Positions 1 through 64,000 of a stretch of 64,000 nucleotides of DNA are shown piece after piece. Made by a program: the position numbers and the translations under genes. A model generated the notes under the pieces. It was given only the letters and a program-made list of their open reading frames with translations. It was not told where the DNA came from and ran no database searches. Source of the stretch: a virus; the IMG/VR virus record IMGVR_UViG_3300015371_000028, positions 1-64,000 of that record; one strand, written 5' to 3'. Positions within the stretch are counted from its first letter, which is position 1. The number at the start of each line of letters is the position of its first letter.

Positions 1-200
1 GGCGCGCTCCGGCCTGGCGCGGCGCAGCGACGCCCGCGCAGCAACGCCCCCGCCCCGCGCCCCGGCGCAGCAACCCGCCCCCGGCGCGGCCTGGCGCGCC
101 CCCGCCCCGCCCCGCCGGGGGCACGCGGGCCGGGCCGATGCGCGTGCCAGGCCGGACCGATGCGGGACGGGACGCGCGGGACGGTCGGGACGGTCGGGAC
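1..200. repeat. GC-rich degenerate short-repeat DNA
   Basis: This stretch is extremely rich in G and C and has no convincing gene. Short words recur: GGCGC, GGCCT, GCGCAGC, then GGGAC and GGTCG. The first 30 bases partly follow the GGYNN pentamer pattern seen strictly elsewhere in the window, but register is soon lost. It may be a decayed relative of those arrays or simply compositionally extreme DNA at the end of the contig. Function unknown. Confidence 0.45.
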
Positions 201-244
201 GCAGCATCGGTCAACCGGGACGCGTCCCACTGTTCCGATGCTGC
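201..244. other. Nested hairpin at end of GC-rich region
   Basis: A perfect 10-bp stem (GCAGCATCGG at 201-210 with CCGATGCTGC at 235-244) encloses a second perfect palindrome, GGGACGCGTCCC (217-228). It is followed by A6 rather than T6, so it does not look like an intrinsic terminator for rightward transcripts. It marks the border between GC-rich DNA and the promoter region of the first gene. Confidence 0.5.
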
Positions 245-246
245 AA

Positions 247-382
247 AAAAGTAGAACAAAACGCGGGATTTCTTTGATTTTGTGCGTACGTATCGTTACT
301 CCAAATGAGGGGGTAAATCGCGCTATGGACCGTTAAAACGCGTTATAGGGGTATGTGACGGTTTCGTCAAAAGTAGAACAAA
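247..382 (+). repeat. Pair of 14-bp direct repeats
   Basis: AAAAGTAGAACAAA occurs at 247-260 and again at 369-382, 122 bp apart, inside the non-coding leader before the first gene. The DNA between and after them (to 426) has no gene. The repeats could be protein-binding sites for replication, packaging or transcription control; nothing in the sequence decides this. Confidence 0.5.
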
Positions 383-426
383 CTCCCACGCGTGCTACGC
401 GCGTGCAGTACCGTGCAGCATCATGT

Positions 427-456
427 TTGACGATTCACATACGAACGTGATACTGT
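427..456 (+). promoter_or_regulatory. Sigma70-type promoter with TCAC-N8-GTGA in spacer
   Basis: The -35 is TTGACG (427-432) and the -10 is TACTGT (451-456) with an extended TG upstream; the spacer is 18 bp. The spacer holds TCAC (435-438) and GTGA (447-450) as an inverted repeat. The same architecture recurs at 54557 and 56860. It would drive the genes from 515 onward. Confidence 0.6.
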
Positions 457-514
457 GTAGTCTCACCGTCAATTGTGACGGTGAACGGAACGTACCGGAT
501 AGGAGAAACCGGGA

Positions 515-715
515 ATGGAACGGTCCACGTCGCTCGCAGCATTGCGGAAAGAAATTGCAATGCTGAAACGAGAAATGACGCGCACGAGTGATCCGCGCGA
601 CGCGTGGGAGATTCGGACGCTGCTACGCGACGCGAAACGAGAGTATGCGCAACACAGACGCGCATACCGTGAAACCGTGGAAATGTTCGCAGTTAGTGAT
701 GAGGAGTTTAACTAA
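515..715 (+). CDS. Small coiled-coil hypothetical protein (66 aa)
   Basis: First gene after the promoter at 427-456. An AGGAG motif about 10 bases before the ATG supports this start. The protein is highly charged; residues 5-50 read as helical heptads rich in Leu, Glu and Arg, and no cysteines are present. Its stop codon directly abuts the next ATG, so the two genes are probably co-transcribed. I do not recognise the family. Confidence 0.65.
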   Translation: MERSTSLAALRKEIAMLKREMTRTSDPRDAWEIRTLLRDAKREYAQHRRAYRETVEMFAVSDEEFN

Positions 716-1420
716 ATGTCACGCAAACCGATTGAAACCGGGAACAATTCGACCGATGGAACGAATGATGAAAGGAAAGAAACCGAAATGACCGATTCAA
801 CCGACATCAAAACGCAGGATGAAATGACGCACATTGACGGTTTGGATACCGTCTCTACTGCGTTGGGATTTGTCACCGTCCCTAAGAGTGAATCACCACG
901 GTTTGACATTGACCTCGTGAACCAAGCAGACGGTAGCGTGGAAACATGGTTGAAATTCCGTCCCATCAGAACGCGGGATGATGGATTCGGTTTGTACGGT
1001 TTCAACCATTACAAGACATGGTTGGTTAGTGCAGACGGAAAGAAGTCAGACGGTTTCATCATGCTTGACGAAAAAAACCGCGCGTATACGCAGTCACCGT
1101 ACGCAATAACCGACAAACAAAACTTTATCTATCGCAGCATCGCAAACATGGTCAACCGTGCAGCGGGACGCGCGGTTGATCCGGGAATGACCCAAAAGGA
1201 AGCAAACGCAGCGTTAGTCGCAAACATCAGCAAAGAACGAGACGACGCAGCACGGGAGAAGGAAACGAGCAAGCACGCGGGACGTATCCTCGCAGCGATG
1301 ATGATGAAAGAGACCGAAGGAATTACGCGCGATGATGTCGCGACCGCGCGCAAACATGAGACGTGGGAGATTATCCCGGATGTCATGATTGACGCATATG
1401 TCGCGACGCTAACCAACTAG
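716..1420 (+). CDS. Hypothetical protein, 234 aa
   Basis: Starts immediately after the preceding stop, with GAGGAG upstream. An alternative ATG at 788 (residue 25) has its own AAGGAAAG motif and would drop a disordered Asn/Thr/Glu-rich N-terminus. The middle (residues 60-130) is rich in aromatic and charged residues, and the C-terminal half looks helical. The gene ends before a strong hairpin at 1438-1468. No family recognised; possibly an early protein because of its place behind the first promoter. Confidence 0.65.
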   Translation: MSRKPIETGNNSTDGTNDERKETEMTDSTDIKTQDEMTHIDGLDTVSTALGFVTVPKSESPRFDIDLVNQADGSVETWLKFRPIRTRDDGFGLYGFNHYKTWLVSADGKKSDGFIMLDEKNRAYTQSPYAITDKQNFIYRSIANMVNRAAGRAVDPGMTQKEANAALVANISKERDDAAREKETSKHAGRILAAMMMKETEGITRDDVATARKHETWEIIPDVMIDAYVATLTN

Positions 1421-1437
1421 CACGCACAATACCGCGT

Positions 1438-1468
1438 ACGCGCGTCCTAGACATGCTAGGACGCGCGT
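1438..1468 (+). terminator. Strong hairpin between genes
   Basis: A perfect 13-bp inverted repeat (1438-1450 with 1456-1468) has a 5-base loop. No U-run follows, so it may act as a partial terminator, a pause site or an mRNA-stabilising structure. Confidence 0.5.
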
Positions 1469-1494
1469 AACTGCGAGAAATGGAGAATCACCCA

Positions 1495-1881
1495 ATGAGC
1501 ACCAAAATTTCGTTAGAATCGCTTAAAACGCGTCGCGATGCTGTCACGCAGGATGTTGTGACCGATCCACGCGACATTCCCGCGCGTGGTGCGTACGTCT
1601 GTTACATCTTGCAGCATGACGCAGAAACCGGATCATTGGATGCGGTTTTCGGTCCTATGGATTACGCAGACGCAACCATCCTCTGTGAGACGCTTATGCA
1701 GCATCGCGCGACCATCAGTGCAGAGACCTATGAGCGTATGGATGTAGACCGCTACATGGTTTGGAACGATGCGACCGATACCGTGCGCTATACGCGTTAT
1801 CGCTACGCGTTAGGGAAGCGTCGCGCGACGCGTGCGCGTCCCGATAACGCAGCATCGCGCGATGCTGCGACCGCGTGCTAG
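1495..1881 (+). CDS. Hypothetical protein, 128 aa
   Basis: The start at 1495 is preferred over an in-frame ATG at 1480 because TGGAGAA lies about 8 bases before it. The protein looks like a small mixed alpha/beta domain (residues 20-100, many Tyr and Asp) with an Arg/Ala-rich tail. It is followed by a terminator at 1892-1917. Family not recognised. Confidence 0.6.
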   Translation: MSTKISLESLKTRRDAVTQDVVTDPRDIPARGAYVCYILQHDAETGSLDAVFGPMDYADATILCETLMQHRATISAETYERMDVDRYMVWNDATDTVRYTRYRYALGKRRATRARPDNAASRDAATAC

Positions 1882-1891
1882 GACGGTCGTC

Positions 1892-1920
1892 ACCGCGCGG
1901 GACGCGTCCCGCGCGGTTTC
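1892..1920 (+). terminator. Terminator after the first small-gene cluster
   Basis: A perfect 26-base palindrome (13-bp arms, 1892-1917) is followed by TTT. It closes the 515-1881 unit. About 100 bp of DNA without a gene follow before 2025; a weak promoter (TTATCC at 1981 and TATGCT at 2005, 18-bp spacer) may lie there and would make the next mRNA almost leaderless. Confidence 0.55.
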
Positions 1921-2024
1921 ACCCAAAACCGCAAAAACCAGGGCGTCGATACCGCTCACGCAATTGAGGCTCCCGGATTCTTATCCATCGCTTGCCATGC
2001 GCGGTATGCTAGTATCCCCTTGCC

Positions 2025-2666
2025 ATGACTGAGACCATCCACGTGGCCGATTTACGGTTCGATCCCAAGAATGCGCGGGTCCATCCAAAGCAGAATTTGG
2101 ATGTCTTAGAGAAGAGTTTGCAGAAAACGGGTGCCGGTCGTTCGATTCTGCTTGCGTCCGATAACACCATTCTCGCGGGGAATGCGACGGTTGAAGTTGC
2201 CGCGCAGGTGGGGTTTGAGCGGGTGCGGGTGATCGAGACCGACGGCACCGAATTGATTGCGGTCAAGCGCACCGATTTAGAATCCGATGATCCCCGTGCG
2301 ATTCAAGCCGGGCTCTTTGATAACTATTCCAGTGATCTTGCGGAGTGGGATACCCCGCAGTTGCAAGAATTCGCCAGTATCCCAGAATACGAGCTTGATC
2401 AGATTTTCTCGCAGGGCTTCCTCAATGATCTCGATCAGGATGAGTTGTTCCCCGCCGACACGGAAGATGCGACCGACGCGGAAACCAACGAACGCGTCAA
2501 GCGCTGGACGTTTCAGTTCAGCGCGGAGCAGTTCGTGACGATCAAGCGGGTGCTGCAAGCGTTGGTGGATGGAAATCTTGTGGGCAAGACCCAGCAGAAC
2601 TCCGATGTGTTCGGCAATGCGCTCAGTTTCTTGGTTGAGCAGTTTGATGTTCAGTCCGGAAACTAG
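2025..2666 (+). CDS. ParB/Srx-fold protein upstream of terminase
   Basis: Residues 1-90 match the ParB N-terminal nuclease fold (pfam ParBc): an opening V-x-D-L followed by N-A-R-x-H, a central G-x-G-R-S-I-L, then I-L-A-G-N-A and a closing V-R-V-I segment. Phage proteins of this type sit beside terminases and are thought to bind or nick DNA during packaging, or to act as regulators. Residues 90-213 lack a recognisable helix-turn-helix pair and are acidic and helical. No good ribosome-binding site precedes the ATG. The gene overlaps the next by 20 bp. Confidence 0.7.
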   Translation: MTETIHVADLRFDPKNARVHPKQNLDVLEKSLQKTGAGRSILLASDNTILAGNATVEVAAQVGFERVRVIETDGTELIAVKRTDLESDDPRAIQAGLFDNYSSDLAEWDTPQLQEFASIPEYELDQIFSQGFLNDLDQDELFPADTEDATDAETNERVKRWTFQFSAEQFVTIKRVLQALVDGNLVGKTQQNSDVFGNALSFLVEQFDVQSGN

Positions 2667-3732
2667 AGAAGCGGCGCGCATTGTCGAAAAATTGCACGCG
2701 TATGTGCAGGAGCATCCGACCGAGGACAAAGACCAGAAGCGGCAGTTACTTCAGCAACGCAAGAAAGAACTCCTCCTTCACCACCGGCAAGAACTCAAAG
2801 CGACCGAGCAGACCGTGATCCGTCATCTCAACCGGATTGATTGGACGCAGATCGACCCGGTGCTCGTTTTTGCGGAGCCGAGCCGGTATGACGTGTGGGT
2901 CTACCTGCGCATGATCGCGTCATCCGCACCCTATACCGGCAGACCCGGACGGATGCTGCGGCTGTTCTGTGTGGATATGGTGTCGCGCGCACCGCTCGGC
3001 GTGGTCGAACTCGGTAGCGATCTCCAAAGTCTTAAACTTCGTGATGATTGGATAGGATGGGATAAACGCGAGAAATATGAGCTTGGCGGTCTCCAACGGG
3101 TTGCGAATGTAAGCACGTGTGTGCCTATCCAACCGTTCGGAATTCTGTGTGGCGGCAAATTTATGTCTGACGCGCTCGTGACCGATGATAAAACCTCGGT
3201 TGCGTCAAAATGGCGCGCAAAGTACGGCGATCCGCTGGCATTGCTGACCATCACCTCGCTGTATGGAAAATCGTCGATGTATAACCGACTTCCGACGCTG
3301 GAATATCTGGGCACGACGATGGGTCTGGGCACCGCGCAACTGACGCAGGATGATTACGTCGCGTTGAAGCGCTATGCGTTACAGATCGGCAGAACCGGAC
3401 GCACGAAAAACCGCACGTTCTTAACCACGAGCCGCAATGACCTCTTAGATGTGATTTGCAGCGAACTCCATGTGCCGCGCGAACGCATCAGCACGAAAAC
3501 GCCGAAAGGGGTCTATGTGGCATCCTTATGCGCGAATCCGCGTGCGGTGTTGATGGGTCAGGAAGCGCCGATCCCGATCAACCGGACGCAGCAGGACGCG
3601 CAGACGTATTACCGGGAGCGGTGGTACCAGATGCGACTGGCAAAACCGGAGATTCGCGCGCAATTGGACGCATTTGAGCCGGATAGCTACCGGGTCGATG
3701 CGCAAATCGAGTTGTGTGATGAGCGGCGGTGA
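2647..3732 (+). CDS. DUF4338 (DruA-like) protein
   Basis: The ATG at 2647 overlaps the preceding gene by 20 bp, and a longer reading frame from 2569 would only add shadow sequence. Residues about 95-240 carry the DUF4338 signature: P-L-G-V-V-E-L, then R-D-D-W-I-G-W, a G-G-K segment and Y-G-K-S-S-x-Y-N-R-L before L-E-Y-L-G. DUF4338 is the family of DruA from the Druantia anti-phage system. Here it lies between a ParB-like gene and the terminase, as phage copies tend to do, so a DNA-related role in packaging is more likely than defence. Biochemical activity is not known to me. Confidence 0.6.
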   Translation: MFSPETREAARIVEKLHAYVQEHPTEDKDQKRQLLQQRKKELLLHHRQELKATEQTVIRHLNRIDWTQIDPVLVFAEPSRYDVWVYLRMIASSAPYTGRPGRMLRLFCVDMVSRAPLGVVELGSDLQSLKLRDDWIGWDKREKYELGGLQRVANVSTCVPIQPFGILCGGKFMSDALVTDDKTSVASKWRAKYGDPLALLTITSLYGKSSMYNRLPTLEYLGTTMGLGTAQLTQDDYVALKRYALQIGRTGRTKNRTFLTTSRNDLLDVICSELHVPRERISTKTPKGVYVASLCANPRAVLMGQEAPIPINRTQQDAQTYYRERWYQMRLAKPEIRAQLDAFEPDSYRVDAQIELCDERR

Positions 3733-4519
3733 TCAGCGACCGATTCTCGCGCAGCGGAATTTTGGCGCACCGCGCGGAGCGTATAACGGTCCTCCCGGCG
3801 GTGCGGTCTTGCAAGAACGGGCGGAAGCGATCATTCGTGCGTCAAAAACGGGTGAAACAAGCGAACTCGCACCATTGAATGATCTGCGGCGCGAAAATAT
3901 GCTCGTCGAAATCGCGTCGCAGTACCTTCGCGGCGTGCAGATTGTCCATATTGCACAAAATATCGGTGTGGAGCCGATAGATGTCAACAATGAACTCAAT
4001 CTCTTGCGGAAACGATGGCGAGAAGCGTCGCTGGCGGATTTTTCGCAGCGACGGGCGGAAGAAGTCGCGAAAATCGACCATTTAGAATCGGTCTATTGGG
4101 ATGCGTGGCTCGCGTCGCAGAAAACCGAGGTTCAGCAGACTCGACACGAAGGGTTTGATGGGAGCGGCAACAAACGACCCGCGCGTCATGTCACCAAGCA
4201 AACCAGCACGGTCGGCGATGTGCGCTTTCTGGATGGCGTCTGGAAGTGCATCGAGCGGCGGATTAAGCTGTTGGGGTTAGATGCGGAACAGAAGCACATC
4301 GTCGCGGCGACCGTGACCACGGAGACGAACACGCATGACCTCGCGGCTCGCATGGAGCGTTATGCCGGACTCTTCGGTTATTCCATCGTCCCTGTTGGAG
4401 ATGCGGCACCAACTTCTCCTGACGACGGTGCTGACGAATCCGTGGATACCGCACGATCCCCACGAGCGACAGGCGGACTTTCTGACGTTATTGACGCCGA
4501 GTTTCGAGACCGTTCGTGA
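3719..4519 (+). CDS. terS: Terminase small subunit (predicted)
   Basis: Position directly before the large subunit and a helix-turn-helix-like stretch (about residues 65-105) suggest the DNA-recognition subunit of the packaging motor. The start at 3719 overlaps the previous stop by 14 bp; an earlier in-frame ATG would extend into shadow sequence. A long central helix is followed by an acidic, Ser/Asp-rich tail. Sequence similarity is too weak for a direct family call, so the assignment rests mostly on context. Confidence 0.6.
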   Translation: MSGGDQRPILAQRNFGAPRGAYNGPPGGAVLQERAEAIIRASKTGETSELAPLNDLRRENMLVEIASQYLRGVQIVHIAQNIGVEPIDVNNELNLLRKRWREASLADFSQRRAEEVAKIDHLESVYWDAWLASQKTEVQQTRHEGFDGSGNKRPARHVTKQTSTVGDVRFLDGVWKCIERRIKLLGLDAEQKHIVAATVTTETNTHDLAARMERYAGLFGYSIVPVGDAAPTSPDDGADESVDTARSPRATGGLSDVIDAEFRDRS

Positions 4520-5729
4520 AGCGCTCTACGGCGGTGCAGCAGGTGGCGGGAAATCGGAAGCGCTGCTGATGGCGGCAGCGCAATACGCGGAAGTTCCCGG
4601 CTATTCCGCGTTGCTGTTGCGCAGAACCTTTCCCGACCTCGCACAACCCGGCGCATTGCTCGACCGCTCGCATGAGTGGTGGGACCAGACCGAAGCACGC
4701 TGGACCGAAGACAGCAAAGCGTGGCGCTTTCCCTCCGGCGCAATCATCAAGTTCGGCCATCTCGAACATCCGTCCGCGCTGCGCAATTACATGGGTGCGG
4801 AATATCAATTCATCGGCTTCGACGAAGCGACCCAGTTTCCGTTGGAGATGTATACGTACTTGTTTTCCCGGCTGCGCAAGCAGATCGGTCTGCAAGTCCC
4901 GCTCCGCTTCCGCGCGGCGAGCAACCCCGGTGGCGTCGGTCATGAATGGGTCAAGCAGCGTTTCCTGATCGAAGGCGAAGATCGCGGTCGCGTCTTCGTC
5001 GCGGCCAAGGTCAGTGACAATCCGTCAATTGACGAAGGCGAATACACCGAGAGCTTGAACGAGCTTGATCCGATTACGCGCGCGCAGTTGTTGGAGGGCA
5101 ACTGGGATGCGGTCGTGCAAGGCACGTCCTTCCGCCGCAGTTGGTTCGATCCGGTGCTGGACGAGAAACCGCGCGAGTTTGAGCGGTTGGTTCGCTACTG
5201 GGACACCGCGAGCACCGCACCCGCACCCGGCGTGCGCGCGGACTGGACGGTCGGCGTGTTGATGGGGAGGATGCCGAACAAGCGATTCGTGATTCTCGAC
5301 ATCGTGCGCTTTCAGGGGACCGCGAATGACGTGCAGGCAATGATCCGCGTGGTGAGCCGGACGGATCGCGTGCAGTATGATGATCGCGTCGAAATTTGTA
5401 TCGAACAAGAACCCGGTGGTGCGGGTAAAGGCATGATCGACCAGTATGTGACCAAAATCCTCGCGGATTACTACGTGCGCGGTGTTCGCTCAACCGGCAG
5501 CAAGGTGGTGCGCGCTGCACCGCTGTCGGCGCAATGTCAAGCGCACAATGTCAGCATCGTCAGCGGCACGTACCTCTCCAATTTCTTTAATGAGTTGGAA
5601 GCATTTCCCTTCGGCGCACACGACGACCAAGTTGATGCCGTTGCAGGCGCGTACAACGAGTTAGCGTCCGGCAACGAGCTTCGACCCGCTTCCCGCGTGT
5701 TGCAGCGCTTGTTCCGGTACCGGAGTTAG
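4401..5729 (+). CDS. terL: Terminase large subunit
   Basis: ATPase and nuclease of the packaging motor. The Walker A loop G-A-A-G-G-G-K-S (about residues 45-52) and the Walker B I-G-F-D-E-A-T (near residue 137) are clear. The C-terminal nuclease domain starts with Y-W-D-T-A (about residue 258) and has later acidic residues including D-D-Q-V-D-A near the end. The length is normal for the Terminase_6 type. The start is uncertain: ATG 4401 has GGAG immediately beside it, GTG 4428 is an alternative, and both overlap terS. Confidence 0.93.
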   Translation: MRHQLLLTTVLTNPWIPHDPHERQADFLTLLTPSFETVREALYGGAAGGGKSEALLMAAAQYAEVPGYSALLLRRTFPDLAQPGALLDRSHEWWDQTEARWTEDSKAWRFPSGAIIKFGHLEHPSALRNYMGAEYQFIGFDEATQFPLEMYTYLFSRLRKQIGLQVPLRFRAASNPGGVGHEWVKQRFLIEGEDRGRVFVAAKVSDNPSIDEGEYTESLNELDPITRAQLLEGNWDAVVQGTSFRRSWFDPVLDEKPREFERLVRYWDTASTAPAPGVRADWTVGVLMGRMPNKRFVILDIVRFQGTANDVQAMIRVVSRTDRVQYDDRVEICIEQEPGGAGKGMIDQYVTKILADYYVRGVRSTGSKVVRAAPLSAQCQAHNVSIVSGTYLSNFFNELEAFPFGAHDDQVDAVAGAYNELASGNELRPASRVLQRLFRYRS

Positions 5730-5741
5730 GAGCGCGTCAAC

Positions 5742-7439
5742 ATGCCGACCTTTACGGGCTGGTTTTCGCGTATCTCGCGCAGATACGCGCCGTGGTTGTT
5801 TTTCCGCACCTGGGGCGGCGTCGATCAAACCCTGACCACCAACGAACTCGATGTCCGGCTCTATCGCTATCAGCGACTCTGGGATTATTACCAGGGAACC
5901 GCGTTCGATGACATCGAGGCATGGGCGGAATACCGACGCGCGTTCGGTCTCTACCGGCAAATTCGTCTGGTCTGGGATCACGTGCATGCGTTGGTCGAAT
6001 TCTACGCGACCCACGTCTGGTCCGGCACCCTTCCCCTCGACGGCAAGCAACTGCCGGACGGGGTAGTCAACGCGATCCCGCTGGCGGAAGACACCCCCGA
6101 CGATCTGTCCACCGCAATTGGACAGTTATGGCAGTGGTGGAACTTCCAAGAGACGATGACGATGCTCGTCCGGTACACCGCAACGCTCGGTGAGTTTCTA
6201 GTCGAACTGAGCGACGATGTGGAGCGTGGCAAACTCAATCTGAACCTGATCTGGCCGGGATACGTCACCTATATCGACCTCGATGAAGCAGGCAACGTCA
6301 AACACTACGTCCTCGAATACGAAGCATGGGATGAAGACGAGCAGCGGTTCTTCTATTTCCGGCGCGAAGTTGACAAGGAGTCATTCCGCACGTTTCGGAG
6401 CGACACGATCATCTCGCCGGAAGCGTTTCGACAGGTTGCGAGTACGCCGAACCCGTACGGATTTGTGCCTGCGGTCTGGTTCCGTCACATCCGCATCATC
6501 GGCAATCACGGCGAACCTGCGCTCTGGGCAACCCAATCCGAACTCGATGAGGTTAATGGCCTTTTCTCGCACATTATTGATAAATCGCACGTCAGTTTGA
6601 ATGCGCCGATTGTGGTTGCGGGGAATATCGCGCCGACGGTGTTCCAGCGCTCGCTCGACAACATGGTCGCAGCGGCCAAGAACGTCTTTACCGAAGATGC
6701 GGACGAACCGCGTGAAGGCCGACAAGACCTCAATATCCTCGAAGGACCGGCAGGGACCAGCGTCTCCACGATTCAACTCAACGTCACCGATGCGGCCAAG
6801 ATTCTCGACCGGATCATCGCGGGGATTGAACGCAAGGTGCCGGAAGTGACGTTCTACGAGCAGTTGCGCAGTATGACCCAGTTGACCGGACCAGCGGCCT
6901 CGCGCTTGCTCGGTGATGTCGAACACAAGTTGCGCGCGGTGGCGGGAAATTACGACCGCAGCTTGATCAAGTTGTTGCAAATGGGGGTTGCGATTGGCGG
7001 ATTCCGTCAACGCGAAGGGCTCGCAGGTTGGTCCGCGCACAATGATCAGCAGGTCAAGTTTGCGCCGTTCACCATCGAGAGCTATCTCGCAGGCGACCTC
7101 AATTTTGACATCATGCCGCGCGAGTTGGTCCCTATGACGCCGCGCGAGCGGTACGAATTGCTGCAACTGAAGAAACTCGTCTTACCCGACCTGCCCGAAG
7201 AGCAACTGGCGAAGGAAGGCGGCTATTCGGAAGAGGCAATCCGCGCGTTCAATATGCCGACCGCAGCGGAGCAGGCGGAATTGCGCGATCTGAAGAACCA
7301 GATGTTTACCGAAGGTGGACCCGGTGGACCGGGCGCGCCCGCACAGCGGTCCGGTGCGCCTGCTGGTGGACCGCAAGGCGGCAATGCGCCGAACCCGAAC
7401 GGCAAAGAGAGCAGCCCGTTAGCGAGTCAACGGCCATGA
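5742..7439 (+). CDS. Portal protein
   Basis: Forms the dodecameric DNA channel at the capsid vertex. It is the 565-aa gene right after terL with a good TAGGAG site. The N-terminal half has the mixed alpha/beta pattern of SPP1 gp6-type portals. The C-terminal region is helical (about 420-510), followed by a disordered Gly/Pro/Gln-rich tail (from about 530). Its stop overlaps the next start by 4 bp. The assignment rests on position, size and general pattern. Confidence 0.82.
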   Translation: MPTFTGWFSRISRRYAPWLFFRTWGGVDQTLTTNELDVRLYRYQRLWDYYQGTAFDDIEAWAEYRRAFGLYRQIRLVWDHVHALVEFYATHVWSGTLPLDGKQLPDGVVNAIPLAEDTPDDLSTAIGQLWQWWNFQETMTMLVRYTATLGEFLVELSDDVERGKLNLNLIWPGYVTYIDLDEAGNVKHYVLEYEAWDEDEQRFFYFRREVDKESFRTFRSDTIISPEAFRQVASTPNPYGFVPAVWFRHIRIIGNHGEPALWATQSELDEVNGLFSHIIDKSHVSLNAPIVVAGNIAPTVFQRSLDNMVAAAKNVFTEDADEPREGRQDLNILEGPAGTSVSTIQLNVTDAAKILDRIIAGIERKVPEVTFYEQLRSMTQLTGPAASRLLGDVEHKLRAVAGNYDRSLIKLLQMGVAIGGFRQREGLAGWSAHNDQQVKFAPFTIESYLAGDLNFDIMPRELVPMTPRERYELLQLKKLVLPDLPEEQLAKEGGYSEEAIRAFNMPTAAEQAELRDLKNQMFTEGGPGGPGAPAQRSGAPAGGPQGGNAPNPNGKESSPLASQRP

Positions 7440-7777
7440 GTGTCCAGGCGTTCAAAATGCTCGCTGCGGAAGTCGGGGAGCAGACCAAGCAGATTCAACG
7501 CCTGACGGATGTGGTCGCGTCGATGCTGGAAACGATTAACGATTTACTCGACGCGGAACAGCACTGGCTCGAAGAAGAGCAGCGGAAGAAAGTCGTCCCG
7601 GTGACGATGGCGACCGATTGGGGCACCATCGTCCGTTATGAAGTGCATGAAGATACGTGGTTTGTGTTGCATCTCGACCATGACGGCATGGTTTTGAGAC
7701 GATTCTTCCAAGATGCGGATGGGCGTCGGAGGGAAGCGACGGAGCGTGATGGCGTCAGCTACGAGCCTCGCGGTTGA
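7436..7777 (+). CDS. Hypothetical protein after portal, 113 aa
   Basis: Overlaps the portal stop (ATGA). Residues 5-55 look like a coiled coil (periodic Leu/Ile/Val with Gln and Glu), and the C-terminal half is a small beta-rich domain. It could be a head-associated or minor protein. Family not recognised. Confidence 0.6.
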   Translation: MSVQAFKMLAAEVGEQTKQIQRLTDVVASMLETINDLLDAEQHWLEEEQRKKVVPVTMATDWGTIVRYEVHEDTWFVLHLDHDGMVLRRFFQDADGRRREATERDGVSYEPRG

Positions 7778-8165
7778 ATCACGCATTTCTGCGTACTTAG
7801 CGGTCCTGCCGATCCTGCGGTATTACACCGATTTGGTCGGCAAAGATGACGCGGTGTATGAAGTCGTGGCGGACGCCATCCACGCGGTCCGACACGAGCA
7901 CGACCCCAGTGACAAACTCGCGGCAGCGTTTCATTGTTTCTCCGAGCGTCGTGATGTGTTACAACGCGTGGTGCATGCGACCGGGACGGGCACGCCGAGC
8001 ATGAATCCAGCACGGACGCCGCTGGAACGCGCATTACTCGCGTGTGACGCCGGGTTATGTGCGTCCTTCAATGAGTCGCTGTTCTCGTTGCCGGTCGTGC
8101 TCATCCGCGTCGATCTGTTACGCGAGTCGGAGGACGGTCGTGGAGCCGAACGAGATTCCGTTTGA
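7749..8165 (+). CDS. Hypothetical helical protein, 138 aa
   Basis: The start at 7749 has GGAG about 5 bases upstream; a longer frame from 7713 would add an unlikely Gly/Arg-rich leader. The protein looks mostly helical with several Cys and His. It overlaps both neighbours, as expected for tightly packed head genes. Function unknown. Confidence 0.5.
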   Translation: MASATSLAVESRISAYLAVLPILRYYTDLVGKDDAVYEVVADAIHAVRHEHDPSDKLAAAFHCFSERRDVLQRVVHATGTGTPSMNPARTPLERALLACDAGLCASFNESLFSLPVVLIRVDLLRESEDGRGAERDSV

Positions 8166-8394
8166 AGAATGGCTCTGCTCTAGTTGCCGCACGCTGCTGT
8201 TGCGGATCGTCCCGGCACCCGGCGTCCACATCTCGATTCGCTGTCGTCGTTGTGGCGCAATCATCGAACGCAAAGTCGAAGCGATCAAGAAAAACGGCGT
8301 CGAAGAAACCACGAACGAAAAAGTGGTCCATCTCTTTCACCGGCTCGACGACAAACTCGATACCGTCCTCGCGCAGATTCACGACGGGGCTTGA
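8140..8394 (+). CDS. Com-like zinc-ribbon protein, 84 aa
   Basis: The GTG start at 8140 is set by a perfect GGAGG six bases upstream and overlaps the previous gene. Residues 11-40 contain two C-x2-C pairs (C-S-S-C and C-R-R-C) separated by a hydrophobic stretch ending I-S-I-R, the layout of phage Mu Com, a small RNA-binding activator of mom translation. Here no mom-like gene is next to it. The C-terminal half is charged and helical. The role may be RNA binding, but this is inferred only from the family resemblance. Confidence 0.6.
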   Translation: MEPNEIPFEEWLCSSCRTLLLRIVPAPGVHISIRCRRCGAIIERKVEAIKKNGVEETTNEKVVHLFHRLDDKLDTVLAQIHDGA

Positions 8395-8419
8395 CGCTAC
8401 CGGCGAACGACTGTACGAT
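8391..8419 (+). promoter_or_regulatory. Promoter before scaffold gene
   Basis: TTGACG (8391-8396), 17-bp spacer, TACGAT (8414-8419). It overlaps the stop of the Com-like gene and points toward the scaffold and capsid genes, but a terminator lies only about 40 bp downstream of the expected start. Confidence 0.55.
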
Positions 8420-8425
8420 CACTCC

Positions 8426-8492
8426 GTCACGCACTCTGCGGACTGTACAGGCCCAGGATAGGCCCAGCGCCTTGCCCTGGGTCTGTTTTTTT
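8426..8492 (+). ncRNA. Possible ~67-nt RNA between promoter and terminator
   Basis: Expected transcript from the promoter at 8391-8419 to the T-run at 8486-8492. It has two copies of CCCAG (8452-8456 and 8463-8467) that can compete for one CTGGG (8477-8481), so it could be a small RNA or an attenuator controlling read-through into the scaffold and capsid genes. No reading frame fills it. Confidence 0.35.
8461..8492 (+). terminator. Intrinsic terminator before scaffold
   Basis: A 7-bp GC stem (8461-8467 with 8477-8483, one G-U pair) has a 9-base loop and is followed at once by a run of seven T (8486-8492). This is the clearest intrinsic terminator in the structural region. Confidence 0.75.
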
Positions 8493-8524
8493 GGGTCCGG
8501 GCAGGGGTGTGGAAAGGATGTTCG

Positions 8525-9217
8525 ATGCTGCGCGATCCGTTCGGCAATTTACGGGTTGGTTCGTTGTGTTTTCAACAAGAGCAACATGGTGGCGGGGGTC
8601 AAGAGCAGCAGCAACAACAGGAAAGCCAGCAACAAGAGCAGCAGCAACAGAACGAGAGCGAGCAGCAGCAACTCCAACAGGGGGCTGAATCGTCCTCTGA
8701 GCAAAAAGACGAGAAACCCAAGTCTCAAGCCAAGGTCTATTCCGAACGCGAATTCCGCAACGCGGTTGGTCGAGAGCTTTCGACCAAGGAAGCGGAACTC
8801 CGGGCAGCAATCCGCGCTGAAATCGAGACGGAGCAAGAGCTTGCGGCAGCCAAAAGCTCGGGCGAACTCTCGAAAGTGATTGAGGCTCAGGAGAAGAAGT
8901 TACGCGAATTAGAACCGTATCGCACCGAAGTCGAAGAATTCCGCCGTCTCGCGGAATCGCGCTACCAAGCCGCCTTCGATGGGTTGCCGGAATCAATCAA
9001 GGTCTTCGCTCCCGAAGAGAACGCATCGGCGTTAGAAAAGGAACGGTGGCTTATTGAAAAGGCACTCCCCGCAGCTTCCAAGCTGGGGGCGAGCGATCCC
9101 GTCAAGGGATTAAACGGCGAACGGGATGACCCGCCGAAAAAGAAGAAGTCGCGGGATGACGAACTGTTGTCGATTCGCGACGGTCTCTTAACGACGGGCG
9201 ACTACCGACCAATGTAG
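8525..9217 (+). CDS. Capsid scaffolding protein with poly-Gln N-terminus
   Basis: The ATG at 8525 has GGAAAGGA upstream. Residues about 22-50 are a nearly pure Gln/Glu/Ser tract (CAG/CAA codons), then a long charged helical region (70-170) with a Lys-rich C-terminus. This is the usual scaffold layout: acidic coiled coil with a basic tail that binds the shell. Its place just before the decoration and major capsid genes agrees. The length (230 aa) is normal for the role. Confidence 0.75.
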   Translation: MLRDPFGNLRVGSLCFQQEQHGGGGQEQQQQQESQQQEQQQQNESEQQQLQQGAESSSEQKDEKPKSQAKVYSEREFRNAVGRELSTKEAELRAAIRAEIETEQELAAAKSSGELSKVIEAQEKKLRELEPYRTEVEEFRRLAESRYQAAFDGLPESIKVFAPEENASALEKERWLIEKALPAASKLGASDPVKGLNGERDDPPKKKKSRDDELLSIRDGLLTTGDYRPM

Positions 9218-9227
9218 GAGTAGCGTT

Positions 9228-9647
9228 ATGGCGGAAGTGACCAAGGGGAATACCAAGCCGTCGCTTTCGACCCCGTATCCATCGAAGGAGCATATGGTCA
9301 CGGGGTTGGTCGCAGGCGAAACCATCGCGCAGGGCGATGCGTGTTATGTCAATTCTTCAGGAAAAGCGATGAAAGCAACCGGCGCAGCGGCCAACGCCGC
9401 CGCGAAGGTGCTCGGATTCGCGGCCATGGATGCGGTGTTGGATGACGCGGTGACACTCATGCGCGGGATCAACATCGGTTATCAACCGCTGGTCGGTGGT
9501 TCGCCGGTTGCACCGGGCACTGACTTGTTCTTGTCGGGAACGGTTGCTGGTGGATTGGCAGACGCCGCATCCACAGGCGGCACCGTTCGCATCGCTGTCG
9601 TGCTGGATACTGACGGGCGCATTCTCGCGCTTGGCAACTACAGTTAG
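9228..9647 (+). CDS. Capsid decoration / DUF2190-like protein
   Basis: A beta-rich 139-aa protein, Gly/Ala-rich with few charged residues, directly before the major capsid gene and with a TAGGAG site. The pattern A-G-E-T-I-A-Q-G-D-A near residue 27 and the repeated V-L-G-F-A-A are typical of phage DUF2190 / head-decoration proteins, which trim capsid three-fold axes. Confidence 0.7.
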   Translation: MAEVTKGNTKPSLSTPYPSKEHMVTGLVAGETIAQGDACYVNSSGKAMKATGAAANAAAKVLGFAAMDAVLDDAVTLMRGINIGYQPLVGGSPVAPGTDLFLSGTVAGGLADAASTGGTVRIAVVLDTDGRILALGNYS

Positions 9648-9660
9648 AGGAGATTGAACG

Positions 9661-10758
9661 ATGCCTCGTAACTACGGCACGCTCCAAATCCTCGACGAGT
9701 TGTCCACGATTGACGCGGGCAATGTGTTCAACTACGGCGAGGATCGACTCTACGCGCACCTCAACGATTTGCTGACGGTGCATAACGCGATGACGCAGGA
9801 CATCTTCGGCCTGCTCGTCGGCAACACCACCGATAACATTCGACGCTTCGGCGCACAAACCGTCTCCGGTGATATGGTCGAGGTCGATGAGTTCGGCGCG
9901 GCGGACGTGCAGAAGTCCCGCGTCACCGGCTACGACATCGGCTTCCCGCTGCGGGATTATCAGTACGCGATTGGCTGGACCCGGAAGTACTTTGAAACCA
10001 AGTCACCGGCAGACATCGCGAAGGAATTCGTCGCCGCGAAAACCGCTGACATCGTGAACCTGAAACGGCAAGCATTGCGCGCGCTCTATCGCGCGACGAA
10101 CTACAACTTCATCGACCGTCTGGTCAACAGCCAAACCCTGCCGGTCAAGGCGCTGCAAAACGCGGACGGCTCGCAGATTCCGCTCGATCCCTTCGGTCAA
10201 TCCTTTAACGGCGCGACTCATACCCATCTCGTCGGCTATGCAGCGGCCTCCGTGGTCGCAGCGGACATCGTGGCGCTGATCCGCAACGTCATCGAACACG
10301 GCGTCAATGGTGGTGTCGTCCGGCTCTATATCAACCGCGCGCAAGAAGCAACGATTCGCGGTTTCACCAGCAACTTCGATCCGCTGCAAGCGCCGCTCTT
10401 ACGACCAGGCGGCGGTTCAACCGCAGACGTTGTGCTGGCTCCCAATGATCAGCCGTACATGATTGATGATCGTCTGATCGGTATCTGGGACGGCTTCGTT
10501 GAAGTCTGGGTGAAACCGTGGGTTCCCGCGAACTACTACACCGCCGTTCTGGTCGGTGGCACCAACGACAACGTGGTCGAAATGCGCCGACGCAACATCG
10601 CCGGATACGGCAGCTACCGCATGGTCGCGGAACATGAACATTTCCCCCTGCGGGCACAGCACTTCGAGCGCGAGTTCGGAATGGGCGTGTGGAACCGTTT
10701 GGGCGCAGCTATTCTCTACGGTGGCGGCACGACCTATGTCGCACCGACGATTCCATAG
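9661..10758 (+). CDS. Major capsid protein
   Basis: The 365-aa gene after scaffold and decoration has a strong AGAGGAG site. The sequence fits an HK97-fold shell protein: an N-terminal helix/arm (1-60), a beta-rich E-loop region, a central spine helix with K-x-A-D-I-V near residue 125, and a C-terminal Gly- and aromatic-rich domain. It is followed by a GC hairpin (10807-10857), as is common after highly expressed capsid genes. Confidence 0.85.
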   Translation: MPRNYGTLQILDELSTIDAGNVFNYGEDRLYAHLNDLLTVHNAMTQDIFGLLVGNTTDNIRRFGAQTVSGDMVEVDEFGAADVQKSRVTGYDIGFPLRDYQYAIGWTRKYFETKSPADIAKEFVAAKTADIVNLKRQALRALYRATNYNFIDRLVNSQTLPVKALQNADGSQIPLDPFGQSFNGATHTHLVGYAAASVVAADIVALIRNVIEHGVNGGVVRLYINRAQEATIRGFTSNFDPLQAPLLRPGGGSTADVVLAPNDQPYMIDDRLIGIWDGFVEVWVKPWVPANYYTAVLVGGTNDNVVEMRRRNIAGYGSYRMVAEHEHFPLRAQHFEREFGMGVWNRLGAAILYGGGTTYVAPTIP

Positions 10759-10806
10759 CGCGATTCATCAGGTCTCACCGTCAGCGCCGGTTTGATCGAC
10801 TGAATT

Positions 10807-10857
10807 GTGTGTTGACCGGGGACGCAGGTCGGGAGCAACGTCCCCGGCGCAGCACAC
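10807..10857 (+). terminator. Two-step hairpin after major capsid gene
   Basis: Inner stem of nine perfect pairs (CCGGGGACG at 10816-10824 with CGTCCCCGG at 10839-10847) and outer stem GTGTG/CACAC. No T-run, so it probably gives partial termination or mRNA protection and lowers expression of the connector genes relative to capsid. Confidence 0.55.
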
Positions 10858-10881
10858 AGCATATGCAAGGAGCCTTCCACA

Positions 10882-11163
10882 ATGGGCCGCACATCGGAAC
10901 AACGTCCGAATCAGCAGAGCACGTCACGCGAAGAAGTGCGCGCGTCGGAGCAGCCGCTCGATCAGCGCGAGATTCAGCAAGTCGCGATGATGCCGCCGCA
11001 CGAGTACAAAGGGATCATGCAAGCGAAAGTCGCGGCAGAAGCGGACAAGATCACGACCAACGAAATCGAAGAAGGCGGCAAGTTTGAAGTCGATGGTGTC
11101 ATGGTCGATGCCAATGGTCAGCCGCTTGACAAGAAGAAAGACGACGAGAAGAAAGCGGAATGA
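10882..11163 (+). CDS. Small charged hypothetical protein, 93 aa
   Basis: AAGGAGCC precedes the ATG. The protein is highly polar with Glu/Lys/Gln in excess and looks disordered at both ends, with a short helical centre (residues 30-60). Proteins like this often sit between capsid and connector genes. Overlaps the next start by 4 bp. Function unknown. Confidence 0.6.
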   Translation: MGRTSEQRPNQQSTSREEVRASEQPLDQREIQQVAMMPPHEYKGIMQAKVAAEADKITTNEIEEGGKFEVDGVMVDANGQPLDKKKDDEKKAE

Positions 11164-11609
11164 ACCGGCAAGACGCGCTCGCCTATCTCAACCCACGCTT
11201 CGACCACCTGATGCTGGCGGTGTCGCGCACGGTGGACGACAGTCCGTCCGGCTACGAACCGTCACTCGATGCGTCGTTTGCGCGCTATATCGCCACCGAA
11301 GGCTTACCCTCGACGGTGATGGATACGGTGGTGCCGAACGAAGATTTACCGGGATTTACCACGCTCTTGCACGCAACAACGTACGATCTCTTGCTGCCGA
11401 TTTACGCGGTGCAAGTGGACATCTCGGTTGATGCGCCGTTGACCAATGTCAAGTTCTCGCAAACCTATCGGGCGCTGAAAGACCTGCGCGATCAAGCGTG
11501 GGCCGATGCAGCAGCGTTCGGCTATATCTCAGACGTAAACGCGGATGGTTTCGTCCTGACGTTGACCCATAACGAGCCGAGCGGAGCCGCCTGGCGCGAG
11601 TTCGGATAA
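11160..11609 (+). CDS. Head-tail connector-region protein, 149 aa
   Basis: Position after the capsid gene suggests a head-completion (adaptor, gp6/gp15-like) role: mainly helical and ending in a short beta segment. Start ATGA overlap with the previous stop. No clear family motif, so the role is inferred from gene order. Confidence 0.5.
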   Translation: MNRQDALAYLNPRFDHLMLAVSRTVDDSPSGYEPSLDASFARYIATEGLPSTVMDTVVPNEDLPGFTTLLHATTYDLLLPIYAVQVDISVDAPLTNVKFSQTYRALKDLRDQAWADAAAFGYISDVNADGFVLTLTHNEPSGAAWREFG

Positions 11610-11615
11610 TCCCAC

Positions 11616-12251
11616 ATGGTACTGGCGTATGTGCCGCGTCTGCGACAGATACAAAACAGTCTCATGACCGACACCGTGACCACCTTCCGGCACGGGGTGC
11701 TCGTCGCATCTGATGTGCCGTGCCGGGTCACGGTCTCGCGGTTGTTTGCGGAATCCGCCGATCCCAGCGACGCGAACATGCGTTCGATGAGTGAGTGGGG
11801 GTTCACGATGCCGTGGGATGCGGATGTCGCGATAGGCGATCAACTCATCTGCGGGCAAATCGACGCGGTGGCGGGTGAGGTCTTGCATGAAGACACGTGG
11901 AAAACCGCGATCCGCGTTTGGGCCGCGCGACCAAAACTCGCCACCCCGCAAGTCACGGTTACGTTCTATCGTCCCAACAACATCGACAACGACATGCAGA
12001 CTGTTGGCACCTTCAACGTTCAGATCGTGTTTGACCGCAATAAACCGGCTGAATCACCGCTGCGCTACGTTCCTGGCGGACGGTCAATGTGGAAAAGTGG
12101 CTGGTTTGTGGGCGAGATGGACCTGGCGGTGGTACGGGTTGAAGATCGCTTCGTTTTTGAAGGTATGGCTGGTGTGATCTACGAAATCTTACCGATCCAG
12201 CCGCAACATTTGGAACTGCGCTTCATGCTCGACGAAGGCGGTGCGCGCTAA
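11616..12251 (+). CDS. Head closure / stopper-like protein, 211 aa
   Basis: Two beta-rich halves; the first (residues 20-95) resembles a small beta-barrel like head-closure (stopper) proteins. The gene lies between the adaptor-like gene and an HK97 gp10-like gene, where stoppers are expected. It overlaps the following ATG by one base. Inference from context. Confidence 0.5.
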   Translation: MVLAYVPRLRQIQNSLMTDTVTTFRHGVLVASDVPCRVTVSRLFAESADPSDANMRSMSEWGFTMPWDADVAIGDQLICGQIDAVAGEVLHEDTWKTAIRVWAARPKLATPQVTVTFYRPNNIDNDMQTVGTFNVQIVFDRNKPAESPLRYVPGGRSMWKSGWFVGEMDLAVVRVEDRFVFEGMAGVIYEILPIQPQHLELRFMLDEGGAR

Positions 12252-12766
12252 TGCCTTCGGCTCCGCGACGCGGTGCTATCGGCGGCGCGACCGGTGGCGG
12301 TCGCACGGTCAGTATTCGCTGGGACACGCACGAACTCAACGGCGCGACGATCATGAAGTACGACCTCGCGACGATCAATCGCTGCAAGCTGCGGATGAAA
12401 GAACTGGCGCGGGAGATGAAGTCCGAAGCGCAGAAGAACCCGCCGTGGACTTCCCATAAGGAACGTCACCCCTCACGCGCCTGGCCGAACCCGCGCACAG
12501 CGGCAGAACTGCTCTTTGCGTACGTCCGGGGGACGCGCGTCATTACCCTGACCTTTACCCACAGTCCCGGCACCATCTGGGTGCGCAAGCGCGACGGCGC
12601 GTCGTTCAACTACGGGATTCGCCTCGAAACCTGGCACGGTGGTCGGTTCGCGGTGATTCAACCAACGATTCGCAAATATGCGCCGTTGATGAGCCGGGTC
12701 ATGTCGCATACGTTCAACAATGTTCAGGGTCCGGTTCCTGATGACGCAGGCGTGTTGATGATATGA
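12251..12766 (+). CDS. HK97 gp10-like tail-completion protein
   Basis: A helix of basic character (residues 36-62), then W-x-S and a beta-hairpin region containing H-S-P-G-T-I-W-V and a final helix. This order is seen in HK97 gp10-type minor head-tail proteins. The 171-aa length fits. It overlaps both neighbours by a few bases. Confidence 0.55.
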   Translation: MPSAPRRGAIGGATGGGRTVSIRWDTHELNGATIMKYDLATINRCKLRMKELAREMKSEAQKNPPWTSHKERHPSRAWPNPRTAAELLFAYVRGTRVITLTFTHSPGTIWVRKRDGASFNYGIRLETWHGGRFAVIQPTIRKYAPLMSRVMSHTFNNVQGPVPDDAGVLMI

Positions 12767-13290
12767 GTGATCTGTTTCGTCACCTTTACGATTACCTGGC
12801 GAGCGATACGGTCTTGGTCGGTACGCAAACCAGTCCGCCGACCGGTCCCTTTTCTGGTGTGTTGACCGGTGGCTTGTGGCGTCGTCCCATCAAACGCTCG
12901 TCCGATCCGACCGTGCCCAGCGCAGGCAGTACCCCCGGTGCCTTCGGGGGTGAAGGAGCGGAAGCTGGCCGAATTCGCTACGTCGCGACTCTGCTCGATG
13001 AGGGCGAACGCACGCACGTCCAAGAATTCGCGATTCCGACCGCGATGCTGTACACCTTTTGGGTGATGTTCTACGCTCCGGCGCACGATGCGGGAAAAGC
13101 GGCAATCAAGAACGCGCAAGAACGGATTTATGATCTACTCTATGACTATCGGTTTGTGACCGATAATGGGCCGCTGGCGCGTGTCTTCTATGACGGCAAC
13201 AGCGGGATCGCAGACTCCGAAGAATTCATCGGCGCGGTGTCTGATTTCTGTCGGTATCAGGTGGTCTATCGCAAACGGGAGATGGCGTAA
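12763..13290 (+). CDS. Tail terminator-like protein, 175 aa
   Basis: Placed immediately before the tail tube region. An opening helix (L-F-R-H-L-Y-D-Y-L) is followed by a beta-rich core with a long loop (Pro/Gly/Ser-rich, 40-65) and a closing helix. This fits a tail terminator, the ring that stops tube growth, but the call is mostly from order. Confidence 0.5.
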   Translation: MSDLFRHLYDYLASDTVLVGTQTSPPTGPFSGVLTGGLWRRPIKRSSDPTVPSAGSTPGAFGGEGAEAGRIRYVATLLDEGERTHVQEFAIPTAMLYTFWVMFYAPAHDAGKAAIKNAQERIYDLLYDYRFVTDNGPLARVFYDGNSGIADSEEFIGAVSDFCRYQVVYRKREMA

Positions 13291-13526
13291 TGAGCGACAA
13301 GTTCAAAACCGAAGACGACGACGATGTGAAGCAGGCGCTCGATGAGGGGAAACCGATGCCTCCCGGCACGATTTATTCCCCCTATAACCGGGAAGCGACC
13401 GGCAGTCCGCTCCCCGAAGGGATGACGGGCGACGAGTTCGCGAAGCAAGCACGCGGTTGGGATGAGCCGACCAAAGCGAAGACGGCCAAAGAGACGAAAG
13501 CAACGACCGCGAAGGCGGACTCCTAG
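13290..13526 (+). CDS. Small disordered protein, 78 aa
   Basis: Start overlaps the preceding stop. The protein is Asp/Glu-rich at the start and Lys/Ala/Thr-rich at the end, with no hydrophobic core. Probably a structural accessory or assembly peptide. Family not recognised. Confidence 0.5.
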   Translation: MSDKFKTEDDDDVKQALDEGKPMPPGTIYSPYNREATGSPLPEGMTGDEFAKQARGWDEPTKAKTAKETKATTAKADS

Positions 13527-13528
13527 GT

Positions 13529-13939
13529 ATGGGCACCCGGTTGCTGAAGTGGCTCGGTGATCCTCCGGCGCTCGACGCGGACAATCTGTGGACGGTGCCG
13601 GATTGGAGCTACGAGAACCGGCGACAGATCGCATTGCCGGGGATTTCCTCCTGCATTGTGACGCCGACCAATATCAAGGGATTGTCGCGGAGCTATCTCT
13701 GGGACAAAGACCTGCCGAATTACTTGTTGGAAGTCGATGAGGGTGACGCGCTGCTCATCCTCGCGGCGGTGCCGCATCAGTTTCGGGATGTGACCAATAA
13801 TCCCTATCCCGAATTTGTGAAGCACGAGCCGATCTATATCCGGCGAAACAAAGTCACCGGTAAGAAAGAAATCGTGAAACCCGATACCAAGCACGGCGAA
13901 TTCCGCGAACGTGTTGAGGTCAGCCGGGTTGACTTCTGA
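13529..13939 (+). CDS. Hypothetical tail-region protein, 136 aa
   Basis: Lies between the terminator-like and tube genes. The sequence has several Trp and Tyr and a beta-rich middle, with a basic segment near the end. No recognised motif; co-directional and tightly packed. Confidence 0.55.
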   Translation: MGTRLLKWLGDPPALDADNLWTVPDWSYENRRQIALPGISSCIVTPTNIKGLSRSYLWDKDLPNYLLEVDEGDALLILAAVPHQFRDVTNNPYPEFVKHEPIYIRRNKVTGKKEIVKPDTKHGEFRERVEVSRVDF

Positions 13940-14159
13940 GGCGCGATTGCGCTGTCCGAGCACAACGGTCGGTATCGCAGTCGCCGCCTCCGGCACCTTC
14001 CGGGTTCGCTGTAAAGGCAAATTTTGTAAGGCTCCCGACGGGAAAGTGACCTTTCACATCTTCGACCTCGCAACCGGCATCCTGCTCCGGACCGAGCATG
14101 TGCCATACCGTGATCCTAGCGAGCTTCTAGGATTGACTCAGGTCAAGGAGAGTGCCTAA
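13911..14159 (+). CDS. Hypothetical protein, 82 aa
   Basis: The frame is open from a GTG at 13911, overlapping the previous gene; a TTG at 13929 with GAGG upstream is an equally possible start. Residues 25-60 form a beta-rich segment with two Cys (C-K-G-K-F-C). It ends one base into the tail tube start. Function unknown. Confidence 0.45.
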   Translation: MLRSAGLTSEARLRCPSTTVGIAVAASGTFRVRCKGKFCKAPDGKVTFHIFDLATGILLRTEHVPYRDPSELLGLTQVKESA

Positions 14160-14704
14160 TGGCAGCAGTACCGTACGGCGAGCTTCCGTTTGGAATACGT
14201 GATTGCAAAATCACGCCGTGGACCAACTCGACGACGCTCGGCGCATTTGCCGATCTTCCCCGTATTCGCTCGATTGAAGTCAATGTAACTCGTGACAGTG
14301 CCGATCTGGACGGCGATGATGTCCGGATCGCGACCCATTCGTTCGGCAAGGCCGTTGAAGGGTCGATTGAAGCAGGCGGCATCAACTTGACCGCGCTGGT
14401 CGCGCTCGCGGGCGGGACCGCTGGACCGGAAGTGCCCGGTCCCCCGAAAACCACGACCTACATCGTGCAGGGCAATGATGTCGAAGGCTATTGCAAGATC
14501 GAAGGGCAGATGGTCTCCGACGATAAAGGCGACCTCCACATCATCGTGTGGCGCGCGAAAGTGACCAATGGTCCCAACCACACCTTCAGCAACGGCGAGT
14601 ACGCACTCACGTCATGCGATTACGTCGGGGTCTACGACGCCTCGGTGACACCGAGCCGACTCTACTCGCTCGTCCAGACCGATGCGGTCACGGCAATCAC
14701 CTAA
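14159..14704 (+). CDS. Major tail tube protein
   Basis: A 181-aa beta-rich protein with AAGGAG upstream of the ATG. It precedes the tail chaperone and tape measure, the standard place for the tube subunit of a long non-contractile tail. The sequence alternates polar and hydrophobic residues, with an S-I-E-V-N-V-T strand near 40 and a glycine-rich loop near 85. No sheath gene is present nearby. Confidence 0.75.
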   Translation: MAAVPYGELPFGIRDCKITPWTNSTTLGAFADLPRIRSIEVNVTRDSADLDGDDVRIATHSFGKAVEGSIEAGGINLTALVALAGGTAGPEVPGPPKTTTYIVQGNDVEGYCKIEGQMVSDDKGDLHIIVWRAKVTNGPNHTFSNGEYALTSCDYVGVYDASVTPSRLYSLVQTDAVTAIT

Positions 14705-14709
14705 ACCGT

Positions 14710-14738
14710 TTGACGCAATGTTAAACGTATGTTAAAAT
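14710..14738 (+). promoter_or_regulatory. Promoter before tail assembly genes
   Basis: TTGACG (14710-14715), 17-bp spacer, TAAAAT (14733-14738). The sequence ATGTTAAA is repeated twice around the spacer and -10, a possible operator. This is an internal promoter in the late gene block that can supply tail chaperone, tape measure and tail-tip mRNA. Confidence 0.6.
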
Positions 14739-14792
14739 TACAATAGTCGCATGAGCGACCCTCATGCGTAGCCCGTAGTGAAGGGGCGTGCA

Positions 14793-15566
14793 ATGGTCGA
14801 AGAACCGGTCCGTGGTGCGGCGTCGAGGAGTGTGACTCCTGACGCCGACATCATTTCCGCCTGGCAGTCCGATTTCGACTCGCTCAAAGCAGGCATCGGT
14901 ACGGTCGGCAAAGTCGAACTCACCCTTCCCACCGGCAAAACGATCAAAGCAATGCGGCTCCCCCTGGTGATGATGATGCAGCAGGGATTGATTCCTGATG
15001 CGCTGAGCCTGATGGTGAGTCAGTTCATCGAAGGGATCGAGGGCGGCGATCCCGCGAAATTGGAAGCCGCGATCCGGCAATCCCTGGAAGAAGGGGATGT
15101 GATCGCGAATGCCCAGCGCTTGATCGGCATGCTCAATTTCGTCTGCGTCAACTGCATTGTGACGCCGCGCTTTGTGATGGAGCAAAGCGAGGCGAAGCCC
15201 GAAGAAGGCATCTTCTGGATCGCGCAGATGAATTTCTATGACAAGCAATATGTCTTCCAGTGGGCACAGGGGGTGGACCAGTCGGTCCAAGCCTTTCTTC
15301 ACGAACAGATTGATGCTGTGGGAGCTGCATCTCATGGCGAAGGAGTACGGCCAACCGCCGAGCAGCTTCTTGCTTCCGGCGACGCCAGCGAATTCCTGGT
15401 TCTCATGGCAGATCAATCGCGCGGTGTGGCGATGGGGTCGATACGTCCAAGGGAAGATCGACGAGATGATCGAAGTTCCCGCGCCGAAGAGCAAGAAGCA
15501 ACCAACGATGCGGGTGCCGAAGCACAATCCGGAACAGATATGGGCACTTCTCACGCAGCCGATTGA
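14793..15566 (+). CDS. Tail assembly chaperone (upstream frame)
   Basis: Helper protein that coats the tape measure during tail assembly. ATG 14793 has AAGGGG upstream. Residues 1-185 form a convincing domain (Met- and Leu-rich helices). After about residue 185 (15340) the frame becomes Arg/Glu/Ala-rich and less protein-like, exactly where a second frame (15313-15672) becomes convincing. This is the usual layout of the lambda G/GT pair, in which frameshifting makes a longer fusion. The second frame lies +1 relative to this one. Confidence 0.7.
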   Translation: MVEEPVRGAASRSVTPDADIISAWQSDFDSLKAGIGTVGKVELTLPTGKTIKAMRLPLVMMMQQGLIPDALSLMVSQFIEGIEGGDPAKLEAAIRQSLEEGDVIANAQRLIGMLNFVCVNCIVTPRFVMEQSEAKPEEGIFWIAQMNFYDKQYVFQWAQGVDQSVQAFLHEQIDAVGAASHGEGVRPTAEQLLASGDASEFLVLMADQSRGVAMGSIRPREDRRDDRSSRAEEQEATNDAGAEAQSGTDMGTSHAAD

Positions 15567-15672
15567 TGAGATCGGCCAGGGTGCATCGTCCAATGGCAGG
15601 AAAGACGGGATCAGCTTGGAGGGACTGGTCTACGACGAGCATGAAGGTTGGCAGCAGATCGGCCCATCATGA
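15334..15672 (+). CDS. Tail assembly chaperone, second frame
   Basis: The downstream part of the G/GT-type pair. It can begin at ATG 15334, which has GGGAG nine bases upstream, or be joined by frameshift since the same frame stays protein-like from about 15300. A helix with L-H-x-M-A-K-E-Y-G-Q-P-P-S leads the domain, which then has many Trp. It is in +1 relation to the upstream frame; a UUUC slip near 15293-15296 is a candidate site. It ends 12 bp before the lytic enzyme gene. Confidence 0.6.
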   Translation: MAKEYGQPPSSFLLPATPANSWFSWQINRAVWRWGRYVQGKIDEMIEVPAPKSKKQPTMRVPKHNPEQIWALLTQPIDEIGQGASSNGRKDGISLEGLVYDEHEGWQQIGPS

Positions 15673-15684
15673 GGGAGGCAACAC

Positions 15685-16323
15685 ATGATTCGGGCACTCC
15701 TCGTCGCCGTGATCGTGGTCTGTGCGTTGGGGGTCTTCGCGCGACCGCAGGAAGCGTCGGCACATCGTGGAACGTATCGAGTCAATGGGGCTTTGGGACT
15801 CAATCTCCGAACTGGTCCGGGTGGGAATTATGCCCGGATCGAGACAATGGCGAATGGTACTTATGTCAAGGCGCGTGGTCACAGTGGAAATTGGATGTAT
15901 CTCACGTCCTATGCCACTGGACACACGGGTTGGGCATGGCTGGCGTATCTGGTGCCAGCAGGAGGCACGAGTACCAGCGCCCCCGCAACGGGAGGCGGAG
16001 CAATTTGCCTCACAAACTATTGGGGCGTCTATGTCTGTAGCTCGAACGACGTTGGCAACGCGATCAGATATTGGGCGGCGCAGTACGGTTTGGGTTGGTG
16101 GAACCTGGCAGCCACCGCTGCGTGTGAATCAGATTTCTTGCCTGGAGCGTATAACGGTTTGACCGGAGTTTCAGGCATTTTCCAGTTTTTACCGTCAACA
16201 TTTTACGCCTATGGTGGCGTTAGCCTCTGGGATTACTGGGATCAATCCAGAGTGGCTGCGAAAATGTTCTCGCAAGGGTTGGCCTACCACTGGCATTGCG
16301 CCAGGTTGTTAGGGATCGCGTAG
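15685..16323 (+). CDS. Secreted SH3b-lytic transglycosylase
   Basis: Residues 1-26 form a Sec signal peptide (two basic residues near the start, a long hydrophobic core, Ala-Ser-Ala before the cut). Residues 30-90 are an SH3b cell-wall binding domain (L-N-L-R-T-G-P-G). Residues 120-210 resemble a lysozyme-like transglycosylase: A-C-E-S-D with the likely catalytic Glu, then G-I-F-Q-F-L-P-S-T-F and a C-terminal W-x-C. It cleaves peptidoglycan from outside the membrane. A free-standing, secreted enzyme between tail chaperone and tape measure is unusual; its base composition is less GC-rich than its neighbours, so it may be a later insertion. Confidence 0.75.
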   Translation: MIRALLVAVIVVCALGVFARPQEASAHRGTYRVNGALGLNLRTGPGGNYARIETMANGTYVKARGHSGNWMYLTSYATGHTGWAWLAYLVPAGGTSTSAPATGGGAICLTNYWGVYVCSSNDVGNAIRYWAAQYGLGWWNLAATAACESDFLPGAYNGLTGVSGIFQFLPSTFYAYGGVSLWDYWDQSRVAAKMFSQGLAYHWHCARLLGIA

Positions 16324-16348
16324 ACGTTGTTGGTGTGGCAAGGCATGG

Positions 16349-16373
16349 GGAGGGCGACCGGGCGTCGCCCTCC
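16349..16373 (+). terminator. Hairpin after secreted lytic enzyme
   Basis: A perfect 10-bp stem (GGAGGGCGAC / GTCGCCCTCC) with a 5-base loop directly follows the gene. Little T-run. It separates the possible inserted gene from the tape measure. Confidence 0.6.
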
Positions 16374-16391
16374 ATTCCCCGACCTGACGTA

Positions 16392-16493
16392 TTGTCATTA
16401 CGGACATTGGTTGTGTGGCTTCTTTGCGGAATGATTAGTCTCTTAGCAGCCGTCGCGCTGGCGGTCGTGATTATCGGACTCTTGTTTCAGTAA
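16392..16493 (+). CDS. Possible 33-aa membrane peptide
   Basis: A TTG-started frame encodes a peptide that is almost entirely one hydrophobic span (Leu/Val/Ala/Ile-rich). There is no clear ribosome-binding site; a shorter version could begin at an internal ATG (20 aa). Its neighbour is the secreted lytic enzyme, so a holin-like or anchor role is conceivable. Low certainty. Confidence 0.35.
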   Translation: MSLRTLVVWLLCGMISLLAAVALAVVIIGLLFQ

Positions 16494-16523
16494 GAACCCT
16501 TGCTCCCGAAGTAAGGCTCTCCC

Positions 16524-19500
16524 GTGGGATTCGGCATCGGCGGGACCGGCAACGCTGGCGGCGCGACTGCGTTTCTCTATCTCAATGCGTCCAACTTCTC
16601 GCGGGGATTAGCCAAATCTGCGGGTGAGCTTGACGCATTCTTCAAGAAGGGCGCAGCGTCCGCAGGCGGCGCACCTGGACCGATTGCCCAAGTCACCAGC
16701 GCCGCGACGAAGGTCGCTACCTCCGGTCTCGCGATCATCGGCGTCGCGGCGAAACAGTTCATCGAATTCCAGCAGGCCATGACCAATGCCTTCTCGGTCA
16801 TGGATGCGTCCGATGCGCAGATCAAAGAGACCACCCAAGATGTCCGCGAACTGGCGGTGGAGTTGGGCAAGTCCCCGACCGAACTCGCGGACGGTCTCTA
16901 CGAAATTGCCCAAGCAGGATTTCAAGCGTCGGAAGCGACGCAGATTCTCAATGTCGCAGGCAAAGCAGCGACCGCTGGTCTGACGACGGTTGAGTCTGCC
17001 GCGAAACCGCTGATCGCGGTGTTGAACGGGTACGGGTTAGCCGCGTCCGATGCGACGACCGTCTCCGACAAACTCTTCGTCGGCGTCACCCAAGGTATCT
17101 TCACCTTTGAGGAACTGGCGTCGCAGATCGGTGACAACGTTCCCCTGGCACACGCGCTCGGCGTGTCGCTTGATGATCTGATTACCAGTTACATCGTTCT
17201 CACCAAACAAGGCAACTCCCTCTCCGAATCGACCACCCAACTCAACGGCGTCATGAACGCGCTGTTGAAGCCATCGGACAAGCTGATCGGCTTGTTGCAT
17301 CAGATGGGGTTCGAGTCGGGCGAAGACATCCTCAAACAAAAGGGTCTGATCGGCACCGTTCGCGCCTTGCAACAGGAGTTTGGTCTGACCAACGATCAGT
17401 TGGCGGAACTTTTCCCCAACATTCGTGGTCTACGCGGTGAAATCGGCCTCCTCAATGTTTCGGAAGCGGACCTCTTGGATACCCAAGAACAGGTCGCGAA
17501 CTCCGCAGGCAAAACCGAAGAGGTCTTCAAGAAACAAACCCAGACGGTTGCCTTCCAGTTGAAGGTCGTGCGCGAGCAGGTCCGGGGAGCCGCGATTGAT
17601 CTGGGTGCGGGGTTCGCGCCGGTGCTGGCCAAGGTCGCGACGGAAGTCGGGAAAGCAGCGCAGGCATTCAGCAACCTCTCCCCAGCGATCCGTGGCACGG
17701 TGTCGAGCGTCGTGCTTGGTGTTACCGGCATCGCGAGCCTGCTGGTCGTCGTCGTCAAAGTCACGTCTTCCTTCATCGAAGCGGCTCGTGCGGTCAAGGC
17801 ATTCACCTTCGCGATGCAAATCTCGAAGTGGGAAGCTGCGGCCAGCATTCTTGGTCTGATCGCGATTGCGATTGGCGTCTTAGTTGAGCGACACATGCGC
17901 TCCGCACGGGCGGCCCAAGAGCATGAAGATAAGGTCAAGGCACTCAACGAGGAATACATCAAGCTCGGTGATATTGTCAGCGGCCTGCGCCTTGACAAGC
18001 TCTTCAAGGAAGCGAACGCGGTCGCGGGGACGATGGCGCAAATCCAGGGGACGCAAGCGAGCCAGAACAAGGTCTTCGCGGATGGCGTCGCGCAGATCGC
18101 TAAGTATCAAGAACAACTGCGTGAGTTCGGCACGATTTCGCCCGTCACCGGCGAACTGGAAATCTTCCCTGGTCTTCCTGCCGACAGCTTAGCCAAAGCG
18201 CGGAACATCCAGAACGAACTGAAGAATCTGCAAAACACCGTCTACGGTCTCGGTGATGCCGATGGAGTGGCGACGGCTGCGACCGGGCTCCTGACCAAAG
18301 CGGCCCAAGATCAGCGGGTTGACATCATTAAGGTCGCTGAAGGCATCGACGCGCTGCTGACTTCCTACAAAGCGCACCTGATCACGGGGCCACAGATCAT
18401 TGACATGTTCGCGCAAATGGGGGGCACCCTCGAAAACTACGCGCTCGATACGACGGAAGCAACGGAAGCAGAGCAGGCCAAGAAACTCGCGGATGAAGCG
18501 CTCGCCAAACAACAGGCTGACCTGCAAACCTCGACCGATGAACTGATCGCGTCCACCCTCGACGAAATTCGGGGCTTCAAAGACCTGGTGCCGTGGATGT
18601 CCGGGGTGCAGAGCGGTCTCACCCGGATAGGCGACACCGCCGCCAAAGTCGCGAATCGCATGGCGCGGCAGAAGCTTGGCGGCATTCTCGATCCCGAAGA
18701 TATGAAGCCGGGTATTTTCAGTGCGCTCCAACTCTTGCGCGCGCAAGAAAAAGCGTACGCCCAACTCACCAAAACCGATGATGCGATCAGCCAGAACGCG
18801 GACGACATCTCGATGTGGAGCGGGCGGATCGACACCGTTACCGATCTGCTCGGTTTCAACACCGACACCCTGACCGAGTGGCGACGCGAACTCGATGCGG
18901 GTGAAATCAACCAACAACAGTTCAATGCGGCAGTCGAAGCCGGGTTCCGGGTCGAAGGGGCGTTGCCCAAACTTGATCGTCTGCGCGAACAAGGCCGGAT
19001 CACGCGTGAGCAATACAACGATGCGGTCGAAGCAGGCATCTACCTGACTGAACGGAGTGTGGGCGGCATTCTCGATGAGGAAGCGGCAACCGCAAAGCTG
19101 CTCCCTGACTTGGCAAAGTACGTCGAGCTAGCCGACAAGCGCAATCAGGACATTAAAGACGCAACTCCGCAGCAGCGCCAGTTCATCGCGATGATGAAGA
19201 CCGAGGGCGCACAAACCGCGATCAACACGCTGCAACAACTCTCCTACCTCGCGGCGATTGGCGCGATTCCGAAAGAGAAAGTCACCAAGTTCATTGCCGA
19301 CACCGCTGCGCTCGACCCGGCAATGGAACAACTCTTCAAAGACCTGGGTCTGATCGACGAAAAAGGCCATGTCGTCAAGTTTGATGTCGATGAAACCGAC
19401 TTGACCGATGCGATCAATCGGCTGAACACCAGCATCCTGACGCTGCCGACCCTGTTCGGGTATCCGGACATGTCAGACATCGAGAAGGCGCGTGAGGATG

Positions 19501-20582
19501 CGAAGAAGAAGCCGGTCATCATTCCGAGCCAGATCGAACCACCGAAGGGGTCCGGTCAGACGAGTGGTCCAGGCGGTCAGGGCGGCAATGTCGCGCCCCC
19601 GCCGAGCGATACGACCCCGGCTCCAGTCCAGCAAATTCCGCCGGTCATTGCGACCACGGTCAAGGTTACGCTCTCGGCGGAAGACACCGCTGCATTGGAC
19701 CATCTCTATGGCCAGGTCACGAACTGGGTGGATTTCGTCACGACGACCTTCGTCTTCAACGGTGGCGGTGAGATCAAAGAAGTCAATGATCTCGACATTA
19801 AGCTCGGCAACTGGGACGAGAACAACGCCACCGTCGATACGACGTTCAATTTCACCACTGATACCGAGTTCACGACGACGTTCGATAGCCTGACGACCGA
19901 AGGTCATGCGGCCCAAGCGAATCTCGACATTTTGGTGGGAACGCTGCGGGAGAGCTTCGTTGCGATTGCAACGGACGCGTCGAACCTTGGCCTGGCGGCG
20001 GGGTCTGGTTTCAAGACCAACTTCACCAGTGGGGTCGATGGCGCGTCCGTGGTCATGAATGCGGAAGCGGGTGAGATTCGGGGCCAAGCATCGTTCGACC
20101 TGTTCAATGAAGGGTTTAATACCGGTCTCTCGTACGGCGTGGGACTATCCGCTGGTCTCTATTCCCAACTCGGTGCGGTGCAAACAGCGGCGGCAGCGCT
20201 GACGGCGGCGGCGCACAGTGCCGCTCAACAAGAGATTTCGGTACATTCTCCCTCACGAGCATCGTTCTACACCGGAGAGATGTTTGGCGAGGGGTTGATT
20301 CAAGGAATGGCTTCTCGCGAACGTGAATTGGCGTTGCAGTCCGCCTCGCTGGGGAACGCGATGAAATCCGGTCTTTACGGGACGCTCGGTCTCGTCGGGG
20401 GCGCAGGTGCAACCGCGACCATCAACTCGGTCGTGAGCGGCGGCGCACGTCCACAATTGGTGGTGCAGCAGCACAACTACGCCCTCTCTGCGAGTGACAT
20501 GCAAAAGCTCTTGGGTGAGGCAACGACCGGTGCGGATTTCGCGCGTTCGTTGACGCACGAACTTGACGTACGACGAGGATAG
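16524..20582 (+). CDS. Tail tape measure protein
   Basis: At 1352 aa it sets tail length; at about 1.5 Angstrom per residue this suggests a tail of roughly 200 nm. Starts at GTG with TAAGG upstream. Residues about 85-330 match the TP901-type tape measure core (helices with S-A-S-D-A-Q-like spacing, then F-E-E-L-A-S-Q-I-G-D). Hydrophobic spans lie near residues 395-460. Long alternating charged helices follow, and a Pro/Gly/Thr-rich linker near 1015-1060 leads to a C-terminal region with S-P-S-R near residue 1240. Confidence 0.92.
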   Translation: MGFGIGGTGNAGGATAFLYLNASNFSRGLAKSAGELDAFFKKGAASAGGAPGPIAQVTSAATKVATSGLAIIGVAAKQFIEFQQAMTNAFSVMDASDAQIKETTQDVRELAVELGKSPTELADGLYEIAQAGFQASEATQILNVAGKAATAGLTTVESAAKPLIAVLNGYGLAASDATTVSDKLFVGVTQGIFTFEELASQIGDNVPLAHALGVSLDDLITSYIVLTKQGNSLSESTTQLNGVMNALLKPSDKLIGLLHQMGFESGEDILKQKGLIGTVRALQQEFGLTNDQLAELFPNIRGLRGEIGLLNVSEADLLDTQEQVANSAGKTEEVFKKQTQTVAFQLKVVREQVRGAAIDLGAGFAPVLAKVATEVGKAAQAFSNLSPAIRGTVSSVVLGVTGIASLLVVVVKVTSSFIEAARAVKAFTFAMQISKWEAAASILGLIAIAIGVLVERHMRSARAAQEHEDKVKALNEEYIKLGDIVSGLRLDKLFKEANAVAGTMAQIQGTQASQNKVFADGVAQIAKYQEQLREFGTISPVTGELEIFPGLPADSLAKARNIQNELKNLQNTVYGLGDADGVATAATGLLTKAAQDQRVDIIKVAEGIDALLTSYKAHLITGPQIIDMFAQMGGTLENYALDTTEATEAEQAKKLADEALAKQQADLQTSTDELIASTLDEIRGFKDLVPWMSGVQSGLTRIGDTAAKVANRMARQKLGGILDPEDMKPGIFSALQLLRAQEKAYAQLTKTDDAISQNADDISMWSGRIDTVTDLLGFNTDTLTEWRRELDAGEINQQQFNAAVEAGFRVEGALPKLDRLREQGRITREQYNDAVEAGIYLTERSVGGILDEEAATAKLLPDLAKYVELADKRNQDIKDATPQQRQFIAMMKTEGAQTAINTLQQLSYLAAIGAIPKEKVTKFIADTAALDPAMEQLFKDLGLIDEKGHVVKFDVDETDLTDAINRLNTSILTLPTLFGYPDMSDIEKAREDAKKKPVIIPSQIEPPKGSGQTSGPGGQGGNVAPPPSDTTPAPVQQIPPVIATTVKVTLSAEDTAALDHLYGQVTNWVDFVTTTFVFNGGGEIKEVNDLDIKLGNWDENNATVDTTFNFTTDTEFTTTFDSLTTEGHAAQANLDILVGTLRESFVAIATDASNLGLAAGSGFKTNFTSGVDGASVVMNAEAGEIRGQASFDLFNEGFNTGLSYGVGLSAGLYSQLGAVQTAAAALTAAAHSAAQQEISVHSPSRASFYTGEMFGEGLIQGMASRERELALQSASLGNAMKSGLYGTLGLVGGAGATATINSVVSGGARPQLVVQQHNYALSASDMQKLLGEATTGADFARSLTHELDVRRG

Positions 20583-20584
20583 TG

Positions 20585-23158
20585 ATGGCAGGTACCGCAA
20601 ACCAGATCATCGGCAATAAACCATCGACGCGGGACAGCGATTTCATCAAGCTGGGCACCAACGATGCCATGCGGCTATGCGTGTTCAACCGCGAAACCCG
20701 CCCGATGTGGATTCGGGAGATTGGGGCGATTCTCGGTCGCGCCGGAGCGACTGCGTGCGATTACCGGTTAGTTGCGTATATTTGCGGTACCAGTAGCAGC
20801 AAAGAAACTCCACACGTGCGCGCCTGCTATGTCGGTCTGCGCACGGTCAACAGCGTCATGACGGATAAGGACGGTGGCACCGTCGTCCAGTATCAGATCA
20901 GTGTCAGCGACACCGGTCCGCACGCCAGTAAAGGCGCGCTGATCCCCGCCAACACCTACTACGCGCTGGGTTATGAGCTTGACGCGGGTGGGCCGCTCGG
21001 TCATGGCTATCAGAAGTCGTCAACCAGTTATGACAACAACGATTTCTATGACATCACTGGGGTTAATCTGCCGCCGACTGCGTTTCCCGGTGATTACAAC
21101 CACTACGACAAAGGCCACATGTCGGTCTGGGCGCTGGCGGATGAAAACGAAGCGCCTATGGTGCCAATCAATCGCGCGCCGTCCGGGATCATCACGACCC
21201 AGGTGCCGACCTTCCAAGCGACCTTCCGCGACAACAACGGTCGCTACCGCTCCAGCACCGATGCCGGTGACGTGGTGTCCAAAATCAACATTCAAGTGCG
21301 AAACAATCAGGACACCGCGATTATCTGGAACCCAACCTACGATGCCACCGCGACGGAGCAAGCAACCGATGAGATTTCGCGGACCTATACCGGCCCGACG
21401 CTCCTCCGTGGTCAAGAATACGCGTGGCGTATGCGCTTCCAAGACAGCGCGGGCGAGTGGGGTGAGTATTCCGGCTGGCTCGCAATCCAGCCGTCGCAGA
21501 CGCAGTATGTGACCCTGACTGCACCGAACGGCAAGCAGTACACCAAAACACCGACCATCGCCGGTCGCTGGAATTCGTCCTTTCCGTCCGACCAGTATCA
21601 GGCGCAACTCTTTGTCGGCGGCAAAATCGTGGACGATACCAGTATCCGCGCGCTGGTCGTCGCAGCGGGCGCGACCTTCAGCTTTGCCTGGCCCAGCCCC
21701 GGATTTCTGCCGCTCGGTTGGGGCATCACCTACGATCTGCGGATGCGGATGCACAGCGTTTCTGGCGGTTGGAGCGATTACGCCTCTGTTCCAGGCGGTA
21801 CCTTTAACACTAATGCGCCGCCGTTGGTCCCGGATAATCTCTCGCCATCCGGAAACGCGAAACCGAGTACCGCGCCGCTGCTGAAATGTTTGGCGATTGA
21901 TCCCGACGATCCCGTGGAATCATTGATCGTGCGCGCCAAACTCTACGATGCGGCGACGAACGTGCAGGTCGGCGCGACTCTGAACATGCCGTACAACCCG
22001 TCTACCGGCTATTTTGAGGTTGCGTCTGGTGTCACGATCAAGAAAGCGTATTACTGGCAAGCGCTCGCCTATGATGGGTATCTCTACTCCGGCGAAGACG
22101 CGACGGTGGAAGCGAATGCGAAGCTCAGCCGCGCGGCCACGTTTACCTTTGTCGATGGTCCTATCGTCACCATCACCAGTCCCACCAACGGTGGCACCAT
22201 CACCAATAGCGCGACGCCGCTGGTCTGGGTCTGTTCGACCCAGGCGACCTTCCAGTGGCAGATGTTCCGCACTCGACCGGGGACACCGGAAAAAGCGACG
22301 ACGCAATTGTTTACGGTCGCCAGTGCAACGACCAAGACCTTTACCCCGCCGTCGGGCCTCGCGCGCAAGGGCGATACCGTGCGCTATTACCTGAAGGTGA
22401 TCGACGGCTCCAATCTCTTCACCGAAATCAGCACCAGTGTCCTCTTGACCTATGCGCCACCGCCGACGCCGACCAACTTCAGCGCGACCCCGTACAAGGT
22501 CAGGTCGGAGCGGCAGCAAACCGCGATTTGGTTAGCCTGGGATCAGACCGACCAACCAAACTTCATCGCCTATCTCATCTATCGCGATGACAGTCTGGAC
22601 CCGATTGCCCGGATCGAGAACGCGTTGACGACGATCATGGTCGATTACGCCGCCAATTCCGGCGAGAACCACACCTACGAACTGGTGCAGATCGTGCGGT
22701 CATCGGACGGGCTGATTGAGAATCCCTCTGACCCCGCGACGGCTTCGGCGTACATCAAGTTCAGCGGCATCGTGCTTTACCATGAGAACGATCCCGAAGG
22801 CGCGCGCATCGTCCTGGAAGCATGGGATGAGCGCTCGTCTGATCAATCCGGCAGCGATGTCATCCTCAATCCGTGGAGCGCGAATGCGCCGGTCACGGTG
22901 CGCGGTCCTGCGGTCTGGTATCTCTCGCAACTGACGCTGCCGTTGATCACGGACGACGCGAGTACGTTCATTCAGAAACGTGACACCGTGATGACCTTGG
23001 GTGCCCTTGGCGGACCGCATATCGTCAAGACCGGGTACGGCATGGTCCGACGCGTCACGATTCCGAGTGAGCGCGGTGTCTCGATCACCGATGCGCGCAG
23101 CGGCTTGATTCGGGTCAGTGTGCAGTTGCGCGATGAGGCCACGGGGGTCTGGGACTGA
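20585..23158 (+). CDS. Large tail protein with fibronectin-III-like domains
   Basis: An 857-aa protein directly after the tape measure, in the distal-tail position. Residues 200-700 show at least three beta-sandwich segments with FnIII-like features (repeated P-T/P-S, W and Y-x-W-x motifs such as Y-A-W-R-M-R). A preferred ATG at 20585 follows an in-frame GTG at 20582. Such domains often bind carbohydrate or stabilise tail tips. It overlaps the next gene by one base. Confidence 0.65.
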   Translation: MAGTANQIIGNKPSTRDSDFIKLGTNDAMRLCVFNRETRPMWIREIGAILGRAGATACDYRLVAYICGTSSSKETPHVRACYVGLRTVNSVMTDKDGGTVVQYQISVSDTGPHASKGALIPANTYYALGYELDAGGPLGHGYQKSSTSYDNNDFYDITGVNLPPTAFPGDYNHYDKGHMSVWALADENEAPMVPINRAPSGIITTQVPTFQATFRDNNGRYRSSTDAGDVVSKINIQVRNNQDTAIIWNPTYDATATEQATDEISRTYTGPTLLRGQEYAWRMRFQDSAGEWGEYSGWLAIQPSQTQYVTLTAPNGKQYTKTPTIAGRWNSSFPSDQYQAQLFVGGKIVDDTSIRALVVAAGATFSFAWPSPGFLPLGWGITYDLRMRMHSVSGGWSDYASVPGGTFNTNAPPLVPDNLSPSGNAKPSTAPLLKCLAIDPDDPVESLIVRAKLYDAATNVQVGATLNMPYNPSTGYFEVASGVTIKKAYYWQALAYDGYLYSGEDATVEANAKLSRAATFTFVDGPIVTITSPTNGGTITNSATPLVWVCSTQATFQWQMFRTRPGTPEKATTQLFTVASATTKTFTPPSGLARKGDTVRYYLKVIDGSNLFTEISTSVLLTYAPPPTPTNFSATPYKVRSERQQTAIWLAWDQTDQPNFIAYLIYRDDSLDPIARIENALTTIMVDYAANSGENHTYELVQIVRSSDGLIENPSDPATASAYIKFSGIVLYHENDPEGARIVLEAWDERSSDQSGSDVILNPWSANAPVTVRGPAVWYLSQLTLPLITDDASTFIQKRDTVMTLGALGGPHIVKTGYGMVRRVTIPSERGVSITDARSGLIRVSVQLRDEATGVWD

Positions 23159-25302
23159 TGAGCGATCCAAGCGATGCCTTGATCTTTTATCCCGATACGA
23201 CGGCGCACGTCGTGATCAGCACCAGCGCCGACACGGAGTATTACTACGATCCCGCCGAATCGCTGCGCGTCGATATTCTGGCGAGCGACATCAATGTGCC
23301 GGACAACACCGCGAACTACCTCGAAAAGACCGAGTGGGTTGCGGTGACTGCCGGTCATACCTACCGTGCCCAAACGTGGTGGTCTACCGCCGCGCGGAAC
23401 TGGTACGGCACCGTCGGCGTTGGCTGGTACGACGATATGGGCCTGTTGATCGGTGAAGATATTGTCCCGCCGATGACGTTCGTGCTCGAACGGGAATGGC
23501 GCTTTATCTTCGGTTCGGTGGTCGCGCCGACGGGAGTTGCCTACGCCTCATTACGGTTCCATTTGGTCACGGGATCACCAAATGCCACGGATACCGTCTG
23601 GTTCGATCATGACGCGCTGAATGATCAACTCAACGACCTCGCGTTGCCGATCACGAATCCCGGTTTTGAATCGGGCATGACCGGCTGGACCTTCGTTCCT
23701 GATCCTACGACCGCGATTGCCGATAGCACCGCAGTCGTCGATGCGACGATGGGCGCGAACGGGTCCGCGCATGCGTTGAAGATGACCTGGGGGCCGAGCC
23801 AGATCGACCAACGTCGCGGCATGTGCTACGTGCAAGCTGGCCCGCGCTTCCCGGCTGAAGAAGGGCATTACTACCATCTCCAAGGATGGTTTCGCTGGGA
23901 TAGCGCGCTCGGCGGAACCACGGTCGTGCCGGGCATTGAATGTTTCGATGGAAACGGCAACCGCACCGGCCTGTCCTGGATCAACATTGACCCCGCTGAC
24001 TATCCCCCGAATGTGTGGCATTTCATCGAAAATGACGCCATTGTCAACGCCGGATCGGTCGAAGCACACCTGGTTGCCGTGCTCTCACTGAACAGCGATG
24101 TCGTTCTCGGCACCACGGTCAATGGCTGGGTCGATGATGTCGCGGTGATTGACCCCGATCACATTGAGCGCTGGGGCATTCTGCGCTTAGGTGATGCGCC
24201 GGATGTCGATGCAACGGCGGTGCTCGATCCAGATTTGTCGTTCGACAACGTGGTTGGCAGCTTACGGGTAGACATCACACACAGCAACATCGGCGGTCGT
24301 CCTGGCGGGAATGATCCCTTTCAAAATATTGAACTGACCGAACGTATTGCCGTGCCCCAAGGAGCCACGAATATCCGGTTTCGGTATCGGGGTTGGGTTC
24401 GTTCCGAGGGCGGGTTTTGGAGTGGCTCGATTGGCTCCTTTTATTACCAGGCCGACGGAACCTATAACGGCAACCAGTGGGTCCAAGTCCCTCCGGTGAC
24501 ACCGGGCGAATGGACGTTTGTTGATGCCATCTTGACTGCGGTCGGGACGAATCCGTGGCTCTCCCTCATCATGGTGTTCACGCCCGTTGTGCCGTATCCT
24601 GCGCCGACCGATACGGTCTGGTTCGATGGAATCACTCTGGCCGACGCCGCGCTCGCTGGTGAGTTGCCCGATCTACCGTGGGCGCAGTTCGGCCCTGGTG
24701 GGAACATCGACGGTTGGGTCTATGGCAATGACAATCTGACGACGGTGATTACCGGAAACGTCAGCTTTGACGATACGGCACAGCCGTACCCGATGTCCCA
24801 AGGCACGATCAAGCTCGTGGTGACAGGGGGGACTGGTCTCCCGGCGAGTCCGATCTATGCGCGCGATACGTATGACACCCCGCGCTACGCGGTCACTCCG
24901 GGCAACGTCTACTTCGTGGATTGCGAATTTCGCAGCGATTCCACCAGTATCGGCGGCATGATCGGCGCAAGCTGGTATGACAGCGGCAATGCGCTGTTGA
25001 GCGCGACCTACGACGATCCATCCACCCAAGCGGTCGGCAATCTGACGCGGTGGACGCTGACCGCGCCTGCGAATGCGGCAACGCTGGAGTTGCGGATTGG
25101 CGCGACCCGGCTGACGAACAACAGCGCGACTGGAAATGTTTGGTTCGGCAGCATGCAGCTTTATGATCCCACCGGTCCGGCGCTTGCCGCTGTCCCGGCT
25201 GATGTGCTTCCCCCGGATTCCACCGAAAACGCAGGCGTGATGATCCGCGTGCTCCCGCCGCGCTGGTCTACGAACTTTATGGTGGTGGAGGGCTATCCAT
25301 GA
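23158..25302 (+). CDS. Tail protein with carbohydrate-binding-type jelly rolls
   Basis: 714 aa with three or four beta-sandwich units of the CBM4/9 type. Each opens near N-P-G-F-E-S-G-M-T-G-W and closes near V-W-F-D (seen at about residues 145, 310 and 490). These modules usually bind polysaccharide, suggesting contact with the cell surface. Overlaps both neighbours by a few bases. Confidence 0.65.
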   Translation: MSDPSDALIFYPDTTAHVVISTSADTEYYYDPAESLRVDILASDINVPDNTANYLEKTEWVAVTAGHTYRAQTWWSTAARNWYGTVGVGWYDDMGLLIGEDIVPPMTFVLEREWRFIFGSVVAPTGVAYASLRFHLVTGSPNATDTVWFDHDALNDQLNDLALPITNPGFESGMTGWTFVPDPTTAIADSTAVVDATMGANGSAHALKMTWGPSQIDQRRGMCYVQAGPRFPAEEGHYYHLQGWFRWDSALGGTTVVPGIECFDGNGNRTGLSWINIDPADYPPNVWHFIENDAIVNAGSVEAHLVAVLSLNSDVVLGTTVNGWVDDVAVIDPDHIERWGILRLGDAPDVDATAVLDPDLSFDNVVGSLRVDITHSNIGGRPGGNDPFQNIELTERIAVPQGATNIRFRYRGWVRSEGGFWSGSIGSFYYQADGTYNGNQWVQVPPVTPGEWTFVDAILTAVGTNPWLSLIMVFTPVVPYPAPTDTVWFDGITLADAALAGELPDLPWAQFGPGGNIDGWVYGNDNLTTVITGNVSFDDTAQPYPMSQGTIKLVVTGGTGLPASPIYARDTYDTPRYAVTPGNVYFVDCEFRSDSTSIGGMIGASWYDSGNALLSATYDDPSTQAVGNLTRWTLTAPANAATLELRIGATRLTNNSATGNVWFGSMQLYDPTGPALAAVPADVLPPDSTENAGVMIRVLPPRWSTNFMVVEGYP

Positions 25303-28300
25303 GTGTCGGCAATCGGCTGGGCGGGCAGAATCGCTGCACCAATCCGAGCTTTGAAACCAATCTGACCAGTTGGAATATCCGCGCCGGGACCACTGCCACC
25401 GTTTCTACGGAGCAAGCCAAGTTCGGGACAAGCAGCGCCAAGCTCGTGACGGGGAGTGGCGGCAATCAAGGGATGTACCTCGCAGCCTCCACCGCTGGGG
25501 TCACGCTGACCGGGGTCACGCATCTGGTCAGCAGCAAAATGTGGGTCTACGCCGCCGCTCCGTTGACGTTTCTTCGCATCCAGCATCAAGTCAACTACAC
25601 GGATGCCAGCACCGTCAGCACCTATGTGGATGTGGGCTTAGGGGGCAAAGGGTGGCAGGAAGTGACCATCCCGCCGTTCAGCACCGATCCGGCCAAGACC
25701 ATACAGATTTTGTATCTCCAAGTGCTGACCGTGACGGGCCACACGGGAGCCACGCTCTACGTCGATGGCGTCGATTGTCGCGTCGATGAAATTGCCTGCG
25801 ATACCTACATCGACGGCAGTTTAGGCGCGGGGTATGCGTGGCTCGGTACGGCGCACAACAGCGCCAGCACACGATCCGCGATCATGACGCCGTTCGTGCC
25901 CAATCCAGTGACACGTGGTGGGCGCAATCGCTTCAGTAACCCATCCGCTGAAACGAACGCTGCCGCGTGGTCGCCCCAAATCGGCGGGGCGCACGTCGTA
26001 GCGAGCACCGATGCGGCCTGGGTGGGGAATCAAGCGGTGCGGCTGGTCCTGGGCACGCCCAACAATTCGCAACTATTCTGCGCTGCCGATATGACTGGCC
26101 TGCCGACGACGGGCATTCCGTTGACGATGACGGCCAAGTATCGGATTTGGGCACCACTGGGCATGACGTTCAAGGCGCAACTCTATTTTCGCTACACCCC
26201 ATCTGGGGCCGACGTGCAGCAAGTGGGGCCATTCACCGGCACTGGCGCGTGGCAAGAAATCACGCTGGGTCCGTTTACCAGCAATCCGGCCAATGTCTGT
26301 AACGGTCTGTTCGTCTATCCGGTGATCACGGGCGTGGTCAACAGTAATGCTTGGGTGTGCTACCTCGATGGCATGGACGTGCGGATCGGTGAACCCGATG
26401 CGGACGACTACATCGACGGTTCGCTCGGCACCCGCTACACGTGGGTCGGAACGGCCCATGCGAGCGCCAGTATCCGCGCGGCTCAACCTGACGCGTTCGC
26501 GCGGCGGGAACAGATCGTCCGTGGTGGCCGGAATAACGTGCTCAATCCCAGTTTTGAAGTCGATACGGCAAGCTGGTCGCTCACGGGAGCGGCAGGATCG
26601 TCGATGGTCAAAGATACCCAGCAGGTCTGGGTGGGCTCTTCCAGCTTGCTGGTGAATTTCACGGCAACCAGTCAGGATCGCATATCGACCACGATCCCGC
26701 TTGGGCCGCTGGCGGCAACCGGGCAGAAACACCAAGTTCGGGCGCAGCTTCGTGCCTGGATTCCGTTGGGGATGAAAATTCCCCGTGTTTTGCTCCGCAC
26801 CAACTACAGCGATGGGGCAGTCGATACGGTTGTCGATAACGTGGTCGGTACGGGTGACTGGCAAACGATCACGTTGCCGCTGACTTCAACTGATCCTGCA
26901 CGGACGTTGGTGAGTTTTCTGTTTTATCCGCTCTATAACGTCGCGGCGCAACCGGGGTCGTGGTACTGCTGGATCGACGGACTCGACGTGCGTTTCAACG
27001 AGCCAGATGTCGATGAGTTCATTTCGGGATCATTAGGCACCGGCTACGCGTGGACCGGTACCGTTCACAACAGCGCGTCTACTCGTGCTTCCGTGCAGCC
27101 ACCCCACGCGGTCGCCCCGCCCAGTCGCGGTGGGCGGAATCGCATCAAGAATCCCAGCGCGGAAACCAACGTCTCGTTGTTCGGGCAGCAGGGCGGCATG
27201 ATCGTGTTGTCCTCAGACGATATTGCCTGGGTGGGGACCAAGAGCCTGAAATGTGTCGTCCAGGCGGCAGTCAACACAATACTCTACCAAGCGGCTGATC
27301 TGACCAGCATTCCCGTGATTGCGACCAGTGTCGATCCGCATTTGATCCACGGGCGCATCCGTTTCTGGGCACTGAACAATGTCCGCGTCGGACGCTTCCT
27401 CTTTCGCACGGCATATAACACCGCAGGCGTCGTCAGCTATGACGACAAGATCATTGATGGTTTAATCGGCACCAGCGATTGGCAGACCGTGGTGTTCCCC
27501 GCGACTGTGACCGATCCCGCGAAGACGATTTCTGCCGTTTATCTCTATCACTACACGGCCACGCTGACGAACGTCGATGCGCCGTACGTCATTTATCTCG
27601 ATGGCTTCGATGTGCGTATTGATGAGCCGGACATCGACGACTACATCGACGGCTCGCTCGGCACACGCTATGCCTGGACCGGTGCGGCGCACGCGTCGAT
27701 GTCTACGCGCCTGGCCAAGCCGCTCCCGGTCCCACCCGATCCCTTCGCGATTACCGCTGGCAAAAACTGGATCGCTAATCCCTCGGTCGAAGTGAAATCG
27801 GACGACATCGGTCTGCAAGGCAGCGCGAAGCAGGCGATGAGCGCAGACGCGTCGGTCTACGGCACGAAGTCGCTGAAGGTCGTCACCCATCCCACCGCGC
27901 AGTATTCCGGCCCGTATTTTCCGGCGAGCATGAGCGGGATCAGTGCGGGATCGCACGTGCTCCGGGCGCGCTTCAACATCTTGCTCGGTGCCGGTGTCCT
28001 CCATCCCGGCGTCTCCCTGCGCGTGACCTTCGTCGGAGTCAACGTTCCCGCTGAGGCCGTCACCAAAACGGTTGTCGGTACCGGGGAATGGCAGACTGTC
28101 GATTTAGAGATGACCACCAGCGCCAGCAAAACCATCGCCGGGGTTTCGGTGATCTTCAACATGGGGACGGTGACACGCACGATCATCTTCTTCGTTGATG
28201 GCGTCGATCTGCGGGTCGATGCGCCGATGGACGGCTACATCGACGGCAGTTTGAGTCCTCGCTATAGCTGGACCGGAACCAAACACAACAGTCCCAGTCT

Positions 28301-29447
28301 GCGTGCCGCGATTACGGTGACGTTGCCGAAGCTGCCGAAAACGGGACCGATTACCCTCTCCGGCGAATTGTGGAAATGCACGGTCGGCGGGTCGCTACTG
28401 GAAGACATCTCGCGTGAAGTCCTGAGCGGCAGAATTACTTGGAGTGCGGATCGCTCCGATCCCGGTTCCTCCGGTGGGACGCAGATGTCTGCCGAATTCG
28501 TGCTGCGTCATCCCGAACGGCTCCTGCCGTATATGGACTTCATTACGCCGTTTCTCAATGTCGATTATGGCAACGGCGACACGATCCGCCAGCAACTCGG
28601 TATCTACCTGACCGATATTCCGAATAAGGATTTCTACCCAACCGAATCGCAAGCCCAGGTCCGGGGGAAAGACCTGACGTGGATCATGGCGAACTCAGTC
28701 CCGACCGGGGGCTATCACGCCTTGGTCGGTCAGGACTTTTCGTTCTATCTGCGCCAGATCGTGCTCGCGTCGGGGTTGAGCCTGACCAATATCCGCGACA
28801 GCACGCGCGCGCTCGGCTACACCCGCAGCTTCACGCCGGGGATGAGCTATCTGGAAATGTTCAACAAGCTCGCAGGCGGGATCGGCTGGTACCCCGCGTT
28901 CATGGATATGGCGGGGAACATCGTCAGTCTGCCGTATCGCATCTTCACCGACAACACCCCGGTCGCGACGGTGACGACCGGCCAAGTCGTCAACATCGTC
29001 AAGTCCACTCCGGAGACGACCGGGATCGGCAACGTCTGCGTGGTGATTAAAGACAACGGCGCAAAACCGCCCTATGTCGTCATCCGCAAGAACCAAGACC
29101 CGCGATCCGCCATCAGCATCCCCAACGTGGGCCGGGAAATCATGATCGACGGTGCGCCGATTCGGAACGGTGACATCGAGGCATTGGGTGATGCGAAGGC
29201 ACTTGCGAAATACAAAATCCAACTTGGCGCGTCCTACACCGATACCCTCGATCTGGAGATTTTGCCTGATCCTCGTCAGGGTACGTACCGGACGCTCGAA
29301 CTCGATCTGGGCGACTTCTGGTCCGATCTGGCCGGTCGCTATTGGGTCAAGAGTTGGGAGATTGGCTTTACGCCCGAAGATGGTCCGACCAAACTCAAAG
29401 TGGCGCGGGTGGTCAACGTGTCGGACGATCTGGATGAGGAAACGTAA
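25299..29447 (+). CDS. Tail-tip protein with five CBM-like repeats and a hub-like C-terminus
   Basis: A 1382-aa protein. Residues 1-1015 contain five ~200-aa repeats, each opening with N-P-S-x-E and ending in Y-I-D-G-S-L-G-x-x-Y-x-W-x-G-T. Residues 1020-1382 differ and resemble a phage tail hub (gp27-like) domain with an R-G-K-D-L-T strand and a C-terminal W-V-K-S-W-E-I. The likely role is a receptor-binding arm on a baseplate-like hub. This number of repeats in one gene is notable. Confidence 0.65.
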   Translation: MSVGNRLGGQNRCTNPSFETNLTSWNIRAGTTATVSTEQAKFGTSSAKLVTGSGGNQGMYLAASTAGVTLTGVTHLVSSKMWVYAAAPLTFLRIQHQVNYTDASTVSTYVDVGLGGKGWQEVTIPPFSTDPAKTIQILYLQVLTVTGHTGATLYVDGVDCRVDEIACDTYIDGSLGAGYAWLGTAHNSASTRSAIMTPFVPNPVTRGGRNRFSNPSAETNAAAWSPQIGGAHVVASTDAAWVGNQAVRLVLGTPNNSQLFCAADMTGLPTTGIPLTMTAKYRIWAPLGMTFKAQLYFRYTPSGADVQQVGPFTGTGAWQEITLGPFTSNPANVCNGLFVYPVITGVVNSNAWVCYLDGMDVRIGEPDADDYIDGSLGTRYTWVGTAHASASIRAAQPDAFARREQIVRGGRNNVLNPSFEVDTASWSLTGAAGSSMVKDTQQVWVGSSSLLVNFTATSQDRISTTIPLGPLAATGQKHQVRAQLRAWIPLGMKIPRVLLRTNYSDGAVDTVVDNVVGTGDWQTITLPLTSTDPARTLVSFLFYPLYNVAAQPGSWYCWIDGLDVRFNEPDVDEFISGSLGTGYAWTGTVHNSASTRASVQPPHAVAPPSRGGRNRIKNPSAETNVSLFGQQGGMIVLSSDDIAWVGTKSLKCVVQAAVNTILYQAADLTSIPVIATSVDPHLIHGRIRFWALNNVRVGRFLFRTAYNTAGVVSYDDKIIDGLIGTSDWQTVVFPATVTDPAKTISAVYLYHYTATLTNVDAPYVIYLDGFDVRIDEPDIDDYIDGSLGTRYAWTGAAHASMSTRLAKPLPVPPDPFAITAGKNWIANPSVEVKSDDIGLQGSAKQAMSADASVYGTKSLKVVTHPTAQYSGPYFPASMSGISAGSHVLRARFNILLGAGVLHPGVSLRVTFVGVNVPAEAVTKTVVGTGEWQTVDLEMTTSASKTIAGVSVIFNMGTVTRTIIFFVDGVDLRVDAPMDGYIDGSLSPRYSWTGTKHNSPSLRAAITVTLPKLPKTGPITLSGELWKCTVGGSLLEDISREVLSGRITWSADRSDPGSSGGTQMSAEFVLRHPERLLPYMDFITPFLNVDYGNGDTIRQQLGIYLTDIPNKDFYPTESQAQVRGKDLTWIMANSVPTGGYHALVGQDFSFYLRQIVLASGLSLTNIRDSTRALGYTRSFTPGMSYLEMFNKLAGGIGWYPAFMDMAGNIVSLPYRIFTDNTPVATVTTGQVVNIVKSTPETTGIGNVCVVIKDNGAKPPYVVIRKNQDPRSAISIPNVGREIMIDGAPIRNGDIEALGDAKALAKYKIQLGASYTDTLDLEILPDPRQGTYRTLELDLGDFWSDLAGRYWVKSWEIGFTPEDGPTKLKVARVVNVSDDLDEET
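25320..28310 (+). repeat. Five in-frame ~200-aa protein repeats
   Basis: The closing motif Y-I-D-G-S-L-G recurs near 25805, 26409, 27017, 27641 and 28236, i.e. every ~606 bp. The third copy has F-I-S-G and the fifth has L-S-P-R variants. The repeats are diverged at DNA level, so duplication is not recent. Confidence 0.75.
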
Positions 29448-30283
29448 TGTCAGATTTAGGCAATCAGGCCGCCAATCTGTTGCGGGAACAACTGAAGAAA
29501 ACCCAAGACCGCTCGACCTTGCAATGGGGCGTTGTCACCGCTGTCAGCGCCAATGGCGTGAAGTTTCGGCCCTTGGCAGCGGACACCCCGACGGAAGAAG
29601 AGTTCGCCTGGATAGCCGGACAGATTCCCGCGATTGGCGATAACGTCGCCTATGCGCTGATGGGTTCGACCTGGATCGTGCTCGGTGTGATCGGCGGGAG
29701 TGGCGGGAGTGGCGGTGGCGGTACGGCCCCAACGTACATGACCGATCTGCTCGATGTCAGCGATACCGCAGGCACCCCGAACCAAATCCTCGTCATGATT
29801 GGGAGCGTCTGGACGCCGAGTGATCCGCTGTGGGTGCCGTACACCGGGGGAACGATCACCGGCAATCTCACCGTCACCGGAAATACCGACATTGATCACT
29901 TGGTCGGCGTCAGCAGCACGATCCCGGTGGTCAATCAATATCTGCGCTGGAACGGCACCGAGTACGCGCCCTCTGCGTTTATTCCCGACCTGACCTCAAC
30001 CTCCATCAAGGCGTTCATGGATGTCTCCGATGTAACGCCGGGGTTGAATCAAACCCTGATCTGGGATGGCAGTCAGTACGCGCCGCGAGCGATTAGCTCC
30101 ACCTTTGTCCAAGGAACGGCCCAAGCAACGTGGGTGATTGATCACGCACTGGCGTTCCAACCAAATGTCGCGATTGTCGATTCGGCAGGGGATCAAGTCG
30201 AAGGCGCGGTGACGTACACCAGCGCAACCAGAGTCACCGTCCAGTTTTCTGCTGCCTTTGCAGGCACCGCTTACCTGTCATGA
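29447..30283 (+). CDS. Baseplate spike/fibre-base protein, 278 aa
   Basis: Residues 1-85 look like an OB-fold of the baseplate spike type (G-V-V-T-A-V then W-I-A-G). A Gly-rich linker (85-95) follows, then repeated T-x-T-G-N-L-T-V-T-G fibre shaft sequence, and a C-terminal head with W-V-I-D-H-A-L-A-F-Q-P-N-V, a motif common at phage fibre ends. Joins the hub to fibres. Confidence 0.65.
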   Translation: MSDLGNQAANLLREQLKKTQDRSTLQWGVVTAVSANGVKFRPLAADTPTEEEFAWIAGQIPAIGDNVAYALMGSTWIVLGVIGGSGGSGGGGTAPTYMTDLLDVSDTAGTPNQILVMIGSVWTPSDPLWVPYTGGTITGNLTVTGNTDIDHLVGVSSTIPVVNQYLRWNGTEYAPSAFIPDLTSTSIKAFMDVSDVTPGLNQTLIWDGSQYAPRAISSTFVQGTAQATWVIDHALAFQPNVAIVDSAGDQVEGAVTYTSATRVTVQFSAAFAGTAYLS

Positions 30284-30305
30284 GGTTTGAGTTAGGAGTG
30301 CGACG

Positions 30306-31511
30306 ATGAGCCGGAAGTTCTTAACGCCGATTGATCTGGCGAAGAACGAACTCCAAAACGCGACGGTCGGCAATCTCGCCGCTGCTCCATCGTCGCCGGT
30401 GAAGGGGTTGCTCTACTTCAATTCTACGGACAATACGTTGTATTGGTACAACGGGAGCACGTGGGTCGCAGCCCAAGGTGGCGCGGGCGCAACCCCCGCA
30501 TCGACCGTCACGACCGCCGCAATCGGTGACGCGGCGGTCGTTGGCACCGGGGCCAACTTCGCCCGTGAAGACCATAAACACGGCATGCCTGCTTTTGGGA
30601 CCGTGACCGCGCAGACTGCATTCGGAGCCGCCTCCGGAAGTGGTGCGAGTACCAGCATCGCGCGCACCGATCACACGCACGGCACCCCGACCCATCTGAC
30701 CGCCGATCACAGTGCGGTCCTGCTCTCCGGTCTCGCGGCTCCCACCGCCGCCGTCAACATGAATAACCAGTTAGTGACCAACGTTGCGAATCCGGTCTCA
30801 GCCACCGATGCGGCCAACAAGAGCTATGTCGATAACGCGGTGGCTGGGTTGTCATGGAAAGACACGGTGCGCGTCGCGACCACCGCCAATATCACGCTCT
30901 CCGCTGCGCAGACGATTGATGGCGTCAGTGCGGTCGTCGGTGATCGCGTCTTGGTCAAGAACCAAACCACCCAGTCAGCCAATGGTATCTACCTTGTCGC
31001 GGCAGGCGCATGGACCCGGACCACGGACGCAGATGTCGCGGCAGAACTGGAAGGGGCAGCGGTCTATGTGAACGAGGGCACCACCCAGGCGGATACCGCG
31101 TGGGTTATGACCGCGAACGCTCCGATTACTGTGGGCACCACGAACCTGACCTGGGTTCAGTTCGCGGGTGGTGGGACCGTGGTTGGCGGCGCTGGTCTGA
31201 CCATGACCGGCAACACCCTCGATGTTGGGGCGGGAACCGGTATCAGTGTCGCGGCGGATACGGTCGCACTCGATACCACGTACTCAGATGCGCGCTATAC
31301 ACGCAAGTTCAGCCTCTCCGTCGGCGGCTCAGTCAGTTCGGTGGTGACGCATAATCTCAACAGCCGCGATGTGCTGGTCGATGTCTACCGGGTGGCGAGT
31401 CCGTTCGATACGGTTGACTGCGATGTGGAGCGCACGGACGCCAACAACGTCACGCTGCGGTTCACCGTCGCCCCGGCAGCGAGTGAATATCGCTGCGTGG
31501 TGGTGGGCTAA
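30306..31511 (+). CDS. Tail fibre protein, 401 aa
   Basis: GGAG-like site upstream. The N-terminus has an L-Y-W-Y-N-G-S-T-W motif of fibre-base proteins. The centre (about 175-290) carries the widespread fibre module W-K-D-T-V-R-V-A-T-T, ...G-D-R-V-L-V-K-N-Q-T and G-I-Y-x-V-x-x-G-A-W. The C-terminus ends with a V-V-T-H-N-L head domain. Receptor contact is likely. Confidence 0.8.
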   Translation: MSRKFLTPIDLAKNELQNATVGNLAAAPSSPVKGLLYFNSTDNTLYWYNGSTWVAAQGGAGATPASTVTTAAIGDAAVVGTGANFAREDHKHGMPAFGTVTAQTAFGAASGSGASTSIARTDHTHGTPTHLTADHSAVLLSGLAAPTAAVNMNNQLVTNVANPVSATDAANKSYVDNAVAGLSWKDTVRVATTANITLSAAQTIDGVSAVVGDRVLVKNQTTQSANGIYLVAAGAWTRTTDADVAAELEGAAVYVNEGTTQADTAWVMTANAPITVGTTNLTWVQFAGGGTVVGGAGLTMTGNTLDVGAGTGISVAADTVALDTTYSDARYTRKFSLSVGGSVSSVVTHNLNSRDVLVDVYRVASPFDTVDCDVERTDANNVTLRFTVAPAASEYRCVVVG

Positions 31512-32161
31512 TGACACGGAAGATTCTGGTGCCGTTGGTGCTCCCCGCTGATCCTGCGGCAGCATTGGAAGCAGCAACCAAACAGTACGTAGATGCGCGT
31601 GTTGCCGATACCGGCGACACCATGACCGGGGCGCTCTTGATCCATGCGACCGGAGTCGGATTTCGCAATCGACAGGCAAACGGGACCACCGAAGGGGTCG
31701 TCATCGACAGCACGACCAGTAACGGTGGCATCCAGACGCGGAACGGCTTAAATCTCGCCACCTATTCGGACAATGCCGGCGCGACGATGACCTTCCGCGT
31801 GAACGGAGCCGATGGATCGCATTACGGGGGAGGGTCCGCACCGACGATTGCGCCTGCGGCGGCGCTGGGAACGACGGCAACCGCTACGATTCAGTGGGCA
31901 AATGATGCTTGGATGTATGTCATTCTCAATCCCAACGGCACCGGATTAGCGACTGGTACCCTGGCAACAGTGACATTCGCAACTGCCCGCACCAGTGCGA
32001 ACTACGGCGTCTGGGTCCAACCCAACTCTGCGAATGCGGTCGATTTCGCGAAATGGTACGCCGGTACCTATCTCGCCGGGAGTTTTGCGATCATCGGACG
32101 CACGGTCCCGACTGCCGGACAGACGTATCACTTGTTGTTGTGGGTGGGAGGTATGGCGTAA
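31511..32161 (+). CDS. Tail fibre protein, 216 aa
   Basis: Starts in a 1-bp overlap with the previous stop. Residues 20-45 contain the fibre linker A-A-T-K-Q-Y-V-D and G-D-T-M-T-G-A-L, seen in phage tail fibres before the receptor domain. The C-terminal half is beta-rich with a W-x-x-x-x-Y motif. Probably part of the adsorption apparatus together with the two preceding proteins. Confidence 0.7.
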   Translation: MTRKILVPLVLPADPAAALEAATKQYVDARVADTGDTMTGALLIHATGVGFRNRQANGTTEGVVIDSTTSNGGIQTRNGLNLATYSDNAGATMTFRVNGADGSHYGGGSAPTIAPAAALGTTATATIQWANDAWMYVILNPNGTGLATGTLATVTFATARTSANYGVWVQPNSANAVDFAKWYAGTYLAGSFAIIGRTVPTAGQTYHLLLWVGGMA

Positions 32162-32496
32162 TGAGTGTCCCCGCGCATCCCTTTCAACGCAAAGCAATGA
32201 TGGCTGGGGTGCAAGCAGCCAACGTCAGCGATTGCTACGCCTGGCTCCAGTCCGATACGGTGCGCGATCTGCGGGTGCGTCCAACGCGGTTAGAGGCTGG
32301 GCCTGCGGCGTTTGCCGTGCTCGGCGGTGGACCGGTGCTGCGCGTCCCCGCGACTGCCGCAAATCCCGAACGCTTTCCCTGCGGGGAGCGGCGAACACCG
32401 CAAGATGATCTGACCTTTGTGTTGAATCAAGCATCCGACCTGGCCGGTGATGTGGTCTATGTGATGCAACAGCAACCGCCCGGTGAGCAAACATAA
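32161..32496 (+). CDS. Hypothetical fibre-associated protein, 111 aa
   Basis: The ATG at 32161 overlaps the previous stop; a much longer frame opening at 31909 is shadow sequence. The protein has a Pro/Arg-rich centre and two Cys. Its position after the fibres suggests a fibre chaperone or minor tail part. Not recognised. Confidence 0.55.
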   Translation: MSVPAHPFQRKAMMAGVQAANVSDCYAWLQSDTVRDLRVRPTRLEAGPAAFAVLGGGPVLRVPATAANPERFPCGERRTPQDDLTFVLNQASDLAGDVVYVMQQQPPGEQT

Positions 32497-32552
32497 AGTC
32501 GAACAGGTACTCTATACGAAGGCGTTTGCATTTCATGAGAAAGGACGACGCA

Positions 32553-32834
32553 ATGAGTGATCCAGCGACCAATCAATCCGGCGATGAGGAAGGGACGAAC
32601 CGCGTGACTGATCCCATTGCCACCCAAGAAGAAGCAGATGGCCTGCGAGCATCGTTGCAGGAGCGACAGGCGATTCCGCCTGCGGAGATGACACCAGTGC
32701 AGGAAGACGCTATCGCCCTCGATCAATCGCGGCTCGCACAATGGGATGCGGACAATCCGGTGCCTGCATCGCCCCCGGAGACGGATGACGTACCGACGGA
32801 GGCTGCCGATGACACCGAAGAAGCAGACCTCTAA
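32553..32834 (+). CDS. Acidic hypothetical protein, 93 aa
   Basis: The start at 32553 has AAGGA nearby; an earlier ATG at 32526 lacks a site. The protein is strongly acidic and Gln/Glu/Asp-rich, so disordered. It overlaps the amidase start. Unknown function. Confidence 0.5.
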   Translation: MSDPATNQSGDEEGTNRVTDPIATQEEADGLRASLQERQAIPPAEMTPVQEDAIALDQSRLAQWDADNPVPASPPETDDVPTEAADDTEEADL

Positions 32835-33747
32835 TCTCGTCTTTGGCCAACTGAAACATCCTCCGTTTCAAGATCGCTTGATTCCTGATGCGCAGAACCA
32901 TGCCTGGGACAATCTCGGTCAGCGCCGCGTGTACGGGGTCGCCCAACATACGATGGTCGGGTCGCTCTGGGGCACCGATCAGTGGTTCCGACGTGGCTGG
33001 GACAGTAACGGGCTGACCGATTATGGGATCGGAGATGTCAGTGATGGCGCAGGCAATGACGGCATCATCTTTCGTTGGAACGATCCAACTGGTCGGCCTC
33101 ACCCCGGCGTCTCCCCGAATCGTTGGGGTTGGGCCTCTGGTCCGTGTAACGGCATGGAAGGGGACGGCCCCGCCTTCGTCCATAAGTACGGGGCCAATGC
33201 CGTCAACGGCTATCTCGTCAGCATCGAACGATCCGACGGCGGCAACCCGGAGCGCGCACCGTCCGACAAGTATTTGGAATCGTTCTGTCAACTAACGGCG
33301 TACTGGGCCGATCAAGCCAGGATTCCGTGGGATCAATTCCCGATCAATCCCGCGACCGGCCTCACGTTCTACTACGGTCACTTTGAATTCAGCACCAAGT
33401 CCTGTCCCGGCTATGCAGTCCGAGCCACGATTCCCGCGTCGATTGAGCGGATTCGCGCGATCCTCAAAGCAGCACAAGTGCAAGCGGCTCCTGAACCAGC
33501 ACCGGAGGATGATCCCTTGGCTGATTTCCCCAAGTCCAACGTCGTCTTGAACAGCGATACGATCTGGCCGAGCTACGGCGGTGGCAAAGTCAGTCAAGCC
33601 TGGGCCGAGTACGGCGCACGGACAGGTATCTTCAATCCACCCGGCCAGCCGTGGGGAACAGATGAAACGCAGAGCGCCAAGATTTACTGCTTCGAGGGTG
33701 GACCCTGTTTCGATGAGCAGGGCAAACTGATCGTCAAGGTCAAGTGA
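32809..33747 (+). CDS. N-acetylmuramoyl-L-alanine amidase (endolysin)
   Basis: GGAGG precedes ATG 32809. Residues 35-220 follow the amidase_2/PGRP pattern: an early Q-H-T segment, Y-G-I-G, a central N-G-x-G region, V-S-I-E, and a late Y-G-H-F-E...S-C-P-G. The early and late His residues are the expected zinc ligands, with Cys near C-P-G completing the site. Residues 240-312 look like a separate wall-binding or linker tail. It cuts the sugar-peptide link for lysis. Confidence 0.8.
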   Translation: MTPKKQTSNLVFGQLKHPPFQDRLIPDAQNHAWDNLGQRRVYGVAQHTMVGSLWGTDQWFRRGWDSNGLTDYGIGDVSDGAGNDGIIFRWNDPTGRPHPGVSPNRWGWASGPCNGMEGDGPAFVHKYGANAVNGYLVSIERSDGGNPERAPSDKYLESFCQLTAYWADQARIPWDQFPINPATGLTFYYGHFEFSTKSCPGYAVRATIPASIERIRAILKAAQVQAAPEPAPEDDPLADFPKSNVVLNSDTIWPSYGGGKVSQAWAEYGARTGIFNPPGQPWGTDETQSAKIYCFEGGPCFDEQGKLIVKVK

Positions 33748-33956
33748 TGCAACCCAGCGAAACGGCATCCGGACAGACCGTGATGGCGGTGACGACCTTG
33801 CGTGATGTTGTGGAGAAGCTGGTCGCGGCGCAGCAAGGGCACAGTTCGTCCCTCGATGAGCTGCTGGCCGAGGCGACGAGTCATCTCGATCAGGCATGGA
33901 CGATCCTGCAGAAAAAGATTGACGACATGACCGCACCGGCAAGTCGGGTAACGTGA
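33747..33956 (+). CDS. Small helical protein, 69 aa
   Basis: Overlaps the endolysin stop (TGATG). It is amphipathic-helical, with a hydrophobic face in residues 14-60, but has no full membrane span. Located in the lysis region; might be an anti-holin or chaperone-like part. Unrecognised. Confidence 0.5.
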   Translation: MQPSETASGQTVMAVTTLRDVVEKLVAAQQGHSSSLDELLAEATSHLDQAWTILQKKIDDMTAPASRVT

Positions 33957-34117
33957 GTGACTTGCTCCAGCTCGGCTTCCTTGGCCTGCTCCTGGTCGTG
34001 CTCTTCGGCGTGATTAGCTGGCTGGTCAGACGGCTCAACGCCTGCGAGGAACGCTGCCGCCAGTTAGAGGACACACTGTCCATGATTCGCCCGCACGAGG
34101 GGGAACGGTGGGATTAA
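33953..34117 (+). CDS. Holin-like membrane protein, 54 aa
   Basis: Starts at GTG overlapping the previous stop. Residues 4-24 form one strong hydrophobic span, followed by a basic then mixed-charge tail with Cys at 31 and 35. A short first segment outside and a charged C-terminus inside is typical of small holins, and the position after an amidase supports this. Confidence 0.6.
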   Translation: MSDLLQLGFLGLLLVVLFGVISWLVRRLNACEERCRQLEDTLSMIRPHEGERWD

Positions 34118-34127
34118 GGAGAACGCA

Positions 34128-34259
34128 ATGCTCACCTTGCTCAATCTGAATGCCGCGAACGACACACTCTTTAGCGTTTTCTTGGTGGCTGGGATCGTCT
34201 ATTTCTGTGTCGGTGTGATCGCGTTTTTGCTCGGTCGTCCGTGGGGTCCGCGTCCGTAG
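34128..34259 (+). CDS. Small membrane protein, 43 aa
   Basis: AAGGAG lies 6-9 bases before the ATG. Residues 16-36 are a hydrophobic span, with a basic end (R-P-W-G-P-R-P). Part of a run of tiny membrane peptides between holin-like and DUF6582-like genes. Confidence 0.55.
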   Translation: MLTLLNLNAANDTLFSVFLVAGIVYFCVGVIAFLLGRPWGPRP

Positions 34260-34260
34260 C

Positions 34261-34353
34261 ATGAACTGGAGCGGGATGACGGTGCTGATCATCGCCTTCA
34301 TGATCTGGCTCATCATCTTTCTCTGGTGGTTGTACTCGGAAGGATTGCGCTGA
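34261..34353 (+). CDS. 30-aa membrane peptide
   Basis: ATG follows the previous stop by one base, so translation is likely coupled. Residues 7-25 are almost pure hydrophobic with several Trp. The stop overlaps the next ATG. Confidence 0.5.
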   Translation: MNWSGMTVLIIAFMIWLIIFLWWLYSEGLR

Positions 34354-34475
34354 TGCCATTCAAATCGCGCAAGCAGCAGCGCTTCATGTACGCCAAGCAC
34401 CCGACCATTGCGAAGCGATGGCAGGCGACATACGGCAATCCGCGCACGCAACGACGCAAGAAACGGAAACGCTGA
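34353..34475 (+). CDS. Small basic phage protein (K-H-P-x-I-A-K-R-W motif)
   Basis: 40-aa basic protein carrying K-Q-Q-R-F-M-Y-A-K-H-P and I-A-K-R-W, a motif common in small phage proteins near the lysis or structural genes. The C-terminus is a string of Arg/Lys. Probably nucleic-acid binding. Starts in TGATG overlap and ends in another. Confidence 0.7.
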   Translation: MPFKSRKQQRFMYAKHPTIAKRWQATYGNPRTQRRKKRKR

Positions 34476-34546
34476 TGTATATAGGCGGCGGTGTGTTGGT
34501 GCTGATTTTGATTATCGTGATCGTGGTGCTGTTGCTGCGTGGCTAG
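34475..34546 (+). CDS. 23-aa membrane peptide
   Basis: Starts in overlap with the previous stop. Nearly the whole peptide is hydrophobic (Val/Leu/Ile), with Arg near the end. Too short for standard gene finders. Confidence 0.45.
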   Translation: MYIGGGVLVLILIIVIVVLLLRG

Positions 34547-34549
34547 CGC

Positions 34550-34618
34550 ATGTCCGACAGCGCCAAGATCGCGCTGGTGATTTTCATCATCGTATTGATC
34601 TGGATGTTGGTTTCATAA
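34550..34618 (+). CDS. 22-aa membrane peptide
   Basis: ATG three bases after the previous stop. One hydrophobic span with S-D-S-A-K at the N-terminus. Fifth membrane peptide in the run. Confidence 0.45.
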   Translation: MSDSAKIALVIFIIVLIWMLVS

Positions 34619-34629
34619 AGGAGGCGGTG

Positions 34630-34866
34630 ATGGCAGTTCTGACCACGCGCCGCAGAAAGAAACTGCGCAAATCGACGTTCGGTCTCCCCGGTTCGCGCAA
34701 GTACCCAATGCCGGATAAGCGACATGCCGCGAATGCGAAAGCGCGCGCCAAGCAGCAGCTTAAGAAAGGCAATCTGTCGCGGTCGAGTTATAACAAGATC
34801 GTCGCCAAGGCAAACCGCATCTTGAAAAAAGGAAAGACCACGCGCCGGAAGAAGAAAGGCTCATGA
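34630..34866 (+). CDS. Basic DUF6582-like protein, 78 aa
   Basis: GGAGG precedes the ATG. Near residue 20 lies F-G-L-P-G-S-R-K-Y-P-M-P-D with H-A-A-N-A-K-A-R following, a motif seen in the DUF6582 family of phage proteins. The chain is very Lys/Arg-rich and would bind nucleic acid or anionic surfaces. It overlaps the next gene by 4 bp. Confidence 0.65.
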   Translation: MAVLTTRRRKKLRKSTFGLPGSRKYPMPDKRHAANAKARAKQQLKKGNLSRSSYNKIVAKANRILKKGKTTRRKKKGS

Positions 34867-35048
34867 CGAAACGCAAGGTCGATAGCCAACTCCTGATCAA
34901 CGGTTGGCTGATGACGGTGATCGACCTGCTGAATCGCGCCCTTGACGAACAAGACAACGAACGCTTGCGCCAGGCTCGCGATCTGGTGTTCGCGGTGGCG
35001 CTCCCGGAGAAGCAACTCCAACCAGACGCATCTGCCGACGCGGAGTAG
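34863..35048 (+). CDS. Hypothetical protein, 61 aa
   Basis: Last gene of the rightward structural block. Helical with alternating charge. Followed by a two-sided terminator at 35113-35148. No family seen. Confidence 0.55.
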   Translation: MTKRKVDSQLLINGWLMTVIDLLNRALDEQDNERLRQARDLVFAVALPEKQLQPDASADAE

Positions 35049-35109
35049 AATAGGACCGAGGACCGTCGCGTACTTTGTAGGGCGAGGTATAGGCAGACGG
35101 TCCTGTCCC

Positions 35110-36228
35110 CTACCGACGCCGACGTTTCTTCTGATTCGTCGGCGTCGGCTTTGTTATTTCACGCCACATTTCTGGACCCCGGTAGGTCTCGTCCCGTTCG
35201 ATCCGTGTGACTCGGCTCTTGCGCTCGGTTTCGGGATCAACTTGGTAATCCTTCCGCGTCTCGCCGCTGCTCTTCAGGCCGCGCGCATGTCCCTCGATCC
35301 AAAACGTTCCAACCCCGTCACTGAGCCGACCGAAGCGCGGCGCGGACTCCCGGTAGGTGACGGGATGCCCGCGCACGGTGTGGAACGGCATCGTAAATCC
35401 GGTTGGTTGTGACTTGCTGGACTGTTGGTAGTTCTTGCCCGCCGAGAGGGGACGGACGACGAGCGTGTGATAGGAGACGAAGGGCGGCTTTTTGCGCCGG
35501 ATTCTCGCTTGTTGTAACTTTGGCGGGCGTGTAATAACCTCGGTGCTGATGTTGCGGATATTGAGCAACCCAACCCCGCAGTAGAGCGGCATGATGTAGT
35601 TCGTGGCGATGAACGCTTGCACCTGCACATCGCTCCCGAACCCGGCGTCGCGACAGTATTCGACGATGGTCTCGCTCATCGGCACGATGTGAATGAGCAG
35701 ATGGTCGCGGTCGTCATCTTCCCCGGCAAAGGTACCGTCCGCGCGCAAACCGAGCACCCAGGAGGCAATCGGTCCCGCTGGAATGGTCCCCGCACGGGAG
35801 TTCCCCCACGAACAAAAGAGCGTCCCGACATGGACGGTGGCGACCGCATCGTCCTCCCACAGTCCATCCATGTAATTCCACTCGGTCATCAGATCGGCGG
35901 CATCAGCTTCTTCGACATACATCCCCCAGGCGAGTGACATCCCGTGGATTTCTTGGGCGAGGTCACTCTTGACTTTGCTCATGTCGGCCTTCTCATGACA
36001 TTCAAACCAACAGGCGCGGAAGGGGAGTCGGAAGCTCGGCAGATCATTGAGGGAGAGTTCGCGGTTGAGAAACTTCACTCCTGCCGGTGAGACATCAAAG
36101 ACCTGCACCCGGTCATCCTGGGCAATGCGGTCGATCATCGTTTCCACCGACTGCCAATTGAAATGGACTGCTTTGTACGGATCGCTGATGACGCCGTACT
36201 CGCGGATTTCATCAAGCAGGAGACTCAT
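35110..36228 (-). CDS. Phage hypothetical protein with R-G-H...F-W motif
   Basis: 372 aa, last gene of the leftward operon. The C-terminal third has V-R-G-H-P-V-T-Y, then F-G-R-L and G-T-F-W-I-E-G-H-A-R-G, an arrangement found in many phage proteins of unknown function. Residues 1-60 may be an N-terminal helix domain. Ends in a basic tail overlapping the terminator. Confidence 0.6.
   Translation of the reverse strand: MSLLLDEIREYGVISDPYKAVHFNWQSVETMIDRIAQDDRVQVFDVSPAGVKFLNRELSLNDLPSFRLPFRACWFECHEKADMSKVKSDLAQEIHGMSLAWGMYVEEADAADLMTEWNYMDGLWEDDAVATVHVGTLFCSWGNSRAGTIPAGPIASWVLGLRADGTFAGEDDDRDHLLIHIVPMSETIVEYCRDAGFGSDVQVQAFIATNYIMPLYCGVGLLNIRNISTEVITRPPKLQQARIRRKKPPFVSYHTLVVRPLSAGKNYQQSSKSQPTGFTMPFHTVRGHPVTYRESAPRFGRLSDGVGTFWIEGHARGLKSSGETRKDYQVDPETERKSRVTRIERDETYRGPEMWREITKPTPTNQKKRRRR
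35113..35148. terminator. Terminator between convergent operons
   Basis: A perfect 11-bp stem (CCGACGCCGAC with GTCGGCGTCGG) and a loop of 14 bases, followed by CTTTGTTATTT on the + strand. It stops the long late transcript and lies inside the 3' end of the leftward gene at 35110-36228, so it may also serve that operon. Confidence 0.7.
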
Positions 36229-36244
36229 GTCGCCCTTCTCCTGA

Positions 36245-36598
36245 CTAACTCTCGACCGGATGGATCAGCGGCACGAACTGACTGTAGGCGGTAAAGATCG
36301 CGATTCGTTCCTCCTGCGTGAACGTTTTCGTTTCCAGTTCACAGAGCGGCATCCCGTTGACGTACATGATGTCGCTGAGCCGGTCGATCACGCGCGTGCG
36401 GAGATCGTGATCGGAGATCGCCTGCACGATCTTCATCCATTGCGACGGACGCGTGACGAGCGCGACGTTCGCTGCCGTCACCATCTCGTCCATGACCGCT
36501 GTCGATGGTGTCCCGTCCCAGATGCCCTGATGCAGTCGCACCAGCGCCTTCCTGAAGCTCTCTTCTAAGTCGTCTTGCCCCGGTGGTTTCTTGCTCAT
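36245..36598 (-). CDS. Hypothetical protein, 117 aa
   Basis: All-helical by composition. Lies 16 bp upstream of the 35110-36228 gene and overlaps the neighbour at 36595 by 4 bp, so these are one operon. Family not recognised. Confidence 0.55.
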   Translation of the reverse strand: MSKKPPGQDDLEESFRKALVRLHQGIWDGTPSTAVMDEMVTAANVALVTRPSQWMKIVQAISDHDLRTRVIDRLSDIMYVNGMPLCELETKTFTQEERIAIFTAYSQFVPLIHPVES

Positions 36599-37203
36599 AC
36601 GTGTGCCTGTTTCTTGTCGCTTTCAATCGTGCGCTTCAAGCCGAACGCGATAATGGACCGTGGTTCTTTCAATGCGAGGGAGAGCCACCATTTCCCCGAT
36701 GGTTGCCGCAACAACGCGCGTTCGGTCCGCAAGAGCAACGCTTCCATCCGCTCGGCGCGAACGGATGACATCGTGCCTGCTTGGACCGCGATCTGGTAGC
36801 TGATGATCTGCTGGCGTATCTCTTCGCGGAGCATCGGGACAATCCGCGTACGCACGCGTTCGCCGTCGAAGCGTTCGTCGCGCGTGCCGGTCAACGGGGG
36901 AAGTTGACCGGTGAGCGCTCGCTGGCGCTCCTTCTCTAGCGCTTTCTGACAATTCATGCACAGTTCACCGGCAATGCGGTTCCGGATACCGGAGCGGTCT
37001 GCGGGCGGGTGACGCTTCAGATTATGGCCGACGGTGTGGCCGCAGCAATGCAGTATCTCAGTGAGGTCAGACTTCGGCTTATCCGATGTTTTGGGTTTCG
37101 GTGGTTTGACGGCTTGTTGTTGCTCGTAGGTTCTATCACCGTGCAATCGTTTCTGCGCGCCTATTTTCTTATGGTCTTCGTAGGTTAGCTTGCGTTGTCT
37201 CAT
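36595..37203 (-). CDS. Cys/His-containing hypothetical protein, 202 aa
   Basis: Residues 50-85 contain H-C-C-G-H and C-M-N-C with His between, a possible zinc site. The N-terminal part is Lys/Gln-rich and basic, and the C-terminal half is helical. A DNA-binding role is possible but unproven. Overlaps both neighbours by 4 bp. Confidence 0.5.
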   Translation of the reverse strand: MRQRKLTYEDHKKIGAQKRLHGDRTYEQQQAVKPPKPKTSDKPKSDLTEILHCCGHTVGHNLKRHPPADRSGIRNRIAGELCMNCQKALEKERQRALTGQLPPLTGTRDERFDGERVRTRIVPMLREEIRQQIISYQIAVQAGTMSSVRAERMEALLLRTERALLRQPSGKWWLSLALKEPRSIIAFGLKRTIESDKKQAHV

Positions 37204-37400
37204 GCCTGATGAACTCCTTGGTCGTAGAGCGCTCGCTCGTCCTGACTTTCATGGAACGTAATGGCACAGGCTTTGTGGCCCATCGCGAGAATCATCTGCA
37301 TCTCATGGAGTGCATCCTCCTTGTCCTGTTGCGCGGTGACGTGCCACGCTCCAGTCTCTTTGTCTTTCCAGACGACGAGAAAATACGTGCCGTTCGTCAT
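37200..37400 (-). CDS. Small hypothetical protein, 66 aa
   Basis: Mixed alpha/beta with Trp-His and C-A-I-T-F-H near the end. In the middle of the leftward operon with 4-bp overlaps on both sides. Unrecognised. Confidence 0.55.
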   Translation of the reverse strand: MTNGTYFLVVWKDKETGAWHVTAQQDKEDALHEMQMILAMGHKACAITFHESQDERALYDQGVHQA

Positions 37401-37720
37401 GACTGGGCCTGCCTCTCGGCGCTATCGAGCATGTCATCCACCTGACTGGCGCTCATGATGCGGATAATGCGGTGCTCGGTGCCTTTGAGAAAATGAAGCC
37501 TGGTTAATCGGTCATAACCACACTCCTCTGAGAGGGCGGCGTATTTCTCGTCTGAGATGACGACCAGAACCTCTTCACCCGGCGGACCACCGAGCACGCC
37601 ACTCGCCTCTAGCCCAACCTTGAAGTCATCAAGCATTGGCGTTGTGCCGGGGGCGGGAAGATTGACCGACGTTTCGTAGGGGCCGTCTGCTTTCAGCCGG
37701 TTCTTTTTCTTCTTCGCCAT
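37397..37720 (-). CDS. Hypothetical protein, 107 aa
   Basis: The start at 37720 is preferred because the longer frame (to 37804) would overlap the upstream gene. Lys-rich N-terminus (A-K-K-K-K-N), then an alpha/beta domain ending in a helix. Function unknown. Confidence 0.55.
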   Translation of the reverse strand: MAKKKKNRLKADGPYETSVNLPAPGTTPMLDDFKVGLEASGVLGGPPGEEVLVVISDEKYAALSEECGYDRLTRLHFLKGTEHRIIRIMSASQVDDMLDSAERQAQS

Positions 37721-37751
37721 CGCCCACTCACTTTCTGCGGTAATATTGGCA

Positions 37752-38210
37752 TTACACCGCTGAAATGTCCCACTCACCGGGAAACTGCCAAAGATGCCAA
37801 ACATACTGTGCGACGTTGACGTATTTTTCGTGTTTGGGATGCACCTGAATCACATCGACATCGGGCGGGAAGAACGCATCGCGCAACGCGTTCATTTCAC
37901 TCCAGGTCGGCTCCCGGTCGGGAAACTTAATCGAGATGTGAAAGATGTTGAGACCGCTCGCGCGTTCGCGGGTTTCTCCGGCGAAGACGCGAATGCCACA
38001 ACCTTCATAGACCGCGAGGCCGAGTCCTTGCTTGACGATGGGAATCTGTTCAATGCCCCAGCCGATGCGCGGGTGATAGACAACCTTCTGCTTGCGTGCC
38101 TCATCGACACTGATGTCGTAGTCAGCGCGTCTCAATTCGCCGTTGAAGGGTGGCCCGAGGGGAACGTTCCCCTCGGGCACCTTGATCCGTTTGATCTTGG
38201 CGATTCTCAC
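37752..38210 (-). CDS. DUF7694-type protein
   Basis: GTG start at 38210 overlaps the previous stop. Residues 93-150 have I-F-H-I-S-I-K-F-P-D-R-E-P-T-W and, later, V-D-V-I-Q-V-H-P-K-H-E and Y-V-N-V-A-Q-Y-V-W-H-L-W, the conserved strand-helix pattern of the DUF7694 domain common in actinobacteriophage-type genomes. Its role is unknown. Confidence 0.65.
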   Translation of the reverse strand: MRIAKIKRIKVPEGNVPLGPPFNGELRRADYDISVDEARKQKVVYHPRIGWGIEQIPIVKQGLGLAVYEGCGIRVFAGETRERASGLNIFHISIKFPDREPTWSEMNALRDAFFPPDVDVIQVHPKHEKYVNVAQYVWHLWQFPGEWDISAV

Positions 38211-38959
38211 GCCCTGACCTCTAGCAGATCGTCGTAGAGCGTGACCACGCTCGGCCACACATCGTCGGTGGGGAACGTGTGTCCATCCACGAGGCCGATC
38301 AGATTATTGAATTCGTGGCTGACCGAAAATCGCGGCGTGATGAGGCGATCTGGCCCCACCGTTTGTCGCATCATGACTTCGAGAAAATCGAGTTCGCCGC
38401 TGATTTCATGGCTTCGCTGCGGGAATGAGGCGATATTCGTGAACCGTTCGCTCTCGCTCAGGCGGTCCAGTTCCCGGCGCAACTGCACTTGCTTGCGCCG
38501 GGCTTCGTTCATTGCATCATCGTCGTGCTGATGTACGAAATTCGTGTTGTACCAGTCCATCATCGCCGGACCGATCAACTTGTCTTCCAACGCGATGTGC
38601 AACGCCTTGCCGGTAAACTCGTTCCGCAATCGCTCGTAGAGGATCACAACGCGCTTCCGCTTGATGTCGATTGGCTCATCCGCCGTTCCCACCATCTTCG
38701 GGACCAACGGGATCATCTCCTGTCGGACCAACTCCGGCGCGTTGTCATTGATGTAAATCCCGAAGCCCATCAGACTGTCATCGACACAGCGGGGCGAATC
38801 GCCCCACGGCAGATCGCACACCCAACTGACTGCTTCCATGACGCACATCTTGTAGTCGCGATTCCCACGACTCGGCGGGTTGTGAGCGCCCTGGTCGAGT
38901 TCGGTTACGCGTGCGAGTCGATAAGGGCTGATTCCTTGCTCGTTCAGTATCAGCGGCAT
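38207..38959 (-). CDS. Hypothetical protein, 250 aa
   Basis: Residues 35-70 have C-V-M-E-A-V-S-W-V and W-G-D-S-P-R-C-V-D, a sequence type shared by many phage proteins of unknown function. The rest is helical with several Asp/Arg. Overlaps the next gene by 4 bp. No function known. Confidence 0.6.
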   Translation of the reverse strand: MPLILNEQGISPYRLARVTELDQGAHNPPSRGNRDYKMCVMEAVSWVCDLPWGDSPRCVDDSLMGFGIYINDNAPELVRQEMIPLVPKMVGTADEPIDIKRKRVVILYERLRNEFTGKALHIALEDKLIGPAMMDWYNTNFVHQHDDDAMNEARRKQVQLRRELDRLSESERFTNIASFPQRSHEISGELDFLEVMMRQTVGPDRLITPRFSVSHEFNNLIGLVDGHTFPTDDVWPSVVTLYDDLLEVRA

Positions 38960-39053
38960 AATGTTCCCCGTTTCTTGCTAATGTTGACTGCCGAGAATCC
39001 CTGCGATGTGCCTCCCGTTCGGTGCATCACCCCCTTTCCCGTGATCGCCACAC

Positions 39054-39803
39054 TCAAATGTGGGCGTCAATCAAAACTGCATAACAGTTGGTATGACCGG
39101 AAACAACCTCATAACGTTCGGCGTCCCAATCCTGTGGCTCCTTCTTATTTATGGACATTGCCCAATAACCCATTTGGCCCTTCTCGTGCCACTCACCGTC
39201 CTCGGTCACAATCGCCCAGACGCTCCAATCTGCGGGCAACTCCGTGACCTTGACGATGTATTGGTCGGCACCGTCCCAGCCTTCCCAGCGACCATTGATC
39301 GTCCACCAATCCCAGCGGCTCTTCGGGTTGTACCGACTCGTGTATCTGCCCTTCCCGAAGCAGGACTGACAGGTGGGATCGGGCGCGTCTTTGAGCGGAT
39401 GCGTCTCAAAGTAGGCGCGTTCCGTCGCTTCCCACGGTTTCAGCATCTCGTTCCACAGGGCTTGAAGTTTCTGGTTGTACGCGTCGAGTTCATCGAAGAA
39501 GGCATCTTTTTGTTCATCGCTGGCGAATTCGGTCGGTTGTTCGGGATAGGTCCAGCCGCGTTCTTCCACGACCTTCCGATGAGCGATGCGCAGGTCATCA
39601 ATGGTGCCGTTGATCTGGGATGCGTACGTGTGCGCTGCCTCTTTCGCTGCGCGTCCGATGCAATAACAGATGCGGTCGTATTCCGGCACTTCCTTGTTCT
39701 CGTCGTATTCCGCGAGCCGTTCGTTAATCGCCATTTCGACAGCATCACTGTCGTTAATATCAGTGTCGCCGGGAATCAGCACCATCAAACCAAAATGCGT
39801 CAC
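39054..39803 (-). CDS. Hypothetical protein with Cys pair and W-D-W-W motif
   Basis: Residues 145-170 carry C-Q-S-C-F-G-K-G-R-Y (zinc-knuckle-like) followed by S-R-W-D-W-W and G-R-W-E-G-W-D-G. The N-terminal half is acidic and helical. The W-rich segment is shared with other phage proteins of unknown function. Overlaps the next gene by 4 bp. A 94-bp gap (38960-39053) downstream holds no gene I can support. Confidence 0.6.
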   Translation of the reverse strand: MTHFGLMVLIPGDTDINDSDAVEMAINERLAEYDENKEVPEYDRICYCIGRAAKEAAHTYASQINGTIDDLRIAHRKVVEERGWTYPEQPTEFASDEQKDAFFDELDAYNQKLQALWNEMLKPWEATERAYFETHPLKDAPDPTCQSCFGKGRYTSRYNPKSRWDWWTINGRWEGWDGADQYIVKVTELPADWSVWAIVTEDGEWHEKGQMGYWAMSINKKEPQDWDAERYEVVSGHTNCYAVLIDAHI

Positions 39804-40183
39804 GACGTGCCCCCTTTCGTTGTCAGGTAGCGGATTGCCGCTCCCACCAATTCGACCGCCTGCTTGTGCCCTTCGCGGGCGTCAGCGGCAGTTACATACC
39901 GCTGTTGGTATTCAAACAACGGATGATCCTCGGGCACGCCGAAGATCATCGTTTCAAAGAGCATTGGTGGCCCTTCCCAGGCATGATCGAGCGCGAGAAA
40001 CACGGTCGAGACCCAAATGTGCTCATCGGTTGCGGTCTCCACCCACGCGTCCGGCACCAGCATGGTCGTCAGATCGACCCGTGCTTGGTCGCGATCTTCA
40101 AACGAGCCGAATTGGAAGTTCGCAACCGGGTAGACGGCATCAGTTTGTCGATCCCATGCGTAATACGTTGGTCGGTGATCCAT
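39800..40183 (-). CDS. Hypothetical phage protein, 127 aa
   Basis: Residues 55-90 have S-T-V-F-L-A-L-D-H and P-P-M-L-F-E-T-M-I-F-G, typical of a small phage family without known function. First gene served by the internal promoter at 40223-40251. Confidence 0.65.
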   Translation of the reverse strand: MDHRPTYYAWDRQTDAVYPVANFQFGSFEDRDQARVDLTTMLVPDAWVETATDEHIWVSTVFLALDHAWEGPPMLFETMIFGVPEDHPLFEYQQRYVTAADAREGHKQAVELVGAAIRYLTTKGGTS

Positions 40184-40222
40184 GTGCCGTCTCCCCGGTC
40201 ACGTGCTCTCCCACCAGTTTAT

Positions 40223-40251
40223 AGTCTAACATACGTGTGAGCTTATGTCAA
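40223..40251 (-). promoter_or_regulatory. Internal leftward promoter
   Basis: On the - strand: TTGACA (40251-40246), 17-bp spacer, TAGACT (40228-40223). Sits at the end of the 40243-41028 gene and would give extra expression of the downstream leftward genes from 40183 to 35110. Confidence 0.6.
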
Positions 40252-41028
40252 GTCAGGTGAGGTGAGGGGCGCAAAGGTCTGACCCAGGCCGACATACGCA
40301 TCGACCAGGGCGTGATCGAATGCTCGCTTGGTGAGCGGCATCCGGCCTTCTCCGAGCTTGATGATGTTGTCGGTCGGCGCGGCAACGAGGAAGGTGAAGA
40401 AGTCGTCATCGAGCCAGGATGGAACCCAGGCACCGGAACGGCAGACGAAGATCGCATCGAAGACCGGAAGATTGCGAAAGGTGGCACGACCGGTCAGCTT
40501 GCGGTCATAGGTGAAGAGCAGATTATCCAGCGCCTCCTGACTGAGCGCGATCCTATCCAGGTCGGCATGTCTGCGATGCCAACTTGGATAGCGGATATGG
40601 ACGGTTGGCTGAACATAGACCGCGTACCAGAGGAGCCAGGAGCCGCATTCGATGATGCCGTTTCGCACGTTGTCGAGCGCATCGTCGTAGTAGCCGAGGT
40701 CATGGTGCGCGTCGAAACTCCAGATCACCGGTTCGTCGGTGTCCCACACCATCGGCTCGTAGATACGAGAATCGACCGCAAACGCGTGCGATTCCGCGAC
40801 ATAGAGCGGCGCATCGGGCACGCACTTGATTCCCTCCCAAAACCAGGTCTCATGGCCGGTCGTGCGCGGCAGTTTCACTCCCGCGTTGTGAAATGCCGCT
40901 GCCCGAATTTCCCAGAGATCATTGATGAAGAGCGGCGCTTCACGATGGCCCCAATCATAGAGAAAGCCTTTTTCGTAGCCATCCCGATCCGCAAAGAAAA
41001 AATCCCAATCGACGCTCAAAAGGTTCAC
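40243..41028 (-). CDS. UPF0489/arginase-like protein
   Basis: 261 aa. Begins L-L-S-V-D-W-D-F-F-F; near residue 104 has S-F-D-A-H-H-D-L-G, resembling the Asp-His metal cluster of ureohydrolases and the UPF0489 group. Several later Asp could complete a binuclear site. Similar phage proteins are sometimes annotated as arginase. The substrate cannot be told from sequence. Confidence 0.5.
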   Translation of the reverse strand: MNLLSVDWDFFFADRDGYEKGFLYDWGHREAPLFINDLWEIRAAAFHNAGVKLPRTTGHETWFWEGIKCVPDAPLYVAESHAFAVDSRIYEPMVWDTDEPVIWSFDAHHDLGYYDDALDNVRNGIIECGSWLLWYAVYVQPTVHIRYPSWHRRHADLDRIALSQEALDNLLFTYDRKLTGRATFRNLPVFDAIFVCRSGAWVPSWLDDDFFTFLVAAPTDNIIKLGEGRMPLTKRAFDHALVDAYVGLGQTFAPLTSPDLT

Positions 41029-41219
41029 CGCCGCCTCCTATTTTTGCGGGTGATGGGGATGCTCGGCTTCTCGTCATCCTGCGCAGCGACGGCGAGCATG
41101 GCGGCCCGTAACGCGTCGAGCACGCGGAAGAAGCGATCCCAGTCTGCTGCCGTCATATCGGTCGTCGTGGAAATCGTGACCGTGTGCACAGGAGTCACAG
41201 GTATCCGGATGTGCCTCAT
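41025..41219 (-). CDS. Small hypothetical protein, 64 aa
   Basis: Beta segment rich in Thr/Ile at the N-terminus, then a helix, with a basic C-terminal tail R-K-N-R-R-R-R. Overlaps both neighbours by 4 bp. Unrecognised. Confidence 0.55.
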   Translation of the reverse strand: MRHIRIPVTPVHTVTISTTTDMTAADWDRFFRVLDALRAAMLAVAAQDDEKPSIPITRKNRRRR

Positions 41220-41593
41220 TGCTGATCTTTGCGCAGATTCCGACGCATATCAGCGGCGCGTTTTGCGTCGATCATCGCTTTCGCTTGCGGTGCCTCGCCG
41301 TCAAGCATCATCACCCCCGGTTCGGCCTCACTCGCGTCATAGAACGACACCAGGACATACGCGACCTGGCGTTCATCGAGTCCAGTTGTGTCGATGCAGA
41401 CGAGTTTGAGGCCGTCTCCGACCGAGAGTCTTCCCAGGTGTCCTTCGAGCCACGGGTGTTCGGTCAGGTTGAAATGCCGTTCCACGAGTGCCCACCGGCC
41501 CGGTGTGCAACAGTGCATTGATCCTTCCTCGTGCTCGACTTTGGCTTGTTCTGCCGTGATGTCGGTGATGTGATCGTCATGCTGATCTGTCAT
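41216..41593 (-). CDS. Hypothetical protein, 125 aa
   Basis: ATG at 41593 with GAGG 8 bases upstream; a GTG two codons earlier is an alternative. Acidic, His-rich start, two neighbouring Cys (H-C-C), then an alpha/beta domain. It is separated from the next upstream gene by a 450-bp non-coding block holding the pentamer array. Confidence 0.55.
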   Translation of the reverse strand: MTDQHDDHITDITAEQAKVEHEEGSMHCCTPGRWALVERHFNLTEHPWLEGHLGRLSVGDGLKLVCIDTTGLDERQVAYVLVSFYDASEAEPGVMMLDGEAPQAKAMIDAKRAADMRRNLRKDQQ

Positions 41594-41620
41594 TGTCACT
41601 ACCTCGTCGAAGCAGGTTGC

Positions 41621-41945
41621 CCTGCCTTACCGCGCCAAGCCCTACCGGGCCATGCCATGCCTGGCCTCGCCTCGTCTCACCATGCCGAGCCATGCCATAC
41701 CGAACCTAACCTAGCCATGCCCGACCGGGCCTTGCCTCACCGGACCTTGCCTCACCGGACCTTGCCAAGCCATACCTAGCCCTGCCTCACCCGACCTCAC
41801 CAAACCGGGCCTCAGCGAACCGTGCCATACCCGATCACGCCTCACCGCACCGGTCCACACCGCTCCATGCCGTGCACGACCTAGCCATACCTTGTCGGAC
41901 CCTGCCTTGCCATACCGCGCCACGCCAAGTCCGACCCTGCCTCGG
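41621..41945 (-). repeat. GGYNN pentamer array (block A)
   Basis: About 64 consecutive pentamers read C-N-N-R-C / NNRCC on the + strand, i.e. GGYNN on the - strand, the sense strand of the flanking genes. CC falls at positions 0 and 1 modulo 5 throughout with no indel; only a few units deviate in one base. The two N positions vary freely. The block fills the gap between the genes at 41593 and 42050. Open reading frames through it are a by-product of the rarity of stops. Function unknown. Confidence 0.8.
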
Positions 41946-41980
41946 TTGGCTCCCGGCTGCGCTATCACCTGCAACCGGAA

Positions 41981-42045
41981 CCACGCCATGCCTTACCGTA
42001 CCGGACCCTGCCTGACCGAGCCTTGCCCGACCCCGCCACGCCTTG
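41981..42045 (-). repeat. GGYNN pentamer array (block B)
   Basis: 13 further NNRCC units (GGYNN on the - strand) restart after 35 bp of non-repeat DNA (41946-41980). The register is shifted by one base relative to block A. The array stops against the TAA of the gene at 42050-42691. Confidence 0.75.
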
Positions 42046-42049
42046 ATTT

Positions 42050-42691
42050 TTAAGGCTCTACTGCTATGGTGATTGCGGTTACTGAGAACCGACCGAATGT
42101 TGGCCTAAAATCGCACAACCCAACGAGCCGACCGGCTTGGTTAATGAGATGGGTCATCACGGGCAACGGTAGATATTCCGGTGTCGTGATCAACAACTCG
42201 AACGTCAACTGCCAACCCTCACGCATTGCGGGGCGAACGCGGGTGATACCGTTTCGCTGAACGGTCACACGACGACTATCCTCATAATCCCAACTCGCCG
42301 TCTTCGGTTGGAATTGAGCCACCACATCAAGCGCGATCACCCCGGCTTTTGCGAGGTCAAACGCGCTCTTGCGCGGCGATCTTGGGTCTTGCATGAACTT
42401 CGCGCTTTGCTGAATCGACGCTGCGAAGTTTTGCCCAGGAACACCGAGATAACCATCGGCATCCCGGTAGACATAACTTTCCAAGTCATCGGATTTCTTC
42501 GCCTTCGACCCTTTGGCTGCTGCTGCTTTCCCGGCCACTGATGCGACGTTCCAGGCGTGAAACAGCAACGGACTCACCCCGATGATACTGGCGGTGAGTC
42601 GGTACGGTTGTCCTTGAACAATGCTATCTGAGCCACCGTTCGTGACTTGTTGCTCATCAACTGCGAGTTTCTGATCTGCTGCTACAGGCAT
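42050..42691 (-). CDS. Hypothetical protein flanked by pentamer arrays
   Basis: 213 aa, AAAGGAA before the ATG. A Lys/Ala-rich linker (50-65) is followed by a compact domain: V-P-G-Q-N-F-A-A-S-I (~85), P-R-S-P-R-K-S-A-F-D (~105), and near the C-terminus G-L-C-D-F-R-P-T-F-G-R-F. The last segment recurs in phage proteins of unknown role. Both ends of the gene abut GGYNN arrays, so the gene could be linked to them functionally or as a transferred unit. Confidence 0.6.
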   Translation of the reverse strand: MPVAADQKLAVDEQQVTNGGSDSIVQGQPYRLTASIIGVSPLLFHAWNVASVAGKAAAAKGSKAKKSDDLESYVYRDADGYLGVPGQNFAASIQQSAKFMQDPRSPRKSAFDLAKAGVIALDVVAQFQPKTASWDYEDSRRVTVQRNGITRVRPAMREGWQLTFELLITTPEYLPLPVMTHLINQAGRLVGLCDFRPTFGRFSVTAITIAVEP

Positions 42692-42725
42692 TCCCCGTTC
42701 CTTTCATAACCTCGCCACAAAAAAA

Positions 42726-42905
42726 CCACGCCATGCCCTGTCTTACCGTGCCGGACCGCGCCGGACCGAACCGCGCCAGACCGTGCCATGCCTCGCCTCG
42801 CCTTGCCGGGCTTGACCTTGGCTCACCGGGCCTCGCCTCACCAGACCATGCCTCGCCTGACCTAGCCTGGGCATACCAAGCCTCGCCCTGTTATGTCATG
42901 CCTTT
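42726..42905 (-). repeat. GGYNN pentamer array (block C)
   Basis: 36 pentamers (NNRCC on +, GGYNN on -), again without an indel. It lies in the 5' untranslated region of the 42050-42691 gene and runs slightly into the 3' end of 42896-43156. Leftward transcripts from 43772-43800 carry it as GGYNN RNA. Confidence 0.8.
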
Positions 42906-43156
42906 CCACCTCCTCGCTTAATCGCGTCGGCAATTCGTGATAAGAAGCGATCTGGATATTTATCTGGTGCCCCTAAGAGGTCGTGATAATGAATTAGCTC
43001 AGAAATAAAGTCCTCACGGTCATCGGGATCGAGCCGTGCCCAATAGCCGATCAGAATCTCGCGCAACTCGTGGTTCGTCATATTGCGCAATCGGCAACGT
43101 ACGAGATTGTTAGAACGTGTGTAACTTAACTCAACCGCAACTTCTGGCTTGTCCAT
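42896..43156 (-). CDS. Small hypothetical protein, 86 aa
   Basis: Mostly helical with His/Asp. Base composition is lower in GC than its neighbours. Its stop lies in the edge of array block C. Not recognised. Confidence 0.55.
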   Translation of the reverse strand: MDKPEVAVELSYTRSNNLVRCRLRNMTNHELREILIGYWARLDPDDREDFISELIHYHDLLGAPDKYPDRFLSRIADAIKRGGGKA

Positions 43157-43162
43157 TGCCCC

Positions 43163-43573
43163 TTACCACTCCAATTGGAATTCCCGGTGCTGGATCGCGG
43201 CTCCCGCAATCACCAGGGAGAAGAATTCCCGGACACCGATGGTGATGGTGCCGTCGAGGTCATCGCCTTTGACTTCCCCGTTTAAGGTCAGGTTATTGCC
43301 CTCAACATCAACGTCTGCGGCCCAATTGCTGCCCGCGACGAAGATGTGATCGTTCTCGATGTTCAGCATCACGGTGAACGCACCAACGCGCCAGGAAATG
43401 TGATGCGGTTCAATCACGCGGGCGTTCATCTCCGCGTCCGTGGTTCCGTACACGATCTGGGCTGCTTTCAGTAACCGTGCTGCTGCATCAGCGGCGTGCG
43501 TTAGTCCCGGTGTCAGTTGACTCGACACAATGTTGGTCCCCCAAGGACGAGCTACCGGTGGCGTCATGGTCAT
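43163..43573 (-). CDS. Hypothetical protein, 136 aa, first gene of leftward operon
   Basis: The start at 43573 is chosen because the frame from 43684 runs through the folded leader RNA. No clear ribosome-binding site precedes it. The sequence looks beta-rich (residues 45-110) with D-V-D-V-E-G and D-D-L-D-G-T turns. First product of the leftward operon, so perhaps an early regulatory or structural-modifying protein; unknown. Confidence 0.5.
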   Translation of the reverse strand: MTMTPPVARPWGTNIVSSQLTPGLTHAADAAARLLKAAQIVYGTTDAEMNARVIEPHHISWRVGAFTVMLNIENDHIFVAGSNWAADVDVEGNNLTLNGEVKGDDLDGTITIGVREFFSLVIAGAAIQHREFQLEW

Positions 43574-43615
43574 GGAGAGCAGATTTCCACAAGCCAGTAT
43601 GCCCCCTGAACGAAG

Positions 43616-43765
43616 GAATCGAGCGGCGCTGTATCGGTTTCCTGACAGCGCACACTCGATTCGGAGCGCCGAGCACGGGACCAACGTGCGTCTCCCGGCT
43701 GGAGGACCGGGCGTCTAGGGTACTGGACCGTCGGCGCATGAGACCGGGGTTTGACCCCCGACCTT
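43616..43765 (-). promoter_or_regulatory. Structured leader RNA of leftward operon
   Basis: The mRNA from the promoter at 43772-43800 would begin near 43765. It can form a CGGGG hairpin (43745-43760), then a closed multi-branch unit (TCGGCGC at 43731-43737 with GCGCCGA at 43666-43672 enclosing two 5-bp hairpins), then a long hairpin with 8- and 7-bp stems (43616-43662). No gene fills this 190-nt leader. It could be a control element for the leftward operon. Confidence 0.6.
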
Positions 43766-43771
43766 GACCCC

Positions 43772-43800
43772 ATTGTACGTACGCCCACGATCAGTGTCAA
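43772..43800 (-). promoter_or_regulatory. Main leftward promoter
   Basis: On the - strand: TTGACA (43800-43795), 17-bp spacer, TACAAT (43777-43772). Its -35 faces the -35 of the rightward promoter 48 bp away, forming a divergent switch. Confidence 0.7.
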
Positions 43801-43848
43801 GCACTAAATTTGAGCGCCAGCATGTACTAAAAGCACGGATGCACTGAC

Positions 43849-43877
43849 TTGACATACGCGTCTCCGCGTGATACCAT
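43849..43877 (+). promoter_or_regulatory. Main rightward promoter
   Basis: TTGACA (43849-43854), 17-bp spacer, TACCAT (43872-43877) with an extended TG. The spacer contains ACGCG-TCTC-CGCGT, a small inverted repeat. It starts the rightward operon from 44018. Confidence 0.7.
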
Positions 43878-43894
43878 TGCACCAGGTGGTGCAA
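43877..43894 (+). promoter_or_regulatory. Palindromic operator at transcription start
   Basis: TTGCACCA-GG-TGGTGCAA is a perfect inverted repeat covering the expected start point of the rightward promoter. A dimeric repressor bound here would block this promoter. No candidate repressor is encoded beside it. Confidence 0.6.
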
Positions 43895-43911
43895 GGTTGA
43901 ACCAGAGAAAA

Positions 43912-43942
43912 GGCCGGTGGGGGCGAAGCCACCGGTCCTTTC
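43912..43942 (+). terminator. Attenuator-like hairpin in rightward leader
   Basis: 9-bp GC stem (GGCCGGTGG 43912-43920 with CCACCGGTC near 43929-43937) and an 8-base loop, followed by TTT. It lies before the first gene, so it may attenuate transcription. Confidence 0.5.
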
Positions 43943-44017
43943 CAACGGGGAATTACCGAACGTCCCACCGAGGCACATGGAGCAGGACACGCTGAGTCTA
44001 GCAACGGGAGCGACGCC

Positions 44018-44281
44018 ATGCAACATCCTGAACCCGCACGCGACGGCAAGATGATTCAATTCACTTCGTATCCCCGTGATGAGTTTCCGCCGCCGCGACC
44101 ACGCTGTCGCGTCTGTCATCGCCGGTTGCGGTCGCAGCCGTGGAGCACGCTGATGATCGGCCCGATCTGCGCGCGCAAGCAACCGGCGTTACTGGCGATG
44201 ATCCGCAACGAATTCGCGCAGGCAGACAAAGCACCAGAGTTTGCGAAGCTGTTGGAGAATACCGGGTTAGCGGTGTCATGA
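44018..44281 (+). CDS. DUF6011-like zinc-finger protein, 87 aa
   Basis: GGGAG precedes the ATG. Residues 31-55 carry C-R-V-C-H-R-x-L and then G-P-I-C-A-R-K, the DUF6011-type zinc finger found in many phage proteins, with the Cys pairs separated by about 17 residues. The C-terminal half is helical. Likely nucleic-acid binding; first gene of the rightward operon. Confidence 0.65.
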   Translation: MQHPEPARDGKMIQFTSYPRDEFPPPRPRCRVCHRRLRSQPWSTLMIGPICARKQPALLAMIRNEFAQADKAPEFAKLLENTGLAVS

Positions 44282-44532
44282 GTTCGGCGCTGCGCTCGCT
44301 CTGGTCGAGCTACATTCCCAATCGGTACGGCGCGTTCGGGACGGTGTTGCGCATACCGCTGACACCGGGGCAAACAATGGAGGAAGGAATTGACGTATGG
44401 ATGAACCGGTTGAACGCGAACGATTCAATGCCTCAGACCACCTCACTGACCTTCGGGGTCGGGCCTACCTCGAAGCTGCAACGGGGCAGTTATCCCTACA
44501 CAACGAAACCGGCGCTGCTCGATAAGTGCTAA
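44278..44532 (+). CDS. Hypothetical protein, 84 aa
   Basis: ATG in 4-bp overlap with the previous stop. The first 40 residues look protein-like; after about residue 41 another frame (44397-44525) seems more convincing. It may therefore be truncated, frameshifted or overlapping. Function unknown. Confidence 0.4.
   Translation: MSSALRSLWSSYIPNRYGAFGTVLRIPLTPGQTMEEGIDVWMNRLNANDSMPQTTSLTFGVGPTSKLQRGSYPYTTKPALLDKC
44397..44525 (+). CDS. Overlapping 42-aa frame resembling SSAP N-terminus
   Basis: ATG with AGGAAGG 9 bases upstream, in another frame inside 44278-44532. Its sequence V-E-R-E-R-F-x-x-x-D-H-L-T-D-L-R-G-R-A-Y-L-E closely parallels the start of the next protein (V-E-R-V-R-F...D-H-I-T-D-I-R-G-A-A-Y-I-E). 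It looks like a duplicated, shortened N-terminus. Whether it is translated is open. Confidence 0.5.
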   Translation: MDEPVERERFNASDHLTDLRGRAYLEAATGQLSLHNETGAAR

Positions 44533-44546
44533 GAAAGGACAATTCG

Positions 44547-45230
44547 GTGGCTGAAGTTGAACGAGTACGATTTCGACCAGAGGACCACATCACCGACATT
44601 CGCGGCGCTGCCTATATCGAAGTGAAGTGGCGTTTAGTGTGGTGTCACGACTACGCGGAAGCTCATGGCTATCGTTTAGAACTGGATACGCAACACATCG
44701 CGATGGACACCACTTTCGCCGCGTTCAAAGCGACAGCGCGGTTGCTCGATGAGAACGGGATGGTCGTCAAGGCCGCATCCGGGTACGGCACCGAGCAATC
44801 GCAAGACTTCGGAGATTTCATCGAAAAGGCCGAGACGAAAGCGCTCGGTCGCGCCCTGGCCGCGTGCGGCTTTGGCACTCAGTTCTGCGAGGACTATGAC
44901 TTCGGGTCCGAGCACGGGTACGTCGTCGATAGCCCAGTCGAGCAGCGCTCTGTGCGCACCAGCAGCGGCGGCAGCAATCGCAATGCGGTCGTGACCAACA
45001 TCAACGGCGGCAGCCGGGGCACGCCGAACGATCTTCTCACACCACGTCAGGCGAGCTACATCGAATCCCTCTTGAACGAATACGGCCAACGCGGGAATGA
45101 CGTGAGCGAACACCTGCGCATCTTCGGCACCCTCTCCCGTGCCACCGCGTCACAGTGGGTCGATCAGATGACCAAAGAACGGGTGCTGCCACTCCTCCCA
45201 AAAGCACCGAGCGCGGCGAACCCGGCTTAG
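44547..45230 (+). CDS. Single-strand annealing protein (ERF/Rad52-like)
   Basis: GTG 44547 has AAAGGA upstream. Residues 14-35 read D-H-I-T-D-I-R-G-A-A-Y-I-E-V-K-W-R-L-V-W; residues 90-110 have F-I-E-K-A-E-T-K-A-L-G-R-A-L-A, the key helix of the ERF-like annealing family, followed by G-F-G-T-Q-F. Such proteins anneal ssDNA for phage recombination and genome repair. The C-terminal 60 residues are less conserved and may bind a partner. Confidence 0.65.
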   Translation: MAEVERVRFRPEDHITDIRGAAYIEVKWRLVWCHDYAEAHGYRLELDTQHIAMDTTFAAFKATARLLDENGMVVKAASGYGTEQSQDFGDFIEKAETKALGRALAACGFGTQFCEDYDFGSEHGYVVDSPVEQRSVRTSSGGSNRNAVVTNINGGSRGTPNDLLTPRQASYIESLLNEYGQRGNDVSEHLRIFGTLSRATASQWVDQMTKERVLPLLPKAPSAANPA

Positions 45231-45250
45231 ACCCCGATCTTCGGTCGCGC

Positions 45251-45541
45251 TTGGAAACCGATAACGATAAAAGCCGGGTGGTGTGGGGGAACATCGTCCG
45301 TCATGTGGGCGATGATAATCTAACGTGGGTGAATCTGATGGACATCGCGACCGGCGCGGCGCTCGTTGCGTCCGATCCGTTGGAGCATGCCTTCAAGTTC
45401 GCGATTCTCGCGGAGTGTGCGCCGACCGCACAGTTCGTGGACATGATCTACACCAACGCGCGCAATTGTGGCGCAATGACGCCGGACATCGAAGAAATTG
45501 TCGAACGGCGATTAACGAGGGAGTTTAGTCGGACCACCTGA
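45251..45541 (+). CDS. Hypothetical protein, 96 aa
   Basis: The frame is open from 45155, but the first part overlaps the annealing gene and reads as shadow. A TTG at 45251 or an internal ATG near 45340 are possible starts. Helical, with Cys near residue 60 and an Arg-rich end. Unrecognised. Confidence 0.4.
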   Translation: METDNDKSRVVWGNIVRHVGDDNLTWVNLMDIATGAALVASDPLEHAFKFAILAECAPTAQFVDMIYTNARNCGAMTPDIEEIVERRLTREFSRTT

Positions 45542-45551
45542 GAGGGCACGC

Positions 45552-45839
45552 ATGGTCCCGAACATGCAGGTGCCGCTGTCGAAGAAGCAGAAACTCGTGC
45601 TCTACTGCTTGACTGACAACGCGGCACGCAATGGCCCCGGTAGCGAACGGGAGGTTGTGATGCGACGCAAGCAGATCATGGATGCCACCGGGTTGTCCGA
45701 GCGTCACGTCCCCTATGTGTTACGGAAGCTGGAGTCATTGGGCTACATCACGACGATTCCGCAACGTCGTCCGGACGGCAGCGCTGATGCCAATTGTTAC
45801 GTCGTCCACGATCTTGACGAGCGGAGAGCCGAAATCTAA
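45552..45839 (+). CDS. Winged-helix DNA-binding protein, 95 aa
   Basis: Residues 10-75 form a winged helix: a first helix (K-Q-K-L-V-L-Y-C-L), a recognition segment (G-L-S-E-R-H-V-P-Y-V-L-R-K-L) and a wing (Y-I-T-T-I-P). Probably a regulator or replication accessory protein, just upstream of the initiator gene. Confidence 0.6.
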   Translation: MVPNMQVPLSKKQKLVLYCLTDNAARNGPGSEREVVMRRKQIMDATGLSERHVPYVLRKLESLGYITTIPQRRPDGSADANCYVVHDLDERRAEI

Positions 45840-45934
45840 GCTGGGAGCGGGCGCTGTGGGACAACGGTCGCCCGGAGACAACCCTCTCCCTCCTGGCGAT
45901 GATTCTTGCGCAACAGAGTCATCGTCGGCTCAAC

Positions 45935-45975
45935 AATGCGCCGGGCCTCTGCAACGACCCGGCGCATTTCCCTTC
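45935..45975 (+). terminator. Terminator before initiator gene
   Basis: Perfect 11-bp stem (AATGCGCCGGG 45935-45945 with CCCGGCGCATT 45958-45968) and a 12-base loop, followed by TTCCCTT. Ends the 44018-45839 unit. Confidence 0.65.
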
Positions 45976-46045
45976 CCTTGACTCCCGGTTGGCAGCCGAG
46001 GGAGTGGCCACATCATAGCAAAGCCGGATTGATCTACGAGTTGCC

Positions 46046-46074
46046 TTGAACACTTGTCGGGTGTAGGCTACCTA
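46046..46074 (+). promoter_or_regulatory. Possible promoter of initiator gene
   Basis: TTGAAC (46046-46051), 17-bp spacer, TACCTA (46069-46074). Weaker than other promoters here but well placed. Confidence 0.4.
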
Positions 46075-46082
46075 AAAGCGAA

Positions 46083-46205
46083 ACCCCAGACCGAAGTCTG
46101 GGGTCGCACGGCTCTTAAATTGTCGGACTCCAAAGGGGGCTACCAAAAGAGTCCTTAGCTGGGGGCTTGGGAGCACCCGTTCAGATGAGGGGCTGGGGAG
46201 CACCC
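46083..46205 (+). promoter_or_regulatory. Folded leader of initiator gene
   Basis: The leader has a 9-bp hairpin (46083-46104, loop CGAA), a GGACTC/GAGTCC stem (46125-46154), and two near-identical copies of GGGGCTTGGGAGCACCC (46161-46178 and 46189-46205). The repeats could be protein sites. Together with 46206-46321 this ~240-bp stretch holds no gene and probably controls initiator expression. Confidence 0.5.
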
Positions 46206-46321
46206 TATCTGGTTTTCACACTACCACGTGCAAAGTCGTTTCGTCAAGTCCCTTTGTTGTTGCTCCCAGGCATAAGGGACACCGGGATTCGTAGCAAGCT
46301 GCACAAAAAGGGGGGCACATC

Positions 46322-47176
46322 GTGATCGTGACGCAGAAGACCGTCATCGAGATTCTGTCAGACAACTCCGTTCCTCTGACCGCCCGCGTGGTCTACGTCA
46401 AGCTCGTTGACTACTGCACGAGAGAGCGCGGCTGCTTCCCCGGCGAACAACGCATCGCAGATGATCTGAGCCTTTCGCTTCGGACGGTACGTCGTGCGTT
46501 GCGGGAATTGATCGACATGGCGTGGATTAAATGCACGCACCGTGGTGCAACAAAGACCAACGTCTACGCCTTGAATCGGTACGTCGATGGTCTGGAAGTG
46601 ACCGGTCAAAATGACCCATCACATGCACGGCAAGCGGTCAAAATGACCGGTCATGATGGGTCAAAACGACCGGTCATGACCGGTCAAAATGACCGCCAAA
46701 CTAAATTAGAAGAACGTAATAAAGAAGAACTACCTACCGGTACTATCGTACCGGTAGCACCGCCCCCCGAAATCCCCAAACCAAAATCGAAGGCAAGTGA
46801 GAAACCTGCTCCCGCGAATTACGTGCTGATGTCAAAGTTCCATCAATTGCGCGGAACAGAAATTCCGGCGCGCGACAGCACATCGTTCGGAACCGAAATC
46901 ACGCAAGCAAGTCGTCTCGTCAAAGACGGTGTTACCGCAGATGATCTTCCGGCACTGATCGAGCATGCGTCAACTTGGGCGAAGCGGGGAATCACGTTGG
47001 GCGTACTGGTATCCGATGTTGCTCAGTGGCGTGATAGCACGAACGGAAAGGTGCAGCCCACTAAGAGCAAGAATGAACGCGTGTTCGATGAGTTTTATCG
47101 CATGATGGGGAAGCCCCGCGACGGTGCTGCAACCGTGAGCGATGTCTTTGAGGCGCAAGGACGAGTGGTGTCATGA
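46322..47176 (+). CDS. Replication initiator-like protein with internal origin
   Basis: GTG start with GGGGGG upstream. Residues 1-90 form a winged-helix domain of the helix_turn_helix_36 type: P-G-E-Q-R-I-A-D-D-L-S-L-S-L-R-T-V-R-R-A-L then a wing. Residues 95-155 are a linker whose codons are the iterons at 46604-46694. Residues 155-284 are helical, a likely partner-binding domain. The arrangement matches lambda O and SPP1 G38P, which melt the origin and recruit a helicase loader. The next gene looks like such a loader. Confidence 0.65.
   Translation: MIVTQKTVIEILSDNSVPLTARVVYVKLVDYCTRERGCFPGEQRIADDLSLSLRTVRRALRELIDMAWIKCTHRGATKTNVYALNRYVDGLEVTGQNDPSHARQAVKMTGHDGSKRPVMTGQNDRQTKLEERNKEELPTGTIVPVAPPPEIPKPKSKASEKPAPANYVLMSKFHQLRGTEIPARDSTSFGTEITQASRLVKDGVTADDLPALIEHASTWAKRGITLGVLVSDVAQWRDSTNGKVQPTKSKNERVFDEFYRMMGKPRDGAATVSDVFEAQGRVVS
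46604..46757 (+). other. Predicted replication origin (iterons, AT-rich, palindrome)
   Basis: Inside the initiator gene. Four copies of the inverted-repeat core GGTCAAAATGACC (46604, 46636, 46659 with C for T, 46682); the last three lie at a 23-bp spacing with GGTCATGA between. A short AT-rich stretch (46697-46733) and a perfect 10-bp palindrome (CTACCGGTAC 46734-46743 with GTACCGGTAG 46748-46757) follow. This is the lambda-type origin layout. Confidence 0.65.
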
Positions 47177-47724
47177 GTGATCGGCTTACTGAGGCGTTGG
47201 AGATTATGTTTGAGGTGATGCCGTCTTCGCAGGAAGCGACGCCCCGCATGATTGCGACCTACGCAGATCGCCTCAGTAATCTCCCTGAAGATGCGGTGCG
47301 CGAGGCGATTGCCCTCTTGATTGATACCAAGACGTTCCGCCCGACGATTGCGGAGATTCGCTCAACCGTGGCAGAAACCAGTTTATTCGTGCGGAACAAG
47401 AAGATCGGGGAAGAGGCATGGCAGGAGGTAGTTCAGCAAGCGAGTGCGGTGGGCTTCACCGAAAACCGGCCAGAGTTGCGCGTCTTTTCGGGTGGTCGGT
47501 TCCACGACCCACCTAGGCCTATGTTCAGTGACCCGATGATTGAGAAAGCGGCCTACCTCGTCGGGTGGCGTCGTATCTGTCAGCACGACGTGGAGAAAGA
47601 AGGGCCGTTTATCAGAAAGGAGTTTTTGCGTATTTACGGAGAGCTTTTCTCGGCAGAAGTCCAGGCGTTGCAGAGTGGCGCAATAGCATTGTCGGAGGGC
47701 GAGGACAATGAGCGAGCCGTTTGA
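47173..47724 (+). CDS. Helicase-loader-like protein (G39P type)
   Basis: 183 aa, 4-bp overlap with the initiator. Residues 24-62 resemble the N-terminal helices of SPP1 G39P: Y-A-D-R-L-S-N-L-P-E-D-A-V-R-E-A-I, then F-R-P-T-I-A-E-I-R. These proteins hand the replicative helicase to the origin complex. No phage helicase gene is nearby, so it may load the host enzyme. Confidence 0.55.
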   Translation: MSDRLTEALEIMFEVMPSSQEATPRMIATYADRLSNLPEDAVREAIALLIDTKTFRPTIAEIRSTVAETSLFVRNKKIGEEAWQEVVQQASAVGFTENRPELRVFSGGRFHDPPRPMFSDPMIEKAAYLVGWRRICQHDVEKEGPFIRKEFLRIYGELFSAEVQALQSGAIALSEGEDNERAV

Positions 47725-48223
47725 ATGGACCAGCAACCGGCCACCGACGCCGGAAGAGCAAGTGGCGATTCAGGATGTGTACGACCTCGCGGTGGGATTT
47801 ATCAACGACGACACATCACTCGAAGAAATCCGTGCTGCTTCCACCGGAAAGCAACGCGCGGTGGCGATGAAGTTTACGAAGCACCCCCAGCACCCGATGA
47901 AACCGGCATTGCGGATGATGATTGACGCGTTGGTTGAGGACCAAGACGGCATCATCACGACTGAAAAGCATCTCACGTTCACGACTGCCGATCTTGCCGA
48001 ATATCAGGCGATTCTGGTGACGAAGAACGGGCGGCGTGTGCTTCAGTTTCCGTTCAAACATCCGTGGGAGAAGAAGCCAGACAAGGATGGGATGGGCGGT
48101 GTTCGTGGCCGTCCACTCTATCGCGACAAAGACGCGATTTACAACCGTGAAACACAGGCAGCACCGTACGAACCGGAGTGGTGGGAAGAAGAAAAGCCGC
48201 CGAATGACAACGAGTTGACATAA
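47708..48223 (+). CDS. Hypothetical protein, 171 aa
   Basis: Overlaps the loader by 17 bp. Acidic and aromatic C-terminus; a central Lys/Arg patch. Position after the replication genes suggests DNA metabolism. No family recognised. Confidence 0.55.
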   Translation: MSEPFEWTSNRPPTPEEQVAIQDVYDLAVGFINDDTSLEEIRAASTGKQRAVAMKFTKHPQHPMKPALRMMIDALVEDQDGIITTEKHLTFTTADLAEYQAILVTKNGRRVLQFPFKHPWEKKPDKDGMGGVRGRPLYRDKDAIYNRETQAAPYEPEWWEEEKPPNDNELT

Positions 48224-48289
48224 CAATCTAGCACGGGTGTAATGGGACCGGGAACCACCTGGTCCCATTCGCACGAAAGGGGGCAGCGC

Positions 48290-48685
48290 ATGAAGGAGAA
48301 GCGCCGCCGATCCGACATCCGCGCGAACGCGGTTTCGTGTCAGGGCAAGACGGCCTTCGTCACGTTCGGGGAGGCCGAACGGAACCGGAAGCATCTGCGC
48401 TATGACATCGGAATCAGGGAGCCGATGACGACCTATCGCTGTGAGGCATGTCATGCGTATCACATCGGTCGGATCGCGGAACAGCAGCAACGCAAGCGGC
48501 GGATGTTCCGTCGCTGGAAACGATGTCTGATGATGGAGGCACAGGACAGTGAGCGCGGTACGGGCGGACGAGCCAAAAGCACGACACGATTTCGCCGCTA
48601 TGTGGGGCGAAAAGAGCAAGAAGTTGGACGAGAATATCGCGCAATTCGTCGAATCAACCGGCTTGAAGTCGCGCCGGGATGCTGA
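48290..48685 (+). CDS. Small zinc-finger-like protein, 131 aa
   Basis: AAAGGGGG precedes ATG 48290; an earlier start at 48242 is unlikely. Residues 42-62 have Y-R-C-E-A-C-H-A-Y-H-I-G, a zinc-binding pattern of small phage proteins. The last ~45 residues overlap the next gene and are Arg-rich; the true end of the folded part is near residue 85. Confidence 0.55.
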   Translation: MKEKRRRSDIRANAVSCQGKTAFVTFGEAERNRKHLRYDIGIREPMTTYRCEACHAYHIGRIAEQQQRKRRMFRRWKRCLMMEAQDSERGTGGRAKSTTRFRRYVGRKEQEVGREYRAIRRINRLEVAPGC

Positions 48686-48887
48686 TTGCATGGACCCCCC
48701 GATTGCCAACGGCCAGCGCATGATCGTGATCGCCGGGGACGGAACGCGCAGGCCCGATCTGGTCGGGATTACCGGTAGCGTCGAGAAGAAGACCATCCAA
48801 CGGCAGACCTACTATCTCTTCATGCTCGACAACGGCGAAGTCGTGACCTCAGACGATGTGTGGTGGCGGCGTGAGTCGGGTGTGTGA
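48549..48887 (+). CDS. Hypothetical protein, 112 aa
   Basis: GTG 48549 has GGAGG 9 bases upstream; a shorter form could start at ATG 48690 (65 aa). The C-terminal half is a small beta barrel-like segment (I-T-G-S-V-E-K-K, then Y-L-F-M-L-D). It overlaps the previous gene by 137 bp, so one of the two ends or starts is probably misplaced. Confidence 0.45.
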   Translation: MSAVRADEPKARHDFAAMWGEKSKKLDENIAQFVESTGLKSRRDADCMDPPIANGQRMIVIAGDGTRRPDLVGITGSVEKKTIQRQTYYLFMLDNGEVVTSDDVWWRRESGV

Positions 48888-49204
48888 TGACGGAAAAGCA
48901 TCTACCGCTGGCAGAAGAACTGTTGCTGGTTTGCCCAGTGTGCGGAGACACCTACCAGCATCACACGACCGTCACGATCTTCGACCGGTTGGGCGGCGAG
49001 GACGGTCAGAGTATGGCCATGAACTCGGCGCACGGAACGTGGGTGGCGATAGCGAACGCAGACAACCCATCGTCGCGCCGCGATGCGGTTCGGGTCCATT
49101 TCTGGGGCGAGTGCGGGCACACCTGGAGTCTCGATTTCGTCCAGCACAAAGGGCAGACGTTCGTCACCGCGAACCTGATGATCGGCGCTGAGACATCGAC
49201 TTGA
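48887..49204 (+). CDS. Zinc-ribbon protein, 105 aa
   Basis: Residues 15-25 carry L-V-C-P-V-C-G-D-T-Y-Q-H-H and later C-G-H-T-W-S, a Cys4-type zinc ribbon. Starts in overlap with the previous stop. The same L-x-C-P-x-C-G...H-H pattern is common in phage proteins of unknown function. Confidence 0.6.
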   Translation: MTEKHLPLAEELLLVCPVCGDTYQHHTTVTIFDRLGGEDGQSMAMNSAHGTWVAIANADNPSSRRDAVRVHFWGECGHTWSLDFVQHKGQTFVTANLMIGAETST

Positions 49205-49229
49205 CATCGCGTCGGTTATTTGATAAGAT
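49201..49229 (+). promoter_or_regulatory. Promoter before HTH gene
   Basis: TTGACA (49201-49206), 17-bp spacer, TAAGAT (49224-49229) with extended TG. Overlaps the preceding stop codon. Confidence 0.6.
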
Positions 49230-49261
49230 ACACGTATACGAAAGTTAGGACAGGAGGAGCA

Positions 49262-49570
49262 ATGGCAGATCAGGAAACTTCGAGCGCGTTGACCGAGCAA
49301 GAACGCGCGTACATCGCATCGTTGCCGCCGATCACGTACGTCTCCGCGAACGATCTGACGCCGGAATTGCAGGCGCGGCGCGCCGAGGACATGCGCAATA
49401 TGTACTACGATCCGGAGAACCCGATGTCGATGATTGACATCGGCATCGTCTACGGATTGACCCGCGAACGGGTGCGCCAGATATTCAAGCAATTCGACAT
49501 TCCGGTCAGACCTCGGCCTGAGGCACGGGCGATTGCCCAGCGGCGGCGGGAAAAGATCGCGGCAGGATGA
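49262..49570 (+). CDS. Sigma region-4-like HTH protein, 102 aa
   Basis: GGAGGAG before ATG 49262. Residues 55-85 read S-M-I-D-I-G-I-V-Y-G-L-T-R-E-R-V-R-Q-I, the helix-turn-helix of sigma region 4. There is no region 2, so it is not a full sigma factor; perhaps a regulator or a co-factor of host polymerase. Confidence 0.6.
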   Translation: MADQETSSALTEQERAYIASLPPITYVSANDLTPELQARRAEDMRNMYYDPENPMSMIDIGIVYGLTRERVRQIFKQFDIPVRPRPEARAIAQRRREKIAAG

Positions 49571-49728
49571 GTTGGTCTGACTTCTTCTGGGGGCTGGTCA
49601 TCGTAATCGCGTTGACGGTCTGGATGCGCGGTGTCAGTAACCACAACCACCGCTGGCATTTCTACGAGTACCTGTTCAGCGGGTGCTTGTTGACCGTGCT
49701 GCTGGTCGCCGCACGGCAGTTTTTTTAA
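49567..49728 (+). CDS. Two-span membrane protein, 53 aa
   Basis: ATG in 4-bp overlap with the previous stop. Hydrophobic spans at residues 5-20 and 36-53 with a His/Asn-rich turn. Not recognised. Confidence 0.5.
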   Translation: MSWSDFFWGLVIVIALTVWMRGVSNHNHRWHFYEYLFSGCLLTVLLVAARQFF

Positions 49729-49742
49729 CGGGGAGAACCAAC

Positions 49743-50246
49743 ATGCGCTTCACGGCGATGTACATCGCAGACATCTCGCGACTGGGCGAGCAGTCGGTTG
49801 ATGAGCTATACGACTCGATGGAGGGCAAAGAACGCGCCGGGAAAGGGATCGTCGATGAGTGGATTGACGAGCACTTCAACAAGACCGTGCGCTGCATGGT
49901 CTGTGGCACCCGTGGTCGCGTCAACCCGAATGACGACAACGATATGGTCATCACGATCAGCAGCGAAGGTGGCGTCATCATCGCTTGTGATGAGTGCTTG
50001 GGGATGTTCTGTTACACCGCGATCCTCGGCATGCGCGACAAGCAATCGGGCGAAGTCGTCGGCAGGATCACGACCGATCTGGTCAAGCGCACGATCACCG
50101 GGGCCGAAGAAAAGCTGGCGAATTCGATGGGGGGGTTGATCGCGTTGCAGCAAGCCGCCAATCTGTACCAGCGAACGACGCGGGAGGACGATAGCCCGGA
50201 AGCGAAAATGAAATGGTTCGCGGAAAAGCTCAACTATCAGGCGTAG
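49743..50246 (+). CDS. Zinc-ribbon-like protein, 167 aa
   Basis: GGGGAG before ATG 49743. Residues 52-82 contain C-M-V-C-G and C-D-E-C-L, a Cys4 site separated by an acidic loop. The rest is helical. May bind DNA or be part of a larger complex; unknown. Confidence 0.55.
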   Translation: MRFTAMYIADISRLGEQSVDELYDSMEGKERAGKGIVDEWIDEHFNKTVRCMVCGTRGRVNPNDDNDMVITISSEGGVIIACDECLGMFCYTAILGMRDKQSGEVVGRITTDLVKRTITGAEEKLANSMGGLIALQQAANLYQRTTREDDSPEAKMKWFAEKLNYQA

Positions 50247-50316
50247 GTTGCGGCGGAATACGCAGGGACATGGGCGCAGAATGCGGCGAGATTGTGGGCG
50301 CACATTGGAACGGGAC

Positions 50317-50505
50317 ATGATGGTCGTCAGAACAGCCGATCATGAATGGCAACTGTTGCGCAATGCACTGGACGAGCGCGATGCGGCGAATGCGCGCGCC
50401 GACCATGCGGAACGCCGACTCCACCATGCGAACCGTCTCTTGACGATTGCGTGTTGTGGTCTCGTCGGCTTGTGGTTGGTGTTCATGCTGGTGCTGCTGT
50501 CGTGA
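50317..50505 (+). CDS. Tail-anchored membrane protein, 62 aa
   Basis: Start at 50317 (or 50320) with GGAACGGGA nearby. Residues 10-40 are a coiled coil rich in Arg/Ala/His; residues 42-61 are one hydrophobic span. It could be a spanin-like or membrane-tether protein, but it is not near the lysis genes. Confidence 0.45.
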   Translation: MMVVRTADHEWQLLRNALDERDAANARADHAERRLHHANRLLTIACCGLVGLWLVFMLVLLS

Positions 50506-50517
50506 AAGGGCGAGTCG

Positions 50518-50994
50518 ATGAAAGTGACCAAGAAGCGCACCATCGGCGGGGTGATCGAAGTAGACAAATTTGACGATGCGGAGCCGGTGCGTCATGCGAC
50601 GGTGGATTGGACCGGGTTGACGGACGCGCCACCGGTTGAAGGCGCTCTGACCACCACGTTTCCGGTCGAAGATGAGGTCAAAGCCGCCGCGACGCTCGTC
50701 CGCGATTGGCTCAAACGCTATGAGCAATGGAACGCGGACGCGATTCCGGTCATGCTGCGTCACGCGCATGTGCCTGACGAGACCAAGCACGAAATCTTTG
50801 ACGCCTACCGCAACTCCATCGGGATATTAGGGTCACTCCAAATGGCGATGGACTTGATTATCAATGGCATGTCGGTCGAGGCTTTAGTCGATCCTGTCTT
50901 GGCGCGGGCGATGCGGTCGGCAGCGCGCACCGCCGACACCCCCGCCGACGAGGACTTCGAGGCCGACCTCTCCCGGCCTGACGACGGCGAGTAA
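50518..50994 (+). CDS. Hypothetical protein, 158 aa
   Basis: AAAGGG precedes the ATG. Helical middle (V-R-D-W-L-K-R-Y-E) and an acidic end. It is the last gene before the 51026-51340 array. Not recognised. Confidence 0.55.
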   Translation: MKVTKKRTIGGVIEVDKFDDAEPVRHATVDWTGLTDAPPVEGALTTTFPVEDEVKAAATLVRDWLKRYEQWNADAIPVMLRHAHVPDETKHEIFDAYRNSIGILGSLQMAMDLIINGMSVEALVDPVLARAMRSAARTADTPADEDFEADLSRPDDGE

Positions 50995-51025
50995 CCCGGC
51001 ATCCGTTTGAGCGTTCACATTCGCC

Positions 51026-51340
51026 ACGGTGTGCCGAGGCATGGCTCGGCAAGGCGGGACATGGCGGGGTTTGGCAGGGCATGGTATGGCCGGGCGTGCT
51101 CCGGTCAGGCGAGGCATGGTTTGGCCCGGTTTGGCGCGCTCCGGTTAGGCGAGTCGTGGTACGGCGAGGCAAGGTCAGGCGAGGCAAGGTCAGGCGAGGC
51201 GCGGCGCGGTCAGGTCTGGTGAGGCAAGGCGGGACGTGGTGCGGGAAGGCGAGGTCCGCTGAGTTGGGGCTTGGTTAGGCACGGCAAGGCTCGGCTCGGT
51301 AGTGCGTGGTAGGGCGGGGTATGACATGGCATGGTGAGGC
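51026..51340 (+). repeat. GGYNN pentamer array (block D)
   Basis: About 62 pentamers of the form NN-GG-Y on the + strand, with GG at positions 3 and 4 modulo 5 throughout and no indel. It lies between 50994 and the promoter at 51402, upstream of the SNF2 helicase gene. The sense (GG) strand matches the direction of transcription. The remaining DNA of the gap (51341-51401) has ACGTA repeats and the palindrome CGCCGTACGGCG (51372-51383). Confidence 0.82.
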
Positions 51341-51401
51341 CGAGCCGATCCCGTATGGGAACGTAACGTAACGCCGTACGGCGAGCAATATCGCCCTCGC
51401 G

Positions 51402-51430
51402 TTGACATTCTGATGTTATGAGAGTATAAT
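51402..51430 (+). promoter_or_regulatory. Strong promoter before SNF2 helicase
   Basis: Consensus TTGACA (51402-51407), 17-bp spacer and TATAAT (51425-51430). It lies just downstream of array block D. Confidence 0.75.
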
Positions 51431-51500
51431 ACGTACGTGCGAACGCGCACACACCATTAGAAAAGCGGTTCTGATGGTCGGGCAGCGAAAGGAGTTGCGA

Positions 51501-53663
51501 GTGGCAGAAGCGGAGGAATTACCAATCTTACCGATCCTGCAAGTAGGCACCGAACAAGCGTTCACGGGCGAGGAATGTGTTTATGTGCTGACGCGTTACT
51601 TGGCGGGTAACTGCGACGGTGCGCACCGACCGGATGGCGTGGGATTCAACCGAGTCCAAACGGCGTTCGGTCATCAAATGGCAGAGCAACCGTTTCGATA
51701 CTGGACGCCACGTCAAACGTGGGCCATGTATCGGGTGTTGCAAACCTACAAGAACACGCAGTTGGCACCGTGGTGGGACTTGGTGCCGGAGATACCGGAG
51801 CCGGTCAATCCCAACGCCCAGCGCGAAGCGGAGTACGCGGAGTGGCGACGGAAGAAGGAACCAACCTACGAGCCGCCGAAGCAGTTTCGCAAGATGGTGA
51901 CGACCACCATCAACGGCCAATCGTTCATCGAGCTACAGCAAAACTACGATCCCGGCTTGATCGAACGGATCAAGATGCTGCCGCAGCGTCGGTACCTCAA
52001 AGAGCGGCAATGCTGGGTCGTGCCGATTCATTTGGACGCGTTGGAAGCCGTGACCTCGTTCGCGATGGAGTACGGCTACGAGATTGAACCGGAAGTCGAA
52101 GCGGCGATCACCGAAACGATGGATGCGTTCGCGGCACGGATCGAGTTGTCGCATGCGTCTGATGGCGAGTACCAGATCGCGCTGCCACCGGGACTGGAGT
52201 TGTATCCCTTCCAGAAGATCGGCGTGCAGTACGCGGAGCAGGTAGGCAACGTCCTGATCGCGGATCAAATGGGTCTCGGCAAGACCGTGCAAGGGCTCAT
52301 GACCGTGGCGGTGACGCACTCGTTTCCGACCATTGTCCTCTGCCCTGCAAGTCTGAAGCACAACTGGTTTCGCGAAACGCAGAAGTGGATTCCCGGCAAG
52401 CGGGTCGCGATCCTGAACGGGGGCCAATCGCAACCACTGACGCGGGTCAACGGCGATCCGATGTTCGATGTGGTCATCATCAACTACGACATCCTCGGCA
52501 AGTGGATGGAAGAGTTGACGTTGCTCAAACCGAAAGCCCTGATCGCGGATGAGTGTCACGCGGTCAAGTCTCCGAAAGCCCAGCGGACCAAGAATGTGAA
52601 GGTGCTGATCGACGCGTGCCCTGGGATGCGTCGCATCTTCCTCTCCGGAACGCCGGTCGTGAACCGGCCAATGGAATTCTGGACGCTGATTTCCTTGCTC
52701 GGCTACAGCAAAGAAATGGGTGGCCTCATAGATTACAAGCGTCGCTACGAGAACGCGTGGCAGTCGCGCTTGCATGAGTTGAACACCAGGGCGCGGACCT
52801 ACTTCATGATCCGGCGTTTGAAGGTCGATGTTCTCAAAGAACTGCCGGACAAACAGCGGACGATGGTGCCCATCGACATCGACAATCGTAAGGAATATGA
52901 CGCGGCGGTCAACGACATCGCGGGCTACTTCGCGACCAAGAAGATTCAAGGCGACGAATACGACGCGGTGAAGATGTCGCTGATGGCGCAAGCGATCAGT
53001 CAGGGCATGCTCGGTGACGAAGGCATGAAGTGGGTCAACGAGCAGATGCGCACGCAGTTCGGCGCGGACTACAGCAAGTTCTACCTAATCGCGGCACAGA
53101 ACGAAGAGTTGCTGCGGTGGGAAGCGCTGAAGCAACTGGCGGTCGAAGGGAAGATGGCCGGGGTCTACGCCTGGCTCGATGAATTTATGGAATCGGACGA
53201 GAAAGTGGTGGTGTTCGGCCTGCACACGTCGGTGATCGAACGGATCGCGCGACGCTACAACGCCCCGTACATTCACGGCAGCGTCAAGATCGAGCACCGG
53301 CAGTATCACGTGGATCGGTTTCAGACCGATCCCAAGTGCCGGATGATTGTCGGCAACATGCAAGCAATGGGGGAAGGATTGACCCTGACAGCGGCGAGCA
53401 ACGTCGCGTTTGTTGAGTACGGCTGGAACCCGAAGACCCACGATCAGGCAGAAGATCGCTGTCACCGCATCGGGCAAAAAGATGCGGTCATGATCTGGAA
53501 CCTGACGGCGGAAGACACCATCGACGAAGAATTGGCGGCGATGATCGAGAAGAAACGAATGGTGGCGGATGCGATCCAAGACGGAGCCGGGGTCGCGAAT
53601 CAGATGGAGATGATGCGCGAACTGCGGGAAACGCTCGGCAAGAAATTGGGACGCGTCCTCTAA
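51501..53663 (+). CDS. SNF2-family DNA helicase/translocase
   Basis: GTG 51501 with AAAGGAG upstream; ATG 51474 is an alternative. The N-terminal ~220 residues contain a HARP-like segment. The helicase core has L-Y-P-F-Q-K-I-G-V (Q-like motif), D-Q-M-G-L-G-K-T (Walker A), A-D-E-C-H (motif II), L-S-G-T-P (III) and a C-terminal lobe with G-L-T-L-T-A-A and R-C-H-R-I-G-Q-K (VI). Such proteins, close to SMARCAL1, remodel forks or anneal DNA using ATP. Likely in phage replication or repair. Confidence 0.9.
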   Translation: MAEAEELPILPILQVGTEQAFTGEECVYVLTRYLAGNCDGAHRPDGVGFNRVQTAFGHQMAEQPFRYWTPRQTWAMYRVLQTYKNTQLAPWWDLVPEIPEPVNPNAQREAEYAEWRRKKEPTYEPPKQFRKMVTTTINGQSFIELQQNYDPGLIERIKMLPQRRYLKERQCWVVPIHLDALEAVTSFAMEYGYEIEPEVEAAITETMDAFAARIELSHASDGEYQIALPPGLELYPFQKIGVQYAEQVGNVLIADQMGLGKTVQGLMTVAVTHSFPTIVLCPASLKHNWFRETQKWIPGKRVAILNGGQSQPLTRVNGDPMFDVVIINYDILGKWMEELTLLKPKALIADECHAVKSPKAQRTKNVKVLIDACPGMRRIFLSGTPVVNRPMEFWTLISLLGYSKEMGGLIDYKRRYENAWQSRLHELNTRARTYFMIRRLKVDVLKELPDKQRTMVPIDIDNRKEYDAAVNDIAGYFATKKIQGDEYDAVKMSLMAQAISQGMLGDEGMKWVNEQMRTQFGADYSKFYLIAAQNEELLRWEALKQLAVEGKMAGVYAWLDEFMESDEKVVVFGLHTSVIERIARRYNAPYIHGSVKIEHRQYHVDRFQTDPKCRMIVGNMQAMGEGLTLTAASNVAFVEYGWNPKTHDQAEDRCHRIGQKDAVMIWNLTAEDTIDEELAAMIEKKRMVADAIQDGAGVANQMEMMRELRETLGKKLGRVL

Positions 53664-53677
53664 CAGAGGGAACAACG

Positions 53678-54205
53678 ATGGCGTTAGTGATGGAGCGGAG
53701 AGAACGAACGGAACCGGCAGAGGTCGTGGATTTAGTGTGGCTCGGCGGGTTTCTCGATGCGCGTGGCTCATTGATGACGAAGGGCATTCCCCGACTCATC
53801 ATTCGCCACGAGGACGAGGACATCGCCCGACGGATTGCGCGTCTGACCGGGGGCACGCTCAAAGGCCCGAAGCGGGATCAGTTTCCGGATCGGGACAAAC
53901 CGGGCGCACCCTACTGGCTGGTGACGCTCTTCAACTACGAGAGCCTGAAAAACCTGTTTGACCGAATCAAACCGTACATCAGTGAGGCTCGGTACAACGA
54001 AGTGACGGCAGCGCTAGCGGGGTACGATCCGCCGAACGCGAAGAAGGTCGAGTTTAGCCAAGAAACCTGCGGGTATTACGATGTGATTCGCCCGAATGCG
54101 TCGGGCTATGTCGCGCACAAGCGACGCGGTGACGAACCCTGCCGGTTGTGTACCGAATGTCAACGCGCGTACTACCGGCAGATGCGATCACGGAGAGCGG
54201 AATGA
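53678..54205 (+). CDS. LAGLIDADG-type endonuclease-like protein with zinc tail
   Basis: Residues 20-34 read L-V-W-L-G-G-F-L-D-A-R-G-S, matching the LAGLIDADG helix with its acidic residue; the following beta strands fit one homing endonuclease half. Residues 130-175 carry a basic stretch with C-R-L-C and C at 161-166, like the zinc-binding tails of actinophage proteins. It may be a free-standing homing endonuclease or a DNA-binding descendant. Confidence 0.6.
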   Translation: MALVMERRERTEPAEVVDLVWLGGFLDARGSLMTKGIPRLIIRHEDEDIARRIARLTGGTLKGPKRDQFPDRDKPGAPYWLVTLFNYESLKNLFDRIKPYISEARYNEVTAALAGYDPPNAKKVEFSQETCGYYDVIRPNASGYVAHKRRGDEPCRLCTECQRAYYRQMRSRRAE

Positions 54206-54552
54206 ACGCGCGCAGGGCACGCCGCAACCAGATGTATCAATTTGTCTGTGCGTACTACGAGGCGAACAAGCAAGCGCCGTCGTACCGCGACATCATGACC
54301 GCGCTTGGCTATCGCTCGGTCTGCGGCGTGCAACATCAACTGCGGAAGTTGGAGGCGGATGGTTTGCTCACGCTTCAGCCTGGCATGGCGCGCGGGATCG
54401 TAATCAATGCCCACCAACCGCCGCCTGATGACGAACTGGAACGGCTCGCGCGTCAGGTCGTGGTGTGCTGGGAAGACGGCGCGCTCGGCCCCGCGATCCG
54501 CGAACTCGCCGGGTACTTACAGGGTCTTGATGAAAGGAGGCATGATTTGTAA
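54202..54552 (+). CDS. LexA-type DNA-binding protein without peptidase
   Basis: ATG 54202 overlaps the previous stop. Residues 10-60 fit the LexA N-terminal domain: Y-R-D-I-M-T-A-L-G-Y, then V-Q-H-Q-L-R-K-L-E-A-D-G-L-L-T-L and G-I-V-I. No Ser/Lys peptidase domain follows, so it cannot self-cleave. The TCAC-N8-GTGA promoter lies 5 bp downstream, and this protein is a candidate to bind such operators. Confidence 0.6.
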   Translation: MNARRARRNQMYQFVCAYYEANKQAPSYRDIMTALGYRSVCGVQHQLRKLEADGLLTLQPGMARGIVINAHQPPPDDELERLARQVVVCWEDGALGPAIRELAGYLQGLDERRHDL

Positions 54553-54556
54553 CGTC

Positions 54557-54585
54557 TTGACATTCACATACGCGCGTGATACCAT
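54557..54585 (+). promoter_or_regulatory. Promoter with TCAC-N8-GTGA
   Basis: TTGACA (54557-54562), 17-bp spacer, TACCAT (54580-54585). Spacer inverted repeat TCAC (54564-54567) and GTGA (54576-54579). A second TATAAT-like element overlaps at 54585. Confidence 0.65.
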
Positions 54586-54610
54586 ATAATATCACCTGGA
54601 GAGACGTGAG

Positions 54611-54631
54611 AGGAGGGCACCAATGAAATGA
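54611..54631 (+). promoter_or_regulatory. Minimal two-codon upstream frame at gene start
   Basis: AGGAGGG (54611-54617) is best spaced for an ATG at 54623 that reads only Met-Lys-stop. The gene start ATG (54628) overlaps its stop codon. The short frame may tune or couple translation of the following gene. Confidence 0.4.
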
Positions 54632-54918
54632 ACGACATGGACTGGCAGAAGTGCGTGCGACTCTTTGCGCGGGCGAATGAAGAGAAGCTGTCATTACTGC
54701 CACATCCGACGCTGGCGAACACCGCGATGGTGCGCAGCGTCAAACATCCCGGCACGATCTACGTCGTAGATCAGTACCGCTGCACGTGCCCCGCACGGGG
54801 TCAATGCAAACACCGGGCGCTCTTCGCGTTCAAATGGCCGGGGATGTTGCTCCGGATCGTAGACCCGCTGACCTTACCGGGCATGGAACCGGAGGAAGGA
54901 GTCGAAGCAACGGCATGA
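54628..54918 (+). CDS. SWIM-type zinc-finger protein, 96 aa
   Basis: Residues 48-65 read Y-R-C-T-C-P-A-R-G-Q-C-K-H-R-A, the C-x-C-x(n)-C-x-H signature of SWIM domains, which bind DNA or proteins. Start discussed with the short frame before it. Overlaps the next ATG by 4 bp. Confidence 0.65.
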   Translation: MNDMDWQKCVRLFARANEEKLSLLPHPTLANTAMVRSVKHPGTIYVVDQYRCTCPARGQCKHRALFAFKWPGMLLRIVDPLTLPGMEPEEGVEATA

Positions 54919-55226
54919 GGGACTACATCGTCATCACGGGCGAGGAAATACCGAGCGTCACACAGGCGTTGGACGAACAGTTTGCCGCCGTCTACCACGA
55001 GAAGGATCGGTCGTTGCGGCGGCAGTTACGAGCGGGATGGTTTGCGGCATGGGACCGCTTTCATGCAGAGGCGAGGGAAGATGAGGCGCACGGAGGGCAG
55101 GGCGAAGCACGATCCGATCTTTCGCCGGTCGGTGGGGGAGATTGTTTCCGCAGTCGAGGAGCAGCCGATCACGACGCTCCCGTATCGGGAGCCGGACAGT
55201 CCCCATCCGATCACCGAGTTTTTTAG
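54915..55226 (+). CDS. Hypothetical protein, 103 aa
   Basis: ATG overlaps the SWIM stop. The first ~55 residues look like a real helical domain; after 55081 the frame overlaps the next gene and is Gly/Ser/Asp-rich. The true length is uncertain. Confidence 0.45.
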   Translation: MRDYIVITGEEIPSVTQALDEQFAAVYHEKDRSLRRQLRAGWFAAWDRFHAEAREDEAHGGQGEARSDLSPVGGGDCFRSRGAADHDAPVSGAGQSPSDHRVF

Positions 55227-55797
55227 TGAGCGGGCGCGCTACAACGCGGCGACGATGGAGTGTCGGTCTGGTGCGGTGGCGTACCTGATCAATGTCAGCG
55301 AAGGCATGTTCTACTCGACGAAAGCAACCCGGCCACCGAACCCGGCCTTCTTCTTTGAGACGGAAATTCCCTATCCGGTTGGGTTCCGTGACTACAACGG
55401 CTCGTCGATGTCGTTCGGCTGGACGCCGCTGGCGTACATGCTCTACTACGACCGCGCTAACTCGCCGTCGAAGGCGCTGAAAGCACTGTGGAACGCGAGC
55501 CACGAACGGTACGCGCGTGATTTGTGGTGCGCGTTTCTGCGGAAGGGCATGTTGCTCAAATTTGATAGCAGCATGCACATGCTGTCCAAGATCGTCGGCT
55601 ACACCGATCCCCCGATTGAGTGGCTGATTGACTTGCTGTGGGAACCGGAGAGTGAGCAGCGCCAGAACGGTGAGGCGATGGTCGCGTTCGAGACGGCAGC
55701 GCGCGATTTTCAATTCAAGTGGAATTGCGGCGAGTGGTTTGATCCGAATTCCAATGCCCGAACGACGAGTGCATTACGGAAGGCGCTAGCGATTTAA
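55081..55797 (+). CDS. Hypothetical protein, 238 aa
   Basis: GAGGGAAG before ATG 55081. Alpha/beta with many aromatic residues (F-F-F-E-T-E, F-G-W-T-P-L-A-Y). No motif recognised. Its end is clean and followed by AAGGAGG of the next gene. Confidence 0.6.
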   Translation: MRRTEGRAKHDPIFRRSVGEIVSAVEEQPITTLPYREPDSPHPITEFFSERARYNAATMECRSGAVAYLINVSEGMFYSTKATRPPNPAFFFETEIPYPVGFRDYNGSSMSFGWTPLAYMLYYDRANSPSKALKALWNASHERYARDLWCAFLRKGMLLKFDSSMHMLSKIVGYTDPPIEWLIDLLWEPESEQRQNGEAMVAFETAARDFQFKWNCGEWFDPNSNARTTSALRKALAI

Positions 55798-55811
55798 GGA
55801 GGCACACACCA

Positions 55812-56303
55812 ATGGTCTGCAACGAGAGGGCCGCAGCGCGCGAAATCGAGGCGCTGGACAAGAGGATCGCGGGGTTCGGCAAACGACCGACCACGTTCGC
55901 GAAAGGAGGCACGCCGCCATCCGTGAAGAGCACGGACACGGCGCAAGTCGAGAAGATCAACCGGGAAGTCGCGGCGATCCACAAGATCGCAGACGGTATC
56001 TTGGCGGACGTGACGAAGATCACCAAGGATGCCGCTGATCACAAGCGGATGCACCTCGTGTCCTGGGCGAAGAACGGGTGCCCGAATGATCCCGACGACG
56101 AAGACGCCGTTGGGATCGAGTTAGGAGATGTATTGGAAGATGCCCTGAAAACGCGCAGAGAGGCCGTAGAAGCGGTGAAAGCCCGGTTATTGGGGAATCT
56201 CCCCATTGTCGAGGAAATCGCGCCGCACAATCAAGATTCTGAGCTAACGGATGAGCAGCTACTCGCCATCGCTAGAGAAGCGTTGGCGAACAAGTCACGC
56301 TAG
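55812..56303 (+). CDS. Coiled-coil hypothetical protein, 163 aa
   Basis: Long helices rich in Ala/Lys/Glu at residues 45-85 and 110-140, with an acidic loop between. Could be an assembly or chromosome-associated protein. AAGGAGG before the start. Confidence 0.55.
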   Translation: MVCNERAAAREIEALDKRIAGFGKRPTTFAKGGTPPSVKSTDTAQVEKINREVAAIHKIADGILADVTKITKDAADHKRMHLVSWAKNGCPNDPDDEDAVGIELGDVLEDALKTRREAVEAVKARLLGNLPIVEEIAPHNQDSELTDEQLLAIAREALANKSR

Positions 56304-56320
56304 AAAGGACACACCGCATC

Positions 56321-56788
56321 ATGGAGGCACAAATCATTGTCACGGTCAGTCAGGACGAACGCCGAGTCGCGGTCTATCACAATCCCGATACTGGCTATTA
56401 CTTCTGGATGATCTATCAAATCAATACCCCAGCCAAGCAAGTCAGTCAGACCGAGTATCCCGATCTGTTCGGCGCAATGCTGTCCGGGTTCGGCGTGGCG
56501 AGCAAAGACCTCGAAGGCGATGACGAGTCCGACGATGAGGGCAGCGACGAACGAGAGCCGCTTGACAGCGTTGACGACCGTGAGGCCATCGAAGAACCCA
56601 CACCGGTCGAATCGCCGAAGAAGCTGAAGTCGGGTGATCCCGGCTACTGGACGCCGGAGCGGAGAGCAGCCCACAGCTTGACGATGAAGAAGCGCTTCGC
56701 CAGCCCGGAAACCCGCAAGAAGATCAGCGAAGGCATGCGCAAGAGTTACGAGCGCCGCAATAACGCGCTCTCATCCCAGCGCACCTAG
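56321..56788 (+). CDS. NUMOD3-tail hypothetical protein, 155 aa
   Basis: Residues 110-145 contain G-Y-W-T-P-E-R-R-A-A-H-S and repeated helical K/R segments like the NUMOD3 DNA-binding motif seen in homing-type nucleases. The N-terminal half is a small beta-rich domain followed by a strongly acidic linker (65-95). No nuclease domain is visible. Followed by a terminator. Confidence 0.5.
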   Translation: MEAQIIVTVSQDERRVAVYHNPDTGYYFWMIYQINTPAKQVSQTEYPDLFGAMLSGFGVASKDLEGDDESDDEGSDEREPLDSVDDREAIEEPTPVESPKKLKSGDPGYWTPERRAAHSLTMKKRFASPETRKKISEGMRKSYERRNNALSSQRT

Positions 56789-56798
56789 CTCGGATCGG

Positions 56799-56830
56799 CC
56801 TGGCACCTGGGGTGCGATCCCGGTGCCAGG
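56799..56830 (+). terminator. Terminator after NUMOD3-like gene
   Basis: Perfect 9-bp stem (CCTGGCACC 56799-56807 with GGTGCCAGG 56822-56830), followed by TGTTGCT. Confidence 0.6.
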
Positions 56831-56859
56831 TGTTGCTAGATAGCAATCTCGCCAGTGTC

Positions 56860-56888
56860 TTGACTTTCACGCGCGTATGTGATACAAT
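56860..56888 (+). promoter_or_regulatory. Promoter with TCAC-N8-GTGA
   Basis: TTGACT (56860-56865), 17-bp spacer, TACAAT (56883-56888). TCAC (56867-56870) and GTGA (56879-56882) flank GCGCGTAT, the reverse of the sequence in the 54557 copy. The leader downstream has a CGGGAA/TTCCCG hairpin. Confidence 0.65.
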
Positions 56889-56960
56889 AGACTTGTCGGA
56901 ATTGATTCGACACCCGGCGGGAACGGTTCTTCCCGGCGTTCTCTGGAGGGAACAGCGGCA

Positions 56961-57554
56961 ATGGCAAAGGCAATCGTGACACCGGAAGAGGCAATCGCGG
57001 AGATCGAAGAGTTAGTCGAAGAGAAGGCGGCAGCGGACGCCGCTGAAGAAGAAGAGATGAAGAAGGGCATGGCTGATGTCCGTCGCGATGAGATGTCGGC
57101 AACCTGGTGGGAGGCGTTTGACGAGGACGGCAATCCGATCCACGTCGGTCAGATCGTCGGCCTCTGCGAGTTCGTGATCCACGAGGGCAAGGACGACAAG
57201 GAGCAGCCAGCCTATTCATCCAGCATGTTCAAGAATCCGCAGGATGATCTGGAAACGGCACTGGGGTACAGCTTCAAGAACGTCGCCCAGCGGGCCTTCA
57301 AGAAGCGCTGGAACGAGTTGTTCCCGCCCGAAAAGCGGAAGCAGATGACGCGCGAGAAGCAGGCAGAGAAGATCGCGCGTCTGCAAAGCGAAACTCAGAT
57401 CGAGCGCCAGGAAAAAGAGATCGCGCTGCTTCAGGGTCAAGTTATGGCGACTGCGATGGCCGCAGGGAAGATGCCGACCGTCGAAGACTTCGCGGAAGTC
57501 GGCGTTCCCGTTCCCGAATATCTGCAAGCGGCGTTGGGCCTGAGCGCCGCCTAA
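56961..57554 (+). CDS. Hypothetical acidic/coiled-coil protein, 197 aa
   Basis: Served by the promoter at 56860. Residues 1-45 are an acidic Glu/Ala helix; residues 120-160 are a charged coiled coil (R-E-K-Q-A-E-K-I). A central W-W-E-A-F-D-E-D-G-N-P-I segment may be a small fold. Not recognised. Confidence 0.6.
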   Translation: MAKAIVTPEEAIAEIEELVEEKAAADAAEEEEMKKGMADVRRDEMSATWWEAFDEDGNPIHVGQIVGLCEFVIHEGKDDKEQPAYSSSMFKNPQDDLETALGYSFKNVAQRAFKKRWNELFPPEKRKQMTREKQAEKIARLQSETQIERQEKEIALLQGQVMATAMAAGKMPTVEDFAEVGVPVPEYLQAALGLSAA

Positions 57555-57572
57555 GACGCGCTGGTGGTTGCG

Positions 57573-57596
57573 GGGCGGTCCCAATTGGGACCGCCC
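57573..57596 (+). terminator. Long perfect palindrome after 56961 gene
   Basis: A 24-base perfect palindrome (12-bp arms, no loop), GC-rich outside and AATT in the centre. Followed by GTCGTCATCTCT. Probable terminator or cruciform. Confidence 0.55.
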
Positions 57597-57623
57597 GTCG
57601 TCATCTCTGGAGGGATACGGCAC

Positions 57624-57983
57624 ATGACTAAAGGCACCGTGCGCGTCGATTTGGAACTCGCGGAAATCGGGCAGAAGTTGCTCCAACTGAACGAGCAGAA
57701 GCGGCAGATCGAGCGCGAAATCCATGAGTGGGAAACCCGGCAAAGCACGCGCTTGAAGCTGATCGCCGGATTGGATCACGTTCATAATTTCCCGACCAAG
57801 GATCAGGCCCAGTTGATCACGACGTTCAAGTTGGCGATGAGTCAGTCAAATCCGATCTTGTTGACGGTGGCGTTCAATCTCTGCACGCAGACCGGCGCAG
57901 ACAAAACGAACTGGCGTACGGAGCACGGCGAATCAGTCGCGGTCGCGTATCAACGACGGCTCGCGGAATTGGAGAGCAAATGA
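57624..57983 (+). CDS. Hypothetical protein, 119 aa
   Basis: The start at 57624 has TGGAGGG upstream; a longer frame from 57564 crosses the palindrome. Residues 5-45 look like a coiled coil; the rest is helical. Overlaps the next gene by 4 bp. Confidence 0.55.
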   Translation: MTKGTVRVDLELAEIGQKLLQLNEQKRQIEREIHEWETRQSTRLKLIAGLDHVHNFPTKDQAQLITTFKLAMSQSNPILLTVAFNLCTQTGADKTNWRTEHGESVAVAYQRRLAELESK

Positions 57984-58231
57984 GCACAGGCGACGGCACT
58001 AACATCTATGAAGAATTAAGTGCGGCGGACATCAAGGCGGTGTCCGAAGCGGTCGGCGTGCTCCGCTTCACCGTGCTTCCGTTTCTGGAGGCACACAAAA
58101 CGCACGGCGCACATTGCCCGTACAACCATCCGGTTCTGCGCAAGCGCTTCAGCGATGCCGAGGAAGCACTCTCGGCACTAGTCGAAGGCGACATGGAAAT
58201 CCAGCGCCGGTTGGAGGAGAAGCATGGATAA
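57980..58231 (+). CDS. Small paralogue A, 83 aa
   Basis: Carries a V-L-P-F-L-x-x-H segment followed by H-x-x-H-C-P-Y-x-x-P, shared with the next gene. Helical with possible metal site (His/Cys). The two genes look like a tandem duplication. Function unknown. Confidence 0.55.
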   Translation: MSTGDGTNIYEELSAADIKAVSEAVGVLRFTVLPFLEAHKTHGAHCPYNHPVLRKRFSDAEEALSALVEGDMEIQRRLEEKHG

Positions 58232-58526
58232 GGGATTGCCGGATCGCATGAGCGGCGCGATCACTCTGCAAGATGCGGCGACGCTCGATCTGGCGCGGAT
58301 GGTGGTCGAGGAAAAGGTGTTTGCCTTCATGCTCGCCCACAGTGACCACGATCCCCGGCATTGTCCGTACGCCGATCCGGAAATTATCGACGCGGTGACG
58401 ACCACGATGGCAATGCTGCGGGCACTGGTCGATGCGTTCAATGTCGAGCGCCGGGAAAAGGGAAAGGACGAATTCGTCTCCTTCGATAGCGGCAGCGTGC
58501 GTGTGGACGAGGGCTTCGATGCGTGA
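58224..58526 (+). CDS. Small paralogue B, 100 aa
   Basis: Contains V-F-A-F-M-x-x-H and H-C-P-Y-A-D-P-E, parallel to the preceding protein, plus a longer C-terminal tail. Overlaps both neighbours by 8 bp. Confidence 0.55.
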   Translation: MDKGLPDRMSGAITLQDAATLDLARMVVEEKVFAFMLAHSDHDPRHCPYADPEIIDAVTTTMAMLRALVDAFNVERREKGKDEFVSFDSGSVRVDEGFDA

Positions 58527-59382
58527 GCACACGTTTCACGAGCCGACGTTGCACCATCCCTTGACCAGAGGGCCGCTCTACGTCGTGTTGACCGAGGACG
58601 GCAGCGGTCCCTATGGGCGTCAGATCGACGAGGAACCGTTTTGGGCTGGCGAATGGCTCCACGCGTCAATCCCGCCAACCCGAATGAAGCCGACCAACGG
58701 ATTCCGCGTCAGTACCGAACCGTGGGATGCGTGGGCGTTTGAGGATATGCGCGTCTATGAAGTGGCAATCAACGGGAAATCGGTCTGGTTTGAACTGGAT
58801 CATGCCTGGTATGTGCAGGCTGTCCAACTGGTGCGGCCAGCGGCGAATCCGCTCTGGTTCGAGGCCGTCCGGGAATTTGTGGCGGTGGACATCGCCACGA
58901 TAGACCTGCTGCAACCGGACCGGCTCGGCAAGGTGCGCTCCCAACGATTCCAGTCGTCCGAATCCTGGCTCGACGCGATTATTAAAGCCCGTATTACCGC
59001 CCGTGGCGATGACGACATCCTGTCGTGTTCGTACTTGTCGCGGTGTGCCTACAACGTGCGTTCGGCCTTCCCGCACAACGTCCGCCAAACCCCGTATGCG
59101 CTCTTCAATTACACGGCGCGGCGCAGCATGAAGAAGCGGCTGTCGTCGTCTCAGGTACTCGGCCCGGCGACCGAGCGCATCATCTTGAACATGCAAGCGG
59201 CAGCAGGCGCAATGGCGACGATGCTGATCTACGAGCAGATCGCGGCCTCGGAGCTACACGACGATCTCGATACGATCCGGGCGTGCTGGGCCACCATCGC
59301 CAGTGGCTACGCACTGGTCGGGGTGACGATTGATGGCGTCCCGTTAGTCGCGGCGGGACCACGGCAGGAGGCGGTGCGATGA
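58519..59382 (+). CDS. Hypothetical protein, 287 aa
   Basis: ATG 58519 overlaps the previous stop. N-terminal half is beta-rich with several Trp (P-F-W-A-G-E-W); C-terminal half is helical with Cys near C-S-Y-L-S-R-C. Unrecognised. Confidence 0.55.
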   Translation: MREHTFHEPTLHHPLTRGPLYVVLTEDGSGPYGRQIDEEPFWAGEWLHASIPPTRMKPTNGFRVSTEPWDAWAFEDMRVYEVAINGKSVWFELDHAWYVQAVQLVRPAANPLWFEAVREFVAVDIATIDLLQPDRLGKVRSQRFQSSESWLDAIIKARITARGDDDILSCSYLSRCAYNVRSAFPHNVRQTPYALFNYTARRSMKKRLSSSQVLGPATERIILNMQAAAGAMATMLIYEQIAASELHDDLDTIRACWATIASGYALVGVTIDGVPLVAAGPRQEAVR

Positions 59383-59930
59383 CCACCTGGCAAGAACGGA
59401 CCGAAATCTTCGTCGCGAATGTCGGCACGCGTATGCTCCTGACTGACACCGGGCCACTGAATCGGGAGTGGTATACGTTCAGTGAAAATGGAAACTGGCT
59501 CCAGAATTATCGTACCCTCCAGAACGCGATCTATCCCGGCGACGCGGTGCTGGTCGCATCGGCGCACATCGAACGGAGCGCTGTCGCGTTGTTGCGCGCG
59601 ACCCGACTCGGGCGTGGCGATGAAGCGCTCGATCTGGCGCGGGTCGCGTTTCAAGTCGCGCGGCGGCGGACCGAATTCCGAGTCGTCTTCGGTCAAGACA
59701 CCGGCTACGACATTCGTGAAGTCTATGCGACCGATGCGTACAACATGACCCTGGTGACGGCGATCAGCGATGCGCCGGGATCACTCGACACGCAGCGCTC
59801 CCTGCACTGGATTCGCTCGGCCTGGCAGGTCTGGGAGCACGGCTTCTGCCGGATCGGTCATCTGCTCTATCCCGACGGCAGCGACAAGATCGCGGTCGTC
59901 TCTGGGTACAGCGCCCTGGCAATGCAATGA
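59379..59930 (+). CDS. Hypothetical protein, 183 aa
   Basis: 4-bp overlap with the previous gene. Two parts: residues 1-60 beta-rich, 60-180 helical with many Arg. It lies in a run of tightly coupled genes from 57624 to 61219. No motif recognised. Confidence 0.55.
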   Translation: MTTWQERTEIFVANVGTRMLLTDTGPLNREWYTFSENGNWLQNYRTLQNAIYPGDAVLVASAHIERSAVALLRATRLGRGDEALDLARVAFQVARRRTEFRVVFGQDTGYDIREVYATDAYNMTLVTAISDAPGSLDTQRSLHWIRSAWQVWEHGFCRIGHLLYPDGSDKIAVVSGYSALAMQ

Positions 59931-60163
59931 GCCGGATGGAAGTGACACTGTTCCGCGTGATCTGTGACGACTGCGGCGTCACGCGTGAGATGACGCCGAC
60001 CCGACCGGCTGATTTGCACGGCTGGGTGTCGATGGCACCGAACGATCCCCGTCGTCTTCTCTGGCAAACGGTAGACTACTGCCCTTCCTGTTGGCAACAG
60101 CGAGGGGCAGACAATGGTCACGCTCAAACCAAAGACCGAGCGGGAATTAATGGCCGAGATTAA
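59927..60163 (+). CDS. Zinc-ribbon-like protein, 78 aa
   Basis: Two C-x2-C pairs (C-D-D-C near 14 and C-P-S-C near 53) suggest a zinc ribbon. The C-terminal ~17 residues overlap the nuclease gene. Role unknown, perhaps a partner of the VRR-NUC protein. Confidence 0.55.
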   Translation: MSRMEVTLFRVICDDCGVTREMTPTRPADLHGWVSMAPNDPRRLLWQTVDYCPSCWQQRGADNGHAQTKDRAGINGRD

Positions 60164-60458
60164 ACGCGCAGCCCAGGAACTCGGCTTTCTGGCCTATCAC
60201 AATCTTTATTCGGTCGGCTCCGATCCCGGCTTCCCCGATCTGACGATCAGTGGGCCGATAGATTGGCCGACCGCGACGATGTTTTACGAAGTCAAGGGGC
60301 CACGGGGGAAACCGACCGACCGGCAACTGCTCTGGCTGGCGACGCTGCACGCGCAGGGCTTTATCGCGCGGTTGGTCCGTGAAGAAAATGTGGGCGATGT
60401 GTATGACGACCTCGCGACGGCCTACGCGCGAGCACTCGAACGGAGGCAACGGGGATGA
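60114..60458 (+). CDS. VRR-NUC family nuclease, 114 aa
   Basis: Residues 30-70 fit the VRR-NUC core: G-F-P-D-L, a spacer, and M-F-Y-E-V-K-G with the E-x-K catalytic residues, then L-T/T-D-R-Q-L-L-W-L. Such stand-alone phage nucleases cut branched or flap DNA in replication and recombination. The start overlaps the previous gene by 50 bp. Confidence 0.75.
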   Translation: MVTLKPKTERELMAEIKRAAQELGFLAYHNLYSVGSDPGFPDLTISGPIDWPTATMFYEVKGPRGKPTDRQLLWLATLHAQGFIARLVREENVGDVYDDLATAYARALERRQRG

Positions 60459-61219
60459 AACGAGAACCGAGGCAACACGAGTTGGACGAGTTGATCGCGT
60501 TACAAGACCGGAACCCACGGCTGAAAGCGAAAGCCGACGCGCTGATGACGCTGCTCAACCTTAATATTGCCGAACTCTGTTGTGAAATTGAAGAAGGGTT
60601 TAACTCCCGGCGTCTGGTGCGCGAGTTGACCGACGACGCGCTGACGACGATGGCAGCCGGAGTCGAGAAGCACGTCAAGAAAATGGCACGGGAACAACCG
60701 TACGCGACGGTCTTACTGGTTGCGCAAGAGGCGTTGCAAAAAGAAGCAGTCCGGCGTGGCCTCCGCATCCCGGAAGTCATCGTCGTGCATGATGCCGATG
60801 TTTCGGATCGCAGTCTCAGCTTGGATCGGTTCAAGCAGGTGCAGGCCGAGCTTGGCATTGATGGTCAGGTGAGCCTCTCCGACTTGCTCTTTAGCCAGAT
60901 CGTGCATCATGCACTGGCGATCATGACACCGGTCCTTGACGACCAGGCACCGATCCGTCCGTTGCTGGAGCCGCTGACGAGCTACAAGGTGGAAAACCTC
61001 GCGGTCTTCTTCAATGTCTGCCTCGACATCATCGCGGAAGAGGGGGACGAAATGGCCGCACTCTTCGGAGACATCAATGTGCTGTCCTTTCTGCCGCAGA
61101 TGAAAGCGATGCTCGCGATCTGTTGTGATGTGTTGGCAGAGCGGGGTGCGCCCGTTCCCAAGCAGATCACCCTGGAGCGGCGCATGATGGTGCCCTCATC
61201 CGGTCAGTTCCAGGCGTAA
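60455..61219 (+). CDS. Hypothetical helical protein, 254 aa
   Basis: 4-bp overlap with the nuclease. Nearly all helical, with few aromatic residues and Cys-Cys pairs at 43-44 and near 225. No domain recognised; its gene context suggests DNA metabolism. Confidence 0.55.
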   Translation: MKREPRQHELDELIALQDRNPRLKAKADALMTLLNLNIAELCCEIEEGFNSRRLVRELTDDALTTMAAGVEKHVKKMAREQPYATVLLVAQEALQKEAVRRGLRIPEVIVVHDADVSDRSLSLDRFKQVQAELGIDGQVSLSDLLFSQIVHHALAIMTPVLDDQAPIRPLLEPLTSYKVENLAVFFNVCLDIIAEEGDEMAALFGDINVLSFLPQMKAMLAICCDVLAERGAPVPKQITLERRMMVPSSGQFQA

Positions 61220-61236
61220 GTGCTCGCCAGGAAGAC

Positions 61237-61265
61237 TTGCAGCCGGGACGGGGCTGTGTTATAAC
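61237..61265 (+). promoter_or_regulatory. Promoter before SLOG gene
   Basis: TTGCAG (61237-61242), 17-bp spacer, TATAAC (61260-61265). Confidence 0.6.
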
Positions 61266-61271
61266 AAAGAG

Positions 61272-61287
61272 ACAGTCAGGTGACTGT
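61272..61287 (+). promoter_or_regulatory. Palindromic operator
   Basis: ACAGTCA-GG-TGACTGT, a perfect inverted repeat just after the -10 of the promoter above. It has the same GG-centred form as the 43877 operator but a different sequence. Confidence 0.5.
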
Positions 61288-61310
61288 GACAACAGTAAAG
61301 GAGGGCACGC

Positions 61311-61730
61311 TTGACCAGACTGGGCTTTACCGGAACGCAGCACGGCATGACTCAGGACCAACGGGAGATGGCGCGCGAAATCGTCAAGATCATGGAGCCG
61401 ACCGAGGTCCATCACGGGTGCTGTGAGGGTGCAGATCAGCAGATCGGCGTGATCGCGCGTGACATGCGGATTCGGGTGATCGCGCATCCGCCGCTGGATG
61501 AATCGAAGATGGCCTTCTGTCCCAGCGACGAGCAGCGACCACCGAAGGCGTACATGGCGCGCAATCAGGACATCGTGGATGAATGCGACGTGCTGATGGC
61601 GGCTCCGAAAGGGATGAAGGAAGAACTGCGCTCTGGAACGTGGGCAACCGTGCGGCGCGCACGCAAATCGGAGCGACGGATCGTGATCGTGTGGCCGGAT
61701 GGGACGTGGAAAAGCGAAGGGCGGTGGTAA
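61311..61730 (+). CDS. SLOG/YpsA-like protein, 139 aa
   Basis: TTG start with AGGAGG upstream. Begins L-G-F-T-G-T-Q-H-G-M, then H-H-G-C-C-E-G-A-D and H-P-P-L, then a late R-N-Q-D-I-V-D-E-C-D-V-L and S-G-T-W-A-T-V-R-R-A. This is the cpYpsA-related SLOG fold, which binds nucleotides or their derivatives. Phage SLOG proteins may bind or sense host signal nucleotides; the ligand is unknown. Confidence 0.7.
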   Translation: MTRLGFTGTQHGMTQDQREMAREIVKIMEPTEVHHGCCEGADQQIGVIARDMRIRVIAHPPLDESKMAFCPSDEQRPPKAYMARNQDIVDECDVLMAAPKGMKEELRSGTWATVRRARKSERRIVIVWPDGTWKSEGRW

Positions 61731-61910
61731 GTGGACGAGTTTGATGTCGAGGCGGTCTTCACCTTTCAGGCGAAGTCCATCGACGATGCGATCCGCCAGG
61801 CGGAAGCCCTGGTCAGTTGGCTCGCAGAACACGCGGACGCGCTGGAGGAGGCGACCATCGACCTGATCGGCGTGCTTCTGCCGAGCGACGAGGAACCAGG
61901 CGCAGATTGA
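61731..61910 (+). CDS. Small hypothetical protein, 59 aa
   Basis: GTG starts right after the previous stop. Helical and acidic (A-E-A-L-V-S-W-L-A-E-H). No ribosome-binding site is evident, so translation is probably coupled to the SLOG gene. Confidence 0.45.
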   Translation: MDEFDVEAVFTFQAKSIDDAIRQAEALVSWLAEHADALEEATIDLIGVLLPSDEEPGAD

Positions 61911-61971
61911 AACGAGGCGCAGGTCACGACTGGGCGTAGGTTGCAACGAGGCGCAGAAGGAGACTGGGCGT
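61911..61971 (+). repeat. 34-bp direct repeat at gene start
   Basis: AACGAGGCGCAG (61911 and 61945) and ACTGGGCGT (61929 and 61963) each occur twice with 34-bp spacing. The second copy supplies the AAGGAG and GTG of the next gene, so the start region was duplicated. Confidence 0.55.
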
Positions 61972-62242
61972 GGATTCCGACTGGTTCTGGCGGGGTCTCT
62001 ATCTCTTGACTATCGGGGTGCAAGTGTTTGCGCTGTATCACCAACGGCGAACCATCCGCGAACAGGGCACCGTGATTGACGATCTGCTCGATGACCTGCA
62101 TACGGGCGGTGATCTGCTCTCGCGGCAACGCGACACGATAGTCATCCTCAGTGAGCAGTACGAACTCCTGGCTCATCACTGCCTCGGCCCATCGGATCAG
62201 CAGAACGCGCAGCGCAGCAAACCGAACATTTGTCCAAATTAG
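61970..62242 (+). CDS. Membrane-anchored coiled-coil protein, 90 aa
   Basis: GTG start with AAGGAG 8 bases upstream. Residues 6-22 are one hydrophobic span; residues 27-65 are a charged helix or coiled coil facing one side. Function unknown. Confidence 0.55.
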   Translation: MDSDWFWRGLYLLTIGVQVFALYHQRRTIREQGTVIDDLLDDLHTGGDLLSRQRDTIVILSEQYELLAHHCLGPSDQQNAQRSKPNICPN

Positions 62243-62252
62243 GAGGCACCCA

Positions 62253-62495
62253 ATGACGGTCCAACCAACGGGGAAAAGCGGCAAGATTGGCGAACTCGAA
62301 AACGCGGCAATCCCGGATCATGACGTTGCCTACATCATGGCGCGGCTCGATGACATGCTGCGGCAAGCGCTGTTCTATGAGCCGGATGTGATCGTGCTCG
62401 AAATGGAGCGCCGCAACGGACGCTGGGACGTGCGGACGCTGGTGGACGCCGAAATTGCGGCGGTCAATCCGATCCGTCCCACCAAGAAAGGATGA
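62253..62495 (+). CDS. Small hypothetical protein, 80 aa
   Basis: AGGAGG precedes ATG 62253. Alpha/beta with an I-V-L-E-M-E strand and basic C-terminus. Last gene before a 585-bp stretch without genes. Confidence 0.55.
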   Translation: MTVQPTGKSGKIGELENAAIPDHDVAYIMARLDDMLRQALFYEPDVIVLEMERRNGRWDVRTLVDAEIAAVNPIRPTKKG

Positions 62496-62960
62496 CCTTG
62501 ATGGCTCTTGGTTGACGCGCGCATGCGTTGGCCAACGGCCATATACCCCAGGCTTGTCGCGTTTGCTGTCTGGTCTGCACGGCACCGCGTCTGCCATACT
62601 TCGGGCACCGCGCGTTCGGCTTTGGCCAGCGGGCAGCGCGGCCCACCTCGGCGCGGCACGGCAGCAATGCTGATGCCGCGTCGTTGTGTGCTGCATCGGA
62701 TCGGCCTGGCACGGCACCCATGCAAGGACACGGTGCTGGCGGGGCGCGGCACGGCGCACCTTGATCCGCTGCCGCGCTCCCCGCGCCGAAACGACGGGGC
62801 CGTGCCACGCCGCGCCGATGATCGCACAGACCGCCGTGCCCCGCCGATGGACGGACCCGTAAGACCGCCACGCCACGCCGGAGTAGTACACCGAGTCCGC
62901 CGTGCTGATGCAGATGCACGGACGCCCCGTACGTGCGGCGATATTGCTCGCCGGGAACCC
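62496..62960. other. GC-rich non-coding region with mixed-orientation repeat words
   Basis: Several frames stay open by chance, but none has gene-like codon use or a start site. Runs of GGYNN (e.g. around 62700-62760) and of NNRCC (around 62795-62815 and 62860-62880) occur in opposite orientations, with poor register. It may be a decayed pair of the arrays seen elsewhere. A promoter follows at 62961-62989, and the DNA to 63080 is a leader without a gene. Confidence 0.4.
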
Positions 62961-62989
62961 TTGCGCCAGTGATCTGGCAATGTTATAAT
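62961..62989 (+). promoter_or_regulatory. Promoter before last complete gene
   Basis: TTGCGC (62961-62966), 17-bp spacer, TATAAT (62984-62989). Confidence 0.6.
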
Positions 62990-63080
62990 AAGCGCACGTA
63001 CCGATTAAAGAGAGAACAGAAAGGGGGACCAACCGGGGAAAGCTGGCAGACCGGGTTCACGTGAAGGGAGCGGCAGCAGG

Positions 63081-63818
63081 ATGCACAGAGATGATTGGGC
63101 ATATATCCCGCAGTATCGAATCGCGGTCGAGGAAACCGGCACGCGCATCCTCGACATCATCGGTGACGGTGATTTCCTGCATGCTGGTGAGGATGAGAAG
63201 CCGGGACCGCTGGGATGGGAAGAGATTCATCTCGCATTTCCATTGCCGGATCGGATCGCGAAGTATTTCTCGGCAGACGTGCTGATGCGAGTCGCGGGCC
63301 AGCACATGTATGCCGATCAGTCAGGGGAGCAATTCCTCTACATCAAACCGTGGTCCAGCGGGCATTCGGTTGCGGTCGATGTCCTCTCAGCATTGCTGTA
63401 CTACAGCGACAAACTGCCGGGACCGAGCTACTTCTTCGTCAATGCTGAGGACCGGGAACGGATGGAGCGTGGCACCATTGATGATGTGTCGCTCGATTAC
63501 CGTGACCCGCAAACCAAGGCAGCGCTGCACGGTATCTACGATGCTGAGGAAGCGCAGTCCCGCATCTGGGCAGTGGACGCAGCAAAACTGCTGTGCGGAC
63601 ACCAACCGTTCAAAAACCTGGCAGACCTGACCAGTGACGAGATGTCAAAGATCGACCACTGTGCGGCAGACCTGGTGACGCTGACGATGCCGTACGACGC
63701 ACAAGCGACCGGCATCTGCACCTATCTCACGCGCTGCGCGCATGTCGGCCGACAGCGGGAATACGACGACTGGCAGATCGAGCGCGAACGCTTGTTCGCA
63801 GCACGACGCGCACGCTAG
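63081..63818 (+). CDS. Hypothetical protein, 245 aa
   Basis: Transcribed from the promoter at 62961 with a ~85-base leader. Alpha/beta sequence; no motif recognised. It is followed by a strong terminator. Confidence 0.6.
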   Translation: MHRDDWAYIPQYRIAVEETGTRILDIIGDGDFLHAGEDEKPGPLGWEEIHLAFPLPDRIAKYFSADVLMRVAGQHMYADQSGEQFLYIKPWSSGHSVAVDVLSALLYYSDKLPGPSYFFVNAEDRERMERGTIDDVSLDYRDPQTKAALHGIYDAEEAQSRIWAVDAAKLLCGHQPFKNLADLTSDEMSKIDHCAADLVTLTMPYDAQATGICTYLTRCAHVGRQREYDDWQIERERLFAARRAR

Positions 63819-63828
63819 CGGCATTCGC

Positions 63829-63852
63829 GGGGAGCAGGAATTCCTGCTCCCC
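63829..63852 (+). terminator. Perfect palindrome after 63081 gene
   Basis: A 24-base palindrome with 12-bp arms and no loop, GC-rich outside, GAATTC centre. Likely transcription stop or cruciform. Confidence 0.55.
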
Positions 63853-63873
63853 TCAGCAAAAGGGGGCACAATC

Positions 63874-64000
63874 TTGGCAGAGCAAAAGCTGAAGCTCGAC
63901 GAAATCTATGACAAGCTGGCAAAACTGAAAGCGCTGGAAGAGCGCGCAGGCACCCCGCATGAAGCGGAGCAAGCAGCAGCAGCCGCGACGCGCTTGATCG
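63874..64000 (+). CDS. DUF2786-like protein (partial, cut by window end)
   Basis: TTG start with AAAAGGGGG upstream. The first 42 residues resemble the DUF2786 N-terminus: K-L-A-K-L-K-A-L-E-E-R-A-G, then P-H-E-A-E-Q-A-A-A-A-A-T-R-L-I. The family is often associated with peptidase-like C-terminal domains. The rest is outside the window. Confidence 0.55.
   Translation, partial: MAEQKLKLDEIYDKLAKLKALEERAGTPHEAEQAAAAATRLI

What the first reader, a model, noticed from the sequence alone, without database searches (positions are those of the whole stretch)
41621..51340. Strict 5-nt GGYNN arrays, orientation-matched to transcription
Four non-coding blocks (41621-41945, 41981-42045, 42726-42905, 51026-51340) read GGYNN every five bases. 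The long blocks hold register over about 64, 36 and 62 units without an indel, while the two N positions look random. GG is always on the sense strand of the surrounding genes, although transcription direction differs between 42 kb and 51 kb. Random N with fixed phase argues against simple slippage and for selection on spacing: half a DNA turn, a 5-nt protein footprint on RNA or ssDNA, or two-tetrad G-quadruplexes (G2N3 repeated) and R-loops. I do not recognise this element.
Basis: seen in the sequence. Interest (0 to 1): 0.88.

Follow-up and report, generated by a model that had tools for sequence, protein, structure and literature searches.

The report
VIPR guide-RNA arrays in a phage
The odd GGYNN stripes are guide-RNA arrays of VIPR, an RNA-guided DNA-recognition system related to CRISPR and first described in a 2026 preprint; the stripes flank this virus's vipr gene, and one guide reads out as a conserved piece of the vipr gene itself, which suggests it is aimed at rival viruses that carry the same system.

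Summary
Four blocks keep GGY every 5 nt without an indel (65, 13, 33 and 61 units; 84-100% GGY), on the sense strand of neighbouring genes. They are not G-quadruplex or R-loop elements. The ORF between the 42-kb blocks (42050-42691, minus strand) is a Vipr: a profile of it and 61 array-linked homologues hits PDB 36pp 'SUSP1 Vipr protein' (E=6e-49), and its AlphaFold model matches CRISPR Cas7/Csm3. Such proteins sit a median 37 nt from GGY/GGA-NN arrays in 89 of 168 loci, always on the same strand. VIPR was reported in 2026 (PMC13142463): GGY is held by the protein, NN pairs with DNA under a 1-nt skip rule. Two tests support that rule here: NN usage tracks codon positions 1-2, and the 13-unit array decodes to ...VGLCDFRPT, the conserved glycine-loop motif of Vipr, with skip bases at wobble positions. 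The phage's own vipr mismatches this guide (TTG, AGG codons), so the likely target is a rival VIPR. New: the member itself, a clade with unusually long arrays (25-141 units), a distant array at 51 kb, and the apparent self-avoiding anti-VIPR guide. No RNA data were available.

The parts
42050..42691 (-). vipr gene (213 aa; RAMP/Cas7-like fold; phrog_4652)
   Evidence: Profile of 62 array-linked proteins hits PDB 36pp_D 'SUSP1 Vipr protein' E=6.4e-49; AlphaFold pLDDT 91.2; Foldseek best hits type VII Cas7 and Csm3, prob 1.00
42723..42887 (-). vrRNA array, 33 GGYNN units, directly upstream of vipr
   Evidence: 29/33 units GGY, lag-5 z 7.2
41978..42042 (-). vrRNA array, 13 perfect GGYNN units, directly downstream of vipr; decodes (1-nt skip, antisense) to [DE]T[IM][FL]VGLCDFRPT = conserved Vipr motif
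41951..41980 (-). hairpin directly 3' of the 13-unit array, candidate vrRNA tail
   Evidence: MFE -20 kcal/mol, z -2.5 against shuffles
41617..41941 (-). vrRNA array, 65 in-phase GGYNN units
   Evidence: 57/65 units GGY, lag-5 z 8.3
41606..41630 (-). small hairpin at the 3' end of the 65-unit array, candidate tail
   Evidence: MFE -11.8 kcal/mol, z -1.6, weak
51038..51342 (+). distant array, 61 in-phase GGYNN units, 8.3 kb from vipr, opposite strand
   Evidence: 51/61 units GGY, lag-5 z 7.3
42098..42124 (-). own vipr codons for VGLCDFRPT (GTT GGG TTG TGC GAT TTT AGG CCA ACA): near-match to the 13-unit guide, mismatched at Leu TTG and Arg AGG
   Evidence: codon usage
51402..51430 (+). perfect sigma-70-type promoter match between the 51-kb array and the helicase gene (separates the array from the helicase leader)
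   Evidence: 12/12 consensus

Best explanation
The blocks are vrRNA arrays of a phage-encoded VIPR (Viral Interference Programmable Repeat) system. They are transcribed with the neighbouring genes. Vipr subunits, a minimal RAMP/Cas7-like protein encoded at 42050-42691, line up along the RNA, one per pentamer: the GGY of each unit is held by the protein and the NN is presented for pairing. The RNP pairs NN with double-stranded DNA, reading two bases and skipping one (xNNxNN...), and represses transcription at the site. The skip base falls on codon wobble positions, so synonymous third-base changes do not give escape. The 13-unit guide next to vipr reads out as VGLCDFRPT, the conserved Vipr glycine-loop motif, so it probably silences the vipr gene of competing VIPR phages; the phage's own copy mismatches it at six-fold-degenerate codons (TTG, AGG). 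Shown here: Vipr identity, array linkage, phase selection, decoding of one guide. Taken from the preprint on SUSP1 and P. fulva: RNP formation, the 1-nt skip rule, repression. Inferred: one subunit per pentamer, expression and function in this phage, targets of the three longer arrays, and the self-avoidance reading.
For: Neighbour clustering: a ~200-aa family in 89 of 168 array loci, median 37 nt from the array, 90/90 on the array's strand. hmmsearch to PDB SUSP1 Vipr, E=6.4e-49; the Felix-type 195-aa homologue is near-identical to it. AlphaFold pLDDT 91.2 and Foldseek to Cas7/Csm3. Vipr and vrRNA as described in PMC13142463. Phase kept while NN turn over in Ounavirinae loci. NN frequencies correlate with sense codon positions 1-2 (r=0.51) and not with (2,3) or (3,1) (r=-0.02, -0.12). 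The 13-unit array decodes to [DE]T[IM][FL]VGLCDFRPT. It is the only one of 691 arrays to match the Vipr motif at 7/7; 200 shuffles of all arrays gave none. Its 8-unit core matches 10 IMG/VR places exactly and 4 of them lie in vipr genes. The skip base is at codon position 3.
Against: No transcript data. The long arrays (33-65 units) exceed the 9-16 repeats described for SUSP1-type vrRNAs, and no conserved tail common to all four was shown. No vap gene was recognised by profiles of the vap-like families. No target with the 9-unit core exists in IMG/VR, and no targets were found for the other three arrays. The 51-kb array is far from vipr. Self-avoidance rests on two or three codons, and vipr uses TTG often anyway (7 of 16 Leu codons).
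Confidence: 0.94

Rival explanations
1. Two-tetrad G-quadruplex or R-loop elements: G2N3 repeats fold in RNA or the displaced strand and pause polymerase or prime replication.
For: GG every 5 nt on the non-template strand fits G2N3; third base almost never G.
Against: Quadruplexes tolerate loop lengths of 1-7 and any third base. Here lengths are locked modulo 5, the third base is phage-specific Y or A, single Gs are often lost without loss of phase, and a guide-binding protein gene sits beside the arrays.
Confidence: 0.02
2. Coincidental or degenerate simple-sequence (slippage) pentamer arrays without function.
For: In-register duplications of several units occur inside arrays, and cellular genomes do hold many true pentamer SSRs.
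Against: True SSRs have identical units (98 of 120 genome hits), viral GGY arrays do not (4 of 120), and the reversed control YGGNN gives 2 diverse arrays of 100. Phase kept with full NN turnover.
Confidence: 0.01
3. VIPR locus, but the long arrays (65, 33, 61 units) are decayed or used otherwise, e.g. as a scaffold for an extended Vipr filament or as a recombination reservoir of guides, while only the 13-unit array is a working guide.
For: Only the 13-unit array is perfect and decodes to a recognisable target; the long ones hold 4-10 imperfect units each and gave no target.
Against: Long arrays are the rule in this Vipr clade (10 of 11 members with 25-141 units, support 0.999), so simple decay is unlikely. 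The preprint mentions staggered arrays with overlapping vrRNAs.
Confidence: 0.2
4. The 13-unit guide is autoregulatory: it targets the phage's own vipr gene rather than a rival's.
For: The decoded peptide VGLCDFRPT is present in the own Vipr.
Against: Own gene matches only 7 of 13 units; TTG and AGG break two units of the core that CTN/CGN genes match; AGG is 1.4% of Arg codons here.
Confidence: 0.12

Closest known systems
VIPR systems, type II clade of Escherichia phage SUSP1 (PMC13142463; PDB 36pp)
   Same: Vipr protein of ~200 aa, same-strand GGY/NN arrays flanking it, hypervariable NN, phage-borne, 1-nt skip decoding consistent, a guide aimed at VIPR
   Different: Window Vipr is ~25% identical to the SUSP1-type protein (L262); arrays of 65/33/61 units besides one of 13 (published: 9-16); no recognised vap; one array 8.3 kb away on the other strand; no demonstrated common tail or pseudoknot
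Phage DSL-LC04 Vipr locus (OR003939.1, gene annotated 'helix-turn-helix transcriptional regulator')
   Same: Vipr 53% identical, 21- and 12-unit arrays upstream on the same strand
   Different: Shorter arrays; recorded host Gammaproteobacteria
Class 1 CRISPR RAMPs (Cas7/Csm3; type VII Cas7)
   Same: RAMP fold match, prob 1.00; protein lining a guide RNA with periodic base disruption
   Different: No palindromic repeats or spacers, 5-nt instead of 6-nt periodicity, noncontiguous code, phage-encoded
TRAP (trp RNA-binding attenuation protein) sites, from general knowledge
   Same: Triplet plus 2-nt spacer periodicity on RNA
   Different: 11 (G/U)AG triplets, ring protein, no guide function; no homology found

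Membership tests
VIPR | Vipr protein: ancestral RAMP with RRM core and glycine loop | tested here: met
   PDB 36pp_D E=6.4e-49; AF2 pLDDT 91.2; Foldseek Cas7/Csm3; conserved G187, G191, G200
VIPR | Arrays of alternating GGY/NN beside vipr on the same strand | tested here: met
   Arrays at 42723-42887, 41978-42042, 41617-41941 flank 42050-42691, all minus strand
VIPR | GGY conserved, NN hypervariable with phase preserved | tested here: met
VIPR | 1-nt skip rule with skip base at codon wobble | tested here: met
   By sequence only: NN follows codon positions 1-2; 13-unit array decodes to the Vipr motif, skip base at codon position 3
VIPR | 9-16 repeats per vrRNA followed by an invariable structured 3' tail | tested here: inconclusive
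   One array of 13 followed by a hairpin (z -2.5); the others are 33-65 units with no common tail shown
VIPR | vap accessory gene next to vipr | tested here: inconclusive
   Profiles of four vap-like neighbour families find nothing significant in the window; neighbouring ORFs 41216-41599 and 43163-43684 have no family match
VIPR | Carried by a virus | tested here: met
   IMG/VR record of 66.9 kb; terminase, major head protein, tape measure
VIPR | vrRNA expressed, bound by Vipr, RNP binds and represses target DNA | not testable with these tools
   No RNA or biochemical data
CRISPR-Cas class 1 | Constant repeats with unique spacers and cas operon | tested here: not met
   No Pfam/NCBIfam/PADLOC match for the window Vipr; arrays lack constant repeats longer than GGY
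Simple pentanucleotide SSR | Near-identical tandem units | tested here: not met
   NN entropy 1.7-1.95 bits, lag identity about 0.25

The most novel reading that the evidence does not exclude
A distinct VIPR lineage, defined by a Vipr clade with 0.999 support, uses long uninterrupted guide tracts of 25-141 pentamers (including one unlinked to vipr) instead of discrete 9-16-unit vrRNAs. In it, a short guide aimed at the glycine-loop codons of rival vipr genes is paired with recoding of the own vipr gene (TTG, AGG), so that first-codon-position differences separate self from rival. A second, unlinked case (L273 guide reading PVVIPATK, matching L311 vipr, with own vipr PVVIPSTK) suggests that VIPR-against-VIPR guides with self-avoidance recur.
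Probability: 0.35. Interest if true: 0.78.

Novelty: new member of a known kind. Interest (0 to 1): 0.6.

Why it matters
VIPR is proposed as a forerunner of CRISPR, and its code was inferred from two clades. This locus gives independent, sequence-only support for the 1-nt skip and wobble rule. It offers a natural guide aimed at the system's own family, and a concrete, testable model of self/non-self discrimination by codon recoding. It also shows that arrays can be far longer than the published guides, which raises the question of how they are processed.

Tried and rejected
Rejected: G-quadruplex or R-loop function (phase locked modulo 5, phage-specific third base); slippage SSRs (controls); coding repeats (stops in all frames of the 65- and 61-unit arrays); Rfam families (none); RNA polymerase pausing arrays, ribosome standby sites and TRAP-like sponges were considered and dropped once the adjacent protein was identified. 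Led nowhere: megablast of the window to phages; pentanucleotide literature searches; the search for related loci with the window Vipr; exact 9-unit target search in IMG/VR; PHROG and tblastn searches with peptides decoded from the long arrays; skip-rule comparison over 4 Mb of held DNA, where skip 1 gave only slightly more 8-unit hits than other skips (24 against 15-18). In one search the skip-3 hits in vipr genes are an artefact of array sequence overlapping called ORF ends. The first tree call failed at display and was redone.
Full report
OBSERVATION. Four GGYNN blocks are real: 41617-41941 (-), 41978-42042 (-), 42723-42887 (-) and 51038-51342 (+) with 65, 13, 33 and 61 in-phase units. In-phase GGY fractions are 0.84-1.00 against 0.14-0.25 in shuffles, lag-5 identity is 0.54-0.58, and nothing else in the window comes close. 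22 of 172 units are imperfect, but phase is never lost. The two N columns have 1.7-1.95 bits of entropy and no autocorrelation. GG lies on the strand of the flanking genes in both orientations.

SPREAD. The reversed control YGGNN gave 100 loci with 2 diverse arrays. GGRNN gave 105 analysed loci, of which 18 are diverse and essentially all of those are GGANN, a second consensus. The diverse arrays are therefore mainly viral.

COMPARATIVE EVIDENCE FOR PHASE. blastn with the window array found Felixounaviruses. In 14 Ounavirinae loci a hairpin with GTCTTNNAAGAGGGT, an array, and a fixed 3' segment recur. 27 arrays of 38-102 nt show 26 identical lengths modulo 5 for their anchor type, while NN and unit number differ between phages with well-conserved flanks. 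Indels of anything but whole units are not tolerated.

THE PROTEIN. Clustering ORFs near 238 arrays in 168 loci gave one dominant family: 89 loci, about 200 aa, median 37 nt from an array, 90 of 90 on the array's strand. The window member is 42050-42691 (-), between the 42-kb arrays. No Pfam, NCBIfam or PADLOC family matches it, although single homologues give weak Csm3/Cmr6/Cas6 hits. A profile of 62 members matches PDB 36pp chain D, 'SUSP1 Vipr protein', E=6.4e-49. The Felix-type 195-aa protein is nearly identical to that chain. The AlphaFold model of the window protein (pLDDT 91.2) matches type VII Cas7 and Csm3.

WHAT IS KNOWN. PMC13142463 (bioRxiv 2026, Doudna group) describes VIPR: a RAMP-fold Vipr plus vrRNAs of alternating GGY/NN, 9-16 repeats and a structured tail, vap accessory genes, seven types, dsDNA recognition by NN with a 1-nt skip whose skipped base falls on codon wobble positions, repression of competing phages and satellites, and some guides aimed at other VIPR systems. 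The window locus is a member of this kind.

INDEPENDENT TESTS OF THE CODE. (a) In 5191 GGY units from 146 loci, NN frequencies correlate with codon positions 1-2 (r=0.51) and not with 2-3 or 3-1 (-0.02, -0.12), as expected if guides copy coding DNA with a wobble skip. (b) Read as antisense codons NNx, the 13-unit array gives [DE]-T-[IM]-[FL]-V-G-L-C-D-F-R-P-T. VGLCDFRPT is the conserved glycine-loop motif of Vipr, present in the window's own protein (AGRLVGLCDFRPTFGRF). Among 691 arrays it is the only 7/7 match to the family motif; shuffling gave none in 200 rounds. Eight units match the vipr gene of L093 exactly, with the skip base at codon position 3 (0.3% of shuffles reach one hit). In IMG/VR the 8-unit core has 10 exact matches, four inside vipr genes. 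(c) The own gene does not match: Leu is TTG where the guide needs CTN, and Arg is AGG where it needs CGN (AGG is 1.4% of Arg codons; TTG 20% of Leu codons). (d) A second case: the L273 guide reads PVVIPATK antisense, matching the L311 vipr exactly over 8 units (two of them outside perfect GGY units), while L273's own Vipr reads PVVIPSTK. These two cases suggest anti-VIPR guides with self-avoidance. Numbers are small: over all arrays, skip-1 8-unit hits in vipr genes are 3 (two of them the same guide in two near-identical loci) against a shuffled mean of 0.27.

WHAT DIFFERS. The window Vipr sits in an 11-member clade (support 0.999) in which 10 members have longest arrays of 25-141 units; most other Viprs here have 11-24. 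The preprint mentions staggered arrays with overlapping vrRNAs, which may be the same thing, but its supplement could not be read. The 51-kb array is 8.3 kb from vipr, follows ORF 50518-50994 and precedes a perfect consensus promoter of the helicase gene, so it would have to act in trans. No vap was recognised. The 13-unit array is followed by a stable hairpin, a candidate tail. The nearest named relative is phage DSL-LC04, whose Vipr (53% identical) is annotated as a helix-turn-helix regulator and has 21- and 12-unit arrays.

MECHANISM, STEP BY STEP. Shown here: gene, arrays, phase selection, code consistency, one decoded target family. Shown by others for SUSP1 and P. fulva: RNP, skip rule, repression. 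Inferred: transcription and processing in this phage, rival vipr as target, self-avoidance, function of the long and distant arrays.

VERDICT. A confirmed and striking observation, explained by a system published months ago; a new member, possibly of an under-described long-array lineage, with a useful natural anti-VIPR guide.

Noticed in passing
L391, L395, L419, L422, L446 and others (IMG/VR): A GGANN version of the arrays exists (18 diverse loci), often with blocks split by constant linkers (e.g. GGAACGGCTGTAATGG in L391); on a Vipr tree the GGA type needs 7 changes against 10.5 in shuffles, so it may have arisen several times.
   Followed up: partly
L262:689-1129, L394:645-1256, L036:479-1057 and similar: 150-200 aa proteins (phrog_5926 and relatives, winged-helix-like by eye) and a second family (25 loci, phrog_15946) lie next to arrays; the first is probably Vap1 of SUSP1-type VIPR.
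   Followed up: partly
L273 array at 7914 and L311 vipr 3429-4067: The L273 guide decodes to PVVIPATK, an exact 8-unit match to L311 vipr, while L273's own Vipr has PVVIPSTK.
   Followed up: yes
L477 (phage DSL-LC04, OR003939.1) 5968-6585: A Vipr gene annotated 'helix-turn-helix transcriptional regulator', with 21- and 12-unit arrays upstream.
   Followed up: yes
L478 (Pseudomonas phage vB_Pae_LESphi2): Three arrays of 11-17 units upstream of a Vipr homologue, near cI/cro-type regulators.
   Followed up: partly
L249-L264 (Felixounavirus and relatives): Arrays downstream of the DNA ligase gene, including in Felix O1 (11 units); a term search of the 2010 genome paper (PMC3185647) found no mention of them. 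A sigma-70-like promoter lies just upstream of module A.
   Followed up: yes
L211 (Candidimonas nitroreducens, 167-kb contig): Vipr with GGY arrays in a cellular genome contig, perhaps a prophage.
   Followed up: no
window 2025-2666: ParB-like protein shortly before the terminase large subunit (4335-5729).
   Followed up: no
L095 4600-5047: Seven arrays of 10-13 units separated by a repeated GGTAAGGCTAATGGGT linker, in the window's Vipr clade but with short units instead of one long tract.
   Followed up: no
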